From Bacteroidota bacterium (lineage in GTDB: Bacteria; Bacteroidota; Ignavibacteria; Kapaibacteriales; UBA2268), in NCBI GenBank assembly GCA_004322215.1, contig SCSM01000013.1:1-64000 (forward strand): a stretch of 64,000 nucleotides of DNA, written 5' to 3'. This document shows, one piece after another, positions 1 through 64,000 of this stretch (its first letter is position 1; each line of letters starts with the position of its first letter). The notes under the pieces are model-generated. The model saw only the letters and a list, made by a program, of their open reading frames with translations, was not told where the DNA came from and made no database searches. The position numbers were made by a program, and so were the translations under genes.

Positions 1-162
1 GGAGTTAATCTTGTAACTTTTAATCTTGATTTTGGCATTTGTACACCTGCATTGTTTGACATAATGCAAATATACGAAATTTTATTCATTGTGTAAAATA
101 TTATTAGACTTTATATAATTACCAAGTCTGTAAATATGACATCGCTATGAGATTCTGACATA

Positions 163-3100
163 TCAGCGGTTTATTATGATTGTCTTCCTTATAGTCGAAA
201 TACCATTTGTAATTTCGACAAAATAAATGGCTGACGGAAATGCCGATGTATTCAAATCAATCCGATTGATACCTTGCTTTAAAATACCTTTGAAAATATT
301 TTTTATTTTGATGCCAAGCAGATTAATTAAATTAATTTCTATATGTGCATCCCGTTCGGTTACTATTTGTAAGCAAGCAGATTCGTTTGCAGGATTCGGA
401 TATGATTGAACATCTAATCCGTCAATTTTTTCCTGTTCATCAACATAGGTTATACTATCGGTTGTAAATATCCATGTTCCCGACCATTCAGTCGTTCCGT
501 CAATATTGGCAGCACTAACATGCCAGTAATGCAATGTCACAGGTTTAAGATTAGTATAATAAATTGATGTATTTTCTAAATTTGAATCATTTATAACATA
601 ATTGGAAAAATCATTCCACTCTGACAGCTGTACATTGTAACTTTTGGCACCTTCTACAGGTAACCATAAAAGTTTGCCGCTAACCTGAATTTTTTCTGTG
701 TTTTGCGAAGGTGTTAACAGGGTAGGTGTTGCAATCCTTGTTGCGAAATTCCACACCTCAGACCATTCTCCAATTCCATCAGAATTTTTTCCTGCCACTC
801 TCCAGTAATATTTTGTATTATATTCCAGGTTTGAATAATCAAAACTGGAATCATTACTGAAATCATTAATTATAACCGGATTAAAATCTGAAGATTTTGA
901 AATTTGTATATTGTAATCAGAAGCTCCATTAACTGATTTCCAGTATAGAGTACCATTAATCTTCAGGAAGACATTCCCATCGGGTGGGGCAGACAAAGCA
1001 GGCGATGACAATGAAGTAGAAAAATTCCAAACCGATGACCAGTTTCCCCAAATCGAACCCTTCTTTGCCCTTACCTGCCAGTAATACCTTGTGTTTTTTG
1101 CAAGCTGGCTATAATTATAATTATTCAATGTTAAAGTTGAATCATCAATCAAAACTATGTTGAAATTCTGCGATGTCGAAACTCTGATGTGATAGAAGTT
1201 GGCATCGGAAAGTACATTCCATCTGAATTCTACGATTAAAGGAATCCCACTTTCATTATTAGGAGGAAACTCTAAAACCGGAGATTCGAATGAAGTTGAA
1301 AATTTCCAAATTTCCGACCACTCACCTGTATTGAAAGGAGATTTGGCACTTACTTTCCAATAATAATCCTGATTTTTTGTAAGATTGTTGTAATTATAAA
1401 TGGTAGCCGTTATTGCAGAATCATTTATAATTAATGTTGAGAAATTTTGCTCTTCCGAAACCAACAATTTATATGATGTTGCTCCGGGCACTGTATTCCA
1501 ATTAAAAGAAACACTGTCCGGATTTACCGTAGCATCTTTATTTGGCGAAACAAGCACCGGAGGGGCAAGCTGAATGACAAAATCATTTATTGAAGACCAT
1601 AAACCGTCCCCATCCATATTATGCCCCGAAACACGCCAGAAATATTTTGTATTATTATTGAAACCTCCGAGAATTATACTTGTTCCCGAAATATCCGTCC
1701 GATTTAATGTATCTGAATTAAATGTAGAGTCAGTAGAAGATTGTATGTTAAAAGTCAATGCCTGGTTGACACTAAGCCAATGAAAGGATACAGTTTCAGG
1801 TACTCCTGATTCATGATTTGAAGGAGATAATAATATTGGCGATGCAAGAATAGTCGTAAAATCCCAGGGGGAAGACCAATCGCTCATATCATAATCACTT
1901 GACGCATTTACTCTCCAGAAGTATTCAGTACCAAATTCAAAACCTCGATAAAGAAAGAATGTATCTGTTATATTCGATTGGTCATAGATATTAACAGAAA
2001 AATCGGGGAATCTTGATATTTGCACTCTATAACTTACTGCAATCGGATTTTTATTCCATGAGACATAGCCGCTGTCCGAAACCCTTTTTTGATGATTAAA
2101 CGGAGATGCAAGAGCCGGCGGTCCTATTGTTGTGTTGAAATACCAGAAATCGGACCACTGACCTGTGCCGCCTGCATTTGAAGCATTAACATGCCAATAA
2201 TATCTGAAACTATGATTTAATCCTGCTATTTCCTTGGTCTGTCCAGTGATATTAGTAAAATTATAAATTATATTTGTGAAAAGCGAATCGGAAGCGACTT
2301 GCAATCCATAAGTATCTGCACCGAAGGGAGCCGACCAGCTTAAAATGAGTGCTGTATCCTGGGAATGTGAATTATTTACCGGCGACACGAGAGTAGGACT
2401 GCCCAATATAATCCTGAAATTCCATACTGAAGACCATTCGCTCGTATCAATTGCAGTGTGTACTTTGATTCGCCAATAATACCTGATACCATTAGACAAT
2501 GGAGATGGCACCTGGTATGTAGTATCTGTCAAACCCGTCAGGTTTATTACTGGTGTTGATAAATCCGGCATAGTAGAAACCTGTAAATCATAAGTTAGCG
2601 CATCGGTGGATTTGTACCATACTAATAAAGGATTTGTGTTTAATCCATCGGCATTATTTACAGGTAATTTCAGAACAGGCGGCATAACACCGAATCCAAT
2701 TTTAAAAGAAATTGTGGAGCCAACCGAACCGACATCATACAATATCAGACCACCGTCAGAGCCGTTTGTCAGAAAGCAGGATGGATTTGTCAGGTCGTTT
2801 ATCGCCGTTCTGCCTGCATCTGAACTGAAATGTGCCTGGTTTATATTTCCATTATTTGTCGGCGTGCCGTCCAACCGATAAACATAAACTTCATCGGGAG
2901 GTCCGTCCTGGTTACCATTTACTGTTGAATTTATCCTGTAAACAAGTAATCCCGAACCCGGAACCGAACTTTCGAATGTGCCTGTTTTTCTTCTGTATTC
3001 GACAATAAAATACTCTGTTGCGGAAAAAGGTGAATTAATCCTGTAACAATTATTGTACGAAGTTGTTAATGGATTTAACTGATATGTACCCGATGAGGAA

Positions 3101-4224
3101 ATCAGCGGAATAGAAGTAATCCAATTCCCATATTTGTATTTCATGTAAGCTCCCATGTGTTGGGGAGGATTCAGGTCATATTCCATCAGGTCCCAGTATC
3201 CGACCGGTGTTTTTCCGTCATATCCGTAATGATATAAGTCAGGGGCGCCAAATGTGTGGAACATCTCATGACTCAATACACCGACATCCACGACGGTCTG
3301 TAACTGCAGATTATATTTCCAAACAACCTTGCTGTTAATTTGAACGTTATATGAAAATAAAGACCACTGATGAGGCCAAAGAAGGTCAGACCAGCCCCCG
3401 GGTGCTCCATATATAATAAAACATACATTATCGACAAATCCGTTTCCGTCAGAATCTATATTCAATCCGGGCGGTACTTGCGATTTGACTGCATTAATTG
3501 CGTTTTTTAATAATGTATGCTCTCTGTATGTTCTTGCGCTATCGGTTTGATAACCGGTAGGATTATTTACTACATGATAAGGTTTATAATAATTTCTTAC
3601 ATGGCTGTCCTGGTAGGATAGGACAGTGGCACCTGGTGTCGGATAGAAAGTTGAGCTTACTGTTACCTGGTTGTACGATGCTTCCAGATAATAGCTCTTC
3701 AATGAGGAAGAACCATTAGCATTAAACATGTTGCTATATGTCGTTGTGGGGTCTGTAAACTCCGATTCGTCGCTGAATCTGATGAAAATCACTAAATTAT
3801 TGATTGTACCGGTTACTTGTATGGTTTCGGATTTTTCCTTTTTGCCTCCGGGTTCTTGTGCCGCTTTTTGAAATGCTTTTACTTTCTCATAAATTTTTTC
3901 AGGTGCTATCTTCAGCCATTTTTCAATGCCGAGTGTTTTCGGTTCGACAGTCCCAACAATATATTTTGATGGTATTAGTTCTCTATTTGATTTATCAGCA
4001 TATACATAGTATCCGGTAACCGGGTCGGCAACTATTGTGTAGCCGTCTTTGTCATGAAGCCAGTTGTAATACTCATCGCCGCTCGCAAAGCAATGCAGGA
4101 CAGATCCGTCCGGCTGTGTCAGCGTTTGTGGCACATCGTGAAGAGGTGCGGCATTCAGATTGAATGAAGCACATAAAAGTATTGAAAAGATAAATAAACA
4201 AACTTTTGTATAAAACTTTTTCAT
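163..4224 (-). CDS. M6-like secreted metalloprotease with eight FN3 repeats and T9SS sorting domain
   Basis: This 1353-residue protein opens with a Sec signal peptide (about 1-25). A peptidase domain of the M6/immune-inhibitor-A type spans roughly 130-510 and carries the zinc motif H-E-M-F-H at 319-323, followed by G-A-P-D-L-Y, as expected for this family. Eight consecutive fibronectin type III-like repeats of about 93 residues follow (about 515-1260). Each begins with a P-x-L-x-x-P block and contains a conserved Y-Y-W-R/H/Q-V motif. The last ~85 residues form a T9SS type A sorting domain (Y-P-N-P-A near 1275, G-I/A-I-Y-F near the end). The protein is therefore likely exported, passed through T9SS and held on the surface or released, where it degrades protein. 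The FN3 array probably acts as a spacer or binds polymer. The start is the only ATG before a clear signal peptide. It is transcribed divergently from the next gene. Family assignment is firm; substrate unknown. Confidence 0.88.
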   Translation of the reverse strand: MKKFYTKVCLFIFSILLCASFNLNAAPLHDVPQTLTQPDGSVLHCFASGDEYYNWLHDKDGYTIVADPVTGYYVYADKSNRELIPSKYIVGTVEPKTLGIEKWLKIAPEKIYEKVKAFQKAAQEPGGKKEKSETIQVTGTINNLVIFIRFSDESEFTDPTTTYSNMFNANGSSSLKSYYLEASYNQVTVSSTFYPTPGATVLSYQDSHVRNYYKPYHVVNNPTGYQTDSARTYREHTLLKNAINAVKSQVPPGLNIDSDGNGFVDNVCFIIYGAPGGWSDLLWPHQWSLFSYNVQINSKVVWKYNLQLQTVVDVGVLSHEMFHTFGAPDLYHYGYDGKTPVGYWDLMEYDLNPPQHMGAYMKYKYGNWITSIPLISSSGTYQLNPLTTSYNNCYRINSPFSATEYFIVEYRRKTGTFESSVPGSGLLVYRINSTVNGNQDGPPDEVYVYRLDGTPTNNGNINQAHFSSDAGRTAINDLTNPSCFLTNGSDGGLILYDVGSVGSTISFKIGFGVMPPVLKLPVNNADGLNTNPLLVWYKSTDALTYDLQVSTMPDLSTPVINLTGLTDTTYQVPSPLSNGIRYYWRIKVHTAIDTSEWSSVWNFRIILGSPTLVSPVNNSHSQDTALILSWSAPFGADTYGLQVASDSLFTNIIYNFTNITGQTKEIAGLNHSFRYYWHVNASNAGGTGQWSDFWYFNTTIGPPALASPFNHQKRVSDSGYVSWNKNPIAVSYRVQISRFPDFSVNIYDQSNITDTFFLYRGFEFGTEYFWRVNASSDYDMSDWSSPWDFTTILASPILLSPSNHESGVPETVSFHWLSVNQALTFNIQSSTDSTFNSDTLNRTDISGTSIILGGFNNNTKYFWRVSGHNMDGDGLWSSINDFVIQLAPPVLVSPNKDATVNPDSVSFNWNTVPGATSYKLLVSEEQNFSTLIINDSAITATIYNYNNLTKNQDYYWKVSAKSPFNTGEWSEIWKFSTSFESPVLEFPPNNESGIPLIVEFRWNVLSDANFYHIRVSTSQNFNIVLIDDSTLTLNNYNYSQLAKNTRYYWQVRAKKGSIWGNWSSVWNFSTSLSSPALSAPPDGNVFLKINGTLYWKSVNGASDYNIQISKSSDFNPVIINDFSNDSSFDYSNLEYNTKYYWRVAGKNSDGIGEWSEVWNFATRIATPTLLTPSQNTEKIQVSGKLLWLPVEGAKSYNVQLSEWNDFSNYVINDSNLENTSIYYTNLKPVTLHYWHVSAANIDGTTEWSGTWIFTTDSITYVDEQEKIDGLDVQSYPNPANESACLQIVTERDAHIEINLINLLGIKIKNIFKGILKQGINRIDLNTSAFPSAIYFVEITNGISTIRKTIIINR

Positions 4225-4669
4225 GCCAACTCCACTTGATTATGGCTATTAAGTCATTTCGTAAAAATTTTTAATAATGAAAACCCTCGATTCCGTAAAA
4301 TGATAAATTAAACGGATTCTGACTTTATTTATTGGTGAATTTAATAAATAAGTTATAATAATTGACGAGTAAAAATTGTCATTTTACTAACGAATCACAA
4401 ATGGTTTTGCTCCCTTTACAATTTGTAGTTGTTACTACGATATTAAAACCTGCCGAATATTTTGAGACATCAAGTTTCAACACATGAATTTAATATTTGA
4501 CCTAATTAATTGTTCATTGTGAATTTTAAATTATAAATTATATAAAATTATATTTTGTTTTCAAATAAGAAAGTAATACATTAATCGTCCTAAAAAAAGT
4601 ATATTGAAATATTAAATAGTCGGCATAAATTTTTCGGGCTGAATAATGATAATTAAGTAAAATATTTTT
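4225..4669. other. Divergent intergenic region, 445 bp
   Basis: This very A+T-rich stretch lies between two divergent genes for large exported proteins and must hold both promoters. On the plus strand an FCB-type promoter can be seen at 4604-4633. No convincing promoter was found for the minus-strand protease gene. A weak 5-bp hairpin (GTAGT-TGTT-ACTAC, 4425-4438) is present. No short ORF with a ribosome binding site and no RNA gene was recognised. Confidence 0.5.
4604..4633 (+). promoter_or_regulatory. FCB-type promoter for the Ycf48-like gene
   Basis: TTG at 4604-4606 is followed by 19 bases and then TAAATTTT at 4626-4633. This fits the Bacteroidota primary-sigma pattern TTG-N19-TAnnTTTG except for the last base. 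It lies 36 bases before the ATG at 4670. The leader has no clear Shine-Dalgarno, only an A/T-rich stretch, which is common in this group. Confidence 0.55.
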
Positions 4670-7600
4670 ATGCAAAAGTTTGTTACTTTATATATATTTC
4701 TGATTTTTTCTGTTCTACCGCTGACTTCATTATCTCAGTCCTGGAATAAAGTGAGTACAATACCCGCACCCTACAGTAACAACTATTGGCTTGACGTTTA
4801 TTTTCTTCCCTCGAATCCCGAATACGGTTGGATATGCGGATACAGGGGGCAAGTAATCAGAACCAGTGACAGGGGCAAAACCTGGGCAGGTTCTGTTGTA
4901 GCATTCGCGGACCAGCTCGAAAGCGTTCATTTCACATCTCCTACAGTTGGATATACCTCGGGTATGGATGGAATTTTCAAATCGGTAAATAGTGGTGCAT
5001 CGTGGTTTGAAATTACTCCGCCGGGAGCATTGCAGTTGTGGGGTAATTTTTTCCTGGATGATAATTACGGTGTAGTTGTCGGTGAAGGATGCAACGGATA
5101 CCAAAAGTTCTGGCGGACGACAAATGGCGGAACAAATTGGTCAGTCTATATTGATTCAGTTCCGAACAGCGGTATGGCAGATGTGATACTTTATAATAAT
5201 GGGCTTGGATATGCATCGAGCAGCGGTAAAGTCTGGAGAACACTCGATAGTGGTGCAACATGGGCTGTTTTAAGTACCTCAGGTCCAAACATCTGGCAGG
5301 AAGAAATGACAAATATCGGCAACTCCTTCCTCGTTCCTTTTGGGGGAACTTCATGCTCGGGAGCTGGTAACAACGGGGGCATGCACTTTTCGACGGATAA
5401 CGGAAGCACATGGAATCATTATACTACCGGAATTTCTATGTACGGCGCCTTTCTGATAGACCAGATGAAAGGGTGGGTATGCGGTTTGAATCGGGAAGTA
5501 TATTATACTTCTGACGGCGGATTGACCTGGCTCAAAAGAAATTGCGGTATTGACAGAGCAAGTCTCGATGATATTTGGTTTATAACTCCGACAGAGGGCT
5601 GGGTAGTTGGTGAAGGAGTGTATTATCTTGGCCCTGACAGACAAGATATAACAAAACAAAGTATTTTCTTTGGAGATGTTTGTGTCCCGGGATTTAAATA
5701 TGATACTTTATGGGTAAGAAATCATTCATTCAATAATGCTTATATGGCTTCGACAAACCTTTATGGTACAAATTTTGAAGATTTCACCGTTGCTTCCGCA
5801 GGCAGTTTCGCATTGTCCCCTTGCGATTCGCAGATGATTATTGTCGGGTTCATTCCAAAGACTCCGGGTGATAACAAGAATGCTAAACTGGGTGTAAACA
5901 TAATAGGAGGGACAACATTCACAATTGACCTTCTCGGCAATGCAAAAGAGATGACTGCTGTACCAAAGGATACATTAGTTGAAATTAATCCGGCATTTTG
6001 CGGTATGAAAACTGTTGATTCGCTTGAATGGACATCATCAAGTCCTGCAAACATCATTACTGCCATTCAAAAAGTAGAAGGCACTTATGAAATTGTATCG
6101 GAATCAACGCTGCCAATAAATGTTTATACAAATGGTGTTTATACTAATTTTTCTTCTTCGCCTCCCGATACAGGATGGTTTACTTCCCGATTTAAAGTGA
6201 CATTATTACCTTGTATGAAGGATACTTTTATTACTGTTAGGGCTTATGGAGTATCTCCTATAATAACTTCAGACGACAGGATAAATCTCAATTTGATTTG
6301 CAAGCTTTCCGATTACGATACAATTCCGGTTCATAATACAGGGAATAGTGTTCTTGAAATAACAGATTATCAGTTCAATCAGGCAAATAAGGCATTCTCA
6401 TACAACGGATGGACAAGTGGGAGAACCTTACCTGTTACAATAAATCCAACTGAATCCGATTCCTTGATTATCAAATTCACACCGCCGATTAATGGTTCAC
6501 ACAGTGCTGTCCTTACACTTACAAATAATGATTCGACAAAAATTCGCGGAAGGAAAAATCCGTTCTATATTTCTATTTCCGGTATAGCCACATCAACCGA
6601 TGTGATACCAAAAGATTCTGTTTTTGATTTAGGTGATATTTGTCTCGGGGATTCGGCAGTGATTCAATTACCAATAAAAAACAGGGGTGATTTAACAGCA
6701 ACATTGCAAAATCCGATAGTGAATAATAAATTATATAAAGTTTCCATTCAGGGTAAAACTTTTCCCGTTCAGATGAGAACAAACGATTCCTTAATGTGCA
6801 GGATTACTTTTAAACCCGATTCAACAAAATTTTATAATGATACGATTACAATATCTTCGTTGCCTTGCTTCGAAGTGATGAAAATAGTAGTTAAGGCAAA
6901 TTGCATTGACTCATATTTAACACTTGAACCGGATTCAATATCAGGAACTATTCAGACAGGACTGCCATTGAGGAAAACAGTAACGGTACATGCATTCGGT
7001 AATATACCGATGAGTATAAATTCAATCCGGTTGGATCCACCCGGAGCTGGCTGGACTATTAATCCTTCTCCCACTCTGCCATATAATATTTTAGGGGGGG
7101 AGAGTGTTGATTTTACAATTGATTTCACATCATCAAAAGATACATTATTAGATGCAGGACTTGTTTTCGGAATTGAAAGTCAATGCCCGATGGAAACAGG
7201 GATACCTGTAAAATTATTGAGTCACAGCGTATGGCTGTTGACATCTGCTGATTCTGTTGGCTTCGGATTTAAAAAATGTTCACCTGTATTAGTTTATGAT
7301 ACCCTTACAATAACTAACGGCGGTTCGATTGATGACACATTGACAAGACTCGAAGTCCAACCACAAGGTTTGCCTTTCGGCATAATAAATATGCCGTCAT
7401 TGCCACATGTAATACCTGCCGGAATTAGTGAGAATTATATTATATCATTCGATGCATCGATAGAAGGAAATTTTTCCGGAAGTATTTTTATCGATTCGAA
7501 AAATCTGAGAGGATTATCAATTAATCTTCCTGTATCGGGTGAATACAGGAGAGTAAATTCGATTCCACCTGCTGTCGGTTTTGATTATGGCGATGTCGAA

Positions 7601-8899
7601 CCATGCGAAGATACAATAGTAAGAGCATTTTACTTAAAAAATACAGGAACACTTACCGACTCATTATCAATAAGTAGAAAAAACAATCTTCCGGGGTTTA
7701 ATATTATTCCTGCTAATAATTTAATTGTTAATTCAAATGATAGTGTACTGGTTAAAGTAATTCTCATACCGGAAGAATTCAATAATCAGGGGAATTTCAG
7801 CGAACAATTTACATTGACGAGTGAAGTTTGTAATGTAATTCATACGATTGATGCAGATGTCAATATTATCAAGCCGCATTTGACGATAGAACCGGCAATC
7901 CTTGAATTTAAAAATATATGGATTGGGGATTCAGCTATAAAATATATTGATATAAAAAATGAAACCAATTATAATAAGATAATTGATTCTCTTGCAATTG
8001 TGCCTCCTTCAAACCAATTTAAATTTATTTCTTCATATCCGATTATAATAGTTCCCGACGGTTCTCTAAGAATTCCTGTAACATTTATTGCTAAAACCGA
8101 AGGACAGGAACAAACCCGTTTTGAAGTAATTGAAAAGTCGGTTTGTATTGACACGAGTTATGTTGAATTATTATCTGATGTTCCGAAAGAAATATATAAT
8201 ACAACAGTTAAACTTGGGAATTACCGTGCCGAACAAATGGATACACTAACAATCGAAGCAGAACTCATTGATGCAGTGCCGCGTGTCAAACCGGATAAGC
8301 TCGATTTCTCTATGGCATACAATAAACGATTATTCTATCCTCTCAGAGTGTCTGTTAAATCAGGTAACTCAAAACAACCTGTAAATTTTAATTATCTTGG
8401 CGATACGATTAAAGCATCGATTGATAAGCGTTATTCTGAAGAAATTTTGAAAGAAGCCGGAAATATTATTTTTATTGATGGCTTGATCTTGTATTCATTC
8501 CCGGATTCAACCGGACTTTTTGTAGCCGAATTCAAACCCCAGACAAATAAAGTTGTTAATATAAACAAAATTGACGGTTCGCTAAAAGTATTGAATGTAT
8601 GTCCCGCAACAGGTGGATTTTATCTTAAGCTTGAAAACCGGCTGAAAACCGAACTTGGCGAATCTGTAATTAATACTGATAATCTGATTGTCAAAGTGCT
8701 GATTCCCGAAACTCAAGTGATAGATGCAGACATTTGGGATGTGTTAGGAAACAGGGTTCACAGCGAACGAATTAATATTAAAGACGAAACGAGTTCATTT
8801 TCAATACCTGTTACAGGATTATACAGCGGTGCGTATATTTTAACATTGAAATCGGACAAATCTTTTTATGCAAAATATAATTTCATTATCTACCGCTAA
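4670..8899 (+). CDS. Ycf48/BNR-repeat propeller protein with choice-of-anchor D repeats and T9SS sorting domain
   Basis: This 1409-residue secreted protein begins with a signal peptide (about 1-22, ending L-S-Q-S). The first ~320 residues contain about six Ycf48/BNR-like blades, recognisable by G-K-T-W, G-A-S-W, G-T-N-W, G-A-T-W, G-S-T-W and G-L-T-W turns. They are followed by a long run of immunoglobulin-like choice-of-anchor D/ASH-type domains, with recurring I-x-N-T/G-G and F-x-P motifs. The C terminus is a T9SS type A sorting domain (D-V-L-G-N-R block, ending in Y-R). No enzymatic motif is visible, so it is probably a structural or adhesive surface protein. Seventeen bases after the stop a WG-repeat gene starts, probably in the same operon. 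A related, broken gene lies at 17504-19428. Confidence 0.85.
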   Translation: MQKFVTLYIFLIFSVLPLTSLSQSWNKVSTIPAPYSNNYWLDVYFLPSNPEYGWICGYRGQVIRTSDRGKTWAGSVVAFADQLESVHFTSPTVGYTSGMDGIFKSVNSGASWFEITPPGALQLWGNFFLDDNYGVVVGEGCNGYQKFWRTTNGGTNWSVYIDSVPNSGMADVILYNNGLGYASSSGKVWRTLDSGATWAVLSTSGPNIWQEEMTNIGNSFLVPFGGTSCSGAGNNGGMHFSTDNGSTWNHYTTGISMYGAFLIDQMKGWVCGLNREVYYTSDGGLTWLKRNCGIDRASLDDIWFITPTEGWVVGEGVYYLGPDRQDITKQSIFFGDVCVPGFKYDTLWVRNHSFNNAYMASTNLYGTNFEDFTVASAGSFALSPCDSQMIIVGFIPKTPGDNKNAKLGVNIIGGTTFTIDLLGNAKEMTAVPKDTLVEINPAFCGMKTVDSLEWTSSSPANIITAIQKVEGTYEIVSESTLPINVYTNGVYTNFSSSPPDTGWFTSRFKVTLLPCMKDTFITVRAYGVSPIITSDDRINLNLICKLSDYDTIPVHNTGNSVLEITDYQFNQANKAFSYNGWTSGRTLPVTINPTESDSLIIKFTPPINGSHSAVLTLTNNDSTKIRGRKNPFYISISGIATSTDVIPKDSVFDLGDICLGDSAVIQLPIKNRGDLTATLQNPIVNNKLYKVSIQGKTFPVQMRTNDSLMCRITFKPDSTKFYNDTITISSLPCFEVMKIVVKANCIDSYLTLEPDSISGTIQTGLPLRKTVTVHAFGNIPMSINSIRLDPPGAGWTINPSPTLPYNILGGESVDFTIDFTSSKDTLLDAGLVFGIESQCPMETGIPVKLLSHSVWLLTSADSVGFGFKKCSPVLVYDTLTITNGGSIDDTLTRLEVQPQGLPFGIINMPSLPHVIPAGISENYIISFDASIEGNFSGSIFIDSKNLRGLSINLPVSGEYRRVNSIPPAVGFDYGDVEPCEDTIVRAFYLKNTGTLTDSLSISRKNNLPGFNIIPANNLIVNSNDSVLVKVILIPEEFNNQGNFSEQFTLTSEVCNVIHTIDADVNIIKPHLTIEPAILEFKNIWIGDSAIKYIDIKNETNYNKIIDSLAIVPPSNQFKFISSYPIIIVPDGSLRIPVTFIAKTEGQEQTRFEVIEKSVCIDTSYVELLSDVPKEIYNTTVKLGNYRAEQMDTLTIEAELIDAVPRVKPDKLDFSMAYNKRLFYPLRVSVKSGNSKQPVNFNYLGDTIKASIDKRYSEEILKEAGNIIFIDGLILYSFPDSTGLFVAEFKPQTNKVVNINKIDGSLKVLNVCPATGGFYLKLENRLKTELGESVINTDNLIVKVLIPETQVIDADIWDVLGNRVHSERINIKDETSSFSIPVTGLYSGAYILTLKSDKSFYAKYNFIIYR

Positions 8900-8916
8900 A
8901 AAATTTCAGGAGAAAT

Positions 8917-9990
8917 ATGTTCAAATCAGTAATAATTATTTTTTCATTTATATTCCTTTCTAACATATTTTCTCAAGCATTGATACCTATTATACAGGAT
9001 GATAAGATGGGGTACATTGATACAACGGGCAGGATTGTTATCGAGCCAAAATTCAAACCTGATATCGAGGAGTTTACAATTCGGCTTGGCAATAAAAATC
9101 TAAACGGTTTTATATTCAACAGAAGTGCATATTTCAGTGATGGATTAGCAATTGCAAAAAAACCGATTAAGTTTCTTTTCATCACATTCGGTTATCATTT
9201 CGGCTACATAAATCAAACGGGAGAATTTGAATTTGAAACCGACAATGATGTGCTCGAACCCTTCTCATCAGGACTGGCGCCGATGATTATTGATGACAGA
9301 TACATCGGTATGGGTTATGATTATAGATACGGATATATCAATGTAAAAAACGGAATAGTAATAGCACCAATATTCGACTATGCAGGATATTTTTCCGAAG
9401 GAATGGCACTTGTTATAATGAACGATAGATTTATTTACATTGATACTTCGGGTAAACCGGTAATTACATCTGAATTCGAAGACGCATTCGGTTTTTCTGA
9501 AGGGCTCGCTGCAGTTAAACAAAATGGTAAATTCGGATTCATAAACAAAAAGGGTGAAATCGTTATCAAGCCGCAGTTCGGGAGGGCATGGAAATTCAAA
9601 AACGGGTTGGCAAGAATTTATGATGGCAAATATTTCGGATTTATTGATTCAACAGGAAAAATAATTGTTTCCCCGAAATTCGATGATGCAAACGAATTCT
9701 CCGAAGGGCTAGCCTCTGTCGGCATTGGTGGGAAGTACGGATTTATTGGTACTGACGGTAATTATAAAATAATTCCTTCTTTTGATAATGCTGGTAACTT
9801 TTCAAATGGCTTGGCTGCAGTCGAAAAGGATTACAAATACGGTTTCATCAACAAGGATAATCAATTTATAATCGAACCAAAATACGAATTTGCACTCGGC
9901 TTCAGGAAAGGATTAGCACTGGTCTGGGAGAACGATACAGTAAAATATATCAACAGACAAGGGAAAGATATCTGGGTGTTTGAGGAATAA
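8917..9990 (+). CDS. WG-repeat-containing exported protein
   Basis: The 357-residue product has a signal peptide (about 1-20). The rest is built of about nine WG-type repeats with the pattern K-x-G-F-I-(D/N)-x-x-G-x-(I/V)-V-I-x-P-x-F-D-x-A-x-x-F-(S/N)-x-G-L-A. These repeats are widespread and presumably bind protein or polysaccharide; no catalytic residues are evident. Unlike its neighbours it has no T9SS tail, so it probably stays in the periplasm. A good Shine-Dalgarno (CAGGAGA) precedes the ATG. The 17-base gap after the upstream gene suggests co-transcription with the Ycf48-like surface protein, perhaps as a partner. Confidence 0.85.
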   Translation: MFKSVIIIFSFIFLSNIFSQALIPIIQDDKMGYIDTTGRIVIEPKFKPDIEEFTIRLGNKNLNGFIFNRSAYFSDGLAIAKKPIKFLFITFGYHFGYINQTGEFEFETDNDVLEPFSSGLAPMIIDDRYIGMGYDYRYGYINVKNGIVIAPIFDYAGYFSEGMALVIMNDRFIYIDTSGKPVITSEFEDAFGFSEGLAAVKQNGKFGFINKKGEIVIKPQFGRAWKFKNGLARIYDGKYFGFIDSTGKIIVSPKFDDANEFSEGLASVGIGGKYGFIGTDGNYKIIPSFDNAGNFSNGLAAVEKDYKYGFINKDNQFIIEPKYEFALGFRKGLALVWENDTVKYINRQGKDIWVFEE

Positions 9991-10130
9991 TGAATGGTGA
10001 ATAATGAAAGTGAATAGTGAATAATCGAGGAAATTTATATTATTTATATTTTTTCCGACCTGGAAAGATAGCCCCATTTTCGATTCATGTATAAGTGTAT
10101 TTCATAAATTCTGCAAAGCATTTCAAATAT

Positions 10131-10169
10131 TAAATTGATAAAGAATAATATTTTGTGTAAATTTAATTA
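10131..10169 (+). promoter_or_regulatory. Promoter element, copy 1 (upstream of dsRBD gene)
   Basis: TTG at 10135-10137, 20 bases, then TAAATTTA at 10158-10165: an FCB-type -33/-7 promoter. The whole 39-base block matches a second block at 10592-10630 at 31 of 39 positions by eye, so the conservation goes beyond the core promoter hexamers. Confidence 0.55.
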
Positions 10170-10234
10170 CAGATGAATTCCATTTTAGCTGTGATGTAGA
10201 TTAAAATATATTATAAATAAATATGGAGTTATTG

Positions 10235-10588
10235 ATGAAAAAGAAGGAAGACATCGCAACAATAAAGCAAAATATAAAAGATTCATTCTTTTCTTTAACC
10301 GATGAGGACCAGGCAGAATTGCTGAAAGAATTATCAACCGTTTCGGGTACAGCAGTCTCAATCAACGATTTTTCAACGAAGCACCAACGTGTGTGCGGAC
10401 AGAACATTCAATTTTCTTCTGCCCACAGAAGCGGACCGAGTCACAATCCAGTGGTAAGCATAACAGTTCATACTGCCTTCGGCTCATTTGCAGGGGAGGG
10501 CAGCAACCAGAAAATCGCCAAAGCGAATGCAATTGCCAAAGCCGAAGAAGAAGCTCCCTGGAGCAATCTGAAAGTGGAAAGGGAATAA
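10235..10588 (+). CDS. Small stand-alone double-stranded RNA-binding domain protein
   Basis: The 117-residue product has a helical N terminus (about 1-40). A region then resembles the double-stranded RNA-binding domain found at the end of RNase III: G-P-S-H-N-P at 67-72, a V-x-I-x-V strand, then G-E-G-S-N-Q-K-I-A-K at 87-96 and an Ala-rich final helix. These positions match the family hallmarks G-P-x-H, G-x-G-x-S-K-K-x-A-K and the A-rich helix. No nuclease domain is attached. An upstream in-frame ATG at 10223 exists, but GGAG at 10225-10228 lies six bases before the ATG at 10235, so the latter is the likely start. It probably binds structured RNA, perhaps as a chaperone or regulator. It precedes a restriction-modification-like gene that carries the same promoter element. 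The fold assignment is by motif only. Confidence 0.6.
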   Translation: MKKKEDIATIKQNIKDSFFSLTDEDQAELLKELSTVSGTAVSINDFSTKHQRVCGQNIQFSSAHRSGPSHNPVVSITVHTAFGSFAGEGSNQKIAKANAIAKAEEEAPWSNLKVERE

Positions 10589-10591
10589 AAT

Positions 10592-10630
10592 TAAATTGAC
10601 AAAGAATGAAATATTGCGTAAAATTAAGTT
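10592..10630 (+). promoter_or_regulatory. Promoter element, copy 2 (upstream of methylase gene)
   Basis: TTG at 10596-10598, 20 bases, then TAAAATTA at 10619-10626. The block aligns without gaps to the element at 10131-10169. It begins just past the stop codon of the dsRBD gene and lies about 80 bases before the ATG of the methylase gene, so that gene probably has its own transcript. Confidence 0.5.
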
Positions 10631-10708
10631 GTTGTTGTTATTAAAATTTACTTTATACAGAAAATTTTTTTAATTACTTTTGCTTTTAATGTATAAGTAA
10701 GGATTGAA

Positions 10709-13700
10709 ATGACATCAAGAAAAGAATTAATTTTATCATATTTGAATGATATTAAATCTGCAAATAAAGAATTAATTAAAAAGGAACACTTCAAGGACCT
10801 CCTTAATAAATTATACTCTGAAAATGATGAAATTCTTAAAATCATAAATAAAATCAGTAAAGGTGCCGAGACAACAATTTTAAACATACCAAGAAAAGAC
10901 AAACTTCATCGTGGCAGTGCCGATACATTATATAATAAAATTATCATCGAGTTTGAAAATGATTTAAAGACTTCATTAAATCATGCAAAAGAACAGTTAG
11001 CAGGATATCTTTTAGGAAAATTCAATTCAGGCGAAGGTTATAATTTTACTTTAATTGCATCGGATTTTATTAATTGGAAAATTTATTCTCCTGATGTTTC
11101 ATGTCTTGAAAAACTTGATAGTATAAAAGAAGATGAACTAATTTTAAATGAAATCAGTAGTGTTTCATTTACCTTGAACGAGAATAATACTGATGATTTC
11201 TACTTCTGGCTCGACCGCTTCCTGTTTAAAACAGAAAGAATAAAAGCAACTCTTAAAAGTGTAGAAGAAGCATTCGGACATCATAGTAATGTTTTTATAG
11301 AATGTTTTCGTGAATTAAAAAAGTGGTATAATAATGCAAAAAAATTTGGCGAAGTTCAGGTTGCATTCGATGAATGGTCAAAATTTTTAAGCATTGCATA
11401 CGGCTCTTATGAAGCAACCGATGAGAATTTTATGATTCATACATATCTGAGTGTATTCTCAAAAATGCTTGCATATTCGATTATTACAAATGATGAATTT
11501 ATTAATGATGATGAAATGAAAGATATCATCAGCGGTCAAATATTTAATAATAATAATATTAACAATTTTGTTGAAAATGATTTCTTTTATTGGGTAAAAA
11601 ACGAACGGATATTTAAAAATCTAAAGAAAGTGTTTCGGATAATCGCACAGGAAATATCTGCTTATGATTTTAAAAATGTCGATGAAGATGTGATGAAAGG
11701 GGTTTACCAGGAATTAATTGATTTAGATACCCGGCATACACTGGGTGAATACTATACTCCCGACTGGCTATGCGAAAGAATTGTCAACGAATTTAATTTT
11801 AAAAATGATGATAAAATTCTTGACCCCGCATGTGGCAGCGGTTCATTTTTAAGAGCGGCAATACATAGGATGAAGCTATTATATCCGGCAAAACCTATTG
11901 ATGAATTATGCAATCAGATTTATGGTATAGATATTCATCCGCTATCAGTGCAAATATCAAAAACAACAGTTCTTATCGCATTATCTGAAGAATTATTAAA
12001 AAACAAACAGCCAATTCATCTTAATATTATTTTAGCAAATACATTACTTGCACCCGATGGAGTAAAAGACCTTTTCGGCGGGCAATTCAGCTTGACAATA
12101 GATAAAGAACAATATAAACTGAACACTCAAATTCTCGATGATGTAAGTTTATTCGATGAGGCATTAGATATTTGTGAAAAGGTAGCCGAACAAACACTTG
12201 GTCGGAAACAGGAAACAAAAGAGGAATTTGAAAAAACATTAAAGAAAATTTACATAAATGGGGGACTTACACAGCAAGTTATAGAGAGCTATTACACAAT
12301 ATATCTTGCATTTAAAAAAGTTAAAGAATCAGGTAGAAACAGTATTTGGAAATTTATTATTCAAAACCTGTACAAGCCATACTTCTTAGCAGGTAAATTC
12401 GATTATGTAATCGGGAACCCACCCTGGTTTACATACAGTTCAATAAAAAATGAGGAATATCAGGATATTCTAAAACAGATAGCAGAAAAGTATCGAGTAA
12501 AGCCAGAAAAAGTTGCAAATTTTCCTCACCTAGAAATAGCAGTAATATTTCTAGCATATTGCTGTAATTATTTTTTAAAGGATAATGGTAAACTTGGGTT
12601 TGTACTTCCAAGAAGTATATTAAATGCTGATCAACACGATAATACACGCTCAGGTAAAGCCCAGGGATTTCGTTTGATAAATATTTGGGATTTGATGGAT
12701 GTTACTCCATTATTTAATATTCCATGTTGTGTAATGTTTGCTATAAAAGTAAAAAATAATAGGGAATTACCGGCAACAGGTCTTGATGGATTATCTATTA
12801 ATGGAAAACTCAAGGAACATAATTGCCATTTGCCGGTAGCAAAAAAATTTTTAAAAGAAGAAAAATTAAAATGGTTTGTTGTTCAACATGGTCTGACATC
12901 AGCTCTTTCTACCACCAGGAAAAAGAAACAAAACAAAATTAATCTTTATAAAAAGAAATTTAAACAAGGTGCAACTATAGTACCTCGAACCTTTTATTTT
13001 GTTGAACTTGATCAGAAAAAACCACTGGATTTAATTGATAGAATTGTAAATTTAAAAACAGCAGAATCAATAATACCTGATACAAAGGAACCATGGAAGA
13101 AATATCATATGAAAGGAAGAATTGACAGCAGATTTTTATTCAGAACAGTTCTTTCCAAAAGTATTTTACCATTTTCTATATATAATCCAGATATGATAGT
13201 ACTACCAATTTTTATTAATAAAGATGAAAATAACAGAAAGACAATAGACATTAAAAGCTATGAGGAAATTCGCCGTGAAGGTTATATCTATACTTCAGAC
13301 TGGTTTTTTAAGGTTAATAATTATTGGGAACAATTAAAAACCGAGAAATCTAAAAAGATGTCACATATCAATAGACTTGACTATCACAAGGGTTTAACTA
13401 ATCAAAATTTGAATTTGCCATATTTGGTTTTATATAATGCTTCAGCAAAAGATGCAAATGCTGTAGTTGTTAAGAGAAAGGATTTTGACCTTGAATTTAT
13501 TGTGGAGAGTAAAGCTTATTGGTTTGGTACAACGAAAATTAAAGAAGCCAATTATTTAACTTCAATATTAAATTCAAGCGTATTAAATTCTTTAATAAAA
13601 GATTTTCAAACAAGAGGATTATTTGGTCCAAGAGATGTACATAAAAAAATACTTGACATTTATTTCCCTGAATTTGATAACACAAATAAAAAGCATCTTA

Positions 13701-13876
13701 GATTAGCTGAACTTGGTGAAAAGGCACATAAGAAATCAGAGAAATATTTAAAAGATAATCCTCCTAAACAAGAACTGACAACATTCCATCTTGGGAGAAT
13801 TCGTTTAACAATTAAGAATCATCTCAAATCCGAATTAGATGAAATTGATAAAATTGTAATGGATATAATTAAATAA
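10709..13876 (+). CDS. Solitary type IIG-like (Eco57I-family) N6-adenine DNA methyltransferase with N-terminal nuclease-like region
   Basis: This 1055-residue protein has the SAM-binding motif D-P-A-C-G-S-G-S at 372-379 and the catalytic N-P-P-W at 570-573, which identify an amino-methyltransferase of the gamma/Eco57I class. The C-terminal ~280 residues would be the target-recognition part. Near residue 70 the pattern R-G-S-A-D-T-L-Y-N-K-I-I-I-E-F-E, followed by H-A-K-E-Q-L-x-G-Y, looks like a PD-(D/E)xK nuclease core. Here the usual E-x-K is E-F-E, so cleavage ability is uncertain. No separate endonuclease, specificity or helicase gene lies beside it. It may be a self-contained type IIG restriction-modification enzyme or an orphan methylase. 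It looks A+T-richer than the following carboxylase gene, consistent with horizontal transfer. It converges tail-to-tail on that gene, leaving 8 bases. Confidence 0.85.
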   Translation: MTSRKELILSYLNDIKSANKELIKKEHFKDLLNKLYSENDEILKIINKISKGAETTILNIPRKDKLHRGSADTLYNKIIIEFENDLKTSLNHAKEQLAGYLLGKFNSGEGYNFTLIASDFINWKIYSPDVSCLEKLDSIKEDELILNEISSVSFTLNENNTDDFYFWLDRFLFKTERIKATLKSVEEAFGHHSNVFIECFRELKKWYNNAKKFGEVQVAFDEWSKFLSIAYGSYEATDENFMIHTYLSVFSKMLAYSIITNDEFINDDEMKDIISGQIFNNNNINNFVENDFFYWVKNERIFKNLKKVFRIIAQEISAYDFKNVDEDVMKGVYQELIDLDTRHTLGEYYTPDWLCERIVNEFNFKNDDKILDPACGSGSFLRAAIHRMKLLYPAKPIDELCNQIYGIDIHPLSVQISKTTVLIALSEELLKNKQPIHLNIILANTLLAPDGVKDLFGGQFSLTIDKEQYKLNTQILDDVSLFDEALDICEKVAEQTLGRKQETKEEFEKTLKKIYINGGLTQQVIESYYTIYLAFKKVKESGRNSIWKFIIQNLYKPYFLAGKFDYVIGNPPWFTYSSIKNEEYQDILKQIAEKYRVKPEKVANFPHLEIAVIFLAYCCNYFLKDNGKLGFVLPRSILNADQHDNTRSGKAQGFRLINIWDLMDVTPLFNIPCCVMFAIKVKNNRELPATGLDGLSINGKLKEHNCHLPVAKKFLKEEKLKWFVVQHGLTSALSTTRKKKQNKINLYKKKFKQGATIVPRTFYFVELDQKKPLDLIDRIVNLKTAESIIPDTKEPWKKYHMKGRIDSRFLFRTVLSKSILPFSIYNPDMIVLPIFINKDENNRKTIDIKSYEEIRREGYIYTSDWFFKVNNYWEQLKTEKSKKMSHINRLDYHKGLTNQNLNLPYLVLYNASAKDANAVVVKRKDFDLEFIVESKAYWFGTTKIKEANYLTSILNSSVLNSLIKDFQTRGLFGPRDVHKKILDIYFPEFDNTNKKHLRLAELGEKAHKKSEKYLKDNPPKQELTTFHLGRIRLTIKNHLKSELDEIDKIVMDIIK

Positions 13877-13884
13877 TTTCCCAC

Positions 13885-15450
13885 TCACAACGGTATATTC
13901 CCATGTTTACGCGGAGGATTCTTATCCACTTTGTTTTCTAATAATGAGAATGCTTCGATTAAGCGTTTGCGTGTGTCCTTCGGCTCGATGACCTCGTCAA
14001 TATAGCCGTAGGAAGCCGCAATATAAGGATTAGCAAACTTCTCGTTGAACTCATTAATCAATTCGGTTTCCCTTTGCTCGCTTTCTTCGGCAGATTCGAT
14101 TTCCTTCTTGAAAATAATTTCCACGGCACCCTTTGCACCCATTACCGCAAGCTCCGCAGTGGGCCAGGCAAAGTTCAAATCGCCGCGCACATGCTTGCTG
14201 TTCATCACGTCATAAGCACCGCCGTAAGCTTTGCGGGTAATCACAGTAACCTTTGGCACTGTCGCCTCGCAATAAGCATAAAGCAGTTTCGCACCATTGG
14301 CAATTATGCCGCCCCATTCCTGGTCAGCACCGGGCATGAATCCGGGTACATCTTCGAAAGTGAGAATGGGAATGTTGAATGCATCGCAGAATCGGATGAA
14401 ACGTCCTGCCTTGCGTGATGAGTTTATGTCGAGCACTCCTGCCATTATTGCCGGCTGATTTGCGATTACACCGATTGACCTGCCTCCGAGCCGGATGAAT
14501 CCAACGATTATGTTCATTGCCCAATCCTTATGCACTTCGAGGAACTCTCCTTTGTCTGCAACTTTGCGGATGATTTCCTTCATATCATAGGGCTGATTGG
14601 GATTTGCCGGAATGATATATGTTAAGTCGTCATCCTCCCTGTCCACCGGGTCATCATTAGGAATATATGGCGGGTCTTCTGCATTGTTAGCAGGAATGTA
14701 TGACATCAGCTTTTTCACGATTTCCATTGCTTCCATGTCATTGTCCGCAACAAAGTGAGCAACACCGCTTTTCGATGCATGAACATCCGCACCGCCGAGT
14801 TCATCCGAAGTCAAATCTTCATGCGTAACTGTTTTAACAACCTTGGGACCTGTAACAAACATATAAGAAGTTTTTCTCACCATAATGATGAAGTCGGTAA
14901 TCGCAGGTGAATAGACAGCACCTCCCGCACAGGGACCCATCACAACAGAAATCTGCGGCACAACTCCGGATGCGAGCGTGTTCAGTAAAAAAATATCTGC
15001 ATAGGCACCAAGCGAAATTACACCTTCCTGCACACGCGCTCCGCCTGAGTCATTCAGCCCGATAACAGGCAGTCCGCTCTTCATAGCCATCTGCATTACT
15101 TTGACGATTTTCCTCCCGTGCTCTGCCGCTAAGCTTCCACCAAGAACCGTAAAGTCCTGCGAAAAGAGAAAAACTTTCTGCCCGTTGATTGTGCCGTGTC
15201 CCGTAACTACACCATCGCCGAAAAACACTGTTTTATTTAATCCGAATTCATGTGAATGATGATGGACAAGGCGGTCAATCTCGCGGAAAGAGCCGGGATC
15301 GAGCATGAGGTCGAGCCGCTCGCGAGCAGTCAGCTTTCCTTTTGCGTGCTGGTCGTCAATTCTTTTTTTTCCGCCGCCGAGAAGTGCTTTTTCCTGAATT
15401 TCTCTCAGCTTATGAATTTTTTTGTCAATCGATTCCTTATTAGCATCCAT
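13885..15450 (-). CDS. pccB: Acyl-CoA (propionyl/methylmalonyl-CoA) carboxylase beta subunit, carboxyltransferase
   Basis: The product is a full-length biotin-dependent carboxyltransferase (521 residues, crotonase-like double domain). Clear family blocks are G-K-L-T-A-R-E-R-L near the start, G-G-S-L-A-A-E-H-G, N-D-S-G-G-A-R-V-Q-E-G, G-P-C-A-G-G-A-V-Y-S-P-A, and the conserved end K-H-G-N-I-P-L. It transfers carboxyl from carboxybiotin to propionyl-CoA, or removes it from methylmalonyl-CoA, in propionate and odd-chain fatty acid metabolism. The biotin carboxylase and biotin carrier subunits are not nearby. A GTG 48 bases further upstream (15498) would extend the reading frame, but the ATG at 15450 matches the usual N terminus of the family. 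The exact substrate cannot be told from sequence, so the gene symbol is tentative. Confidence 0.9.
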   Translation of the reverse strand: MDANKESIDKKIHKLREIQEKALLGGGKKRIDDQHAKGKLTARERLDLMLDPGSFREIDRLVHHHSHEFGLNKTVFFGDGVVTGHGTINGQKVFLFSQDFTVLGGSLAAEHGRKIVKVMQMAMKSGLPVIGLNDSGGARVQEGVISLGAYADIFLLNTLASGVVPQISVVMGPCAGGAVYSPAITDFIIMVRKTSYMFVTGPKVVKTVTHEDLTSDELGGADVHASKSGVAHFVADNDMEAMEIVKKLMSYIPANNAEDPPYIPNDDPVDREDDDLTYIIPANPNQPYDMKEIIRKVADKGEFLEVHKDWAMNIIVGFIRLGGRSIGVIANQPAIMAGVLDINSSRKAGRFIRFCDAFNIPILTFEDVPGFMPGADQEWGGIIANGAKLLYAYCEATVPKVTVITRKAYGGAYDVMNSKHVRGDLNFAWPTAELAVMGAKGAVEIIFKKEIESAEESEQRETELINEFNEKFANPYIAASYGYIDEVIEPKDTRKRLIEAFSLLENKVDKNPPRKHGNIPL

Positions 15451-15603
15451 AAATAATATTTCGTTGATAATGGTTAATTGTTTTGTTCGTGTAATCACAA
15501 AAATATATGAAATGAATTAATTAATCAGTAAATAATTGAAAATATTTTTTTTAACCATATTATTTAGTGAAACGATGATATACATCAAATACAAGAATTA
15601 GAC

Positions 15604-15676
15604 TGTCATTCTGAGGAGTGAAACGACGAAGAATCTCTTATAACATCTGAGATACTTCGCTACGCTCAGAATGACA
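15604..15676. repeat. Palindromic intergenic repeat
   Basis: TGTCATTCTGAG (15604-15615) pairs perfectly with CTCAGAATGACA (15665-15676). Between them lie GAATCTC and GAGAT plus related CGACGAAG/CTTCGCTACG segments, forming a longer imperfect hairpin. This text resembles a palindrome scattered through intergenic DNA of many bacteria (general knowledge; no search run). It lies in the ~350-bp gap between pccB and the AraC-like gene; I see no gene in the rest of that gap. Confidence 0.7.
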
Positions 15677-15803
15677 ATTTTAAGGTTTTATTATGTATCA
15701 AATGAATAATTTGGGTTTAAAATATTATTATATTATATTAGTCTAATCATATAATATTGCATTATCATTCAGATGCATCAAAGTTAATTGTATCCTGATT
15801 GCA

Positions 15804-16343
15804 ATGAGCAAGAAACAAGAAAATAGTGTTCGTAAAACCGCCAATTATTCAGTCAGTGATTTGACACCTCGAGAACTGCTTGAAGCAATACTAAATAATT
15901 ATAAGTCTGCCGGCTTTTCTGTTAAGCAATTCTGCATTGATAAAAATACGAATAGCTCTACCATTACAACGCAATTTTCAAAACGCTATGGTTTTTGCCC
16001 TTCCACAATTTTGGAAAATTTACGGCTCGAAGATTATTTATTTATGCTATGGCGGCCTGGTATAAAAATCGAAGAGGTAGGAGCACAATCCGGTTTCGGC
16101 AGTTCACGCAGAACCAGAGCTGTTCTAAATAAGCATTTAAACAAAAGTCCCAATTCTTGTCATAAAGCTTTACTCGAAGATAAAGGAAACACCAAAGTGA
16201 TGGAATTATATGTCAGATTAATATGGAATGGACATAGGCCTGATGATCTATTGGGGGATGTATGGGAGCATTTCGATAGGGACATAAAAGATTTATTATC
16301 AATGTTTTCTCCGAATATATTGTTGAAAAAACAGCCGAAATAA
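15804..16343 (+). CDS. AraC-like helix-turn-helix protein
   Basis: The 179-residue protein has a central AraC-type DNA-binding module at about 75-125. R-L-E-D-Y-L-F-M-L is followed by I-K-I-E-E-V-G-A-Q-S-G-F-G-S, then V-L-N-K-H-L-N-K-S-P. The order is as in the second helix-turn-helix of AraC regulators (I-x-E-I-A-x-x-x-G-F, F-K-K-x-x-G-x-S-P). No effector-binding domain is present; the N terminus (about 20-70) may be a first, more divergent helix-turn-helix. It stands alone in front of the damaged exported-protein genes and could control them. No Shine-Dalgarno is evident. Some of these short AraC-like proteins regulate mobile or accessory genes, but that role here is a guess. Confidence 0.6.
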   Translation: MSKKQENSVRKTANYSVSDLTPRELLEAILNNYKSAGFSVKQFCIDKNTNSSTITTQFSKRYGFCPSTILENLRLEDYLFMLWRPGIKIEEVGAQSGFGSSRRTRAVLNKHLNKSPNSCHKALLEDKGNTKVMELYVRLIWNGHRPDDLLGDVWEHFDRDIKDLLSMFSPNILLKKQPK

Positions 16344-16707
16344 TAGCCGAAATTTTGGTACTTGACTTACAGAAATTTATTTTATAACTTAGTACCGGAA
16401 ATGAATAAAAGTAGAAATAATTGAATAATCAGTATAAATAATGCAATTTAAGAATTGCAAAAGTGAAACTAGATTTCTTAAATAATTTTTACCAAATTTT
16501 CCGGAGGAACATTGCTAGACAAAACAAATCAAAACAGCAGAAGCAGTAGGACATATCAATTTTGATGAGCATTAACAAACAAAAGGACTAACGGGATGCT
16601 TCCCGTCAGTCCCCGTTACATCGCTTGAATATATAATTAAATGCAAATCAAGCGGCAATTCAAAAATATGCTTTTCGTTGAGAAAAGCAAAATTGTAGGG
16701 AGGATTT
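16344..16707 (+). other. Intergenic region with alternative hairpins, 364 bp
   Basis: This is an A+T-rich leader region ahead of the cysteine-rich protein gene. At 16585-16612 GGACT-A-ACGGG pairs with CCCGT-C-AGTCC (loop ATGCTT, one mismatch). The same left segment TAACGGG (16589-16595) can instead pair with CCCGTTA (16612-16618), so two mutually exclusive hairpins are possible. No T-tract follows, so it is not a standard terminator. No coding sequence is seen. Confidence 0.45.
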
Positions 16708-17344
16708 ATGAAAAAGTTTTTTCTTATTCGTTGCTTTTTTAGCAGTACAATTCTATTCTTATGGACAATCTGTACTTTGTGAACCTATGGCTATGTATCC
16801 TGAAGTTTATATCTGTCAGACACCGGTACAATGTTCAACTGAAGTCAATTTAGATTGCGGTAGTTTTACGGCTCATTATACCTATCGGTTTTGTGAAGAT
16901 AAACAAACACATTATTGGGTCTGTACTATTCAACTAAATATAGTAATAGAAGACATACCGGTAGATTGTTACGATGAATTTTTTGGAGAGGAAATTGGTT
17001 TTTTTGACGGTATTATGGAAGATATCCTTGCGGATATTTATGATGGTTCGGATTGCGGTCAGGAATGTAAACCTAATCAACTAAATCCATGCGGATATTA
17101 CTATGATTTTTATGTTGCTTCTTGCTGGAAATGGAGCGTATCAGAAATAAATCCTAATCCACCATACGATCCAACAAAATATAAACTGGAAGCATGTTCT
17201 GATAATGGGTGTTGCAGGATAACCTGGGAAATTTGTATCATTGACGGAGAGCCACACTATATAAAGATATCGCAAAATCCTGAATTAGAATGTAGGCCTC
17301 ACCCGGAGAATGGATGCTATATGATTTTATGCGGAGAGGATTAG
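16708..17344 (+). pseudogene. Cysteine-rich exported protein with a one-base frameshift in its signal peptide
   Basis: A strong Shine-Dalgarno (GGGAGG, 16698-16703) sits before the ATG at 16708. That frame reads only M-K-K-F-F-L-I-R-C and soon meets a stop at 16780. The other frame, open from 16712 to 17344, reads F-F-L-F-V-A-F-L-A-V-Q-F-Y-S-Y-G-Q-S, a textbook signal peptide core and cleavage site, and runs on into a cysteine-rich domain. Removing one T from the six-T run at 16717-16722 joins the two perfectly. The gene is therefore interrupted by a one-base insertion, a sequencing error, or a homopolymer switch. The mature part (about 190 residues) has some 17 cysteines in C-x(n)-C pairs, is acidic and aromatic-rich, and lacks a T9SS tail. 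I do not recognise the family. An internal ATG at 16787 gives a version without export signal. Confidence 0.7.
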
Positions 17345-17503
17345 TAATTTTTAAAATTAAATTATGATATATCAAAATAATAATAATTATTATATCGTTA
17401 ATAATTATATCCGTCCCTGTTCAAATGGGACGGATATAAATTCAGGGATTAAGCAATTATTATTAAAACTCAAAAAATATTCAAAATAATTTATGAGGTT
17501 TTT

Positions 17504-19428
17504 ATGTTTAGTTCATCAAAAATTATCATGTTTGTATTGATTATTTTTACATTAATCTCAGGCACACAAACAACTAAAGCCCAACTGCGAAACCAGTGGA
17601 TTATTGCTGATAGCAGCAGTGATTATATTAATTTAGGCATTTGTTATGCTGATAAAGATAATATTATTACAATGGCTCAAAATATTTCTAATTACAATAT
17701 AATTAAAAGAACAAATGATGGCGGCAAGAGTTGGAATATGATTTATTCCGATACAACAAAACTTGAGAAGTGGGAATCATTTGCTTATCCTTCCAAAGAT
17801 AAAATAATTATTGCGGGTGAAGACAAGGAGATAATATACAAGGAAAAATATAAAAAATACGATAAAGAATATGGATTATTAATAATTTCCAATGATTCAG
17901 GAAAATCATGGTCTAAAATTAATCTTGATTCAAATTCTAGATTGTCGGATTTAACGATGCTTGATGCTCAATATGGTATTGCTTATAAGATTGCTTTGGG
18001 GAATTATTTTAACCCGGACGCATATGATACAAACGATTCGATTCTGATTACAGAAGATGGTTGGAAATCATGGAGTGCTGTACCTATTCCTTATGAACTA
18101 AAAGATAAAATAATGCAACTGAAATGTTTTGAAAAAAACATTTTTTTCATGAAAATATTTGATTATAATGCAGATAAAAGTAATCTCTATATTTCAGAGG
18201 ATGGGGGTTTAAATTGGACAATATCGGATGCTCCTTATTATTCAGAAAAAATAAAATTTATTGATAGAAACACAGGCTGGGCAATTGGACGTACAGACAC
18301 TATTTTTAAGACAACAAACGGGGGGCAGACATGGTCTTTTCAGCGTAACATTGAACCAGGTACATCTTGGAAGGTTTATACTGATTTGGATTTTGCAGAT
18401 GAAATGCATGGAATTGTTGTCGGACACAACAAAATGATGCTAACGTCGAATTGGTTATATATCCATCCCTGGACGGAGCTTATACAATATACGATTATTA
18501 TAAAATTTTAAAAAGAACAAATAATAAAATATTAAAAGCACCGACTATAAAAAGGACAATATTTGCAAATTTTGTTCCTATTGCAGGGAATATACTTGAG
18601 TGGGATAAAATCGAAGGTGCTTCACATTATGAGTTAATAGCTTACAAAACAAACCGGGATTCCGCAAATAATTTTCCAACATTTCAATTTGTAAGGAATT
18701 ATATAGTAACAGATACAAACCTTACACTTGATACATTGGAATACAACATGGTGTATCAATTCAAAATCAGGGCATACAATGACTCATTATCAAGCGAGTG
18801 GAATCAAGGCATAGAGAATTTATATACTTTAAATTCTAAGGATGAACTATCAGTGCCAGTCATAATATATCCCGAACCGTATTCTGATTTGTACTACCCT
18901 TCTAAGATGACAATGAGATGGTCTTCGAATGAAAATGTGGACAGCTATGAAATGATATTATATGAAACAGACATTATAAATAAAATAATATTAATTCATG
19001 AAACAGAATTAAAAGATACATCATATTATGTAGATATATTAACTCCACTTACGGATTATATTTTAAGCGTAAGGTCAAAAAGGAATGACACATTAAGCGA
19101 ATGGGCGAATTCATATTTCATAACGGAACAATCAACAGATATTATTGAATCAGAATCAAAGAAACTAGATATGATGATTAAAATTATTCCTAATCCTGTA
19201 ACAAGCACTTGCAAAATTCTATTTAATTATGAACCAATTGATTTAATTAGTTTGAAATTATTCAATTCGATGGGTATTGAACTTGAAGACTTGACAAGGG
19301 CTGCACAGTTGAATATTGGTGATGATTTATTGGAATTGAATTTATCATCTTTAAATAGTGGGATATATTTTATTGTTGCAAAAAATAACCGAAACATTTA
19401 TTCAACATCATTTGTTGTGATTAAATAA
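17504..19428 (+). pseudogene. Ycf48-like/FN3 exported protein with T9SS tail, split by a frameshift near 18450
   Basis: The first part (17504-18511 frame) has a signal peptide (about 1-27, ending T-K-A-Q). BNR/Ycf48 blades follow (G-G-K-S-W, S-G-K-S-W, G-G-L-N-W, G-G-Q-T-W), reading to V-G-H-N-K-M-M-L-T-S. After this the frame drifts into non-family sequence and stops. A second frame, open from 18451, carries two FN3-like domains (W-D-K-I-E-G-A-S-H-Y-E, then M-R-W-S-S-N-E-N-V-D-S-Y-E) and a T9SS type A sorting domain (I-I-P-N-P-V, S-G-I-Y-F, V-V-I-K). Together they make one ordinary T9SS cargo protein of about 640 residues. A single missing base at about 18448-18452 explains the break. It is either a recent pseudogene or a sequence error. 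Two such events within 2 kb are noteworthy. Confidence 0.75.
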
Positions 19429-19442
19429 TATGTGAGGTGATT

Positions 19443-20095
19443 ATGAAACTGTTAAAATTGATATTTATTTTATTTTGCTTTTGTAATACATTATTGAATG
19501 CAAAAGAAACAATTTCAATACCCCTTACAAATGCAGGTGATTCCTGCTTTACAGAACCACGAATCTTTTTTGTAGATGTAGATAAAAATAACGTTTGGGA
19601 TATACTTTTTTATAAAGGGTGCAATTCGAAATCATTAGCTTATTCTCTTCTGGTTCAATCATTTGTGGAAATTAATATTAATCAAACTGCCTATCTAACC
19701 GATGGCACTATCGAAACCAAAAATTTCATTATTCTAATTTATGACTCCGGCACTTACAAATATACTCACAAACTCTTTTTCGATCCTCAAATATCTAAAG
19801 CCATCCTCGAAGATTATACAGACAACGGCAGCGACCTCACCAGTTACGAAGAAGCAGACAATTATTTCTATACACAACAAATGGGAACTATCCTACTGAT
19901 TACAAAGAAGGCAGAAATAGATGTTCAGTCAGTTTTGCTTTGCAGTCTGGATGGCAGAATCATTACGAATCTGCAGAATATTGGGGGCTGGTCGCAGTTT
20001 TCATTCGATATGTCATTAGAGCCAAGCGGGATTTACTGCTTCGCTTCATAGCAAGAGACATGGCATTGACGAAGCGGGTTGTGTATTTGAGGTGA
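19443..20095 (+). pseudogene. Exported T9SS-tailed protein with C-terminal frameshift at 20035/20036
   Basis: The start is the ATG at 19443, five bases after GAGG (19434-19437), rather than the in-frame GTG at 19437. A signal peptide (about 1-20, ending L-N-A-K) leads into a ~120-residue domain that I do not recognise. The end begins like a T9SS type A sorting domain (V-L-L-C-S-L-D-G-R-I, L-E-P-S-G-I-Y) but the frame stops early at 20049. In the next frame the text continues L-L-R-F-I-A-R-D-M-A-L-T-K-R-V-V-Y-L-R and a stop at 20093-20095, exactly what is expected after G-I-Y. One base is missing between 20035 and 20036. Without the full tail the product would probably not be exported by T9SS. 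It follows the preceding broken gene by 14 bases, likely an operon. Confidence 0.7.
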
Positions 20096-20131
20096 AAGTG
20101 TTAGGTGTTGAATTTTGTGTTGAGTTGAAAA

Positions 20132-20430
20132 TTAAATCATAAAAATTTTATTGAAAATTGAAATTTTGAATAATCGGCTTTTGCTTTCCATTTCCTTTCT
20201 TATCCCCTCTATTATCTCCTGCTTCTGCTTTTCGGTGAAATCGTTTTTGTAGTATCTCAGGAAGAATTGCACCCGGCGTTCTTCTTCGGGCAGGTCTTCG
20301 GGAATGGATGACCATACGATTTGACGGGCAGTCTCATTCAGCTCAAGCCGATATTGATTCTTTCCTTACCGGTAAGAGACATCATTTAATCACGGTAAAA
20401 TTTCTCGAATTCAGGCGATGTGTCAGTCAT
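20132..20430 (-). pseudogene. Decayed small helical protein, second gene of a nucleotidyltransferase module
   Basis: From the ATG at 20430 the frame reads M-T-D-T-S-P-E-F-E-K-F-Y-R-D, meets a TAA (20386-20388), and continues M-M-S-L-T-G-K-E-R-I. A shift into another frame then gives L-E-L-N-E-T-A-R-Q-I-V-W-S-S-I-P-E-D-L, an acidic E-E-E-R-R stretch, Y-Y-K-N-D-F, and a stop at 20132. One nonsense change and one frameshift are enough to explain it. The pieces look like a small (~95 residue) all-helical protein often annotated as hypothetical. Its start overlaps the end of the upstream nucleotidyltransferase remnant by 8 bases (ATGACTGA), so the two were translationally coupled. Family function is unknown to me. 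Confidence 0.6.
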
Positions 20431-20957
20431 TCTTTATCCTTTGAAATAAATCCGTTAAATTTAACTTTTCAATAAACATTTTGAGATATTATTTATTATA
20501 TCCGGTATCCATCAAATTTTAACGTCTCTCAATTGGTAATCCGAATTACGTTCTTTTTGTCCATAACAGTTTTGATATTATCAAATCCTCTTTTGAAACA
20601 ATATAAATATCAGTATCATTAATTTTACTTTTATTCTTCTTTTGAATTCAATCGTTCTGTATTCATCTTTCTTTCTGATGATAAAATCAATTTTGGTATA
20701 AGATTGATTATGCAAAATGTTAAATGATGATTGTTGTCTTATTGATTCTTCAATCACATCTTTATCGATATAATATTCATCCTTAAATTTATTGAATAGC
20801 TTGTCAATACTTCCAATGAAAAGCTCTATTACAATATCCCTCGTCATTAGCGGGATGGCATAATAATTCATGGCAAATGAACAGGAAGCATGTATTCGAT
20901 ATCAAGCCCGTTAAGCTTGGCTACAACATCTTTTAATATATCAAATTCGCTTTGCAT
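20423..20957 (-). pseudogene. Decayed MNT-like nucleotidyltransferase
   Basis: Reading from the ATG at 20957 and following the open frame across several shifts gives the outline of a ~180-residue minimal nucleotidyltransferase. The order is M-Q-S-E-F-D-I-L-K, I-E-Y-M-L, S-F-A-M-N-Y-Y-A-I-P-L-M-T-R-D-I, then Y-Y-I-D-K-D-V-I-E-E-S, S-S-F-N-I-L-H, I-N-D-T-D-I-Y-I-V-S-K-E-D-L-I-I-S-K-L, Y-Q-L-R-D-V-K, and L-N-L-T-D-L-F-Q-R. About five frame changes are needed. The catalytic G-S is C-S here, and the expected D-I-D-I-V-I-E-L has shrunk to D-I-V-I-E-L, losing the D-x-D metal site. The gene is dead by more than one route. Relatives include antitoxin-type and stand-alone nucleotidyltransferases; the exact family is uncertain. 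Confidence 0.65.
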
Positions 20958-21074
20958 AAATTTGTAAGAATTCAATAAGGAAATAATTCAAATATACAGA
21001 GACAAATATAAGTAAGATAAATGTAATAAGGGACGAATTGTAAATTCTTAATTTTTAATTATTAATTGGTTAAC

Positions 21075-22037
21075 TTATTTTTCTTCGATTGAAGTAAATA
21101 GCTCAATTAACCTTTCAAAATCATTGCTCGAGTAAAATTCAAATTCAATAGAACCGGTTTCTTTTGTTTTTGTACGGATTTTAACTTCAGTACCGAACAA
21201 ATGCCTGAGCTTGTCTTCTTGTTCTCTGAGAATGATAGCAACTTCATCGCTGATTTTTAATTTTTTTGCTGCTTCCTTCGTTTCAGTTCCGGCACTGATA
21301 CCGTCTTTGCCTATAGTGATTTTACCGGATTCGACATCCCTGACTAAATTCTCCGTATCCCTTACAGACAGCCCTTTTTCGAGAATTTGCTTCCATACGA
21401 GAGACATTCTTTTCGGATTAGTAAGACCGAGCAAAGCGCGTGCATGACCCATCGAGAGTTGGCGTTTGCGAATGCTTTCCTGTATGTCTTCGGGCAATCT
21501 AATGAGTCGCAGAAAGTTGGTAATTGTTGACCTGTCTTTGCCGACTTTTGTGGCGACTTCTTCCTGTGTAAGTTGGCACTCATCCATGAGCGTTTTATAA
21601 CCGTAGGCGGTTTCAATCGGGTTCAGGTCTTCTCTCTGCACATTTTCGATAAGAGCGAGGACAATTGAATCGGTGCTTTCGTCAACATCGAGAACAATTG
21701 CAGGAACTTTTTCCATTCCGCCTGCTACCATTGCCCTGAGTCGTCTTTCTCCGGCAATAAGTTCATAACCATTGACAGACCTTCTGACAGTAATAGGGTT
21801 GAGGAGGCCATGTTCAAGAATCGAGCTTTTCAGACCATCGAGAGATTCTTTATCAAAATCCTTACGCGGCTGGTATGGATTATAATTTATTTTAGCAATT
21901 TCAACCAGGACAAAATTACCTTGCCTTTCTTCTTTGTCATCTTCGGCAAATTTGAACCCTTTATCAGTGTACTCGATTGAGGGTAGAAGTGCTCCTAATC
22001 CTTTTCCTAAGCCCGTTGTTTTTCCTGATTTTGACAT
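21075..22037 (-). CDS. parB: Chromosome-partitioning protein ParB
   Basis: The 320-residue protein begins with the usual Lys/Gly-rich leader (G-L-G-K-G-L-G-A-L-L). It then has N-P-Y-Q-P-R-K-D-F at 53-61, the CTP-binding motif G-E-R-R-L-R-A at 96-102, and a KorB-type helix-turn-helix (L-T-Q-E-E-V-A-T-K-V-G-K-D-R-S-T-I-T-N) in the middle. A C-terminal dimerisation segment follows. It spreads on DNA from parS sites and works with ParA to segregate origins. It lies 30 bases downstream of parA in the same direction, the standard parAB order. I saw no perfect 16-base parS palindrome in the window. The origin is often near parAB in bacteria, but no DnaA-box cluster was noticed here. Confidence 0.96.
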   Translation of the reverse strand: MSKSGKTTGLGKGLGALLPSIEYTDKGFKFAEDDKEERQGNFVLVEIAKINYNPYQPRKDFDKESLDGLKSSILEHGLLNPITVRRSVNGYELIAGERRLRAMVAGGMEKVPAIVLDVDESTDSIVLALIENVQREDLNPIETAYGYKTLMDECQLTQEEVATKVGKDRSTITNFLRLIRLPEDIQESIRKRQLSMGHARALLGLTNPKRMSLVWKQILEKGLSVRDTENLVRDVESGKITIGKDGISAGTETKEAAKKLKISDEVAIILREQEDKLRHLFGTEVKIRTKTKETGSIEFEFYSSNDFERLIELFTSIEEK

Positions 22038-22067
22038 ATAATCTCTTCCGTGATTTTATAATATTAC

Positions 22068-22847
22068 TTATAAATTAAGAAATTTTCTGTTTCTTTCTAT
22101 AACTTCTTTCGAGAGGTCTATATAATTTTTTGCACCGGAACTGAAAGCATCGTATAAAATTACTGGCTTGCCGTGGCTTGGTGCTTCAGATAATCTTACA
22201 TTTCGGGTAATGATAGTATTGAATACCTTGTCCTCAAAATGCTTTTTCACCTCATCAACAACCTGGTTTGAGAGCCGGAGCCGTGAATCGAACATTGTAA
22301 GCAGGACACCTTCGATGTTCAGTTTTTGATTCAACCTGTATCTTACGATTGAAATTGTATTCAACAATTGTCCCAAACCTTCGAGAGCATAATATTCGCA
22401 TTGAACCGGAATCAGAACAGAATCTGCTGCTGTCAGTGCATTCAACGTAAGCAGGCCAAGCGAGGGCGGACAGTCAATAATTATGAATTTATAGTCTTCC
22501 TTTATCTTATCAAGGATACCTTTCAGAACGAGTTCGCGGTTGGGCCTGTTTACCATTTCGATTTCGGCACCAACGAGATTGATGTGAGATGGCAATATTT
22601 TCAGATTAGGCATACCTGTTTGAATAATCGCATTTTCGACAAATTCTCCGTTAGTCAACACCTCATAAATTGAAGTATCCAATTCTCTCGATTCGATTCC
22701 GACACCATTAGTTGTATTTGATTGTGGGTCAATGTCAACGAGCAGAACCGGGAAATCCATAGCTGCAAGAGACGCAGCAAGATTTACTCCGGTAGTTGTT
22801 TTACCGACACCACCTTTTTGATTAGCAATCGCTATTATTTTTCCCAT
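22068..22847 (-). CDS. parA: Chromosome-partitioning ATPase ParA (Soj)
   Basis: The 259-residue product is a deviant-Walker ATPase with K-G-G-V-G-K-T-T at 11-18 (signature lysine K11), D-I-D-P-Q near 40, and I-I-D-C-P-P-S-L-G at about 122-130. Length and motifs are those of chromosomal ParA/Soj without an N-terminal DNA-binding extension. ATP-bound dimers coat the nucleoid, and ParB stimulates hydrolysis to pull origins apart. It is followed by parB after 30 bases. A Nudix hydrolase gene in the same direction ends 57 bases before its start and may share the transcript. Confidence 0.96.
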
Positions 22848-22904
22848 AAAACCTAATATCTATCCCTGTGCAATCATGTATATGAATAATTCAAAATTAC
22901 CTAT

Positions 22905-23462
22905 TTACAAACCATACTTTATCGAGTAAAAAAAGAACGCTGTTAAAACTAATGAGTGTCTGATTTTTCCTTCAAGAATCATATTTTTTATTTTGCTAAC
23001 CGGAACTAAAACCACTTTTATATCTTCATGACTGTCGAGCTTTTGCTCATATTTCAATTCACAGTCAAACCAAACATAAGAATAACACTTGTTATTTAAA
23101 AATGCCGGATTAGGAGTATTTTCTCCGAGTAAAACCGCTTTCCCTTTACCTTCGTAGCCAGTCTCTTCTCTGCACTCTCTTTCGCCTGCATTAACCGGTT
23201 CTTCATTAAGATCAACAAGCCCTCCCGGAACCTCAAGGGTGATTTCATCAGTTCCCTGTCTGTATTGTTCAATAAGAATTACTTTTTTTTCCTTTGTAAT
23301 TGGTATTATATTCACCCATTTAGGAGAATTCAAAACAACAAATTCTCCCTCTTTTCCGGATTCGGGATGTCTTCGTCTAATCCATGATAAATCAAATATT
23401 TTAAAATTATCAATTTCTCTATTATTTACTGTTTCCCACTTCTGTATTTGTTTATCGGTCAT
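22905..23462 (-). CDS. Nudix hydrolase, ADP-ribose pyrophosphatase type
   Basis: The 185-residue protein contains a complete Nudix box: G81, E87, R95-E96, E99-E100 and G102 fit G-x5-E-x7-R-E-U-x-E-E-x-G-U. It also has V-I-L-I-E-Q-Y-R-Q-G just before the box, as in ADP-sugar pyrophosphatases. It probably hydrolyses ADP-ribose or a related nucleoside diphosphate sugar in the cytoplasm. The exact substrate is not determined by the motif. It is the first gene of the Nudix-parA-parB run. Confidence 0.88.
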   Translation of the reverse strand: MTDKQIQKWETVNNREIDNFKIFDLSWIRRRHPESGKEGEFVVLNSPKWVNIIPITKEKKVILIEQYRQGTDEITLEVPGGLVDLNEEPVNAGERECREETGYEGKGKAVLLGENTPNPAFLNNKCYSYVWFDCELKYEQKLDSHEDIKVVLVPVSKIKNMILEGKIRHSLVLTAFFFYSIKYGL

Positions 23463-23540
23463 TTTCTAAAATGATATAGTCCTTTCGATTAAATAAGTTG
23501 TGTAATAAGAATCATGGTTGCTATCAATATGACATTAACC

Positions 23541-23558
23541 ATTCAAAATTCGTAATTA
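23541..23558 (+). repeat. 18-bp dispersed intergenic repeat ATTCWWAATTCGTAATTA, copy 1
   Basis: Reads ATTCAAAATTCGTAATTA. The same 18-mer with only the two W bases changed occurs at 51139-51156 and, inverted, at 54938-54955, each time between genes. Confidence 0.6.
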
Positions 23559-23568
23559 AAAAATGGAG

Positions 23569-23602
23569 AACCCCATTTTCACTTTATGTGAATGATGGGG
23601 TT
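23569..23602 (-). terminator. Hairpin terminator of the VWA gene
   Basis: AACCCCAT (23569-23576) pairs with ATGGGGTT (23595-23602). An inner TTCAC/GTGAA stem has a TTTAT loop. Read on the minus strand it follows the stop of the VWA gene at 23649 by about 45 bases. Five bases beyond the stem comes a run of six T (23563-23558 complement), so it fits a rho-independent terminator with a slightly displaced T-run. Confidence 0.6.
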
Positions 23603-23648
23603 ACTCATCATTGCAATTGCAAAATTAACAATATTTAATTATTATTCT

Positions 23649-26600
23649 TTACTTAATTATATTGAACCTCTTTTTGAATAACTGAGTCGGTGTTTGCATA
23701 ATAACGAAATAAACTCCGTCGGGTAAATTGTTCGCATCAAATGAAAGAGTTCCATTTCCCGATTTCATATAATCGTTTGCAATTTCAAGCATTTTATCTC
23801 CGAGTACATTGGAAAGCCAAATCTTAGTCAATCCAGGTTCTGATAAAAAGAATTTAACTTCGGTTATTCCATTAGTAGGATTCGGATTGATTGCCTGTAA
23901 TACTGCAGGAGGAGTTGCATCGAACAAACGTTTAGTTCCGTTCGGGTCAACGCAGACACCCTTGAGAGTCAGTTTACTGACAACTGTATCGAATTTGATT
24001 TTACCTTTAGTGGAACGGCTGTTCTGTAAAATGATATATGTAGTGTCAGAGTTACCGAGCATCGGACGGAATTTGAAGGACTTAAGCATTGTATTACCCG
24101 AATTGGTACTTATCGGAATTCCTTTTAGTGTTACAATTCTATCACCTTTTTCTGTTTTATAGGGCAATCCTACGCCTTCGAGTACAGAAGCATTACATCT
24201 GACTTCTGTTTCAATACTATCATGGAAAGCAGAAATATTTATCGGATTTGATTGCCAAATTTCGAGGTCAAATTCCTCGCCCGGGTATTTTTCATAATTT
24301 TTTGTCTGCAAAGTTGCCGAAGCTTCGATTAAACTGAATAATCCGTCAATTGAATCGAACACAACATTATTTTTATCCGATTTTGAATTTGTAATCGTCA
24401 ATGGTGTACTTGTTACATTTCCATCTGTAACTAACAAGTTTAATGTAACAACTGTTTGGTCATTATTTGTACTTGTAACAGGAAAACCTTTTAACAGCAG
24501 AGTTCTGATTCCTGCGGTTGTGCTTTCAGGGCGTTGTGGAGAAGGAGGCGGAGCTTGCTGAAGTAAACTTGCATCAAAGCTGACATCGAAATCAATAGTC
24601 GTTGTCCCTGATTCAGCAAACTTATTTGCTTTTCTCAAATAAACGGGAATCTGTACTACCTGACCAACTAATCCTGTATGTTTGTCAATTGCAATATCAA
24701 CAGTTGCCTGTGACGGATTGCCAATTAATGGAATCAGCACATCACGGCAGGGCATGCCTTTCATCCTCAGGTTTGTATTAACGACAGTATCGGATGAAGG
24801 TGTGTACCGGAATGTCGCAGTCATTGACCCACCCGGCAGTATCGTATAAGAAAGAGCAGGATTTGTACTCAATAAAACAAATTGCGGGTCATCGAAAACA
24901 ATATTATCCACTTTCAATCCAACTGACGTGGATGCATTCGTAATTGTTATTGTAGTATCTTTTGGTGTACTGACTGTAGAAGTTACGATAATATTCGTGT
25001 TTGTTACTTTCGGGTCATGAACAGTGCCTATGAAATGGACAGTCTTTTGAATATTGCACAAACTTTCAGTAAATATAATGTCGGCACTTATAGGACCATC
25101 TTTCGTTGGTATAAAGCTTACATCGGCTTTTGTTGTTGTGCTGTCTGTTACATCCCAGTAAGTTGATAACGAAAATTCAGAAGGAACAGAAAAAGGAGTA
25201 ATACGCAATGTTTTCGAGCCGACATTTGCGAGACTAATAACTGTGTCTTTTGTTGAACCAAGGCAGACAATACCCAAGTCAATTGTTTTTTCCGGCTCAT
25301 AGTTAACGCTGTCGGCAAAACCATTCAACTGAATGTCATATTGCGGATTGGATGCTGCATTGCTTTCAATATGTAAATTACATTGCTTAGGTCCGGCAAA
25401 TTTTGGTGCAAATCTAACTGTAACCGGTTCCGAACTGCTTCCGGCAATACTTGCGGGCATTGTGCCGATAAGCTGAAACTCCGTAGGATTTGTTCCTGTA
25501 AAACTCCAGTTAGTAATTACCAATGGAATCGGTCCTGTATTTCGGATATTTATTATCGTATCACGGATTATATTGGCGCAATCAGCATTCTGATAAAATA
25601 CAGGGTTCTCAGATGTAATTCCCGGTTGACCAATTGCATTCCCGGTGATATTGGAAATCAGTGTAATATTTGCAGCACCAGTATCCAAAACGACATTTAT
25701 TTTCGCACTTTTCGGACCCTGGTTTGTCGGGTGGAATCTGAAAGTGTCGGATATACATTCACCCGGGTTTAAAGTTTTCGGTAATGTCAGCAAACCGAAA
25801 TGCGAAAACATGGAGGCATCTCCAGTTTTAATATCGAAAGCTGTTACCGTAACCGGTTTACAGCTTCGGTTGCAAAACACCGAAGTGACCAATACATCTT
25901 TATCGGTATTCACAGTAGCGTCACCCATATTAACATCCCTGACGAACTGGTCAAATTGGCCGCTTACAGGAATGTTGCCAATACAGGCAGATGAAGCAAT
26001 GGAATTTACAAAATCAATAACTCCCGATGAACAAAGAGAATCTGCAGGTGAATACCTGACAGTAATAGTCGTTGACGTATTATTATCTAATCTGAAAGGC
26101 GGTTTTCCCTTTACACCCCAGTTAATAATCGAATACCTTGGGTCAGTCGAAACAAATCCCGGGTCATAAAAATCGACATAATTATTTTTTGCGGTAATTT
26201 TCACCTGAACATCGCTATAAGCCGGCGGATTTGTATTTTTGAAATCTATCCTCTTAGGCGATATATCGAGAAACGGCTTTAAATTTCCAGCCACAGTAAA
26301 TGTTCTGCTTGCAGTCAGATTCCCATGATTGGGGAAAGTCAGGTCAACAGTCCTGGGACCATTGGGTAAACAATCACTTGTCCATTCCACATTGCAGGGA
26401 GCAGGGTATCCGACTTGCCCGCATATCTGTAGAACCTTGTCATAGAAACCTATCAAAGAATTAGGGTCTGTTACATTCATAGCGAGATTATCGCTGATAC
26501 TTCCTTCTACCCCAGCCATAGTGCTTAGATTTGCAGAGCTGGTGCCATCCAGGGTTTCAGTTCCGATTTTTACGACGAAAACATAAACACCATTTTGTCT

Positions 26601-27329
26601 TGCTTTGGTATAAGCAGCTCCGACTTCAAAAGGACCCGGGTCAATAGAAGTAGGAGGATAATGCTTGCCATCGGTTAAAAATATAATAACGGGTTTGTAT
26701 TTAGCGTACTTTGCAATATATAATGCTGATTGGGTCGAATCAACCGTATTAGCATCCGGTTTATTTCTCAGAAAAGCAGTATTGTAATTAGTTCTGACTG
26801 AGAAATTCGGTTTTGTAGTAACAATTTGGAGTAAGCTGTCTTTATCATTTGTATACCATTGTCTTATCCTGGCAACGGTGCCGAATTCAATAATAGCACA
26901 TTCGGTTAATGCAGGGTCGAGAGCTGAAATGAAATGGTCCATAGCTCTGAATGCAACTTCCCATTTTCCTTCGCCCGGTGGAGGATTGTCGTTGGTGCCG
27001 TCCATATTGTAGGACATCGATAATGAAACATCGAATATTAATATAGCGGAAAACGCCTTTTGAGTTTGTGCCGGACAAGAAGGAGAACCTGTATTATGGG
27101 TTCTGATTTTACCACTCTCATTGATAATAATATCCTGTGGCTTCCAGTCATAATTCGGAGGCCTGACCTGATTTCCGGCTGCATCTTCATAAGTATAATA
27201 TGCCTTAATGTTAGGATAGCCGTTGGCATCTATATAATTTATTCTGACCGATGGCTGAGCATTTCCAAAAAACAGAAAAGTACAAATTCCTGCTGCATAC
27301 ATAATCCATTTGAGTATTTTTCTTTTCAT
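23649..27329 (-). CDS. Giant VWA-domain surface protein with choice-of-anchor D and cohesin-like regions and T9SS tail (paralogue 1)
   Basis: This 1226-residue protein has a signal peptide (about 1-24). A conserved N-terminal block (I-N-Y-I-D-A-N-G-Y-P-N-I-K, W-K-P-Q-D-I-I-I) comes next. A von Willebrand factor A domain has an intact MIDAS start, D100-V-S-L-S104, with the later T and D in F-L-T-D-G-K-H. A long stretch of choice-of-anchor D/ASH-type domains follows, then a cohesin-like segment near 890-1030 (V-D-I-A-I-D, V-Q-I-P-V-Y-L, F-D-V-S-F-D-A-S-L-L). The end is a T9SS type A sorting domain (I-N-P-N-P-T-N-G, D-G-V-Y-F-V, final I-I-K). It is probably a metal-dependent adhesin or scaffold on the cell surface. 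Its upstream neighbour 58 bases away is a close paralogue of almost the same length, so the pair arose by tandem duplication. Confidence 0.88.
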   Translation of the reverse strand: MKRKILKWIMYAAGICTFLFFGNAQPSVRINYIDANGYPNIKAYYTYEDAAGNQVRPPNYDWKPQDIIINESGKIRTHNTGSPSCPAQTQKAFSAILIFDVSLSMSYNMDGTNDNPPPGEGKWEVAFRAMDHFISALDPALTECAIIEFGTVARIRQWYTNDKDSLLQIVTTKPNFSVRTNYNTAFLRNKPDANTVDSTQSALYIAKYAKYKPVIIFLTDGKHYPPTSIDPGPFEVGAAYTKARQNGVYVFVVKIGTETLDGTSSANLSTMAGVEGSISDNLAMNVTDPNSLIGFYDKVLQICGQVGYPAPCNVEWTSDCLPNGPRTVDLTFPNHGNLTASRTFTVAGNLKPFLDISPKRIDFKNTNPPAYSDVQVKITAKNNYVDFYDPGFVSTDPRYSIINWGVKGKPPFRLDNNTSTTITVRYSPADSLCSSGVIDFVNSIASSACIGNIPVSGQFDQFVRDVNMGDATVNTDKDVLVTSVFCNRSCKPVTVTAFDIKTGDASMFSHFGLLTLPKTLNPGECISDTFRFHPTNQGPKSAKINVVLDTGAANITLISNITGNAIGQPGITSENPVFYQNADCANIIRDTIINIRNTGPIPLVITNWSFTGTNPTEFQLIGTMPASIAGSSSEPVTVRFAPKFAGPKQCNLHIESNAASNPQYDIQLNGFADSVNYEPEKTIDLGIVCLGSTKDTVISLANVGSKTLRITPFSVPSEFSLSTYWDVTDSTTTKADVSFIPTKDGPISADIIFTESLCNIQKTVHFIGTVHDPKVTNTNIIVTSTVSTPKDTTITITNASTSVGLKVDNIVFDDPQFVLLSTNPALSYTILPGGSMTATFRYTPSSDTVVNTNLRMKGMPCRDVLIPLIGNPSQATVDIAIDKHTGLVGQVVQIPVYLRKANKFAESGTTTIDFDVSFDASLLQQAPPPSPQRPESTTAGIRTLLLKGFPVTSTNNDQTVVTLNLLVTDGNVTSTPLTITNSKSDKNNVVFDSIDGLFSLIEASATLQTKNYEKYPGEEFDLEIWQSNPINISAFHDSIETEVRCNASVLEGVGLPYKTEKGDRIVTLKGIPISTNSGNTMLKSFKFRPMLGNSDTTYIILQNSRSTKGKIKFDTVVSKLTLKGVCVDPNGTKRLFDATPPAVLQAINPNPTNGITEVKFFLSEPGLTKIWLSNVLGDKMLEIANDYMKSGNGTLSFDANNLPDGVYFVIMQTPTQLFKKRFNIIK

Positions 27330-27387
27330 CGTTACCTCTGTACAAAATATTCTCTTTCTCTATTAAACGAAATTGATTTTCATTATT

Positions 27388-30300
27388 TTATTTAATTATA
27401 GTAAATTTTCTTTTTAGTAATTGAGTCGGTGTCTGCATCATTATGAAATAAATTCCATCCGTTAATCCATCAGTGCTGAAATTAGCTGAATTTTCACCTG
27501 AGTTTGCATACTCGTTTTCAATTTCAAGGACAACATTGCCCATTATGTTTGTTATCCATATTTTAGTTTCTCCATTCTCAGATAAGTAATACTTTACTTC
27601 AGTAATGCTATTAGTTGGATTTGGAGTAACTGCCTCGAGTGATGCAGGATTAGTAACTTCAAACAAACGTTTTGTTCCATTCGGGTCAACACATATACCT
27701 TTAAGAGTTAACTTGCCATCGACTGTATTGATTTTAATTTTTCCTTTTGTAGAATGGCAGTTCTGCAATATAAGATAGGTAGTATCGGTATTTCCGAGCA
27801 TGGGCTTGAACCTGAATGATATAAGTTTTATCTCATTAGAATCGTTTATTACAGGTATGTCTGCTAATGAAACAATTCTCTCCCCATTAAATGTATTATC
27901 TGAAATGTTTGGAGCTTCGAGTACAGAAGCATTAAATCTCAATTCGGTTTCTATATTTTCCTGTATTTCAGGATTAAGATTTTTTGCATCTTTTTGCCAA
28001 ATTTCGAGGTCAAATTCTTCACCGGGGGATTTTTCATAATTCTTTGTCATCAATGTTAGAGTTGATTCGATTAATCTGAATAATCCGTCATCGGGATTGA
28101 ATACCACGTTTTTCTTATCGGAAGCAGCATTTGTAATCGTCAATGGTGTTCTTGTAACGTTTCCGTCAGTAACTTTTAAATTCAATGTAGCAACCTGTTG
28201 ATTATTATTTGTACTATCAACAGGTATGGTTTTAAGTGTTAATTTCCTAATGCCTGCAGTTACAGTATCGGGATATATCTGTGTTTCTTGTTTTAACAAA
28301 CTTGCATCAAAACTGACATCGAAATCAATGGTGGAAGTGCCGGATTCGGCAAATTTATTTGCATTTCTAAAATAGACAGGAATTGGTACTATTTGCCCGA
28401 TATAACCTGTATGATTTGTATCAATAACAATATCAACCGTTGCCTGCGAAGGATTGCCTCTTAATGGTATTAATACATCATGGCAGGGCATTCCTATCAT
28501 CCGCAAGTACGTATCAATTACTTCAGTTGTATCAGGTGTGTACCGGAATGTTACTTTAATAGAATCACCCGGGGGAATGTCCCACGGTAATTGCGGAACA
28601 GAGCTTAGAAATACAAATTGCGGGTCATCGAAAACAATTGTATCCACTTTTAATCCGACTGATGAAGATGAATTGATTATTGTAACAGTTTCATCATAGC
28701 CGACACCCACATTCGAAGATACTGAAATTAATGTATTAGAAACCTTCGGGTCATGTACTGTTCCGATGAACCTGACTGTATCTTGAATATTGCACAAGTC
28801 TTCAGTAAAGATTATTACTGTATCAATCGGACCTTCTTTTGAAGGATGAAAACTGACTGATAAATCTATATTTTCTCCTCCGGTTAAATCCCAAAATGGT
28901 GAATTTAATGTCATTGTCGAGGGAACAACAACAGGTGTAATATGTAATTGTTTAGTTCCCACATTTTTGAGATTAACAATGGTATCAATTGTTGAATCAA
29001 GACAGACAACACCCAAATCGAAAGTATAGCTGTTAGGTATGTAGTTTGAACTATCGGCAAAAGCATCAATCTGAATATAATAATCATTATTACTGTCAGC
29101 ATCGCTTTTTACATGTAAAGAGCATTGCTTTGCTATACCATCGTTTTTCTTCGGAATGAAACTAATTGTAACCGGAATGCTGTCGAGTGCAGGTATCGAG
29201 TCAGGCAATGGTTCGGGAATATATCTAAATTCACCTGCATCAGCACCCACTAAGCCGCTACTGTCCGGATTAATATTTAATTTTATCGGACCTGTATTCT
29301 TCAGGTAAATTATTGAATCCCTTCTCGTAATCCTACAATCTGTATGAGGAAGAATAACGGGATTAACCGAGATTAATCCGGGTAATCCAATCCCGTTTCC
29401 ATAAATATTGGAGTATAGTATACCGCTGCTTGTGAGAAGATTAATTTTTGCACTTTTCGGTCCCTGGCTTGACGGGCTGAATCTGAATGTGCCGGAAATA
29501 CAAATACCGGGTTTCAGAATTATCGGAAAATTCAACAGACCGAAATAAGAAAACATTTTGAAATCTCCGGTTGTGATGTTTAATCCTGTTACTGTCATTG
29601 AATTACAGCTTCTGTTGCAAAAGAAATCGCTAAAGAGAATATCTCCTTTTTCATTAACAATAACATTACCCATGTTTATATCACTGACGAACTGGTCAAA
29701 TTGTCCTGTTAAAGGTAAATCACCTTTACAAGAACTGCTTGCAACCCGGTCTGAGAAAATTAATGACGCCGAAGTACAGAATGAGTCAGTCGGATTGTAC
29801 CTGACAGTTATCAACCTGAATGAATCTTTAGGTAAAGTAAAAGGAGGTGGTGTTCCGCCCCAGTCAGTTACAGTAAATCTCGAGTCGGATGTAATATATC
29901 CGTCAGGAGTATAAAAGTTTACAAAATTGTTTTTTGCGGTCATCCTTACTTTTACATCGCTGGGATTGTTGGGATTTATATTTTTATAATCTATTCTTGC
30001 AGGTGAAAAAACAAGATTAGGCAACAAATTATTATTTACCGGGTAAGATGAACTTGCAGTTAATCCGCTATGATTGGGAAAAGTCAGTTCAACAGTTCTT
30101 GGTCCTTCCGGTTGACATTCGCTTGTCCATTCGGCATAGCATGGTGCAGGGTAACCGATTTGCCCGCAAATCCGAAGAACTTTATCGTAGAAACCAATTA
30201 ATTCATTTGGGTCTGTGACATCCATAGCAATATTACTCTCGCCGGGTGTGGTTTCAACACTTGCCATTGTGCTAAGGTTTGCAGAATTTATTCCACTTAA

Positions 30301-31083
30301 AACTTCATTTCCAATCTTTATAACAAATACATATACATTCCTTTTTTTTGCTAAATCAGATGCCTCTCCAACAAGAAACGGGCCACCATCTCCATTTAAA
30401 CTACTTGGATTATGGTTCCCATCAGTTAAAAATATTACAACCGGCTTATATTTTGCAAATTGTGCTATATATAATGCTGAGTTAGTAGGATCATCAACAA
30501 CTTTACTGTCAATATTAACTCTATTTCTTAAAAAGGCAGCATTATAATTTGTTGTCAAAGCTTGACTGGGTTCTGTTGTAACAATTTTAAAAAGTTCGTT
30601 TTTATTATTTGTAAATCCTATTCGTTTATTTGCAAATTGACCAAATTCTATTATTGCACATTCAGTTAAAGCCGGGTCAAGTGCAGCAATGAAATGTTCC
30701 ATAGCCCTGAAAGCAACCTCCCATTTTGCCTGACCTGGAGGAGGGTTGGCTTCACCAAGCATTCCATTACGCATTGATTTTGACACATCGAATACAAGTA
30801 TAGCCGAGAATGCTTTCTTATTCGGGTCGGCACAAAACGGAGAACCCGGATTATGATTCATGTTTTTACCGGCTTCTTTAATAATAATATCCTGCGGCTT
30901 CCAGGTATAGTCATTTGGTCTAATCTCTTTACCGGTTGCATCCCTATAAGTGTAATATGCCTTTATATTCGGATAACCGTTGGCGTCGATATAATTAATT
31001 GCGGCAGTTTGAGCTATTGCATTAAATGAAATGAGGCAACACGATAAGAACAAAATCATTAAAAAGTAGAATTTTGTATTCAT
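27388..31083 (-). CDS. Giant VWA-domain surface protein with choice-of-anchor D and cohesin-like regions and T9SS tail (paralogue 2)
   Basis: The 1231-residue protein matches its downstream neighbour along the whole length. The order is a signal peptide ending A-I-A-Q, the I-N-Y-I-D-A-N-G-Y-P-N-I-K block, MIDAS D99-V-S-K-S103, choice-of-anchor repeats, a cohesin-like segment with F-D-V-S-F-D-A-S-L-L, and a T9SS type A tail ending T-I-I-K. Differences are spread evenly, which suggests an old duplication with both copies kept. The gene lies between the OmpA gene (stop 31183) and paralogue 1, all on the same strand. The three may form a surface-assembly operon, with OmpA anchoring to peptidoglycan and the VWA proteins outside. 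That role is inferred from domains and order only. Confidence 0.88.
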   Translation of the reverse strand: MNTKFYFLMILFLSCCLISFNAIAQTAAINYIDANGYPNIKAYYTYRDATGKEIRPNDYTWKPQDIIIKEAGKNMNHNPGSPFCADPNKKAFSAILVFDVSKSMRNGMLGEANPPPGQAKWEVAFRAMEHFIAALDPALTECAIIEFGQFANKRIGFTNNKNELFKIVTTEPSQALTTNYNAAFLRNRVNIDSKVVDDPTNSALYIAQFAKYKPVVIFLTDGNHNPSSLNGDGGPFLVGEASDLAKKRNVYVFVIKIGNEVLSGINSANLSTMASVETTPGESNIAMDVTDPNELIGFYDKVLRICGQIGYPAPCYAEWTSECQPEGPRTVELTFPNHSGLTASSSYPVNNNLLPNLVFSPARIDYKNINPNNPSDVKVRMTAKNNFVNFYTPDGYITSDSRFTVTDWGGTPPPFTLPKDSFRLITVRYNPTDSFCTSASLIFSDRVASSSCKGDLPLTGQFDQFVSDINMGNVIVNEKGDILFSDFFCNRSCNSMTVTGLNITTGDFKMFSYFGLLNFPIILKPGICISGTFRFSPSSQGPKSAKINLLTSSGILYSNIYGNGIGLPGLISVNPVILPHTDCRITRRDSIIYLKNTGPIKLNINPDSSGLVGADAGEFRYIPEPLPDSIPALDSIPVTISFIPKKNDGIAKQCSLHVKSDADSNNDYYIQIDAFADSSNYIPNSYTFDLGVVCLDSTIDTIVNLKNVGTKQLHITPVVVPSTMTLNSPFWDLTGGENIDLSVSFHPSKEGPIDTVIIFTEDLCNIQDTVRFIGTVHDPKVSNTLISVSSNVGVGYDETVTIINSSSSVGLKVDTIVFDDPQFVFLSSVPQLPWDIPPGDSIKVTFRYTPDTTEVIDTYLRMIGMPCHDVLIPLRGNPSQATVDIVIDTNHTGYIGQIVPIPVYFRNANKFAESGTSTIDFDVSFDASLLKQETQIYPDTVTAGIRKLTLKTIPVDSTNNNQQVATLNLKVTDGNVTRTPLTITNAASDKKNVVFNPDDGLFRLIESTLTLMTKNYEKSPGEEFDLEIWQKDAKNLNPEIQENIETELRFNASVLEAPNISDNTFNGERIVSLADIPVINDSNEIKLISFRFKPMLGNTDTTYLILQNCHSTKGKIKINTVDGKLTLKGICVDPNGTKRLFEVTNPASLEAVTPNPTNSITEVKYYLSENGETKIWITNIMGNVVLEIENEYANSGENSANFSTDGLTDGIYFIMMQTPTQLLKRKFTIIK

Positions 31084-31182
31084 AACAACCTCAATAGAAT
31101 TATTTTCACAATATATATTAGTATAAACACAAAAAAATCAATTTTGTTACAGTGTTTAAAAAAATATTTTTTTCACTACCTG

Positions 31183-33225
31183 CTATCGTGCCTCAATCGG
31201 TGTCTCAATCACTATATTTACAGTACGGTTAAAGAACCTGCCCTCGGGCTTGTCATTGTCGTAAAGCGGGACTTCGCCGAGTCCTTTTGCCTGTGCAGGA
31301 TTAATGCCTAATGCACGTGCAATGTTTTCAGCCCTTCTTTGTGATAAGGATAAATTAAGTTCAGGGTCACCGGTTCTGTCAGTATAGCCCTCGATTTTTA
31401 CAATCGAATTCTTTTGCAGAACACTCCTTGCAATACTGATAATATGCTTGTGTTCCTTTGTCAACTCGGCGGAATTGAATGGGAACGAAATGAAGCTGAA
31501 TCTCGAAATTTCCTTATCGGCGAGAGTCAGGTCTTCCATTTTTCTTTTCTTAGTAATCTGCTCGATTGGCAATTCCTGTGCGGGAGATTCCCATACCTTA
31601 TTGTCATTATCAGTAATTTCGAGCTTGTATTTCAATGGTTCATCGAATCTGGGGATGAACTCTTCTTCTTTTTCAATGTCCCAGTCAACATTAGGTGAAA
31701 CAGGACCATCGCCCTGGAATATTTTAAGGTCGCCTCCTGTCTGCGATGTAACAATTTCCCAGCTTGAAACACCAGTTTCGGCATTAACTTTGGATTTGAA
31801 CCTTATTACCGGCGGATTTGATTTAATTACAAGCTCTTCGATTTTAATCGGCTCGAATATATCAGGGTAATTAGCATCCATTTCCACTCTCATATTCTCA
31901 CGCTGGCCATCAGGGTCAGTAATATTCGAAGGGAGGTCGGGTAGATTCTGTGCTTTTACTATAATCCTGTTTGGCTCGAGTCCCCACTCACTGATGAGGA
32001 AACTTTTCACTCTTTCAGCTCTACGCTGTGAAAGCCCCGTGTTACCTTTCTCCACGCCGGCATCCGAGTTGCAGCCGGTTAAAGTCAGCACTGCATTCGG
32101 ATTTTTCAACATTCTCTTGCCGATAATATTGAGAATCTGGTAGTAAACATTCATTGTGCTAAGATTGAAGAGCACTTTATCATCATTTTTGAATTTTGCT
32201 TTTTCATCACTCGACATTTTCTTATAATTAATTGGAATAGCCGAAGAATTTTCATCAAAGAAGATGTATTTCAAAAACGGCTGAAGTCTCGTGGAACCGA
32301 ATTCTTCAATTATCATCATAGACACAGGAGATTCGGTGCTGTCTTTTTCGAGAGAGACGGCAATTATTGTTGCATCCAGCAACGGCACTTCCGGTGGCGG
32401 CGGCGGCGGCGGAAGCGGCGGCGGAGGTGGTGGTAATGGCGGCGGTTTAGGAGGAATGATTTTCCTGGGGGCATATTTTATTCCGATTGAACCGCTGAAT
32501 GTATTAATTGACCACCTGTCAACTTTTGCGACATTTGTTATACCAAAAGCATAATAAACTTCAGGAACCAGAAACCATTCATAAGAAGTATTTATTGGCA
32601 GGTCATAGCTTAAGCCGGCAAGCAATGCCAGCTCAAAAGATGATGCAGTGGGAATATCACCGGATATTTCATTCTGGACCCTTGTTCCGGTTTTTGTGAA
32701 AACACCCCACGATGACAAAAGTACTTCCTTTTGACTGAAGCTTTTCTGCATGACAAAACCACCCCGGATACCAGCATGAGCCCTGAACTGGTCACCAAGC
32801 CGGATATTGAGTTGGGGTATGAAAGCCAGTGAAGAAATTGAACCGTCAATAGTATGTTCGAAATTTTCCCAGCTTCCACGGGATGAATCGGGAAGCATAA
32901 TATAAATCGGTTCTAATTTGCTTAACAAGCCATTGAGTATCATATACTGAACTTTAAAAGAGAGTTCATATTCATCGGAAACCGGAAAGCTATAATATAA
33001 ACCGGCATTGATTCCCAATCCATCACCAGTTTCATATCTCGGGCAGCAGCTTGGAATATCGGGCAAAGATTTGAAATTTGCAGAGTGCATATTATAATTT
33101 AAGCCAACAAACAAGCCATAGTAATCCCGCGTCTGAAAGGGGGATTCTGCGTATTTTTGTGCTAATAAACAACTGCTAAATGCAATAAAGATAGTAATTA
33201 TTTTCAGTAGTGTTCGAAACATCAT
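31183..33225 (-). CDS. Outer-membrane protein with proline-rich hinge and two OmpA-like domains (paralogue 1)
   Basis: This 680-residue protein has a signal peptide (about 1-22), then a beta-barrel-like region (about 30-250) containing an unusual C60-C61 pair in P-x-I-P-S-C-C-P. A nearly pure proline hinge lies at about 257-281. Two OmpA-type peptidoglycan-binding-like domains follow: the first around 340-465 (F-F-D-E-N-S-S-A-I-P, L-S-Q-R-R-A-E-R-V), the second around 580-680 (F-P-F-N-S-A-E-L, G-Y-T-D-R-T-G, L-S-Q-R-R-A-E-N-I-A). The second has the classical G-x-T-D and N-x-x-L-S-x-x-R-A residues; the first is less typical. A paralogue with the same plan is at 48506-50677. It would span the outer membrane and grip the cell wall. 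Located upstream of the VWA pair on the same strand. Confidence 0.85.
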   Translation of the reverse strand: MMFRTLLKIITIFIAFSSCLLAQKYAESPFQTRDYYGLFVGLNYNMHSANFKSLPDIPSCCPRYETGDGLGINAGLYYSFPVSDEYELSFKVQYMILNGLLSKLEPIYIMLPDSSRGSWENFEHTIDGSISSLAFIPQLNIRLGDQFRAHAGIRGGFVMQKSFSQKEVLLSSWGVFTKTGTRVQNEISGDIPTASSFELALLAGLSYDLPINTSYEWFLVPEVYYAFGITNVAKVDRWSINTFSGSIGIKYAPRKIIPPKPPPLPPPPPPLPPPPPPPEVPLLDATIIAVSLEKDSTESPVSMMIIEEFGSTRLQPFLKYIFFDENSSAIPINYKKMSSDEKAKFKNDDKVLFNLSTMNVYYQILNIIGKRMLKNPNAVLTLTGCNSDAGVEKGNTGLSQRRAERVKSFLISEWGLEPNRIIVKAQNLPDLPSNITDPDGQRENMRVEMDANYPDIFEPIKIEELVIKSNPPVIRFKSKVNAETGVSSWEIVTSQTGGDLKIFQGDGPVSPNVDWDIEKEEEFIPRFDEPLKYKLEITDNDNKVWESPAQELPIEQITKKRKMEDLTLADKEISRFSFISFPFNSAELTKEHKHIISIARSVLQKNSIVKIEGYTDRTGDPELNLSLSQRRAENIARALGINPAQAKGLGEVPLYDNDKPEGRFFNRTVNIVIETPIEAR

Positions 33226-33444
33226 TCGGTCCTATTTATTCCTGATTATTTATTTTCTTAGTTTTAAACTGTAATAGTGCTCCGCTTAAATTTTTCTAAC
33301 ATTTAAATTATTAATTTTAATAATATTAGAAACACTAATTAAGCAAAAAAGTTCGCAAAAAAAAAATTAATATGAAATGAAAATAATATTTAAATGATTT
33401 TTGATGAGCTTAGACAGAAAATTACTTCGATGAAGCAAAATAAA

Positions 33445-33474
33445 TATAGAGACGCATTGCAATGCGTCTCTATA
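33445..33474. repeat. Perfect 30-bp palindrome
   Basis: TATAGAGACGCATTG is followed directly by its exact reverse complement, with no loop. It lies in the 274-bp gap between the OmpA gene start (33225) and the stop of the first Rieske gene (33500). No T-run is directly attached. It resembles palindromic elements seen between genes in several phyla. It could end transcription in either direction or be a mobile palindrome. Confidence 0.75.
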
Positions 33475-33499
33475 AATTTAAATGTAACAAAATGACTAT

Positions 33500-33973
33500 T
33501 TAAATTGTTACTGTTAATATATTTGTTGAAGCGTTGAAGGAACTTGGCATTACCGTCAAATTTGTCGTAGCAGGACCATTTAAGACCACACCGTCATCTT
33601 CATTGAAAAATGAGCCGTGGCATGCACATAATATGGTTTTGCTGCCTGCATCGGGTAATTCCACTTCACAACCCTGATGCGTACATTTTGTATTGAAAAC
33701 AATATAGTTTGTTCCCGGAAGTTTAACAATCATAATCGGCATGTTTTCATTCAGGTTTTGATATTTGATTTTAACACCCTCATAATCGTTTAGCAATTCA
33801 GGGTATTGAGTAACATCTATATCTTTTTTGACATTTGCAATGACCGGGCTTTCATTTTTTTCACATGAAGTTACTAATCCCGTAATAAGTGTACCGGCAA
33901 TAGTAATACCGATAATCGAACCGGTCTGAATAAGAAAATTCCTTCTCCCAGATTTATAATCTGTTGATTCCAT
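33500..33973 (-). CDS. Tat-exported Rieske [2Fe-2S] lipoprotein (copy 1)
   Basis: The 157-residue protein has a twin-arginine signal (R10-R11-N-F-L-I) ending in a lipobox-like L-V-T-S-C37, so it is probably folded in the cytoplasm and anchored as a lipoprotein. Both Rieske boxes are intact: C97-T-H99-Q-G-C102 and C116-A-C118-H119-G-S. Cluster ligands would be C97, H99, C116 and H119, with a C102-C118 disulfide. It is a stand-alone electron carrier, unlike the Rieske subunit of a bc complex, since no cytochrome b gene is near. It follows a YceI-family gene by 45 bases. The same pair occurs again just upstream (34907-36122), with every cluster residue at the identical position number. Partner proteins are unknown. 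Confidence 0.9.
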   Translation of the reverse strand: MESTDYKSGRRNFLIQTGSIIGITIAGTLITGLVTSCEKNESPVIANVKKDIDVTQYPELLNDYEGVKIKYQNLNENMPIMIVKLPGTNYIVFNTKCTHQGCEVELPDAGSKTILCACHGSFFNEDDGVVLNGPATTNLTVMPSSFNASTNILTVTI

Positions 33974-34018
33974 TATATCTCTCCTTTTTTTTATTGATTT
34001 TAATTATAATATTCGGTT

Positions 34019-34696
34019 CTATTTACTCGAGTAAAAGAGATTAAATTCAATATTAATCACCTCTCCTACTTTGCTGCCAACAAGTCCCTGGATACCTGTG
34101 ATGTTGAAATCTTTGAGAGAGAGATCGAATTTTCCTGAAACGTTTAAAAAATCACCGGAAGCACGTTTTTTCGTATCTTCTGATTCTTTAATATATGTGA
34201 GAGTAACATTTGCATTAATGTTTTTCGATTTTCCGTGCATATTAAAGTTGCCGTTTGCAATACCTTTTGCAGTTGACCTTCCCTTCGATGCATCGGAATT
34301 TTCCAATTTTATATTGGATATTTTATCGAGTGTAAAAGAAATATTCGGATATTTATCGGCATCCATCCATTCATCGCTGTAAAGATGAGTATTGCGTTTC
34401 TGGATTCCGGTTTCCATTCCTTTCACCCTGACAGTGATAGTACCTTTTGCATTTTCAATATTAGATGGGTCAAGCCCAATAAATCCTGAAATTGCATCTG
34501 TGTTTACTGTGCCTCTCATATCTTCAAGCGGTGCGTTGCTTATGAAAATAATTTGCGGCTCATTTACTTTGCCGTTTAATTCAAACTTTTTTTCACCCGA
34601 TAAATTCAGATTGAATCCGGATGAATATGCTGTCTGAATTAATATTACAGCAAAAGCTATCGTTAATAAATTAGATTTTTGTTTTAAGTAAGTCAT
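34019..34696 (-). CDS. YceI-family periplasmic lipocalin-like protein (copy 1)
   Basis: The 225-residue product has a signal peptide (about 1-25, ending A-Y-S-S). A YceI-like domain follows: G-F-I-G-L-D-P-S-N-I-E-N-A-K-G, M-D-A-D-K-Y-P-N-I-S-F, G-N-F-N-M-H-G-K-S-K, and S-G-D-F-L-N-V-S-G-K-F. YceI proteins are periplasmic beta-barrels; a homologue binds a long polyisoprenoid, and family members often sit beside cytochromes. The gene directly precedes a Rieske lipoprotein gene. Its ribosome-binding region shares TTCAAAGGGGGG with the haem-barrel gene at 37863. It is a paralogue of the gene at 35430-36122. Ligand not known; a quinone or carotenoid-like molecule would suit the redox context. Confidence 0.88.
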   Translation of the reverse strand: MTYLKQKSNLLTIAFAVILIQTAYSSGFNLNLSGEKKFELNGKVNEPQIIFISNAPLEDMRGTVNTDAISGFIGLDPSNIENAKGTITVRVKGMETGIQKRNTHLYSDEWMDADKYPNISFTLDKISNIKLENSDASKGRSTAKGIANGNFNMHGKSKNINANVTLTYIKESEDTKKRASGDFLNVSGKFDLSLKDFNITGIQGLVGSKVGEVINIEFNLFYSSK

Positions 34697-34906
34697 TTTT
34701 TACCCCCCTTTGAATAAAAATTTAGCTATGTCTAATATGACGATTCATTTTTTTTTCAATTGTTAATTTTATAAATTTTTTTTAGTGAATTCTCTCTCTT
34801 TTTGTTTATAATTTGAGAGAATTACAATATTTAAGTTCAATTCGTCATGCGGGGAAAAAAATAAATTTGAGAACCGGTTTCATAATTTGAAAAATTTAAA
34901 ACCAAA

Positions 34907-35380
34907 TCAAATTGTAATTGTCAATATATTTGTAGCTGAATCGAATGATGTCGGGAACTGCTTCAAGGATTGACTTGCAGGACCAGATATTACAGAACCG
35001 TTTACTTCGGAATACACAGAACCATGGCATGGACAAGTGATTGTATGCGTTGCAGAGTTGGGAATTCCAACTTCGCATCCCTGGTGGGAACATCTCGAAG
35101 TAAGTGCGAGATAATTTCCTGCAGATTTCCTAATAACAATTACAGGCATGTTGCCATTCATATTGTCAAATTTAATTTTTACGGCACCGAAGTCGTTTTG
35201 CAATTCAGAATATTGAGTAACATCAATTTCTTTTTTTACATTTGTACTGATAGGATTGTCGTTTTGCTGGCAGGAAGTAATTAATCCCGGGATTGTTGCT
35301 GCTGCGATTCCCAAGCCGATTAATGTACCCGCCCGGATTAAAAAATTTCTGCGTTCGGGTGAAGAGTTATCATATTCCAT
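34907..35380 (-). CDS. Tat-exported Rieske [2Fe-2S] lipoprotein (copy 2)
   Basis: Same length (157) and plan as copy 1: R10-R11-N-F-L-I Tat motif, L-I-T-S-C37 lipobox, C97-S-H99-Q-G-C102 and C116-P-C118-H119-G-S. Box II here is the textbook C-P-C-H-G-S. Sequence outside the boxes has diverged, so both copies are long-standing rather than a fresh duplication. It follows a YceI paralogue by 49 bases. Two complete YceI-Rieske cassettes in a row suggest that each Rieske protein works with its own YceI partner, perhaps with different potentials or substrates. Confidence 0.9.
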   Translation of the reverse strand: MEYDNSSPERRNFLIRAGTLIGLGIAAATIPGLITSCQQNDNPISTNVKKEIDVTQYSELQNDFGAVKIKFDNMNGNMPVIVIRKSAGNYLALTSRCSHQGCEVGIPNSATHTITCPCHGSVYSEVNGSVISGPASQSLKQFPTSFDSATNILTITI

Positions 35381-35429
35381 TTTATCTCCAATTATTATTT
35401 GTCAATTATTGTTTATTAAATACAAGCGG

Positions 35430-36122
35430 TTAATTATTCATTTGTGTCTTACCTGCAAAAAATAACTCAAAATCTATATTAATAGTTTTTCCGACTTTAC
35501 TGCCAATCAATCCTTCGGTACCGTTAATATCAAAATCACTTAACTCTGCATCAAATTTGCCTGCAACACTAAGAAAATCGCCCGGAGTTCTTTTCTTAGT
35601 AAGTTCCGATTCCTTTATGTACGTTATTGTAACATCGAGGTTAATTGTTTTTGTTTTCCCATGAATGGTTATGTTTCCGCTTGCAATTGCGTTGGCTGTG
35701 GCTCTGCCCCTTGCAGCATCCACACTTGCAACCTTTACACCTGATAAACCCAGCAGAACAAACGAAATATCAGGATATGATTCCGCATCGAGCCAATTTT
35801 TTCCGTAAAGATGACCATTCCTTTTTTGAATTCCGGTTTCCATTCCCTTTACTTCAAAACTGACATTACCGTTCACATTCTCTATGTTAGCCGGGTCGAG
35901 GTTAATTGTACCGGAAATAAATTCAGAGTTAACCGAGCCCTTAATATCTTCGAGCGGTGCATTGCTTGTAAAAAAAATCTGCGGCTGACTGACTTTATAA
36001 TTTAATTCGAATTTCCTTTCGCCGGAAGTGTTCAAATTGAAGCTTGTCGAATATGCCAATTTAGTGGATATAATTAAGAGTAATAATATATTGAAAATTG
36101 AAAATATTTTAATTTGAAACAT
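35430..36122 (-). CDS. YceI-family periplasmic lipocalin-like protein (copy 2)
   Basis: The reading frame is open from 36203, but the ATG at 36122 directly starts a normal signal peptide (M-F-Q-I-K-I-F-S, ending A-Y-S-T), so I place the start there (230 residues). YceI features match copy 1: G-T-I-N-L-D-P-A-N-I-E-N, L-D-A-E-S-Y-P-D-I-S-F, G-N-I-T-I-H-G-K-T-K, P-G-D-F-L-S-V-A-G-K-F. The protein sits in the periplasm and probably binds a hydrophobic ligand. Rieske copy 2 follows after 49 bases. Confidence 0.87.
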   Translation of the reverse strand: MFQIKIFSIFNILLLLIISTKLAYSTSFNLNTSGERKFELNYKVSQPQIFFTSNAPLEDIKGSVNSEFISGTINLDPANIENVNGNVSFEVKGMETGIQKRNGHLYGKNWLDAESYPDISFVLLGLSGVKVASVDAARGRATANAIASGNITIHGKTKTINLDVTITYIKESELTKKRTPGDFLSVAGKFDAELSDFDINGTEGLIGSKVGKTINIDFELFFAGKTQMNN

Positions 36123-36309
36123 TTTATTAACCCTATAATAAATTTTAGTAACAACTAAAAAGACGATTGCGTTTTTTTCTATTGTATGTCGTGAATATTC
36201 CAAAAATAAACGGAGATTCCTTCTAATAAAGGATTCCCCGTTATTTCATACTTTTAAATAAATATAAGATTTTCCGGTCTAAGTTTTTTAAAGTAACAGA
36301 ATTAATTAC

Positions 36310-36648
36310 TTAGGTCTTTTTAACTCTGATTTTCTTTTTGTGCTTGTAGTGCATAAAAGTACTTAAACCGCCAACAACAAACAGAAAGCCAAAAATCGGA
36401 GCGACACCAATCAAAGCTTTGTATGAAAAAGAATCGTCGTTCGGCAATAAACCAAGCCAGAAGCCGCTTTTCCATACAGTCTTTGTCGTTTCGGTTCCGA
36501 AAAGTGGGTCAACCGTTTTTGTAACGACCGGTTTTTTATCTTTAGAGAAAATTATGGTTTCTCCAAGGTCTTTGCAGTCAACATACCATCTGAATAATAA
36601 TGGCAGTATAAGCAAAAAACTTATATATGATACAAATTTCCATTTCAT
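36310..36648 (-). CDS. Small two-helix inner-membrane protein of the redox cluster
   Basis: The 112-residue protein has hydrophobic helices at about 5-22 and 79-100 and a very basic tail (H-K-K-K-I-R-V-K-K-T). Between them is a ~55-residue polar loop that should lie outside the cytoplasm. I do not recognise a family. It lies 42 bases after the haem-barrel gene and 187 bases before the YceI/Rieske cassettes on the same strand, so it may help assemble or connect these envelope redox proteins. That is inference from position alone. Confidence 0.7.
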   Translation of the reverse strand: MKWKFVSYISFLLILPLLFRWYVDCKDLGETIIFSKDKKPVVTKTVDPLFGTETTKTVWKSGFWLGLLPNDDSFSYKALIGVAPIFGFLFVVGGLSTFMHYKHKKKIRVKKT

Positions 36649-36690
36649 AAATACACTCCCTGTAATTTATAATAATAAAAATAATAAATA

Positions 36691-37863
36691 CTAATAATAA
36701 AGGTGAAGCTGTACGGCATATTGTGCTTCGTAACCTTCAGCCCATTCTTTGTCATAAATTCTATACTCGGGTCTTAGCTCGATATACGGTAATGGGAAAA
36801 TATGCAGACCGATTAAGTAATGGTCTGTCGTCCAGTTTGCTTTATTGTGCAAATCATTTGTAAATGCTTTTTCAAATCTTGCTTCCACTAACAATCCATC
36901 GTGAAGCTGATAAGTTAATCCAACGAGAAAGTTCCTGGACTTTCTCAGGTCTTTTTTATCAGTCCATAAAATTTCAGTATTAATGGCAAGTTCATCTGTC
37001 AATCCCGCATTAAGGAATGCAGAGGTAATATTGAAATCATTACTGACATAATAAGAACCTCCAAGTTGAAGATTGATTTTATTTTCAAAAAATCTCTGCC
37101 ATACCGAAGCATTAGCTGCTATTGCCATCTTTTTTTTATCTACTAACGGAACAAAATTTCCGGTAGTGTCCATAATAATATTTTCTGCCATGCTTTCCGA
37201 TTTAAAAACCCCGGCAGTCAAACTCAGCCATTTCAATCCCTCGTAACTGATTTCGGCACCGTATTCCGCAAAATCCGGCGGAATCAATTGCGGCTGACCT
37301 CCTCCCGGAACCTGTGAAACAAGTAAGGTGTGGTCGTCATAGCGAGTACCAATCGGCGGCTCGAAATATCCGGCTTTCAAGGATGGATAGGTAATGTCCG
37401 GCTGCAATATTAAATATCCGGTCCATGCTTTTTGACCGGGATACCTTGTTTTATAAACGTCGTAAAAAATATTATAAGAGCCACCGAGTGTCATCCAATT
37501 GAATGGCTTTAAAACAAGATATGGTGTTGCCTGCATACCGAAATATTTTCTAACAGGATTATCAGAAGGTCCGATTTTAGCTGTCTCATATCTGAAATCA
37601 AAACCGAAAATCAATAATTTATTGAAATATTGATTTGTGCCGGCAACAGTTTTAAAGAAACCTGCCAATCCTATATCATCGGGATTCAGCAGCCCGACAT
37701 CATTTCTTGCGTACCAGCCAAGGTCATTTCGCACTCCGCTGCCAAGCGGATTGACATGGCAATTAATGCACTTATTTCCTGACAACATTGAATATTGCGG
37801 CAATGCAAATGCATTGAATGAGAATAAAATAAATAAAATTATTATTCTGTTTATTTGAATCAT
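36691..37863 (-). CDS. Outer-membrane beta-barrel with N-terminal haem c motif
   Basis: The 390-residue product has a signal peptide (about 1-20, F-A-L). C32-I-N-C-H36, a single c-type haem site, follows at once with H-V-N-P-x-G-x-G-x-R. The remainder is rich in alternating aromatic/polar strands and ends in the aromatic residues L-H-L-Y-Y, as outer-membrane barrels do. Known porin-cytochrome conduits use separate multihaem cytochromes, so a barrel carrying one haem at its periplasmic end is a more compact arrangement. Similar annotated proteins exist in related phyla, but I cannot name the family. It is the first gene of the 37.9-33.5 kb cluster. A GGGGGG ribosome-binding region precedes the ATG. 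Confidence 0.75.
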   Translation of the reverse strand: MIQINRIIILFILFSFNAFALPQYSMLSGNKCINCHVNPLGSGVRNDLGWYARNDVGLLNPDDIGLAGFFKTVAGTNQYFNKLLIFGFDFRYETAKIGPSDNPVRKYFGMQATPYLVLKPFNWMTLGGSYNIFYDVYKTRYPGQKAWTGYLILQPDITYPSLKAGYFEPPIGTRYDDHTLLVSQVPGGGQPQLIPPDFAEYGAEISYEGLKWLSLTAGVFKSESMAENIIMDTTGNFVPLVDKKKMAIAANASVWQRFFENKINLQLGGSYYVSNDFNITSAFLNAGLTDELAINTEILWTDKKDLRKSRNFLVGLTYQLHDGLLVEARFEKAFTNDLHNKANWTTDHYLIGLHIFPLPYIELRPEYRIYDKEWAEGYEAQYAVQLHLYY

Positions 37864-37998
37864 TAGTCCCCCCTTTGAATTAATTACTATTAAAGATAAC
37901 TTAAGAAATTATCAATTTCATTAATATAGTATATATAATTGACCCCTGTGAAAGTCATAAAATTGGAAATTTTTTTAGGTTAAACGAAGAATTGATAA

Positions 37999-38583
37999 TT
38001 ATATTTTCAAAAAAAATCTTAATTCCAGTTCGGTAGATTTTGTAATTCCAATCCTTTTTGACTTGCTAACTTTAATTGTTTCATTATTATTTTGATTTTG
38101 TATGAATAAATTTTTACTGATTATACTTTTGAAATTATCAGTCCTGTCGAAAGAAAATGCCTGGGCAATTTTGCCTGGACCATTGCACAAATTTTTTATA
38201 TCATTAATACCACGAAATTCCTTAATTTTTTCAATTCCCAAAAGCGGTTTAATTTCTCTAATCAATACGGCACATCCTTTTCCTGCTGTTTCTGTAACGA
38301 TGTTCAGACAGTGATGAATGCCGTATATCTTATATATGTAGATTATTCCACCTTCTTCAAACATAGGTGCATTACGTTGTGATTTTCCAGTTGCAGAATG
38401 GCTGGCATAATCATTTTCAGAGAGATATGCTTCTGTTTCGGTAATCATTCCTGCAAGAATATCACCTGTGTCAAGCTTTTTCACAAGCACTTTTCCAATA
38501 AGTTCACGTGCAACTTTTTTTGTATCTTTTAAATAAAATTCTTTCTTTAATACTTGATTAAAATCAGGTTTGAATTCTGACAT
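37999..38583 (-). CDS. 3-methyladenine DNA glycosylase (AAG/MPG family)
   Basis: The frame is open from 38751, but GAGGAGATA directly before the ATG at 38583 fixes the start, giving the usual length of 194 residues. Family signatures are clear: A-R-E-L-I-G-K-V-L, I-T-E-T-E-A-Y with the catalytic glutamate, G-G-I-I-Y-I-Y-K-I-Y-G-I-H-H-C-L-N-I-V-T, and L-C-N-G-P-G-K-I-A-Q-A. The enzyme removes 3-methyladenine and other alkylated or deaminated purines from DNA in base-excision repair. It is divergent from dus, with a 79-base shared promoter region. Confidence 0.93.
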   Translation of the reverse strand: MSEFKPDFNQVLKKEFYLKDTKKVARELIGKVLVKKLDTGDILAGMITETEAYLSENDYASHSATGKSQRNAPMFEEGGIIYIYKIYGIHHCLNIVTETAGKGCAVLIREIKPLLGIEKIKEFRGINDIKNLCNGPGKIAQAFSFDRTDNFKSIISKNLFIQNQNNNETIKVSKSKRIGITKSTELELRFFLKI

Positions 38584-38662
38584 TATCTCCTCGTTAATTT
38601 CATAATAAACACAAAAATAAAAATTTAGCATAATTAATAACGTCAATAAAAAACTAAATATT

Positions 38663-39646
38663 ATGAAAATAGGAAATATAAATATCGAACGTCCATTATT
38701 CCTTGCACCAATGGAAGGAGTAACAGACCTTCCTTTCAGAGTAATCTGCAAGAGGATGGGTGCCGGACTCGTTTACACAGAATTCATTGCTTCCGAAGCA
38801 CTAATAAGGAACGTTAAAAGGTCATTAGACAAGATGAGCATGCTCGATGAAGAACGTCCGGTATCGGTGCAGATATTCGGCGATAAAATTGATTCTATGA
38901 TTGAATCCGCTAAAATTTGCGAGGATACAGGTGCTGATATTGTTGATATTAATTTCGGATGCTGGGTGAAAAAAGTCGTTAACAACAATGCCGGTGCTGC
39001 ATTTCTCAAAGAACCCGAACGGCTCGCCGATATGGCAGAAAAAGTCGCTCAATCTATTAATGTTCCTTTAACTGTAAAAACACGCATCGGCTGGGATAAA
39101 AATTCAATAAAGATACTAAAAGTAACCGAATTGCTGAATGATACCAAGGTGGCTGCCTTTGCTGTACATTGCCGCACACGCGAACAGGGAATGATGGGAG
39201 ATGCAGACTGGTCCTGGCTGCCGAGAGTAAAGGAAATTGCAAAGATGCCTGTTATTCTAAATGGCGACATACTGACTCCGAAGGATGTAAAACGTGCATT
39301 CGAGGAAACCGGTTGCGATGCCGTGATGGTTGCAAGAGGTGCAATCGGTAATCCATTCATTTTCAAAAATTCGGTTAAATTGCTCGACACAGGAATTCTC
39401 CAGGAAGAACCAACAGCCGAGGAGCGAATCGAGACCTGTCTCGAGCATCTCCGGCTTACAATTGAGTATAAAGGTTTTCCACGCGGCTTGCACGAGTTCC
39501 GCAAACATTATTCAGGTTACTTAAAAGGTTTGTATAATAATTCTACAGTTAGACAACAGGTTGTCGTTATGGAATCTTATGAAGAAGTGGAGTTAAGATT
39601 GAAAGAGTATGTCGAAGAGTTGACTCAGGAATTACAATTAGCGTAG
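38663..39646 (+). CDS. dusB: tRNA-dihydrouridine synthase (DusB-like)
   Basis: The 327-residue FMN enzyme has L-A-P-M-E-G-V-T-D-L-P-F-R at the N terminus, S-V-Q-I-F-G, the catalytic Cys100 in N-F-G-C-W-V-K-K-V, T-R-I-G-W, and a C-terminal R-G-A-I-G-N-P-F-I-F. It reduces uridine to dihydrouridine in tRNA D-loops. Residue 101 is Trp where most Dus proteins have Pro (G-C-P); the cysteine itself is kept, so activity should be retained. Length and the C-terminal helical domain (H-x-x-x-Y) are normal. No other gene is clearly co-transcribed. Confidence 0.92.
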   Translation: MKIGNINIERPLFLAPMEGVTDLPFRVICKRMGAGLVYTEFIASEALIRNVKRSLDKMSMLDEERPVSVQIFGDKIDSMIESAKICEDTGADIVDINFGCWVKKVVNNNAGAAFLKEPERLADMAEKVAQSINVPLTVKTRIGWDKNSIKILKVTELLNDTKVAAFAVHCRTREQGMMGDADWSWLPRVKEIAKMPVILNGDILTPKDVKRAFEETGCDAVMVARGAIGNPFIFKNSVKLLDTGILQEEPTAEERIETCLEHLRLTIEYKGFPRGLHEFRKHYSGYLKGLYNNSTVRQQVVVMESYEEVELRLKEYVEELTQELQLA

Positions 39647-39742
39647 AATAATTTACGCTTAATAAAATATTCCGATTTTTGTTACGTTAAAATGTTTTTT
39701 GATTAGGTACATTTTACAATTTTATATTTTTAGGAGTTTAAT

Positions 39743-39916
39743 ATGTTGCGTTACCTTTTTCGTATAGCAGCCGTCCCATTGGGACTCGAATCATCATTTT
39801 ATAATAGTGCGGAAGGTGCATCGCCTTATGCCGTTTATTCATTTACATCTCCCAAATACCTCAAACAAGCTACAAAGCACCAGCGTTGTCCTATGCATAG
39901 GCAGATGCCTAAATAA
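39743..39916 (+). CDS. Putative small protein, 57 residues
   Basis: A strong Shine-Dalgarno (AGGAG, 39732-39736) lies six bases before an ATG that opens a 57-codon frame. The product would be basic at the end (K-Y-L-K-Q-A-T-K-H-Q-R-C-P-M-H-R-Q-M-P-K). There is no signal peptide and no recognisable family. The frame contains small palindromes (CCTATGCATAGG), and the region may instead be a structured intergenic element. Without homologues it should be treated as a candidate only. Confidence 0.35.
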   Translation: MLRYLFRIAAVPLGLESSFYNSAEGASPYAVYSFTSPKYLKQATKHQRCPMHRQMPK

Positions 39917-39957
39917 AACTTTAATTTTAATTTTTACAATTTAAATCATAAAAATAA

Positions 39958-39994
39958 TTCCAAAGCTTGCTTTGGAAAGAGTCGTTTGCAAACG
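39958..39994. repeat. Two adjacent short palindromes
   Basis: TTCCAAAGC-TT-GCTTTGGAA (39958-39977) is followed by CGTTTGCAAACG (39983-39994). Both are perfect. They lie downstream of the small ORF and about 100 bases upstream of the TRIC gene. No T-run follows directly. They may be a terminator or a REP-like element. Confidence 0.5.
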
Positions 39995-40088
39995 ATTGAT
40001 GATTGACGGAATCCGGACTTTAAATCAGGATTATAAATTACTTTTCATAAGGAAAATTTAATTGTATTTGCATTAATAAATAATAATT

Positions 40089-40733
40089 ATGAACATAATA
40101 ACAATAATAAGTCTTGTATCAACATTTTTATTTGCGTCGAGTGCGGCAATTATGGCTATTCGAAAGCAACTCGACATAGTAGGAATTTTTTTCGTCAGCT
40201 TTCTTGCCGGAATTGGCGGCGGCACATTCAGGGATGTGATTTTGGGGATATATCCTATTACCTGGGTGAAACATCCGTATCATATATTGATAATAACCAT
40301 TGCAGTTGGGCTGACTTTATTATTCAGAGAAAATGCACTTAAACCCTCAAAAGCGTTTTTCACTTTCGACAGTCTCGGTTTGGGTGCTGCAACAGTTCTG
40401 GGAATTCAAAAAGCGATGAATGCTGAAATAAATCCTGTGATGGCAATTCTTTTCGGAGTAATCAGTGCATGTTTCGGAGGTGTCATCAGGGATGTGCTTT
40501 GCAATGAAATTCCGTTAGTATTCAGGAAGGAACTTTATGCAACTGCTTCGATAATCGGCGGATTGTTTTTCATTACCGGTATCTATGCCGGAATGGAAGA
40601 ATATACAGCAAGTATAATAAGCGTTTTACTGGTGTTTTTGATTAGAATTGTCTCTGTCAGATTCAATTTGACAATGCCAATTGTAAAATTAAAAAATGAA
40701 AATAATATATATAAATTCAAACGGGGTAAATAA
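40089..40733 (+). CDS. TRIC/UPF0126-family cation channel
   Basis: The 214-residue membrane protein has about seven hydrophobic helices in two related halves. Each half carries the family motif: G-I-G-G-G-T-F-R-D-V-I in the first and C-F-G-G-V-I-R-D-V-L-C-N in the second, followed by P-L-V-F-R-K-E-L-Y-A. Prokaryotic members form trimeric potassium-permeable channels; the physiological role in bacteria is unclear (some relatives link to glycine). It sits directly before a small gene with a 1-base gap. Confidence 0.9.
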   Translation: MNIITIISLVSTFLFASSAAIMAIRKQLDIVGIFFVSFLAGIGGGTFRDVILGIYPITWVKHPYHILIITIAVGLTLLFRENALKPSKAFFTFDSLGLGAATVLGIQKAMNAEINPVMAILFGVISACFGGVIRDVLCNEIPLVFRKELYATASIIGGLFFITGIYAGMEEYTASIISVLLVFLIRIVSVRFNLTMPIVKLKNENNIYKFKRGK

Positions 40734-40734
40734 T

Positions 40735-40911
40735 ATGTACAGAACAATAGAAGTTACAGATTCAGATGAAATAGTAATCAAAATACCAAAGGAATACATC
40801 AACAAAAATCTTGAAATATATGTTTTGCCGGTAAACAAGGATGAGCTGCAATCGGCTTCTGACAAAAGAGATTTGTATGATGAATATTTCAGGGATGTGG
40901 GGTATCGGTAA
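40735..40911 (+). CDS. Small acidic protein of unknown function
   Basis: The frame is open from 40696 within the channel gene, but the ATG at 40735, one base past the channel stop codon and after GGGG, is the better start (58 residues). The sequence M-Y-R-T-I-E-V, I-V-I-K-I-P-K-E-Y-I-N-K resembles the short beta-rich N terminus of small antitoxins. The end is charged and helical. No toxin-like gene follows; the next gene is convergent. Function unknown; the antitoxin resemblance is weak. Confidence 0.55.
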   Translation: MYRTIEVTDSDEIVIKIPKEYINKNLEIYVLPVNKDELQSASDKRDLYDEYFRDVGYR

Positions 40912-40951
40912 ATTGGATTTATTATAAGGGGGTAAGGTAATCTTGTTTAAG

Positions 40952-43900
40952 TCAAATAGAATAATATCTTCCCTTAGTTTTAATAAAGCTGATCAAATCG
41001 CTGAATATTGGAGAATATGAAAGCACATCGGCAACTCCGAGAAGAATCAGTTGCTCTTTAGCTCTTGTTATCGCGACATTTAGCTTTCTATCAACTTTAG
41101 TGTCGCCGAGTTCCAGCATTGACTGAAGGTTTTTTAGTTCATACAGATTGTTAATCGCAAAAGAAATGATGATAATATCTCTTTGTGAACCCTGATAACG
41201 TTCTACAGTGTCAACAGTAACATATTCTGTTATATGTTTCGGAATAAATTTATAAATCTCAGTACACTGAGCCCTGTAAGGTGCTATTATACCAACAGTT
41301 CTAACATTGAAATCATTGCCATATTTATCAAAAATTGTTTGAACTATCTCAGCAACTTTTTCTGCCTCTGCTTTATGCACTTTTGCATTATCTTCCGGTT
41401 TGGATTCATAAAAGAGTATGCGCGATGATGATAGTTGTTTTTCGATTTTATTATCTGACTTACTATCAAATTGTGTCCAGGGGGCTTTCTGTTTCGCATA
41501 CATTATTTGCAGTTTCCCCTCATAAAATCTCGTATTGGGAAATTCCTGAAGAAGCTCTTGCATCCTTGCCTGATGAGTCAGCATACAATAAGCATTATCC
41601 CAACCGTTTGCAATGCAACAGCGTATTAGCCGTTCAAATAAGGAGCCGGAGAGATTTGTCAGATGAATTTTATTAAAATGTTCAATGTCAACTTTCGCAT
41701 TCTTTTGATTTTGGACTACCACTGCCGGCAATTGCTTTTCATCTCCAATCATTATGAATTTATCAACCAAAGTTAGAATTCCTGCTATCTGCGGCTCGAG
41801 AATTTGAGACGCTTCATCAATTATCGCAATGTTGAATTTCTTGATTTGGAATATTTCCGGATTTGTAATTGCAGACGTAACAGTAGAAACAAAAACTCTT
41901 GTTTTTTTGACCAGCTTGTACAATTCCCGTATTTCCATTGTCTCGGCAAGCCGTGCAATCAATCTTGAATCATTTTCTGTTGATTCTTTCGAGCCAATGC
42001 GCAAATAATCAAACTGATTATCTTTCAAATCAACTATTTTTTCACTTGCTATATCCCCGAGAGCAATACATATTTCATCAACTGCACGGTTTGTATAGCC
42101 GAGGAGTAAAATATTTGAATTATCCTTTTTATAAGATTCTTCCGTTAATGCTTTCAGCATATAAGCAGTTTTGCCTGTCCCCGGAGGTCCCTGGATTAGA
42201 AAATAATTTTTAGCCGATAATGCCTTAACGAGAATTTCTTTTTGTGGTTGATTCAGATAATAATTATCAATATTCACTGTTTTTTCAAACTCGGGTTTTT
42301 TTAATCCAAGTATTATATTTCTTTTTGAATCCTCAGCAAGCATTAATCTATAAACAGATTGAAACAGGTTCCTGGTCGATGCATCAATATAGTCCGGTTC
42401 GATTACCCATAGCTCCTCAGAATCGAGCAATTTTGAATTTGCCTGCTTATTTCTCAAACTTACTTTTATTTTCTCATTTCCGATTTCCCTTATCGAGCAT
42501 TTAAGGATTTGCTGTTTGAGCGGCTCTGTTACATTCCCGTTTTTTATTCTGTATAATACACCGATGTCACCCTTACGGAATGATGTAACGTCAGGTGTTT
42601 TTTCAGTCCGTTTGAAAATCAGATGAAAATTATCGAAATCCGATTCTTCTTTGATAAGTTGCAGATGGGACAATACAGCATAAGAATTCTCCTTGTCTTC
42701 GATTGTGTCTTTCCAAAGAGATGAGAATCCTTTGCTGCTTTCAGAGCCGTTAGTTCCATGCTTCAGTGATTGAGACTCTCTCAAAATGAATGATAGGTAA
42801 TTCTGAAAATAAACTTTCAAAATTTCTTCCGATTCATTATAAAATTTCTCAAATGCCGAAAGATTATTTTCATCGAATTTCGGAAGAATGCCGAATTCAT
42901 CTTTATTGAATTTATCGAATATGGAGAAATTACCTTCAGCAATCTGTCTTTCATAAGCTACAATTTCATTCCTGATTACCATCGCTTCCTGTTTCTTCTG
43001 AATAACATTCGGTGCATTACGCAGTGGCTCATCATTGGTTTGCGAGTATAATATCTGGGAAGTGCCGGTGCGGTTTTCGAATGACGAGTCGAGCAAAAGA
43101 TTATAGCAGATTGCCTGGATATAATTACTTTCCCACATTCCTGTCTTAATAAATCTTCCGTCATTGAGTATGATTTTCAGGTCTTTGCCCGGTGGTCTGC
43201 CGGATTTCAATTCGATAATGTTTTTCCTATTGATTTCATCTTCAAATTCAAGCAGCACATCGAGTCGTCCCTGGAGACCATAATCAGATGATATGAAGCT
43301 TGGCTCGATGCTAAACCTGTCATAATCGAGATTGACTGTTATTTCCTTCAGATTATTAAAATGTGTTCTTACATTATCTTTAATCAACTTAGTTGCTGCC
43401 GGTTCATCGGATGCAATCGCAAAAATCTGCAATGGCTTTATCCTCAGTGCATTTTCATAGACATCATCAAAATTACATTCTTTGTTATTCAGTATATCAT
43501 CGAAGCAGTAATTGATGATATTGCCTGTAACAGCAGCAGGATTAGAAGATTTTAATTTCAATTTCGACAGAAAGTAAATCAAGCAATTAGAACCCTTATA
43601 TTGAAAACATTCGGCTATATCCGTAACATCAACGAGATTATCCGGCTCCAGCACTATAATGGTATTGTTTCCTGCTCTGAATGTATCCTTGATTTGTGAA
43701 TCCCTTTTGACTGAAAATATATTCAGCACTGCACCCTTCCAGCAAAGTGTGAATAGCTTATCCCATGGCTCTCTGAAATGTAATTTTATTTTTCCAAACT
43801 CTTCTGACTCGCAATTCAGCATATAGTCAATTGAATTGTCGGGGTAAGTTTTAACTTGCCCCTTCTCAATTATAACCGCACGAATAAATTCGATGATATC

Positions 43901-44323
43901 TCCTGTACGCTTGTATTTTGGTTGTGGGATTCTAACATCTAAAGATTGAATTTTATCTTCATCAATTAATTCCGATTCACCGGATAAAAAGATTTTTATT
44001 AAATCTATGAGAGTTGTGTATGCATAATTAATATGCTGAATTTGACATTCAAAATTTAAATCCTTTCTAATTCTTTCGGCAATAGAAGTGAAAGTTCTCA
44101 CTTTTGTTGTTAATACTTCCGGGAATTTGTACTTATCTGATAAATAAACCGACCTTGCGAAAACAGATGAAAAGTATTGTTTCTCGCTTTCTGTAAGTTT
44201 GATAATCAGTTTGCGGAAAATGGTTCTCAATGAGAGTAATTTTTTTCTGAGGGTTAATTTCTCATCTTCAAAAATGGTGTTTATTTCATTCAGAAAATGT
44301 TCTGCAGTTTCCTGATTTATCAT
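40952..44323 (-). CDS. Dna2-like nuclease-helicase fusion (PD-(D/E)xK plus superfamily 1B helicase)
   Basis: This 1123-residue protein joins a RecB-like nuclease with a DNA/RNA helicase. The nuclease residues are visible: G-R-L-D355, E371-L-K373 and Q403-x3-Y407. The helicase has Walker A G-P-P-G-T-G-K-T at 712-719, a DEAD-like motif I-I-D-E-A-S-Q near 830, T-V-E-R-Y-Q-G-S-Q, and V-A-I-T-R-A-K near the end. This is the order in Dna2, which trims 5' flaps and resects breaks. The first ~300 residues are not recognisable. The ATG overlaps the recJ stop codon (ATGA), so translation is coupled to the RecJ exonuclease. A role in end resection or fork repair is likely. A defence role cannot be excluded, but the housekeeping partner argues against it. 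Confidence 0.85.
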   Translation of the reverse strand: MINQETAEHFLNEINTIFEDEKLTLRKKLLSLRTIFRKLIIKLTESEKQYFSSVFARSVYLSDKYKFPEVLTTKVRTFTSIAERIRKDLNFECQIQHINYAYTTLIDLIKIFLSGESELIDEDKIQSLDVRIPQPKYKRTGDIIEFIRAVIIEKGQVKTYPDNSIDYMLNCESEEFGKIKLHFREPWDKLFTLCWKGAVLNIFSVKRDSQIKDTFRAGNNTIIVLEPDNLVDVTDIAECFQYKGSNCLIYFLSKLKLKSSNPAAVTGNIINYCFDDILNNKECNFDDVYENALRIKPLQIFAIASDEPAATKLIKDNVRTHFNNLKEITVNLDYDRFSIEPSFISSDYGLQGRLDVLLEFEDEINRKNIIELKSGRPPGKDLKIILNDGRFIKTGMWESNYIQAICYNLLLDSSFENRTGTSQILYSQTNDEPLRNAPNVIQKKQEAMVIRNEIVAYERQIAEGNFSIFDKFNKDEFGILPKFDENNLSAFEKFYNESEEILKVYFQNYLSFILRESQSLKHGTNGSESSKGFSSLWKDTIEDKENSYAVLSHLQLIKEESDFDNFHLIFKRTEKTPDVTSFRKGDIGVLYRIKNGNVTEPLKQQILKCSIREIGNEKIKVSLRNKQANSKLLDSEELWVIEPDYIDASTRNLFQSVYRLMLAEDSKRNIILGLKKPEFEKTVNIDNYYLNQPQKEILVKALSAKNYFLIQGPPGTGKTAYMLKALTEESYKKDNSNILLLGYTNRAVDEICIALGDIASEKIVDLKDNQFDYLRIGSKESTENDSRLIARLAETMEIRELYKLVKKTRVFVSTVTSAITNPEIFQIKKFNIAIIDEASQILEPQIAGILTLVDKFIMIGDEKQLPAVVVQNQKNAKVDIEHFNKIHLTNLSGSLFERLIRCCIANGWDNAYCMLTHQARMQELLQEFPNTRFYEGKLQIMYAKQKAPWTQFDSKSDNKIEKQLSSSRILFYESKPEDNAKVHKAEAEKVAEIVQTIFDKYGNDFNVRTVGIIAPYRAQCTEIYKFIPKHITEYVTVDTVERYQGSQRDIIIISFAINNLYELKNLQSMLELGDTKVDRKLNVAITRAKEQLILLGVADVLSYSPIFSDLISFIKTKGRYYSI

Positions 44324-46041
44324 TGCTCATCGGGTTTTATATCTTTAATTCGAAGTTGCGTGTATGTAATACCGTTGTATAAACTTTCTTCTATATTATA
44401 TAAAATTGAAAAAGGTTTACCCCCCTGGCAAATGTTGATTTTATCTGCAAGACCGTACCCTATGGCATCAATCTCGAACATCTGATATGCACGAAACTTG
44501 AGATGATTCTTACCGACAACTTTTACACCATTAGAAGACCTGACGCCTTTTGAGAGGAACATTGGTCTGTTATTATCAAATCCATAAGGAGCAAATTTAT
44601 TAAGTACTTTGAGGAAATTCGGATTGAGGTCGCTAAGCTTTAGCTCAGCATCTACGACAATTTCGGGAACGAGCATTTCAGTTGAAATTTCTCTGTTTGC
44701 AATTTCTTCAAATTCTTTTCTGAATGTATCTATATCATTAATTTCCAGCGATAATCCCGCTGCGTGCTTATGTCCTCCGAATTCAGTCAGAAGGTGGCGG
44801 CAAGTTTTAAGTGCCTTGTGTATATCGAAGCCATAAATGCTTCGGGCTGAACCTTTCGCAAGGATTTGATGAGTTTCAGGGTCTTCGAATTTTGTGAGCA
44901 TTACAGCTGGTAAATGGAATCTGTCAACAAGACGCGAAGCAACTATACCTATGACTCCGGCATGCCAGGATGGTGAATACAGAACTATTGCCCTCGATTC
45001 AGGATTCTTTTTCATATATTGCTCAGCCATCGGTGCTGCTGCATCAAAAGTGATTTCATCGAAGGTTCGGCGTTTCCTGTTCTCACGTTCAAGCTTTTGG
45101 GCAATCTGGAATGACGCCACTTCATCTTTTTCAATCATCATATCAACAGACCATCTTGCGTCACCGACTCTTCCTGCTGCATTTATCAGAGGTGCAAGCG
45201 AATACACAATGCTCGATGTATCGATTGCACCGACTTTCAGATGAGTGCAATCAATCAATCCCTTCAGTCCCGGTCGAGGTTTTGAATTAATTTTTGTCAG
45301 TCCGTAATGAACGAGAATCCGGTTTTCATCCATAAGCGGAACCATATCGGCTGCTGAAGCAAGTGCTACAAAATCGAGATACTGAAACGCTTTTTCAGGT
45401 GATTTGAGCTTTTTACATATCCCCTGAATTATTTTGAAAGCCACACCACATGCCGCAAGATGCTTGAATGGGTAAGAATCGCCTGGTTTCAGCGGGTCAA
45501 TGATACAGAATACATCCGGCACATCGTCAATCGGTTCGTGGTGGTCGCAAATGATTGTTTCCAGACCTTCCTGGTTTGCATATTTTAGTGCGTCATAAGA
45601 TGTAATCCCGATGTCAACAGTGATGATGAGTTTTGCTCCATTTGATTTTGCAGAGCGGATTGAATTAATAGATAAGCCGAAACCCTCGTTGATTCGATGT
45701 GGAATATAATACTCGACTTTTGCTCCGATTTCCTGCAAAAAAAGGAGCATCATAGAGGTGCTTGCCGTACCATCCACGTCATAGTCGCCATGTATCCAAA
45801 TCAGCTCATCGTGCTTGACAGCACTCAATATCCTTTCGACGGCTTTTTCCATGCCGTCCATCAGGTAAGGGTCGTGTAAGTCGTCAAGAGAAGGTTCAAA
45901 GAACTTAAATGCATCTTCCTGACATTCAACGCCTCGTGCCACCAACACCTGCGCTAAGCTTGTTGGTATTTTTAGTGTACTTGTTAACCCGTGGATAATA
46001 CTTTCATCAGCCTTTTTTCTTAAAGTCCAACGATAATTCAA
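44320..46041 (-). CDS. recJ: Single-stranded-DNA-specific exonuclease RecJ
   Basis: The 573-residue protein has the DHH phosphoesterase motifs G-D86-Y-D88-V-D90-G, T-V-D-I-G-I near 142, D166-H-H168 and a later D-x-D-x-T-type region. The C-terminal DHHA1 part shows G-G-H-K-H-A-A-G. It degrades single-stranded DNA 5' to 3' in recombination and mismatch/base-excision repair using Mn/Mg. Length is normal. The downstream nuclease-helicase gene overlaps by 4 bases. Confidence 0.95.
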   Translation of the reverse strand: MNYRWTLRKKADESIIHGLTSTLKIPTSLAQVLVARGVECQEDAFKFFEPSLDDLHDPYLMDGMEKAVERILSAVKHDELIWIHGDYDVDGTASTSMMLLFLQEIGAKVEYYIPHRINEGFGLSINSIRSAKSNGAKLIITVDIGITSYDALKYANQEGLETIICDHHEPIDDVPDVFCIIDPLKPGDSYPFKHLAACGVAFKIIQGICKKLKSPEKAFQYLDFVALASAADMVPLMDENRILVHYGLTKINSKPRPGLKGLIDCTHLKVGAIDTSSIVYSLAPLINAAGRVGDARWSVDMMIEKDEVASFQIAQKLERENRKRRTFDEITFDAAAPMAEQYMKKNPESRAIVLYSPSWHAGVIGIVASRLVDRFHLPAVMLTKFEDPETHQILAKGSARSIYGFDIHKALKTCRHLLTEFGGHKHAAGLSLEINDIDTFRKEFEEIANREISTEMLVPEIVVDAELKLSDLNPNFLKVLNKFAPYGFDNNRPMFLSKGVRSSNGVKVVGKNHLKFRAYQMFEIDAIGYGLADKINICQGGKPFSILYNIEESLYNGITYTQLRIKDIKPDEQ

Positions 46042-46328
46042 AACTAAAACTCATGTTAATTATTCTAATTGCTATAAATTTACGAAATTTAACTGCGATT
46101 TCCAAAAAAAGTGTGTAATTTTTTTCACAGTTTAGTTTGTCTGGTAGTAATATTAATATTTTACAATAGATTAGATTGAATAAAATAATGCCAAAGCAAA
46201 TTTATAGTAGATTAATCGAAAGGTGATTGAAGAAGAGGAAATGAAAAGACCCTTAGACTGCAAAGGAGGAAAGGCATTATTTAAAAGTTTTATGTTTTGT
46301 TAAATTTAAAATCTGTAAGGTAAAAAAT

Positions 46329-46958
46329 CTATTTAATAATATAACTCGTAATATCAAAGACACCATAAACTATACTATCATTTATAGCTTCATATTTCAA
46401 AATTCCAATATTGGGGATCAAATAATAAATACAAGTATCCTTGCCATAAGACGGAATGCATTTAAAAATATATGCTTTATGTTCAGTATTATTATAAGTA
46501 ATACTTAATTGACCAGTAAATCGAAATACACTATTAATATTGGAATCATCAAAAAAATAAAAGTATAAAAATTCAACCCAGATATGTTCATCTTTATAAC
46601 CACCCAAATATATCCCATCTTTTCTTTGAACAAAATAACGGTATAGGGGTTCTTCATAGGTGACTATATTAGAAAATAAGTCAGGTCCCCAATCCCCTAA
46701 ACCTTCAATATCTTCTGTAACTCTTATTTCCATTTGGTACCATTTTTCCGAATTTACTATGGTATCTTTTATTATTCTAACGTCATAAGGACGTTGCTTG
46801 CCATTCATGTGTTTTTGAATATAAGTCCATTCATTTCCAACTTTCATAGGGAAAATATTATCGGGGATTGTAACATTATTATTATCATTATTGGTTGATT
46901 TATCGGAACACCCGATAATAACAATTAATAACAATATAAGTAGAATTAAATTTTTCAA
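46329..46958 (-). CDS. Lipoprotein of unknown function
   Basis: The 209-residue product has a lipoprotein signal (I-I-G-C17) followed by an Asn-rich linker and then I-F-P-M-K-V-G-N-E-W-T-Y. That block is typical of small beta-rich lipoproteins in Bacteroidota and relatives. The rest alternates Tyr/Trp-rich strands (D-G-I-Y-L-G-G-Y). No enzymatic motif. It stands alone between recJ and a gene remnant. Confidence 0.8.
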   Translation of the reverse strand: MKNLILLILLLIVIIGCSDKSTNNDNNNVTIPDNIFPMKVGNEWTYIQKHMNGKQRPYDVRIIKDTIVNSEKWYQMEIRVTEDIEGLGDWGPDLFSNIVTYEEPLYRYFVQRKDGIYLGGYKDEHIWVEFLYFYFFDDSNINSVFRFTGQLSITYNNTEHKAYIFKCIPSYGKDTCIYYLIPNIGILKYEAINDSIVYGVFDITSYIIK

Positions 46959-47061
46959 AACATACTCCTAAAAATAAATTTCTCGTCAAAATTACAAAAA
47001 CAAATCTAATCTCTAAGCAAATTATTTGAATCCACCAAATATTTTTTTCGGGTACTGATTA

Positions 47062-47268
47062 ATGTCTGTCCCTTGGGAAAAAACTTCCGAGATAATGAGT
47101 AATACCCATGTTTCAATATTCGATTGCCTCGGAAATGAACTACTCACACAAAGTACATTTGACAAGCGGATTGAATTTGATTGCTCTTCTCTTACAAACG
47201 GCATTTACTTTTGCGTTGTGAGAGCGGGAAGCAGGGCATTTACGGGTAAGTTTGTGGTAATCAAATAA
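47062..47268 (+). pseudogene. Orphan T9SS sorting-domain remnant
   Basis: Only about 65 residues are open. They match the second half of a T9SS type A sorting domain: V-S-I-F-D-C-L-G-N-E-L-L, I-E-F-D-C-S-S-L-T-N-G-I-Y-F, and K-F-V-V-I-K at the end. There is no signal peptide, an in-frame stop at 47056, and no cargo domain upstream. The simplest reading is the surviving tail of a deleted T9SS cargo gene. A REP-like hairpin begins right at its stop codon. Confidence 0.65.
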
Positions 47269-47298
47269 ATAGCCACTACTTTTAAGTAGTGGGCTTCT
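47269..47298. repeat. REP-like hairpin, copy A1
   Basis: ATAGCCACTACTTTTAAGTAGTGGGCTTCT: stem CCACTACTT / AAGTAGTGG with loop TT. The identical 30-mer recurs at 48272-48301. Both follow stop codons within about 25 bases. Confidence 0.75.
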
Positions 47299-47535
47299 TA
47301 TTTATAGCATTACCGGATTTTCCACTTATGTGTCTTTGAGTTACTAAAGTCTAATCAATGATTTCATTTGCATTTCACTATCTGAAGATAGTTGCTATTA
47401 AATTCCTATCATTTCAATCTAAAATTATATTTTTTTCATTGATATGTTAAGAATTAATTTATTATATTTACTTGTTATATTATTAACATAATTAAAATTG
47501 ATAATTAATATTGACTAAAAATAAAGGGAGCTATT

Positions 47536-48252
47536 ATGAAAATTTCTTCTACTAAAATTAATACTTTAAATTATATATCACTCTTGCTTTTCGTTGTCTT
47601 TTTAATGAACTTTAATTTTGCTAAAGCACAGGACAAAAGACATCCGGTATCTGAAATAACCCAAACAGCGAAATATTATTCCTATCAATATATTATTGAT
47701 GGCTCCACATTGAAGAATATTGAATACTTCATCGTTAAAGATGGTAGCGGTAACTTTAAAACTGCTTTCAATGCCTGTGAAGTATGCTACAAAGCCGATA
47801 AGGGATATTCACAAAAAGGTGATAAAATGCATTGCAACAATTGCGGGAATGAATATCCTATTGAAAATCTTGGCTCGCAAGACACGGGCGGCTGTTGGCC
47901 CGGTTACCTCCCTCATACAATCAGCGGCGATGAAATTGTTATCCAAATTTCCGATATTGAAAAGGGAGCTTATCTGTTTCCTCCGGAACCATACTCAGAC
48001 GTCAATGACCCGATGAATTTGCCTCCTTCTTTTACTCTCATTGTAAAAGTTTATGAGTTGCTGCTGACTATGCCTACTCCTGCAGAAAGGAATATTCGAA
48101 TATTTGACATGAATGCTCATATTTTGAGTTCATTAACAAGCAATGCAAATGAATTATCAATAAATACAGGTAATCTTTCCTGCGGTGTTTATATGCTCGT
48201 TATCCAAGAAGGTAAATATACATATTACAGATTGTTTAATATCGGGAGATAA
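47536..48252 (+). CDS. DUF2318-like cysteine-cluster protein fused to a T9SS tail
   Basis: The 238-residue protein has a signal peptide (about 1-31, ending A-K-A-Q). A cysteine cluster C81-x2-C84, C100-x2-C103 and C120 follows in the context N-A-C-E-V-C, G-D-K-M-H-C-N-N-C-G and G-G-C-W-P. This is the layout of DUF2318, a presumed Fe-S or metal-binding domain usually found with iron-transport membrane proteins. From about 163 on the protein becomes a short T9SS type A sorting domain (R-N-I-R-I-F-D-M-N, C-G-V-Y-M-L-V, final G-R). A Shine-Dalgarno (GGGAG) precedes the ATG. A putative metal or redox module displayed outside the cell would be unusual. Domain identity is by motif only. Confidence 0.7.
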   Translation: MKISSTKINTLNYISLLLFVVFLMNFNFAKAQDKRHPVSEITQTAKYYSYQYIIDGSTLKNIEYFIVKDGSGNFKTAFNACEVCYKADKGYSQKGDKMHCNNCGNEYPIENLGSQDTGGCWPGYLPHTISGDEIVIQISDIEKGAYLFPPEPYSDVNDPMNLPPSFTLIVKVYELLLTMPTPAERNIRIFDMNAHILSSLTSNANELSINTGNLSCGVYMLVIQEGKYTYYRLFNIGR

Positions 48253-48270
48253 TTTAATTTTAAAATCTTG

Positions 48271-48301
48271 AATAGCCACTACTTTTAAGTAGTGGGCTTC
48301 T
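48271..48301. repeat. REP-like hairpin, copy A2
   Basis: Same 30-base sequence as copy A1 (47269-47298), starting 19 bases after the stop of the DUF2318-like gene. There is no U-run, so it is not a simple terminator. Confidence 0.75.
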
Positions 48302-48505
48302 GATTAAACGACAAAACTGATTTATCACCTTATGAAGTATTAAGAGACTAAAGTCATTGGTGGTTTGGTAACAATATCCCCCTATTTGAAAAATATGAGC
48401 TATTCAATAATAACACTAGTTTTATCCTTTCTTAAATAATACTTGGCAAAATTTTTGCTCTTACTATTAACATTTATATAAATAATTGAAATATATAGGT
48501 GTATA

Positions 48506-50677
48506 ATGAACCCTATCAAACGGGTAAATACTTTAAATCTTAAATTGGCAATTATTATCGTATTTGTTATTATTTCACAATCAGGGATGTTTGGTCAAAA
48601 TAACAACGAACAATACCGAATGAATAATCGCTACGGATTATTTGTAAATTATGGATATAACTGGCATAATTCAGATATAAATTCACTTCCTCAAATAAAA
48701 AATTGCTGTGCCGGATTAAACAATGGCAAGGGAGCAGGTTACAGCTTTGGTTTATTGTTTGAAACTCATGTCAATGAATGGCTTCTGTTCGGAGTGAGAG
48801 CAGATTACATAAATAAATACGGAAAATTCAATCTGAGATTCGATTCATTAGTCTTTAATGGAGTATCACTGGTAAATACAACATTCGACAGGGAATTTGA
48901 ACCGAATATTTCAACTGTTTCATTATCACCTGTGTTAAGTTTTAAAACGATCGGTGAGCTTTACTTTAATGTTGGAGTTGATGCGGGAATTTACATTGGA
49001 ACGCATTATAATCAATTTGATAGAATTGTACCTCCGTCGAATATTATTTTTGTCGAGAATAATCAGAAAGAATTGAGAGTGTCAGGAAATTTGAAGAGTG
49101 TCAATTCAATAGATTTATCTGCCGTTGCAGGTCTGAGCTATGAATTTTACCTGAATAAGAAAAGGACATTAATAATATCACCTGAAGTGTATTTTAACTA
49201 TGGTCTGACAAATGTTATTAGCGATGGCAACTGGAGTGCTAATAATAAATGGAAAGTAAATTCATTGTTTGCAGGAATATCTTTTAAATTTTCACCTGAA
49301 GGACAAAAAGAAGTTAAAAGGAAAAATTATTTGATTGATACGATAATAATCGAATCGAATAAATATTCTGCGAAATATCTTTCTGCGGGTGAACCCATAA
49401 TTACAAAAAAAGAAATTGAAAGCGGTGATACACTAATCCTGCTCGATGAGATAGCAAGAGTTGATACATTATATATTCCAAAAACGGGAGCAACGAATTT
49501 AACGGCGAATATAGTATTGTATGAAACTGATTCAGCGGGGAAGCGACTTTCACCGGTAACTTCGTTCAACACAACAATGCAGCTAAGGAGAGATATTTAC
49601 CCGGTGCTTCCTTATGTTTTCTTTGAACATAATTCGGCGAAAATACCTGAAAGATATTACCTGCTTTCCCCAAATAATACCTTTTCGGAAACAGAACTTG
49701 AGCCGAATTCTGTGATTTACCACCGAAATGTTCTGAACATAATAGGAACAAGGATGGTTGAGAATCCAGCATCAAAGATTACACTGACCGGAACTACAGA
49801 CCCGACAACAGAAAAAGTAAATTGCAATCTTGCTAACCAGCGTTGTCTGACAATAAAAGATTATCTGACAAAAACATTTAATATTGATGAAGGCAGGATA
49901 CAGATAAAACCAGCGGCTAATAATTGCTATCCCGAATTCAGGACAATCAGCCAATCAGAATTCGGATATTCGGAGAACCGGAGAGTCGAAATCGAATCGG
50001 GTTCACCCGAAATTCTCGCACCTGTTCAGGGCACATACTATCTCGAACCGCTTAAAATCGAGCCAAAAATGGTAATGTATGACCCGGTGGGTAGTTCTAA
50101 AGAAGGTGTGAATAGGTGGATGCTGACTTCCTCCGTTTTCAATAAAATCATAACGAACGAATCGGGTAAAAAGAAAATTCAGATTGTATATTATGATGTC
50201 ATTCCTTCGGATTTCCGTTCAATGAGTGCTACAGCCCCCTTGAGCATATCTTACAAAGTATTTGACGATAAAGAGCAGGCGGCTCTCGCAATGAGAAATG
50301 TGAAAATCAACAGAGATACTGTTGACACAATGATAGAAAGATTGATTCTTCCATTATTCGATGTTTCACAATTCATACTGGAAAGTTTATACAGAAACCA
50401 AATCAAAGATTTCCTGAAAATATTAGATGGAAATTCTGCAATGGCAATCACCGGCTATTGCGATTTTCTGGGTAATGACAGGACAAACGAATATCTTTCG
50501 GAAATGCGCGCCAGGGAAATATCGAACACTGTCCGTTCGATAATACCATTTGCAAAAATCAGCAGAATCGAAGGGATGGGAGCGACTAAGTATCCGTTAG
50601 GAATCTATTCATATACAACACCTGAAGAACGTTTCCTAAGTAGAACAGTTGAAATTGAGATAATGAAGAAGAGGTAA
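48506..50677 (+). CDS. Outer-membrane protein with two OmpA-like domains (paralogue 2)
   Basis: This 723-residue protein shares its plan with the gene at 31183-33225. An N-terminal membrane or signal segment (about 12-30) leads into a barrel-like region with Y-G-L-F-V-x-x-G-Y-x-x-H-x-S and a C67-C68 pair after L-P-x-I. A middle region follows, then two OmpA-like domains (F-F-E-H-N-S-A-K-I-P near 375; G-Y-C-D-F-L-G-N-D-R-T-N near 655). The proline hinge is absent, replaced by an acidic linker. The first domain reads T-G-T-T-D-P-T where G-x-T-D-x-x-G is usual. It is likely an outer-membrane to peptidoglycan anchor. The cysteine pair kept in both paralogues points to a shared disulfide or metal site. 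Confidence 0.82.
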   Translation: MNPIKRVNTLNLKLAIIIVFVIISQSGMFGQNNNEQYRMNNRYGLFVNYGYNWHNSDINSLPQIKNCCAGLNNGKGAGYSFGLLFETHVNEWLLFGVRADYINKYGKFNLRFDSLVFNGVSLVNTTFDREFEPNISTVSLSPVLSFKTIGELYFNVGVDAGIYIGTHYNQFDRIVPPSNIIFVENNQKELRVSGNLKSVNSIDLSAVAGLSYEFYLNKKRTLIISPEVYFNYGLTNVISDGNWSANNKWKVNSLFAGISFKFSPEGQKEVKRKNYLIDTIIIESNKYSAKYLSAGEPIITKKEIESGDTLILLDEIARVDTLYIPKTGATNLTANIVLYETDSAGKRLSPVTSFNTTMQLRRDIYPVLPYVFFEHNSAKIPERYYLLSPNNTFSETELEPNSVIYHRNVLNIIGTRMVENPASKITLTGTTDPTTEKVNCNLANQRCLTIKDYLTKTFNIDEGRIQIKPAANNCYPEFRTISQSEFGYSENRRVEIESGSPEILAPVQGTYYLEPLKIEPKMVMYDPVGSSKEGVNRWMLTSSVFNKIITNESGKKKIQIVYYDVIPSDFRSMSATAPLSISYKVFDDKEQAALAMRNVKINRDTVDTMIERLILPLFDVSQFILESLYRNQIKDFLKILDGNSAMAITGYCDFLGNDRTNEYLSEMRAREISNTVRSIIPFAKISRIEGMGATKYPLGIYSYTTPEERFLSRTVEIEIMKKR

Positions 50678-50721
50678 AAAAAAACTTCGTAGCAGAGTCC
50701 TATTTATTAAATAATAAAAAA

Positions 50722-50746
50722 AGCCACGGCTAAAGCCGTGGACTTT
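50722..50746. repeat. REP-like hairpin, variant B
   Basis: AGCCACGGCTAAAGCCGTGGACTTT has stem CCACGGCT / AGCCGTGG with loop AA and the same AGCCAC...GTGG(G/A)CTT frame as the two A copies, with a different stem sequence. It lies 44 bases after the OmpA stop and before the convergent NifU-like gene. Confidence 0.65.
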
Positions 50747-50780
50747 CAACCCTGATATACAAATCTCAAAAAAATTTATT

Positions 50781-51023
50781 TCAGTAAGCGAGCCGTACTT
50801 CCTTAACATCCGGAAGTTTCATTTTGAGGATTCTTTCAACTCCTCCTTTAAGTGTCATTGCCGCACCCGGGCAACCTGCACAGGCACCCGACAAATGAAC
50901 ATAAACGACTCCTTCATCCACACTTTTCAGTTTAATATTACCACCGTCTGCCTCAATGTACGGCTTGATTTCATTATTGATTATATTAGAAACATTCTGG
51001 TACAATACATCATTTTCTGACAT
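50781..51023 (-). CDS. NifU C-terminal-domain protein (Nfu-type Fe-S scaffold/carrier)
   Basis: The 80-residue protein is a single Nfu domain: I-K-P-Y-I-E-A-D-G-G-N-I-K-L, then C48-A-G-C51-P-G-A-A-M-T-L-K-G-G-V-E. The C-x2-C pair holds a [4Fe-4S] cluster at a dimer interface for delivery to target enzymes. It is compact, with no NfuA-type A domain. Possible clients in the window include LeuC. Convergent with the OmpA gene. Confidence 0.93.
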   Translation of the reverse strand: MSENDVLYQNVSNIINNEIKPYIEADGGNIKLKSVDEGVVYVHLSGACAGCPGAAMTLKGGVERILKMKLPDVKEVRLAY

Positions 51024-51138
51024 TTAAAAACCTTTCATTCTAAATTTAATTTTCAATAATAATAATATTTCTACGAATTACAAAGTGTTATTTGAGGAAT
51101 ATTATAATTAAACTGCAGATGAATGAGAAAATTTTTAA

Positions 51139-51156
51139 ATTCATAATTCGTAATTA
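51139..51156 (+). repeat. 18-bp dispersed intergenic repeat, copy 2
   Basis: Reads ATTCATAATTCGTAATTA, 30 bases before the ATG at 51186. See copy 1 at 23541. Confidence 0.6.
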
Positions 51157-51185
51157 CAACAATTATTAACTTTCAAAACAGATAA

Positions 51186-52196
51186 ATGCGAAATAATTTA
51201 ATAATTCCTATTTTAATGATGATTTTAATAATTCATTCAAATGAATTATTTGCTTCTATACTTGGTTCAAACACCGGAAATAGTAAATCATCTGAGTTGT
51301 ATATGATTGCAGATGTAAAACTCGGCAAAGAAGCAAGTGACCTGACATTGTCGAAGGTTGAATCGGCTGTCGCACTTGCAGGCGGTATTACCGAAAGGTT
51401 CCATATTGTTCCGTTTTCCGTTAGAGACTCTGTCGCGCAAACATTGGTGGACCAAAATAAAGCACCGACAGCCGCAGCAATTGCGGAGATGCTGAATGTT
51501 AATAAAATCCTGTTTTTAAATATTAACCGTGTCGAAAATATGCTCAGGGTGGATATAACAATGATTGATGCAAATGATTTTGATGAAAAATCCGAAGGTA
51601 CGGGATATGCTCTTATTCATTTTATTAAGGAAAAGGATGAGCAAGTGCTTTATGACCCGTCTCTTTTGGCAGCGGTGCAAAGAGCAGTTGCTGTTTGCCT
51701 CAATGATTCTCTTATGTATTCTGAAACAGATGGCAAGTTTAATGTAATACCCGCACCTACTCTTGTTATTGGCGGAATAGAATTCCAGGATGACCCGGAT
51801 TTAAACATGTGGGATTTGTATTCACGAATGGCGGTTGCCTCTTATGATATGATTGAGAATATATTCGAAACTATAAAGGATTGCAGGGATTTTGTCGTTT
51901 ATGACATTCCTACCCGGGATACAATCTATTCGATGTTTAAACTCTACTTCGCTGAGAATTATAAATCACCTTCGAAATTCGAGATTGAAATACTCGGTAA
52001 ATTCCAGGTTGATTATTATTTAACGGGTATATTCAAACGGATTAAGGAAGGTGCTGAACTCGAACTGGGATTATATGAAATTAAAGAGGAGAAACTTTAT
52101 CCTGTTCGTTCTGAAAAAGATATATTAAAGGAAGATGATATATACAAATTAAGAGAACTTGTACAAATACTCACAAAAAAGTTATTTAAGCTGTGA
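51186..52196 (+). CDS. Exported protein of unknown function
   Basis: The 336-residue protein has a signal peptide (about 1-24, ending L-F-A). Two similar alpha/beta segments follow (M-I-A-D-V-K-L-G-K-E-A, A-E-M-L-N-V-N-K-I-L-F-L-N-I-N-R, and later L-G-K-F-Q-V-D-Y-Y-L-T-G-I-F-K). The phrase of a fixed-length alpha/beta unit ending in a D-Y-Y-L-T-G-type strand resembles periplasmic lipoprotein/CsgG-like or LpoB-like folds, but the similarity is vague. Located between the NifU-like and pyrE genes, converging on pyrE with a 5-base gap. Confidence 0.75.
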   Translation: MRNNLIIPILMMILIIHSNELFASILGSNTGNSKSSELYMIADVKLGKEASDLTLSKVESAVALAGGITERFHIVPFSVRDSVAQTLVDQNKAPTAAAIAEMLNVNKILFLNINRVENMLRVDITMIDANDFDEKSEGTGYALIHFIKEKDEQVLYDPSLLAAVQRAVAVCLNDSLMYSETDGKFNVIPAPTLVIGGIEFQDDPDLNMWDLYSRMAVASYDMIENIFETIKDCRDFVVYDIPTRDTIYSMFKLYFAENYKSPSKFEIEILGKFQVDYYLTGIFKRIKEGAELELGLYEIKEEKLYPVRSEKDILKEDDIYKLRELVQILTKKLFKL

Positions 52197-52201
52197 AATT
52201 C

Positions 52202-52720
52202 TTATTCTTTTAATTCACTCATTGTGAATAGAGGAAATAATTCGATATTATTCTTAGCAAGATTTTCCTTTCCACCTGATTGCCTGTCAATCACGCATAC
52301 TGCGTTTTGTATGATTGCACCTCGCTGTCGAAGCTCATCGGCACTCAGGATAACCTGACCGCCGCTCGTAATAACATCTTCGACGAGAAGCAATTTCTTT
52401 CCTTGGAAATCAGCTCCTTCGGCAAGTTTATTAGTGCCGTATTCTTTTGCTTTTTTACGGACGAATATGCAGGGCTTTCCGGTTTTTTGAGAAATCATTG
52501 TAACAATGGGAATGCCGCCAAGCTCCAATCCTGCCAGAATATCAAAATCCGTCGGCAGAATTGATAAAAAATGCTCGGAAATTTCATTAAGCAATACCGG
52601 ATTGCTTTCAAATAAGTATTTATCGAAATACTCGTTGCTGATTTTTCCTGAGCGCAGAAGAAAAGTACCTGTCAGGAATGATGTTTCAAATATTTTTTTT
52701 GCCAGTTCTTTGTGTGTCAT
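52202..52720 (-). CDS. pyrE: Orotate phosphoribosyltransferase
   Basis: The 172-residue protein has the PRPP-binding motif L-L-V-E-D-V-I-T-S-G-G at 111-121, the loop V-R-K-K-A-K-E-Y-G-T at 88-97, and an N-terminal G-x-F-x-L-R-S-G-x-x-S-x-x-Y-F-D. These are the residues that orient orotate and PRPP. It makes OMP in pyrimidine synthesis. It is slightly shorter than enterobacterial PyrE, which is usual for this subfamily. No other pyr gene is near. Confidence 0.94.
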   Translation of the reverse strand: MTHKELAKKIFETSFLTGTFLLRSGKISNEYFDKYLFESNPVLLNEISEHFLSILPTDFDILAGLELGGIPIVTMISQKTGKPCIFVRKKAKEYGTNKLAEGADFQGKKLLLVEDVITSGGQVILSADELRQRGAIIQNAVCVIDRQSGGKENLAKNNIELFPLFTMSELKE

Positions 52721-52784
52721 AAAATTTTATTTTAATTCTATTTCTATAACAATATTATGTAATATTTTAATTCAAAATTCAGAA

Positions 52785-53282
52785 TTATTTTCCGGCTTTC
52801 TCCATCAGTCTCTTCCTTGTATAAGGTATCAAGCCACCTGCATCAATAATCGCCTGTCTAGCTTTGGGAAGAGGGATGATTTCAAAGCTTTTTCCGTTTG
52901 TTTTGTTTACTATTTTATCAGAAATAATTTCTATTTCATCGCCTACAGAAGCTTCGACATCGGGACAGACAATAGTCTGCAAACCGAGATTTATGCTGTT
53001 CTGCAGGAAAATCCTCGCAAAATTTCTCGCTACAATCGTTAGCTCATGTCCTTTCAATGTAGAGCATGCCTGCTCCCGCGAAGAACCACAGCCGAAATTC
53101 TTTCCTGCTACAATCACACTGTGTTGTGGAACCTGGTTTTCATTCAGCATTTTATTCAGGTCTGTTATGTCTGCAAATGCATATTGCGGCGTTTCTGTCG
53201 GAAGAACTGTAGCCATATATCTTCCGGGATAAATTATATCGGTAGAAATATCATCTTCGAGTTTATAAATAACTTTTGCCAT
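52785..53282 (-). CDS. leuD: 3-isopropylmalate dehydratase small subunit
   Basis: The 165-residue swivel subunit carries D-D-I-S-T-D-I-I-Y-P-G-R and G-K-N-F-G-C-G-S-S-R-E-Q-A, the family signatures. The frame begins at 53297, but GGAGG (53291-53295) sits eight bases before the ATG at 53282, so this is the start. It pairs with LeuC, whose stop codon ends one base upstream, to convert 2- to 3-isopropylmalate in leucine synthesis. The short LeuD size goes with the archaeal/bacterial type 2 LeuCD. The same family also includes homoaconitase-like enzymes; context cannot settle that. Confidence 0.92.
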   Translation of the reverse strand: MAKVIYKLEDDISTDIIYPGRYMATVLPTETPQYAFADITDLNKMLNENQVPQHSVIVAGKNFGCGSSREQACSTLKGHELTIVARNFARIFLQNSINLGLQTIVCPDVEASVGDEIEIISDKIVNKTNGKSFEIIPLPKARQAIIDAGGLIPYTRKRLMEKAGK

Positions 53283-53283
53283 T

Positions 53284-54573
53284 TCAATTTCCTCCATTCG
53301 GATTTGTGATTACTCCTGTTAATGCACTGAAAGCCGCTACGGCAGGTGAACAGAGATAAACTTCGGAATTTGGATTTCCCATCCTGCCTTTGAAATTTCT
53401 GTTCGTTGTCGATAATGCCCGTTCGCCGTCGCCCAATGCACCCTGGTGGACACCGAGGCATGGTCCGCATCCCGGATTCGCAATCACAGCACCCGCTTCC
53501 ATCAAATCATACAGGTATCCTTTTATCATTGCTTCCCTGTAGATTTTTCCTGATGCGGGAAACACAAGCATACGGGTTCCTCTTGCCAGCTTTTTGCCTT
53601 TGAGAATAGAAGCAGCAATTTCAAGGTCATCCAATCTCCCATTTGTACAGGAGCCGATTACAACCTGCTCAATTTTCAGTCCCTCGATTTCGCTTACGGG
53701 TTTTACATTATCCACTGTATGAGGACAAGCAACCTGCGGAGCAAGTGCGGATGCATCTATTTCAATTACCCTGTCGTACTGAGCATCCGGATCAGGTTTG
53801 GTTAATGGTATCTCATCCTTAACACCTGCAACCTCTCTCAGATACCGAATGGTTTCTTCATCCCCGGGTACAATTCCCGAAGTCGCTCCGGCTTCCACAC
53901 TCATGTTGCAAACCGTTAGACGTCCCGATGTGTGCATATTTATAATTGTATCCCCGTGATATTCTATTACTTTGAAATTGGCTCCTTCTGCAGTCAATTT
54001 TCCTATCACATACAGAATCAAATCTTTTGGCGCAACGTGTTTTCGGAATTTTCCGTTTACAACCACTTTGATGGTCGCCGGAACTTCCACATTAAGTACT
54101 GTTCCAAGTGTCCACACCGATGCCATCTCGGTAGCACCTATGCCGAATGAGAATGCTCCCAATGCACCATGGCTTGTAGTGTGGCTGTCCGTTCCAACAA
54201 CAACATAACCGGGTCTTACATATCCGTATTCAGGCAATATCTGGTGGCAGATTCCCATTTCATCGCCGCGGATGTCGTGGAATTTTGTGATTCCCTGCTC
54301 AGCGACAAATTCTCTGATTTTTTTCTGATTAGTGGCTGTCTTTTTGCTTTCGGCAGGAACCCTGTGGTCGAAAATTATTGCAATCTTTGACGGTTCCCAA
54401 ACTTTGGCTTCAAGACCTGTTGCTTCATAAATTTCAAGAAATTGATTCATCACAAGTGCGGCATTCTCATGCGACATGGCAAGGTCAACTCTCGGCTCGA
54501 GCACCTCTCCGACATCGACATGAGCTTTCCCTGAAGCTCTCGCCAGAATCTTTTGAACGACTGTTTGTGACAT
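53284..54573 (-). CDS. leuC: 3-isopropylmalate dehydratase large subunit
   Basis: The 429-residue subunit has the aconitase [4Fe-4S] cysteines: C309 in G-S-C-T-N-G-R, and C369/C372 in N-P-G-C-G-P-C-L-G. Other blocks are F-D-H-R-V-P-A, G-T-D-S-H-T-T-S-H-G and E-A-G-A-T-S-G. Size fits the type 2 (HACN-like) LeuC. It is adjacent to leuD; leuA and leuB are not in the window. Aconitase-like isomerisation of isopropylmalate is the most likely function. Confidence 0.93.
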   Translation of the reverse strand: MSQTVVQKILARASGKAHVDVGEVLEPRVDLAMSHENAALVMNQFLEIYEATGLEAKVWEPSKIAIIFDHRVPAESKKTATNQKKIREFVAEQGITKFHDIRGDEMGICHQILPEYGYVRPGYVVVGTDSHTTSHGALGAFSFGIGATEMASVWTLGTVLNVEVPATIKVVVNGKFRKHVAPKDLILYVIGKLTAEGANFKVIEYHGDTIINMHTSGRLTVCNMSVEAGATSGIVPGDEETIRYLREVAGVKDEIPLTKPDPDAQYDRVIEIDASALAPQVACPHTVDNVKPVSEIEGLKIEQVVIGSCTNGRLDDLEIAASILKGKKLARGTRMLVFPASGKIYREAMIKGYLYDLMEAGAVIANPGCGPCLGVHQGALGDGERALSTTNRNFKGRMGNPNSEVYLCSPAVAAFSALTGVITNPNGGN

Positions 54574-54717
54574 AAATTTTTCCTAAATAAATACATTCTT
54601 AATAGATTTTTATGCAAATTAAAAAAAACCATTCCGAACTCAATAAATTTTGTTCTTACTAATTTTTTATTTAATTTTACCTAATATTTTATGTGGAATT
54701 TGATTTAAGGTTATAAA

Positions 54718-54936
54718 ATGTCAATATATAATTATACTTGTGAGCGTTGCGGTAAAGAAAAACAAGTTGTCCTTGAAGAAGGGGAACGTCTCGAAGATAA
54801 GATGTGCGGTTGCCATTCGCACAGCGACCACTCACAAAGCTTTATGGTAATCAATGCCGGGGCAATCGCATCATCACATCAGCATGAAGGTCACGAACAT
54901 AGCTGTGGTTGCGGTGGAGATTGCGGCTGCCACTGA
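54718..54936 (+). CDS. Cys/His-rich zinc-ribbon-like small protein
   Basis: The 72-residue protein starts M-S-I-Y-N-Y-T-C8-E-R-C11-G-K, like FmdB-type zinc ribbons, with a second pair at C30-G-C32. The end is a metal-ligand-rich tail: H54, H56, H59, H61, C63, C65, C69, C71, H72. In total 8 Cys and 8 His occur in 72 residues. It probably binds zinc, nickel or copper; whether it is a sensor, chaperone or store is unclear. It stands alone; no Shine-Dalgarno beyond a weak AAGG. Confidence 0.75.
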   Translation: MSIYNYTCERCGKEKQVVLEEGERLEDKMCGCHSHSDHSQSFMVINAGAIASSHQHEGHEHSCGCGGDCGCH

Positions 54937-54937
54937 T

Positions 54938-54955
54938 TAATTACGAATTAAGAAT
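54938..54955 (-). repeat. 18-bp dispersed intergenic repeat, copy 3 (inverted)
   Basis: The reverse complement reads ATTCTTAATTCGTAATTA, one base after the stop codon of the Cys/His-rich gene. Confidence 0.6.
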
Positions 54956-55004
54956 GAACATTTTTGAATAAAATTCAATAATCTGAATTTGAATATAATT
55001 CGAA

Positions 55005-55568
55005 ATGAAAAGAAGAGTTTTTATATGGACTGCTCTTAGTGCTTATCCTCTTTCTGTTTTTGCTAAATTATCGTCAAAAATTATGTCGTCATCTTTAAAA
55101 GGTTTCAAAGTAAATTCCGGTGAGGACAGGTTTAATGCCCACAGCGAGATGATGGGTGTTACCTCAAATATACTCGACCTCAAAATTTCTTCAAATGACA
55201 CAAACGGACAATTATCGGTCTTCGAGCAAACTGGACTCACTTACAAAGGAGGTCCACCGTTACATATCCATCCCAACCAGGATGAATTCTTCTATGTTAT
55301 CGAAGGTGAATATATTTATCAAGTGGGGGAAGACAAATATAATTTAAAAGCAGGGGACACCATTTTTCTTCCGAGAGGTATTCCACATGCTTTTGTTCAG
55401 TTGAAGGAAAAAGGCAAATTACTCGTCGGTTACCAACCATCAGGAAAAATGGAAGATTTCTTCAGGAAAACCGCAGATTGGACTTCACCACCATCTCAGG
55501 AGGAAATTATCAGAGTTTTCGCTGACCACGATATGAAAGTTGTCGGTCCTCCCTTGAAAGCAGAATGA
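55005..55568 (+). CDS. Cupin-domain protein
   Basis: The 187-residue protein has an N terminus like a short export signal (M-K-R-R-V-F-I-W-T-A-L-S-A). A single cupin fold follows with metal ligands H87, H89, E94 and H128 in G-G-P-P-L-H-I-H-P-N-Q-D-E-F-F and P-R-G-I-P-H-A-F. The active-site layout is that of small metal-binding cupins such as sugar isomerases or dioxygenases. Substrate cannot be assigned. It may follow the Cys/His-rich protein in the same operon (about 70 bases apart). Confidence 0.85.
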   Translation: MKRRVFIWTALSAYPLSVFAKLSSKIMSSSLKGFKVNSGEDRFNAHSEMMGVTSNILDLKISSNDTNGQLSVFEQTGLTYKGGPPLHIHPNQDEFFYVIEGEYIYQVGEDKYNLKAGDTIFLPRGIPHAFVQLKEKGKLLVGYQPSGKMEDFFRKTADWTSPPSQEEIIRVFADHDMKVVGPPLKAE

Positions 55569-55907
55569 TTTTATTTAAGAATCTCTTTTATTTTCTTAGA
55601 AATAAAAATTAATCCACATTTTTTAAAAATATTTCCTCATTTTTTGAGACCAAATCACCTTTCATGTGTCATTTAATAATTGTGCGATGCTATTTTTATA
55701 AATAGTAGAAGAATTCTATTGCTTTTTAGGATTTTTAAGTGTAAATTTATATTTTGTGATTAACAATTTATATTATAGAAAAGTATAAAATTACTTATGA
55801 AATTCTGCAATAACAGTTTTGAATGATGCTGTTATTACATTTGATAAATGAGGCACCGTGAAATTGGCTTTTAAATAAATTATTTATTTATAAATTCGGG
55901 AGGAAAT
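55569..55907 (+). other. Intergenic region, 339 bp, with leader hairpin
   Basis: This A+T-rich region ahead of the Omp28-like gene contains an 8-bp hairpin AATAACAG / CTGTTATT (55809-55836, loop of 12). The ATG at 55908 is preceded by GGGAGG. No gene or terminator with a T-run is evident. Confidence 0.45.
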
Positions 55908-58643
55908 ATGAAATCTGATTCTACTTCATTTTTCGGCAGATTATTTGCCATTCTGCTGATGTCTGTTTGTATTTATGGTTTTGCTAATGCAGAACCGAAG
56001 AAGGTGGTTCTGATTGAAGAATTTACAGGAACATGGTGCCCACCATGCGGTTCATCAGGGAAACCAATGATGGCTCAAATACTTGAAGCACACCCTAATG
56101 ACGTTATTGGCGTTGAATTACACGTATCTAACGGGGACCCTTTCGAAATACCTGAAAATTTAACATTAGCAGGTACTTTTGGGGTTTCCGGTGTACCTTG
56201 TGCAACAGTTGACAGAACATATAATTTAGCAGGTACAGGCGCCATGGTTGGTTATGTTCCATCCTGGACTGCAATGGTAAACGAAGCTTTAAGTAAACCG
56301 GCAAAGGTAGATGTAAAACTTTTCTATACGATTAATAAGTCAAGCCGAAATCTAACTGCAAACATTGAAGCCACTTTTGCTGAAGCTGCATCAGGCAATT
56401 TTAATTTCAATGTTTTTATAACTGAAGATGATTTAATCTACGATCAAGCCGGAGTAGGTCCAAATTATCATCATAAGCATGTAATGAGGGATATGCTGGG
56501 CGATGTATGGGGAACATCAGGTAAAATTCCTTCGACCGTAGGTATAGGTCAAACTTATAAACACACATATAACTTTACGATTCCTGCCGGATGGAATATT
56601 GATAATCTTAATTTCATCGGAGTCGTTCAGGAGTATGACGCTACTTATGCTGATGTGAAAAAGATATTAAATTGTGTCAGAGGAACTGAAGGACAGCCCG
56701 ATTTGGAATTCACCTGCACTGCAGGTCAAGAAACTTCGGTTAAAGGTGTTGGAGTTCCTGCACAAAGGGAATTTGAAATTAAAAACCTGACAAATTCTCA
56801 AAGAACATATACTATTAATGTTACAAAATCATCCAGGACACCATCCAACTGGGATGCAACCGTTATTCTTCCGGGCGGCGCAAAGAAAACTTCTAAGGAT
56901 GGTATATTAACCGAGGAACTAATAATCAATGCCGGTGCAAATAAAAATGTAACACTCCAACTAACACCCGGCGATATGATAGGCATCGGCGATGCTGAAA
57001 TTTCAGTAAAAGAGAAAGGCAATCCGAGCGGTACCGAAGGCAAGGGTTCTCTCACTATTGCTTCTGCTGAGATTGATAAATTCCAGGTAATTGACGATGC
57101 TGCAGACGGGGCAAAAAGTTTAGGTCCCACGATTACCAATTCAGGTAATACGGGATATTTTGATATTAATGCAGATGAATTTATTCCGATTTATTCTCAA
57201 TTTAATAAATTGAACACAGTAGTTTGGACTCTTGGTGAAGAAGGAAAAATAAGTGATGAAGAAGCATCATCAATAAAATCAATTATTGATGGTGGAACTC
57301 CTTTATTAATTTCCGGAGCTTTATCAGTACCTGAAATGGAACTTAGTTCACCGAGTCTCATGTATAAAATAGGATGTTCTTGGGGAGGTGATTGTTACCA
57401 GGGAGAATCATCAAGTTGGAATTTTTCAATTGTCGGATATCCGAATGACCCAATTACAGATGGATTTGACAAAACATTCCGTAAAGACCATTGGATTACA
57501 CAAGCAATAGATATTAATAATCCAAAAACTATTCCAATACTGAAGCATAAATTTGCGGACACAGTAGTTGCAGTTCGTTCTGAAGTATCAAAAGCAAGAA
57601 TCGTCCTGATAGGTTTTAATCCAATAATTATTACAAATATTACAGCACGAAACAACCTGATAGGCAATTCTTTGAAATGGCTTAATGGTATCGGTCCAAA
57701 GATAGCAAGCTCTGTATCTGAACTTGATTTTGGAGATGTTGCGGTTAACAGCGAAGTAGATAAGACGTTCGATATAGAAAACACAGGTGAAGAAACTTTG
57801 AATATTACCGAAATGACTGTTGACTGGGAAGATTCTGATAACTTCTTAGTCGTCAGCCCAAGCTTACCTGCCAGTATTCAGCCGGGAATGTCCGAAACCG
57901 TTACAATACGTTTCAAACCGGCAGACCCGTTTGGTTACGATGCCAATATGAATATTAAATCGAATGCCGTAAACGGTAATGAACTTATCGTTAATCTGAA
58001 GGGTAATGGAACGGCAGCCGGTGCAGGTGCCAAGATTGAATCGAATCTCCAGAGTGTCGAATTCGGCGAGGTGCCGATTAATTTACCGCATGAATCCATT
58101 GTTGAGATTTCAAATACAGGCGACCAGCCATTGAACATTGCTTCAACGAATATACAATCGAACACAGGCGGTATTTTCGAAGTTGTGTCTCCGGCTTCTT
58201 ACCCGGTAACGGTTCAGCCGGCAGCAAAGCTTGATATTAAAGTAAAATTTGCTCCTTCCGAGAAGATAGCTTACACTGGAACACTCGAAATCAACTCGAA
58301 TGCAACAAATGGCAATAAACTTACGGTTCCATTAAACGGAACAGGCGGTAATGCTGTCGGTGTTAATGACGATGACCTGAGTTCGATTTCATTGAGTGCA
58401 GGACCGAATCCCTTCAGTGCAAGAACCAATATTAAATATACAGTCGCAGGTAACGGCGGAATGGTTGATATTAGCGTTATCGATGCAAGAGGCATGGTTA
58501 TCAGCCGGCTTGTATCGAAAAATCTTCCTGCAGGTGAATACAGCCAGGTATTCGATGCAAAGGGATTAAGTTCAGGAATGTATTATGTAATCGGAAAAAT
58601 TAACGGGAAATCGGTTCAGTTACCGATTGTAATCGAGAAATAA
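55908..58643 (+). CDS. Omp28-related thioredoxin-like protein with choice-of-anchor D domains and T9SS tail
   Basis: The 911-residue protein has a signal peptide (about 1-28). A thioredoxin-like domain begins E-F-T-G-T-W-C44-P-P-C47, followed by V-I-G-V-E-L-H and V-S-G-V-P as in Omp28-type proteins. The C-x2-C pair is intact, so it could be an extracellular disulfide enzyme or a binding protein. From about 600 there are two choice-of-anchor D domains (D-F-G-D-V-A-V-N-S-E, E-F-G-E-V-P-I-N). A T9SS type A sorting domain ends V-I-E-K. It is probably surface-displayed. The next gene repeats the anchor-plus-T9SS plan. Confidence 0.86.
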   Translation: MKSDSTSFFGRLFAILLMSVCIYGFANAEPKKVVLIEEFTGTWCPPCGSSGKPMMAQILEAHPNDVIGVELHVSNGDPFEIPENLTLAGTFGVSGVPCATVDRTYNLAGTGAMVGYVPSWTAMVNEALSKPAKVDVKLFYTINKSSRNLTANIEATFAEAASGNFNFNVFITEDDLIYDQAGVGPNYHHKHVMRDMLGDVWGTSGKIPSTVGIGQTYKHTYNFTIPAGWNIDNLNFIGVVQEYDATYADVKKILNCVRGTEGQPDLEFTCTAGQETSVKGVGVPAQREFEIKNLTNSQRTYTINVTKSSRTPSNWDATVILPGGAKKTSKDGILTEELIINAGANKNVTLQLTPGDMIGIGDAEISVKEKGNPSGTEGKGSLTIASAEIDKFQVIDDAADGAKSLGPTITNSGNTGYFDINADEFIPIYSQFNKLNTVVWTLGEEGKISDEEASSIKSIIDGGTPLLISGALSVPEMELSSPSLMYKIGCSWGGDCYQGESSSWNFSIVGYPNDPITDGFDKTFRKDHWITQAIDINNPKTIPILKHKFADTVVAVRSEVSKARIVLIGFNPIIITNITARNNLIGNSLKWLNGIGPKIASSVSELDFGDVAVNSEVDKTFDIENTGEETLNITEMTVDWEDSDNFLVVSPSLPASIQPGMSETVTIRFKPADPFGYDANMNIKSNAVNGNELIVNLKGNGTAAGAGAKIESNLQSVEFGEVPINLPHESIVEISNTGDQPLNIASTNIQSNTGGIFEVVSPASYPVTVQPAAKLDIKVKFAPSEKIAYTGTLEINSNATNGNKLTVPLNGTGGNAVGVNDDDLSSISLSAGPNPFSARTNIKYTVAGNGGMVDISVIDARGMVISRLVSKNLPAGEYSQVFDAKGLSSGMYYVIGKINGKSVQLPIVIEK

Positions 58644-58648
58644 AACAA

Positions 58649-58698
58649 ACCAACCTTTAAATCCCCTCTTTATTTAAGGAGGGGATGGCGGGGTGGTT
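58649..58698 (+). terminator. Terminator-like palindrome after the Omp28-like gene
   Basis: ATCCCCTC (58661-58668) pairs with GAGGGGAT (58679-58686). Outside it AACCAACC and GGTGGTTT form a second, imperfect stem. A palindrome with this text is common between genes in several phyla. No T-run follows, so its terminator role is uncertain. Confidence 0.5.
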
Positions 58699-58873
58699 TA
58701 AAAATTTAGAATTTTCAATTTAGAATGAATGATTAATATCAGAATTTGAAAATTTTTAAAAAAACAAAGTTCTTTTAAAATTTATTGAAAATTGAAAATT
58801 AGGAAATTGAAAATTAATATTAAAGTGAATCCCTGAAAGTTAAAATAATTCGGGGATTCTTTCATCATTAATA

Positions 58874-58902
58874 TTGAATGTAATATTATTAATATATGTT
58901 TA
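58874..58902 (+). promoter_or_regulatory. FCB-type promoter for the choice-of-anchor gene
   Basis: TTG at 58874-58876, 18 bases, then TATGTTTA at 58895-58902. It fits TAnnTTT(G/A). The ATG at 58921 follows TGGAG. Confidence 0.5.
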
Positions 58903-58920
58903 TACTCTTTTGGAGTTATT

Positions 58921-61122
58921 ATGAAAAAATTGTTTTTCTACTTTTTATTAATTATTCTTTTGGGCATTGGATTAGAAAAGGTTATAGCCGCACAGCAGTA
59001 TTATTATGTCGTGTTCGATAATCTTGATAAAATCGTAAACACGGAAGGTCAGGAATTAACAAATGCATTCGACCAGCTATACTATGACCCGATACACAAA
59101 TATCCTTTTGGAGATTATTTGATAAAACTTCCATTTTCCGATGCTACATTTACAAATTACAGAATCACAGACTTTGACCTTGCCGTTTTTCCAATGGGTG
59201 ATAAACCTTTGAATTTTTCTACTTCCGGTGGAATTACGGTTTTGAGTAAAATCAAGGAAATGGAAGCTGCCGGGAAAAGAGTGATAATTATTGGCAGGTC
59301 AATATTGAGGCAATCTCAAACAAGCCAGCCGGTACAGCAATTTTTATATGATTATCTTGGGGTTGATGAAGTTTTTATGGTTAATACAACGAGTGGAAGT
59401 AAATATGCAGGATACACAATCAACGGTGTTATTGATGATACACTTGCAAATGGGACAAGGAAATGGGGTAATCTTAAAAGAGGTGAAAATAATATTCCTC
59501 CTGCTGACCCATGGAGATGGGTAAGTGAGTTAGAAGCATTCAAAGTGAGACCTGACGATTGGAGATTTACCGTAATAGATTGGTTTTCGAAAGTTACAGA
59601 TGATGTTCAAATTATAAATTATCCGCCGACCGATACGATTATGGGTGTTCGTACACACACACCTCATTCAAAAATGGTCTTCTGGTGCTACGGGACTGAA
59701 TATCTTTGTGCTGTCGGTTCGATACCTCGCCATGCAACCGAGCTATGGTATGCTTTTAACTGGCTTTTGTTCGATGTTCCGAAAATCGGACCATATTTAC
59801 AGTCAGTGCCCAACCCGCTTCAATTTGGGGGCAGACAAATTGGTACTGATACAACCAAGAGAATTGTTATTACTAATTTTGGCAGGCAGGAATTAAAAGT
59901 TACAGATGTTTATGTCAACAATTTTGAAGACCCGGAACCGTTCGAAGTATTAGGTCCGACAAGTTTTAATTTACAGCCACTGGACACTCATTCAGTTTTT
60001 GTCAAATTTGCTCCGACCGAGGAAAAATCATATTTGGAAATTCTATCGTTCGAATCAAACTCCGGAGGAAATCCATCATTAATAGATATGGAACTCAAAG
60101 GAGTCGGCGGCAAAGACCCTGAGCAGGGACCAATAATTGATGTTGTTACCTCTGTTAATTTTGGTGAAGTGAAAATCGGTAGATACCAGGAAAAAGATAT
60201 TGTCATTCATAATATTGGCACAGCCCCTCTTATTATCAATTATAATAACTTTTCAAATAATGGTACAAATAACGGTAACGGTGCATTCACTTATAATGAT
60301 AGGAGAGCCGGTTTCCAGATTAATCCCGACAGCACATATACAATGGTGATTAGATTTACTCCTCATGAGGCAGGACTTACTTATAATGGAGAAATAAAAT
60401 TAGAAACTAATCAGAAAGGTGATAATCCTTTTACTTATATCAAATTAACCGGTAAGGGTGCAGTAGCTAAACCCAAAATGGTGCCATTTCCAACGTCTGT
60501 TATATTCGATACCGTATTGACAGGTTACAATAAGGAAATACCAATAACAATTAAAAATACGGGTTCAGCCGAGCTTGTGATAGATAGTATTAATTTTATT
60601 AGAAATGATTCTTCTGCATTCAGCATTACTGAAGGAGGTATGCCTGAAGGTGGAACTCCAATCACTGTATTACCGGTAGAAGAACATATTCTTAAAGTTC
60701 AGTTTACTCCTTCGGAAGAGTTGACTTACAATGCGACCATACAAATAGTATCCAATTACGAAGAAACACCTAATTATAATATATATTTTAATGGAGTCGG
60801 CAGGCAGGATACCGTGGGTGTCGAAGATGAATACGATTTTGCAGGAAATGAATTATTCGTAATGAAGGCAATGCCGAATCCGAATTACGGTAAAGCAATG
60901 CTGGAATATATACTGAAAGGTGATGTTCCGAGGAAAGTTGATATCTTCATTATTGATGTACTCGGCAACAGGATTTCCAATATATTGAAAACTAATCTGA
61001 ATCCCGGCGATTACAGGTGTGAAATGGATATGCAGGCAATTAAACTTGCTTCGGGTAATTATTACATTATCGCAAATGTAGGAGACTCCCAGGTGAGATT
61101 ACCGATTGTAATTTTGAAATAA
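58921..61122 (+). CDS. Choice-of-anchor D surface protein with T9SS tail
   Basis: The 733-residue protein has a signal peptide (about 1-24, ending I-A-A). A ~270-residue alpha/beta domain of unknown type follows (Y-Y-Y-V-V-F-D-N-L-D-K, R-V-I-I-I-G-R-S-I-L, F-W-C-Y-G-T-E-Y). Three choice-of-anchor D domains come next (Q-F-G-G-R-Q-I-G-T, N-F-G-E-V-K-I-G, I-F-D-T-V-L-T-G), then a T9SS type A sorting domain ending I-V-I-L-K. The first domain resembles a glutamine-amidotransferase-like or papain-like Rossmann fold only loosely. It ends in a strong terminator. Confidence 0.82.
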   Translation: MKKLFFYFLLIILLGIGLEKVIAAQQYYYVVFDNLDKIVNTEGQELTNAFDQLYYDPIHKYPFGDYLIKLPFSDATFTNYRITDFDLAVFPMGDKPLNFSTSGGITVLSKIKEMEAAGKRVIIIGRSILRQSQTSQPVQQFLYDYLGVDEVFMVNTTSGSKYAGYTINGVIDDTLANGTRKWGNLKRGENNIPPADPWRWVSELEAFKVRPDDWRFTVIDWFSKVTDDVQIINYPPTDTIMGVRTHTPHSKMVFWCYGTEYLCAVGSIPRHATELWYAFNWLLFDVPKIGPYLQSVPNPLQFGGRQIGTDTTKRIVITNFGRQELKVTDVYVNNFEDPEPFEVLGPTSFNLQPLDTHSVFVKFAPTEEKSYLEILSFESNSGGNPSLIDMELKGVGGKDPEQGPIIDVVTSVNFGEVKIGRYQEKDIVIHNIGTAPLIINYNNFSNNGTNNGNGAFTYNDRRAGFQINPDSTYTMVIRFTPHEAGLTYNGEIKLETNQKGDNPFTYIKLTGKGAVAKPKMVPFPTSVIFDTVLTGYNKEIPITIKNTGSAELVIDSINFIRNDSSAFSITEGGMPEGGTPITVLPVEEHILKVQFTPSEELTYNATIQIVSNYEETPNYNIYFNGVGRQDTVGVEDEYDFAGNELFVMKAMPNPNYGKAMLEYILKGDVPRKVDIFIIDVLGNRISNILKTNLNPGDYRCEMDMQAIKLASGNYYIIANVGDSQVRLPIVILK

Positions 61123-61146
61123 AAAAACGAATTTGATTTTGCTAAG

Positions 61147-61177
61147 AAACCGCATCTGTGAAGATGCGGTTTTTTTA
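61147..61177 (+). terminator. Rho-independent terminator
   Basis: AAACCGCATC-TGTGAA-GATGCGGTTTTTTTATT: a stem of about nine pairs with a T-run, 25 bases after the stop of the upstream gene. It separates the surface gene from the str operon. Confidence 0.9.
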
Positions 61178-61335
61178 TTTTGTTCAGGTTTTAATTTAAT
61201 AAGAATTTACAATCCGATTTATTTAAACCTGATGTATAGCACACAAGCATTGCAATACATCTCAGCGATTACACGATAATTTTGCAAAATAATAATAAAA
61301 ATTTCAGAAAATATTAAAAAAATGAACAAATTGTT

Positions 61336-61365
61336 TTGAATTATAATATTTTTTCAATAAGTTTG
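61336..61365 (+). promoter_or_regulatory. str operon promoter (exact FCB consensus)
   Basis: TTG (61336-61338), 19 bases, TAAGTTTG (61358-61365) matches TTG-N19-TAnnTTTG exactly. It lies 49 bases before the rpsL start. Confidence 0.7.
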
Positions 61366-61414
61366 TAAGCTCTGTCAAAAAATTTTTATAAATATATTAT
61401 TTTGGAGTGTTTGA

Positions 61415-61795
61415 GTGCCGACAATAAGTCAGTTAATCAGGAAGCCGAGAAAGAAAGTTACGATGAAGAGTAAATCACCGGCTTTGAAATCATGCCCGCA
61501 GCGAAGAGGGGTATGCACGAGGGTATATACGACTACTCCCAAGAAGCCGAATTCGGCATTGAGAAAGGTCGCACGTGTGAGGTTGACATCAGGTTTTGAG
61601 GTTACATCATACATACCCGGCGAAGGACATAACTTACAGGAGCACTCATTGGTCTATCTCCGTGGCGGCAGAGTCAAAGATTTACCCGGTGTCAGGTATC
61701 ATATTATTCGCGGTACGGCAGACACGCAGGGAGTGGAAGGAAGAAAACAAGGCAGGTCGAAATACGGTTCCAAGAAACCTAAGAAATCTGCTTAA
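61415..61795 (+). CDS. rpsL: Ribosomal protein uS12
   Basis: The 126-residue protein is a normal S12: P-T-I-S-Q-L-I-R, then [11 protein letters not shown] and [12 protein letters not shown]. Lysines at the usual streptomycin-contact positions (in P-K-K-P-N and R-V-K-D) are wild type. The start codon is GTG with GGAG at 61404-61407. First gene of the str operon. Confidence 0.97.
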
Positions 61796-61825
61796 TCAAT
61801 TTAAGTGAATTGCGAGTAAAACAAG

Positions 61826-62293
61826 ATGAGAAAAAGAAGAGCAGAAAAAAGACGTTTGGATGTTGACCCGAAATACAACGATTTGGTTGTGTCGAGATTA
61901 GTTAACAATATTATGTACCAGGGCAAAAAAAGCACTGCCCGTAAGGCAGTTTATGAAGCATTCGAAACTATTGCCCAAAGGACTAAGTCTGACCCGCTCG
62001 AAGTTTTTCGCAAGGCACTTGCAAACGTAGCACCTGTACTCGAAGTCAGGTCGCGAAGAGTCGGCGGAGCAACCTACCAGGTTCCAATCGAGGTTCGTGA
62101 GGACAGGAGAATTGCCCTGGCTCTGAGATGGATTAAACAATACGCAAAGGCACGCAGAGATAAATCAATGGCTCTAAGGTTAGCCGCAGAGCTTATTGCT
62201 GCCGCAAACGGCGAAGGTGCCTCTGTTAAGAAAAAAGATGATGTACATAAAATGGCAGAAGCGAATAAAGCTTTTGCACATTTCAAATGGTAA
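61826..62293 (+). CDS. rpsG: Ribosomal protein uS7
   Basis: The 155-residue protein has M-R-K-R-R-A-E-K-R, then [24 protein letters not shown] and a C-terminal [12 protein letters not shown]. It binds 16S rRNA and heads assembly of the 30S head. It follows rpsL by 30 bases and precedes fusA by 46, the standard order. Confidence 0.97.
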
Positions 62294-62339
62294 TAAAAGA
62301 ATCGTTCTTTGTCAACTGAAATTTCCTTGGTGAGAAATT

Positions 62340-64000
62340 ATGCCACGGGTAAAAGATATATCGAAACTCAGAAATATAGGCATAATGGCTCATATAGACG
62401 CCGGTAAGACCACAACTACGGAAAGAATATTATACTATACCGGCTATTTGCATAGGATTGGAGAAGTTGATGACGGCAATGCCTTCATGGACTACATGGA
62501 GCAGGAAAAGGAAAGAGGCATAACAATAACCGCCGCTGCCACAACCTGCTTTTGGAAGGATTATCAAGTCAATATTATTGATACTCCCGGTCATGTTGAT
62601 TTTACAGCCGAAGTTCAACGTTCTCTAAGGGTTCTCGATGGAGCAATTGCTCTGTTCTGCGGTGTCGGTGGCGTTGAGCCGCAATCGGAAACCGTATGGC
62701 ACCAGGCAGAAATGTACAATGTGCCGAGAATTGCTTATGTAAACAAAATGGACAGGCTCGGAGCAAACTTTGAAAACGTTCTCGAGATGATGATTTCAAA
62801 ACTGAAAACAAATCCTGTTGCGATTCAGCTTCCAATCGGTGCTGAAGCTCAATTTGAAGGTATTATTGACCTTATTAAAATGAAGGCAATATATTTCGAT
62901 GAAGAATCACAGGGTTTGAATTACGAAGAAGCTGTAATTCCGGAAGATTACCGGATTAAAGCTGAAGAGTTCAGGGCTAAGATGCTCGAAGCGGTTGCTG
63001 AAACCGACGATGTGCTTCTTGGCAAATACCTCGAAGGTGAATTGCTGACAGATGATGAAATCAGGAAAGCCCTCAGAAAGGGCACATTAGAGCTTAGGTT
63101 TGTTCCCGTCCTTTGCGGCTCATCTTTGAGCAATATCGGTGTGCAGCCATTATTGGATGCAGTCCTCGATTATTTGCCTTCTCCTGATAACATTAAACAG
63201 TTTCAGGGATTCGATGTGAAAGACCACGAAAAGGTAATTGTCAGGAAACCGATTAAAGATGAACCCTTTTCCGGACTGGCTTTCAAGATACTGACCGACC
63301 AGTTTGTGGGAAAGTTAACTTTTGTAAGGATTTATTCGGGCGCTGTTAAAATCGGAAATTCAGTCCTCAATTCGTATGCAGGAAAACAGGAAAAAATCAA
63401 TAAAATCCTCATTTTACATGCAAACAAGAGAGATGAAGTTCAGGAAGCAGCAGCAGGAGAAATCGTAGCAATACCCGGTCTTAGATTTACAAAGACAGGC
63501 GATACGCTTTGCGATTCAAAACACCCGATAGCTTACGAACAGATTCATTTCTCCGAACCGGTAATCAATCAGGCAATTGAAGCCAAAACATTAGCTGACC
63601 AGGACAAACTGTTACAGGCACTCGAAAAGCTTGTTGATGAAGACCCGACTTTTAAATTCAAACTCGATGAGGAAAGCGGACAAATCATCATAAGCGGTGT
63701 AGGCGAACTTCACCTCGAAATAATTGTTGACCGGCTTAAGAGAGAATTCAACATTCCTGCAAAAGTAGGTAAGCCGCAAGTTGCTTACAGGGAAACAATT
63801 GCCGGTGAAATCAGGCAGGAAGCCGTATTCGACAAACCGATTAGCGGCAAACCGCAATACGGTAATGTAATTCTCGGGATGAAGCAATCGCAGAGAGGTA
63901 AAGGTATCCTTATTAATATTAATGTTAAGGATGATGTAATTCCAAAACAATATTATTCAGCAATCAAAAAGGGAATTACCGATGGACTCCAGGTAGGATT
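62340..64000 (+). CDS. fusA: Translation elongation factor G, truncated by the window end
   Basis: The ATG at 62340 is preceded by GGTGAG. About 553 codons are present, with no stop before base 64000. GTPase motifs are visible: A-H-I-D-A-G-K-T at 17-24, R-G-I-T-I-T, D-T-P-G-H and N-K-M-D. Domain II and the start of domains III-IV follow (G-E-L-H-L-E, R-E-T-I-A-G-E). It drives ribosome translocation. The sequence is in frame throughout; the truncation is due to the window edge. Confidence 0.96.

Follow-up and report, generated by a model that had tools for sequence, protein, structure and literature searches.

Gene content of the locus

In the window, i.e. the whole stretch of 64,000 nucleotides that was analysed, six genes were found on the minus strand in the order barrel, TM2, YceI-1, Rieske-1, YceI-2 and Rieske-2, in agreement with an earlier sequence-only reading of this DNA. 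The first gene (37863..36691) encodes a putative fused haem-porin of 390 aa, referred to here as the barrel. It contains two Cys residues in total, both inside one CXXCH at residues 32-36 (37756..37770, minus strand), which bears out the single haem site that had been claimed. TM2 (36648..36310, 112 aa) has two predicted membrane helices flanking a short conserved loop. YceI-1 (36122..35430; 230 aa; Pfam YceI 3.5e-23) is an exported lipocalin-type protein; its start was taken at an ATG, and the ORF list begins at a TTG further upstream. The second copy, YceI-2 (34696..34019), has 225 aa (Pfam YceI 7.8e-23). Rieske-1 (35380..34907; Pfam Rieske 6.5e-14) and Rieske-2 (33973..33500; Pfam Rieske 1.8e-9) are both 157 aa long and carry a Tat-type signal, a lipobox Cys and the ligand motifs CSHQGC / CPCHGSVY and CTHQGC / CACHGSFF, respectively. 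The gaps from YceI to Rieske were measured as 49 and 45 bases, the values reported before.

The set is closed by a terminator-like hairpin at 33445..33474 of the minus strand (simple scan; fold z-score -4.36). Another one, with a U-rich tail and a fold z-score of -3.94, is located between TM2 and YceI-1 (36200..36242, minus strand); it was found by the folding z-score and is absent from the list of the simple terminator scan. Because this strong hairpin and its U-rich run stand between TM2 and YceI-1, the expectation of one transcript for all six genes is unsupported. No separate multihaem cytochrome, the criterion for an Mtr/Pcc system, was found among the six genes.

Properties of the haem barrel

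The barrel is composed of a signal peptide (assigned by inspection), an N-terminal CXXCH module and a predicted 16-stranded outer-membrane barrel. The CXXCH was present in all 51 aligned homologues; a DDH (residues 176-178) and H387 are also conserved. The AlphaFold model had a pLDDT of 88.6 and 16 strands of at least 7 residues. Its top VIA matches were OprP (2o4v, Z 25.3) and OprO (4rjw, Z 25.2), the next fold being at 23.1; a family missing from the VIA list was not counted as evidence. With Foldseek alone, OmpU was the first and OprP the fourth match. In the scan of the window ORFs no Pfam family was matched by the barrel, a sequence search of the PDB started from the barrel profile returned no match under E 0.09, and no specific Pfam or NCBIfam model was found for the family with 51 members checked. 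The assignment of the barrel as a haem porin is supported by the motif and the predicted fold, and the haem would be attached at the CXXCH. These results suggest a widespread haem-porin family for which neither collection has a specific model, in lineages with little-studied outer-membrane redox chemistry.

The closest analogue of the barrel, not named in the sequence-only reading, is the iron oxidase Cyc2, a fused cytochrome-porin, and the resemblance is distant. Cyc2 is described as having one CXXCH and 16 strands, with OprP and OprO as the structures named, and as carrying the motifs AXPXFAR[QK][TY] upstream and PXL downstream of the CXXCH (PMC8406198). The signal peptide, the single N-terminal CXXCH, the 16 strands and OprO/OprP among the nearest solved folds are common to both, and a Cyc2-like lead-in, AxPx[FY], precedes the haem site as a loose pattern in 46 of the 51 barrels. 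In the comparison of the barrel profile with six Cyc2-like proteins by hhalign, the probability was 88% over 116 columns, limited to the haem module and the first strands, and the control with a monohaem cytochrome resulted in 40% over 22 columns. In contrast, neither the AXPXFAR[QK][TY] nor the PXL motif was detected in any of the 51 barrels (0/51 each), and by motif the barrel was rejected as a member of Cyc2. The neighbouring Rieske, YceI and TM2 genes are also unlike those of Cyc2. The literature search gave no paper on Kapabacteria and extracellular electron transfer or on Kapaibacter and Cyc2.

An outer-membrane barrel with c-type haem near electron-carrier genes is shared with the MtrAB, Pcc and Ext systems, and porin-cytochrome complexes are known in Ignavibacteria (PMC4245776, PMC7399161). 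However, the haems of those systems are on separate multihaem proteins, whereas here one haem motif is fused to a 16-stranded barrel; for Mtr barrels 26 strands are described (PMC8406198).

Rieske and YceI proteins

Both window Rieskes have a twin Arg at residue 10, Cys residues at 37, 97, 102, 116 and 118, and ligand His residues at 99 and 119. As these positions coincide, the Fe-S ligand numbering is identical in both copies, as had been noticed previously. The cluster ligands were recognised by pattern in 67/68 Rieskes and the Tat Arg pair in 65/68; one of the aligned Rieskes, that of L058, has an insertion within the second ligand motif. In bc1 mutants a Tyr/Phe exchange affects the potential, and by analogy the Tyr/Phe difference following CHGS would give Rieske-1 a higher potential than Rieske-2. 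The acidic residues following the lipobox Cys were considered as a candidate surface-export signal and set aside for want of a control set. The PDB profile matches of the Rieske include b6f Rieske proteins, and the Tat-type signal, the CxHxxC...CxCHxS cluster and the disulphide cysteines of both window copies resemble those of the bc1/b6f Rieske. The window proteins differ from it in that a lipobox replaces the retained helix and no cytochrome b gene adjoins; the cytochrome b of this genome is located on C6, accompanied by its own Rieske.

PDB YceI chains matched YceI-1 from 2.5e-6, and YceI structures are reported to have contained ubiquinone-8 or other isoprenoids (PMC9113575). In two genomes of the same genus, G001 and G002, this place is occupied by a single YceI-Rieske pair. 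The two pairs match different window copies, and YceI-2 clusters with the only copy in G002. The copies retained differ between G001/G003 and G002, and the G003 contig ends shortly after YceI, so that a second pair is possible there. By these sequence relationships, the duplication that gave rise to the two window copies is placed within the genus, and the idea that two pairs are generally needed was rejected on this account. The duplicated cassette that the sequence-only reading had put forward is thus present in the window but not typical of the genus, and its importance is unsupported.

An exported YceI (Pfam, both copies) linked to a redox partner gene is also a feature of the BcnA-LcoA system for lipid-peroxyl detoxification. 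By analogy, the cassette could serve as an envelope antioxidant: a quinol held by YceI would scavenge lipid peroxyl radicals close to the outer membrane, with the Rieske and the haem barrel acting to recharge or drain it. In Burkholderia, increased lipid peroxidation is reported for mutants of BcnA, a YceI lipocalin, and of a cytochrome b561 linked to it (PMC9113575). In the related genomes a haem-copper oxidase family member was found in 30/30 of the TM2-bearing genomes and 24/30 of the others (Fisher p 0.024, kinship uncorrected; table tallied by eye). With 54 of the 60 genomes positive, an oxygen link through this oxidase family discriminates little. BcnA-LcoA has an adjacent or fused cytochrome b561. 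In the window YceI is instead accompanied by a Rieske lipoprotein, TM2 and a haem barrel, and neither cytochrome b561 nor cytochrome b had a Pfam match among the eight window ORFs scanned. Moreover, the barrel and Rieske occur together at many loci where YceI is absent, and related barrels have multihaem and cytochrome b561/NapC-like genes as neighbours; this agrees better with a role in respiration or external electron transfer. The antioxidant role is regarded as possible, if rather unlikely.

Co-occurrence of the gene families

Co-occurrence of these families outside the window, on which the sequence-only reading depended, was found for the barrel with Rieske, YceI and TM2. The barrel was called in 78 of 80 loci, one barrel per locus (in L099 and L155 none was called). 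Within four genes of the barrel, Rieske was present in 49/78, YceI in 27/78 and TM2 in 26/78 loci; these counts are lower bounds, as the ORF picking may miss small overlapping genes. In all 49 Rieske-bearing loci at least one Rieske was on the strand of the barrel, which is how "same strand" was defined. YceI was not seen near the barrel in 51/78 loci, and none of Rieske, YceI, TM2 and the pentahaem gene was nearby in 12/78. In 60 related genomes, YceI was located within 3 kb of 23/63 barrels compared with about 0.3 expected. For this count 63 of 69 barrel rows were used, after four extra split-gene fragments and two very short matches had been dropped, and the YceI list was taken without its 20 weakest rows. 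Both the locus and the 3-kb counts reject chance adjacency of barrel, Rieske, YceI and TM2. Records from Myxococcales have the same partners in different gene orders. No paper on YceI paired with Rieske or cytochrome c was found, as judged by title and the start of the abstract.

TM2 had 33 matches in the 60 genomes. A barrel was present within 3 kb of 27 of them, YceI of 26, and one or the other of 31. An assignment of TM2 as DUF2232 (E 8e-4) was set aside as being under the family cut-off, and the weak TM2 model (pLDDT 71, pTM 0.44) was judged insufficient for a structure search. TM2-YceI pairs with no recognised barrel nearby were detected at L217-L219; YceI may therefore have a job of its own. 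Such pairs, together with the nearest solved folds of the barrel being substrate porins, are in line with a reading where the main function of the barrel is that of a gated channel for solutes, or of a sensor whose haem reports redox or gas state; YceI-TM2 would move lipids to the outer membrane, and no sustained electron flow would take place. Fe-S lipoproteins and multihaem cytochromes are, however, often neighbours of the barrel, which is hard to explain without electron transfer, and a channel or sensor of this kind is considered very unlikely.

Paralogous barrels and the proposed electron gate

The barrels that stand beside a pentahaem gene (n=22) form one clade (100/100), nested next to that of the window barrel (94/62). 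A Rieske was nearby in 11 of the 15 pentahaem loci and in the remaining 4/15 none was found. The window genome has a paralogue of its own (L039), which is adjoined by a five-CXXCH (pentahaem) gene and a monohaem gene, with no Rieske beside it. L039 and the four pentahaem loci led to the rejection of barrel and Rieske as a fixed core. The L060 cassette comprises a pentahaem lipoprotein, a barrel, a Rieske, a monohaem c, a 13-CXXCH protein and a cytochrome b561/NapC-like protein with six CXXCH.

The gene set and its conservation, the ligand motifs, the predicted fold and the observed exchange of partners between cassettes lead us to propose, by analogy and at a probability of roughly 0.5, that the haem barrel and the Tat-exported Rieske lipoprotein constitute an electron gate in the outer membrane that works in the manner of Cyc2. 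A small redox partner would enter or meet the 16-stranded pore and exchange one electron with the single haem, which would sit in an N-terminal plug at the periplasmic mouth. On the periplasmic side, the one-electron partner would be the Rieske [2Fe-2S] lipoprotein, presumably in contact with the barrel. In the window version, YceI and TM2 would take the position of the multihaem cytochromes of the paralogues, and YceI would probably ferry an isoprenoid quinone between the inner membrane (TM2 side) and the Rieske. The envelope electron path suggested earlier is supported in part: by the joint presence of the families, by the motif and the predicted fold that mark the barrel as a haem porin, and by the paralogues among multihaem cytochromes, mostly with Rieske. 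The single transcript is unsupported, and a flow from the lipid carrier through the Rieske to the haem barrel, like quinone binding by YceI in this cassette, is a tentative part of the path.

The role of YceI as a quinone carrier is plausible by analogy. It would provide the broad YceI family with a concrete respiratory role and imply outer-membrane electron delivery without multihaem cytochromes. The full proposal of a second wiring to the gate, with soluble YceI carrying quinone to a Rieske that feeds the fused haem-porin and no multihaem chain, is held to be unlikely. If true, the related cassettes would represent a natural exchange experiment where barrel and Rieske are served either by haem wires or by a lipid carrier. 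For the gate, the recurrent partner genes make the electron path of the haem-porin family open to testing.

With regard to an extracellular partner, the window cassette has none and Temptin_C is absent from its own genome; in the 60 related genomes there were 20 Temptin_C matches, and none of their contigs has a listed barrel. Of 13 loci from other orders of this class (L203-L214, L216), five have next to the barrel a protein of about 225 aa that combines a CXXCH with Temptin_C and a sorting domain for T9SS export, and is thus probably located on the cell surface.

The six-gene cassette and its transcription

The window's ORF list bore out the sequence-only reading of six co-directional genes at 33500-37863 and put them on the minus strand, encoding in order the haem barrel, a two-helix membrane protein (TM2), YceI-1, Rieske-1, YceI-2 and Rieske-2. 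The details given there for both Rieske proteins and the haem site of the barrel also held on re-reading of the sequence. A Pfam scan of the window ORFs upheld the YceI and Rieske identities; it gave no family match for the barrel, and the sole match of TM2, to DUF2232, was sub-threshold. The cassette lies between a methylpurine-DNA-glycosylase gene and a gene of the OmpA family (Pfam). The surrounding genome is a 4.2 Mb draft of 47 contigs.

A U-tailed hairpin was detected between TM2 and YceI-1 (fold z -3.94) and a second hairpin closes the cassette (fold z -4.36); the genes are thus likely to be transcribed as two units. Between Rieske-1 and YceI-2, folding gave nothing out of the ordinary (z -0.72). 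The closing hairpin was listed by a simple terminator scan, the one between TM2 and YceI-1 was not. The common strand and the conservation of the genes still argue for a joint function.

Elsewhere in the window, genes at 10709-13876 and 40952-44323 encode a large protein of the Eco57I/N6-methylase type and one with AAA and Dna2-like domains; they may serve in defence or repair. Very large proteins with repeats of Ig-, fibronectin- or ASH-type occupy 163-8899 and 55908-61122, and the repeat protein at 163-4224 carries a T9SS sorting domain.

Distribution and gene neighbourhood

The barrel was present in 46 of the 60 genomes of the relatives set, its own genome counted. The genome_contigs search resulted in 112 stretches with a barrel relative, the best 80 of which were retained; the barrel was called in 78 of these. 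Within four called genes of the barrel, Rieske was found in 49, YceI in 27 and TM2 in 26 of the 78 loci from the best 80 of 112, with at least one such neighbour on the barrel's strand in every counted locus. Co-occurrence of the families in other genomes, which a shared electron path had implied, was found: in the 60 genomes, YceI lay within 3 kb of 23 of 63 barrels, versus about 0.3 expected. TM2 had 33 matches in 30 of the 60 genomes (27 near a barrel, 26 near YceI, 31 near either). The observation of the cassette is confirmed and significant.

The closest named barrel relatives in genome_contigs were from MAGs titled Ignavibacteriae (79% identity, groundwater), Ignavibacteria and Bacteroidetes, and many further ones from records titled Kapaibacterium or Kapabacteria. 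The same partners in other orders were found in records titled Myxococcales and one 'proteobacterium': Rieske-barrel-YceI (L152), YceI-Rieske-barrel (L156) and barrel-YceI (L142, L144). Some record titles may stem from binning errors, e.g. L109 and L136. Some cassettes adjoin a large Ig-repeat protein (L059:303-3092, also L121, L126 and L084; genes labelled IG9), which in L059 carries a Cys-rich stretch at the N-terminus with CH at its end, and matches a T9SS sorting domain below threshold.

Comparison of the barrel with Cyc2

The barrel model, built from 51 sequences (pLDDT 88.6), comprised an N-terminal CXXCH region followed by 16 strands of at least 7 residues. Foldseek returned 16-stranded porins with OmpU on top, and VIA ranked OprP first (Z 25.3, rmsd 2.3, 281 aligned) with OprO at Z 25.2 and the next fold at 23.1. 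In PMC8406198, the iron oxidase Cyc2 is described with one CXXCH, 16 strands, and OprP and OprO as structures. The barrel is similar in its one CXXCH, 16 predicted strands and nearest VIA structures, whereas the Cyc2-specific motifs given there occurred in 0 of 51 sequences of the barrel family.

The barrel profile matched in 65 of 296 genomes of the phylum. Six of the weakest matches, 410-446 aa long, carry AxP x[FY][AS]RQT-type motifs; in the six weak matches fetched, the published Cyc2 motif was exact in one and off by one residue in five. Compared by profile with these Cyc2-like proteins, the barrel aligned at a probability of 88%, but only over its haem module and the first strands (control 40%), and barrels of other orders of the class were full-length relatives (probability 100%). 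We conclude that the barrel would work like Cyc2, not that it is shown to be Cyc2; judged from the profiles, the two may be distantly related by way of the haem module. The preferred reading of the cassette, in which the barrel would gate electrons at the outer membrane as Cyc2 does and Rieske is its partner, is given a probability of about one half. Other kinds of porin-cytochrome cluster are known in Ignavibacteria from PMC4245776 and PMC7399161, the latter using MtrB, OmbB, ExtB/ExtE and ExtI as porin models. One genome, G137, contains both an exact-Cyc2-motif protein (L202:1851-3191, contig C107) and a barrel of the present family (L209, contig C83).

Rieske, YceI and TM2 proteins

Of 68 Rieske proteins, 65 have the Tat pair, 67 the ligand motifs and 55 a lipobox as judged by pattern. 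The disulphide cysteines and Ser of bc1-type clusters occur in both copies of the window; the residues after CHGS are V-Y in copy 1 and F-F in copy 2. In bc1 mutants, loss of the Tyr after CHGS lowers the potential. The disulphide cysteines are missing from many Rieske proteins beside genes for five-CXXCH (pentahaem) proteins, and the potentials therefore probably vary.

All 14 cassette members of a 15-sequence YceI alignment share a Gly-Asp (GD) pair, at 182-183 in copy 1; the genome's third YceI kept the Asp alone. Octaprenyl compounds or ubiquinone-8 were found in YceI structures, according to PMC9113575. A role of YceI as quinone carrier, suggested by family knowledge only, would be the boldest part of the reading. 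The main rival, that the cassette is an antioxidant system, draws on analogy with BcnA-LcoA, the YceI lipocalin and cytochrome b561 of Burkholderia, and is considered unlikely. No study on a YceI-Rieske linkage was found in the literature searched, as judged by title and abstract start. In the alignment and predicted model of TM2, two helices flank a conserved loop, and TM2 may anchor YceI at the inner membrane. TM2-YceI gene pairs also occur away from barrels (L217, L218, L219), with no recognised barrel or Rieske near.

Temptin_C proteins beside the barrel

Five of the 13 loci retrieved from other orders of the class (L203-L214, L216) have a Temptin_C protein of about 225 aa adjoining the barrel on the same strand (L204:6120-6806, L205:5764-6438, L209:3098-3772, L211:6100-6762, L212:6185-6859). 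It starts with a CxxCHxxxxGGGxxNxFG-type module resembling the barrel's own and has, besides the Temptin_C match, a T9SS sorting domain by TIGR04183. T9SS signals direct export to the cell surface. These proteins are possibly a surface cytochrome family, and no other observation hints as strongly at electrons crossing the membrane as their position beside the barrel. The hint is weakened because the 20 Temptin_C matches in the window's order (15 of 60 genomes) all sit on contigs without a listed barrel; the window genome had no Temptin_C match.

Paralogous cassettes and duplication

In a tree of 91 barrels, all 22 pentahaem-neighbouring barrels formed one clade (100/100), which adjoins the window's clade within the wider family (94/62, not strong). 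The YceI label required 13 changes on this tree, thus YceI was often gained or lost. The window genome has both barrel kinds, the second being a 42% identical paralogue on contig C20, preceded by a five-CXXCH protein and followed by a small DHC-group protein and a small single-CXXCH protein, with no adjacent Rieske. Among the best 80 of 112 barrel loci, Rieske was present at 11 of 15 pentahaem loci. L060:4424-11472 encodes a pentahaem lipoprotein, barrel, Rieske, monohaem c, 13-CXXCH protein and a cytochrome b561/NapC-like protein with six CXXCH; this and similar loci are candidate external electron transfer operons in their own right. Across cassettes the barrel is constant, Rieske is the commonest partner and the remaining genes are exchanged. 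The tandem YceI-Rieske pairs of the window are a genus-level duplication: in same-genus genomes, a relative of copy 2 is kept in G002 and a relative of copy 1 in G001 and G003.
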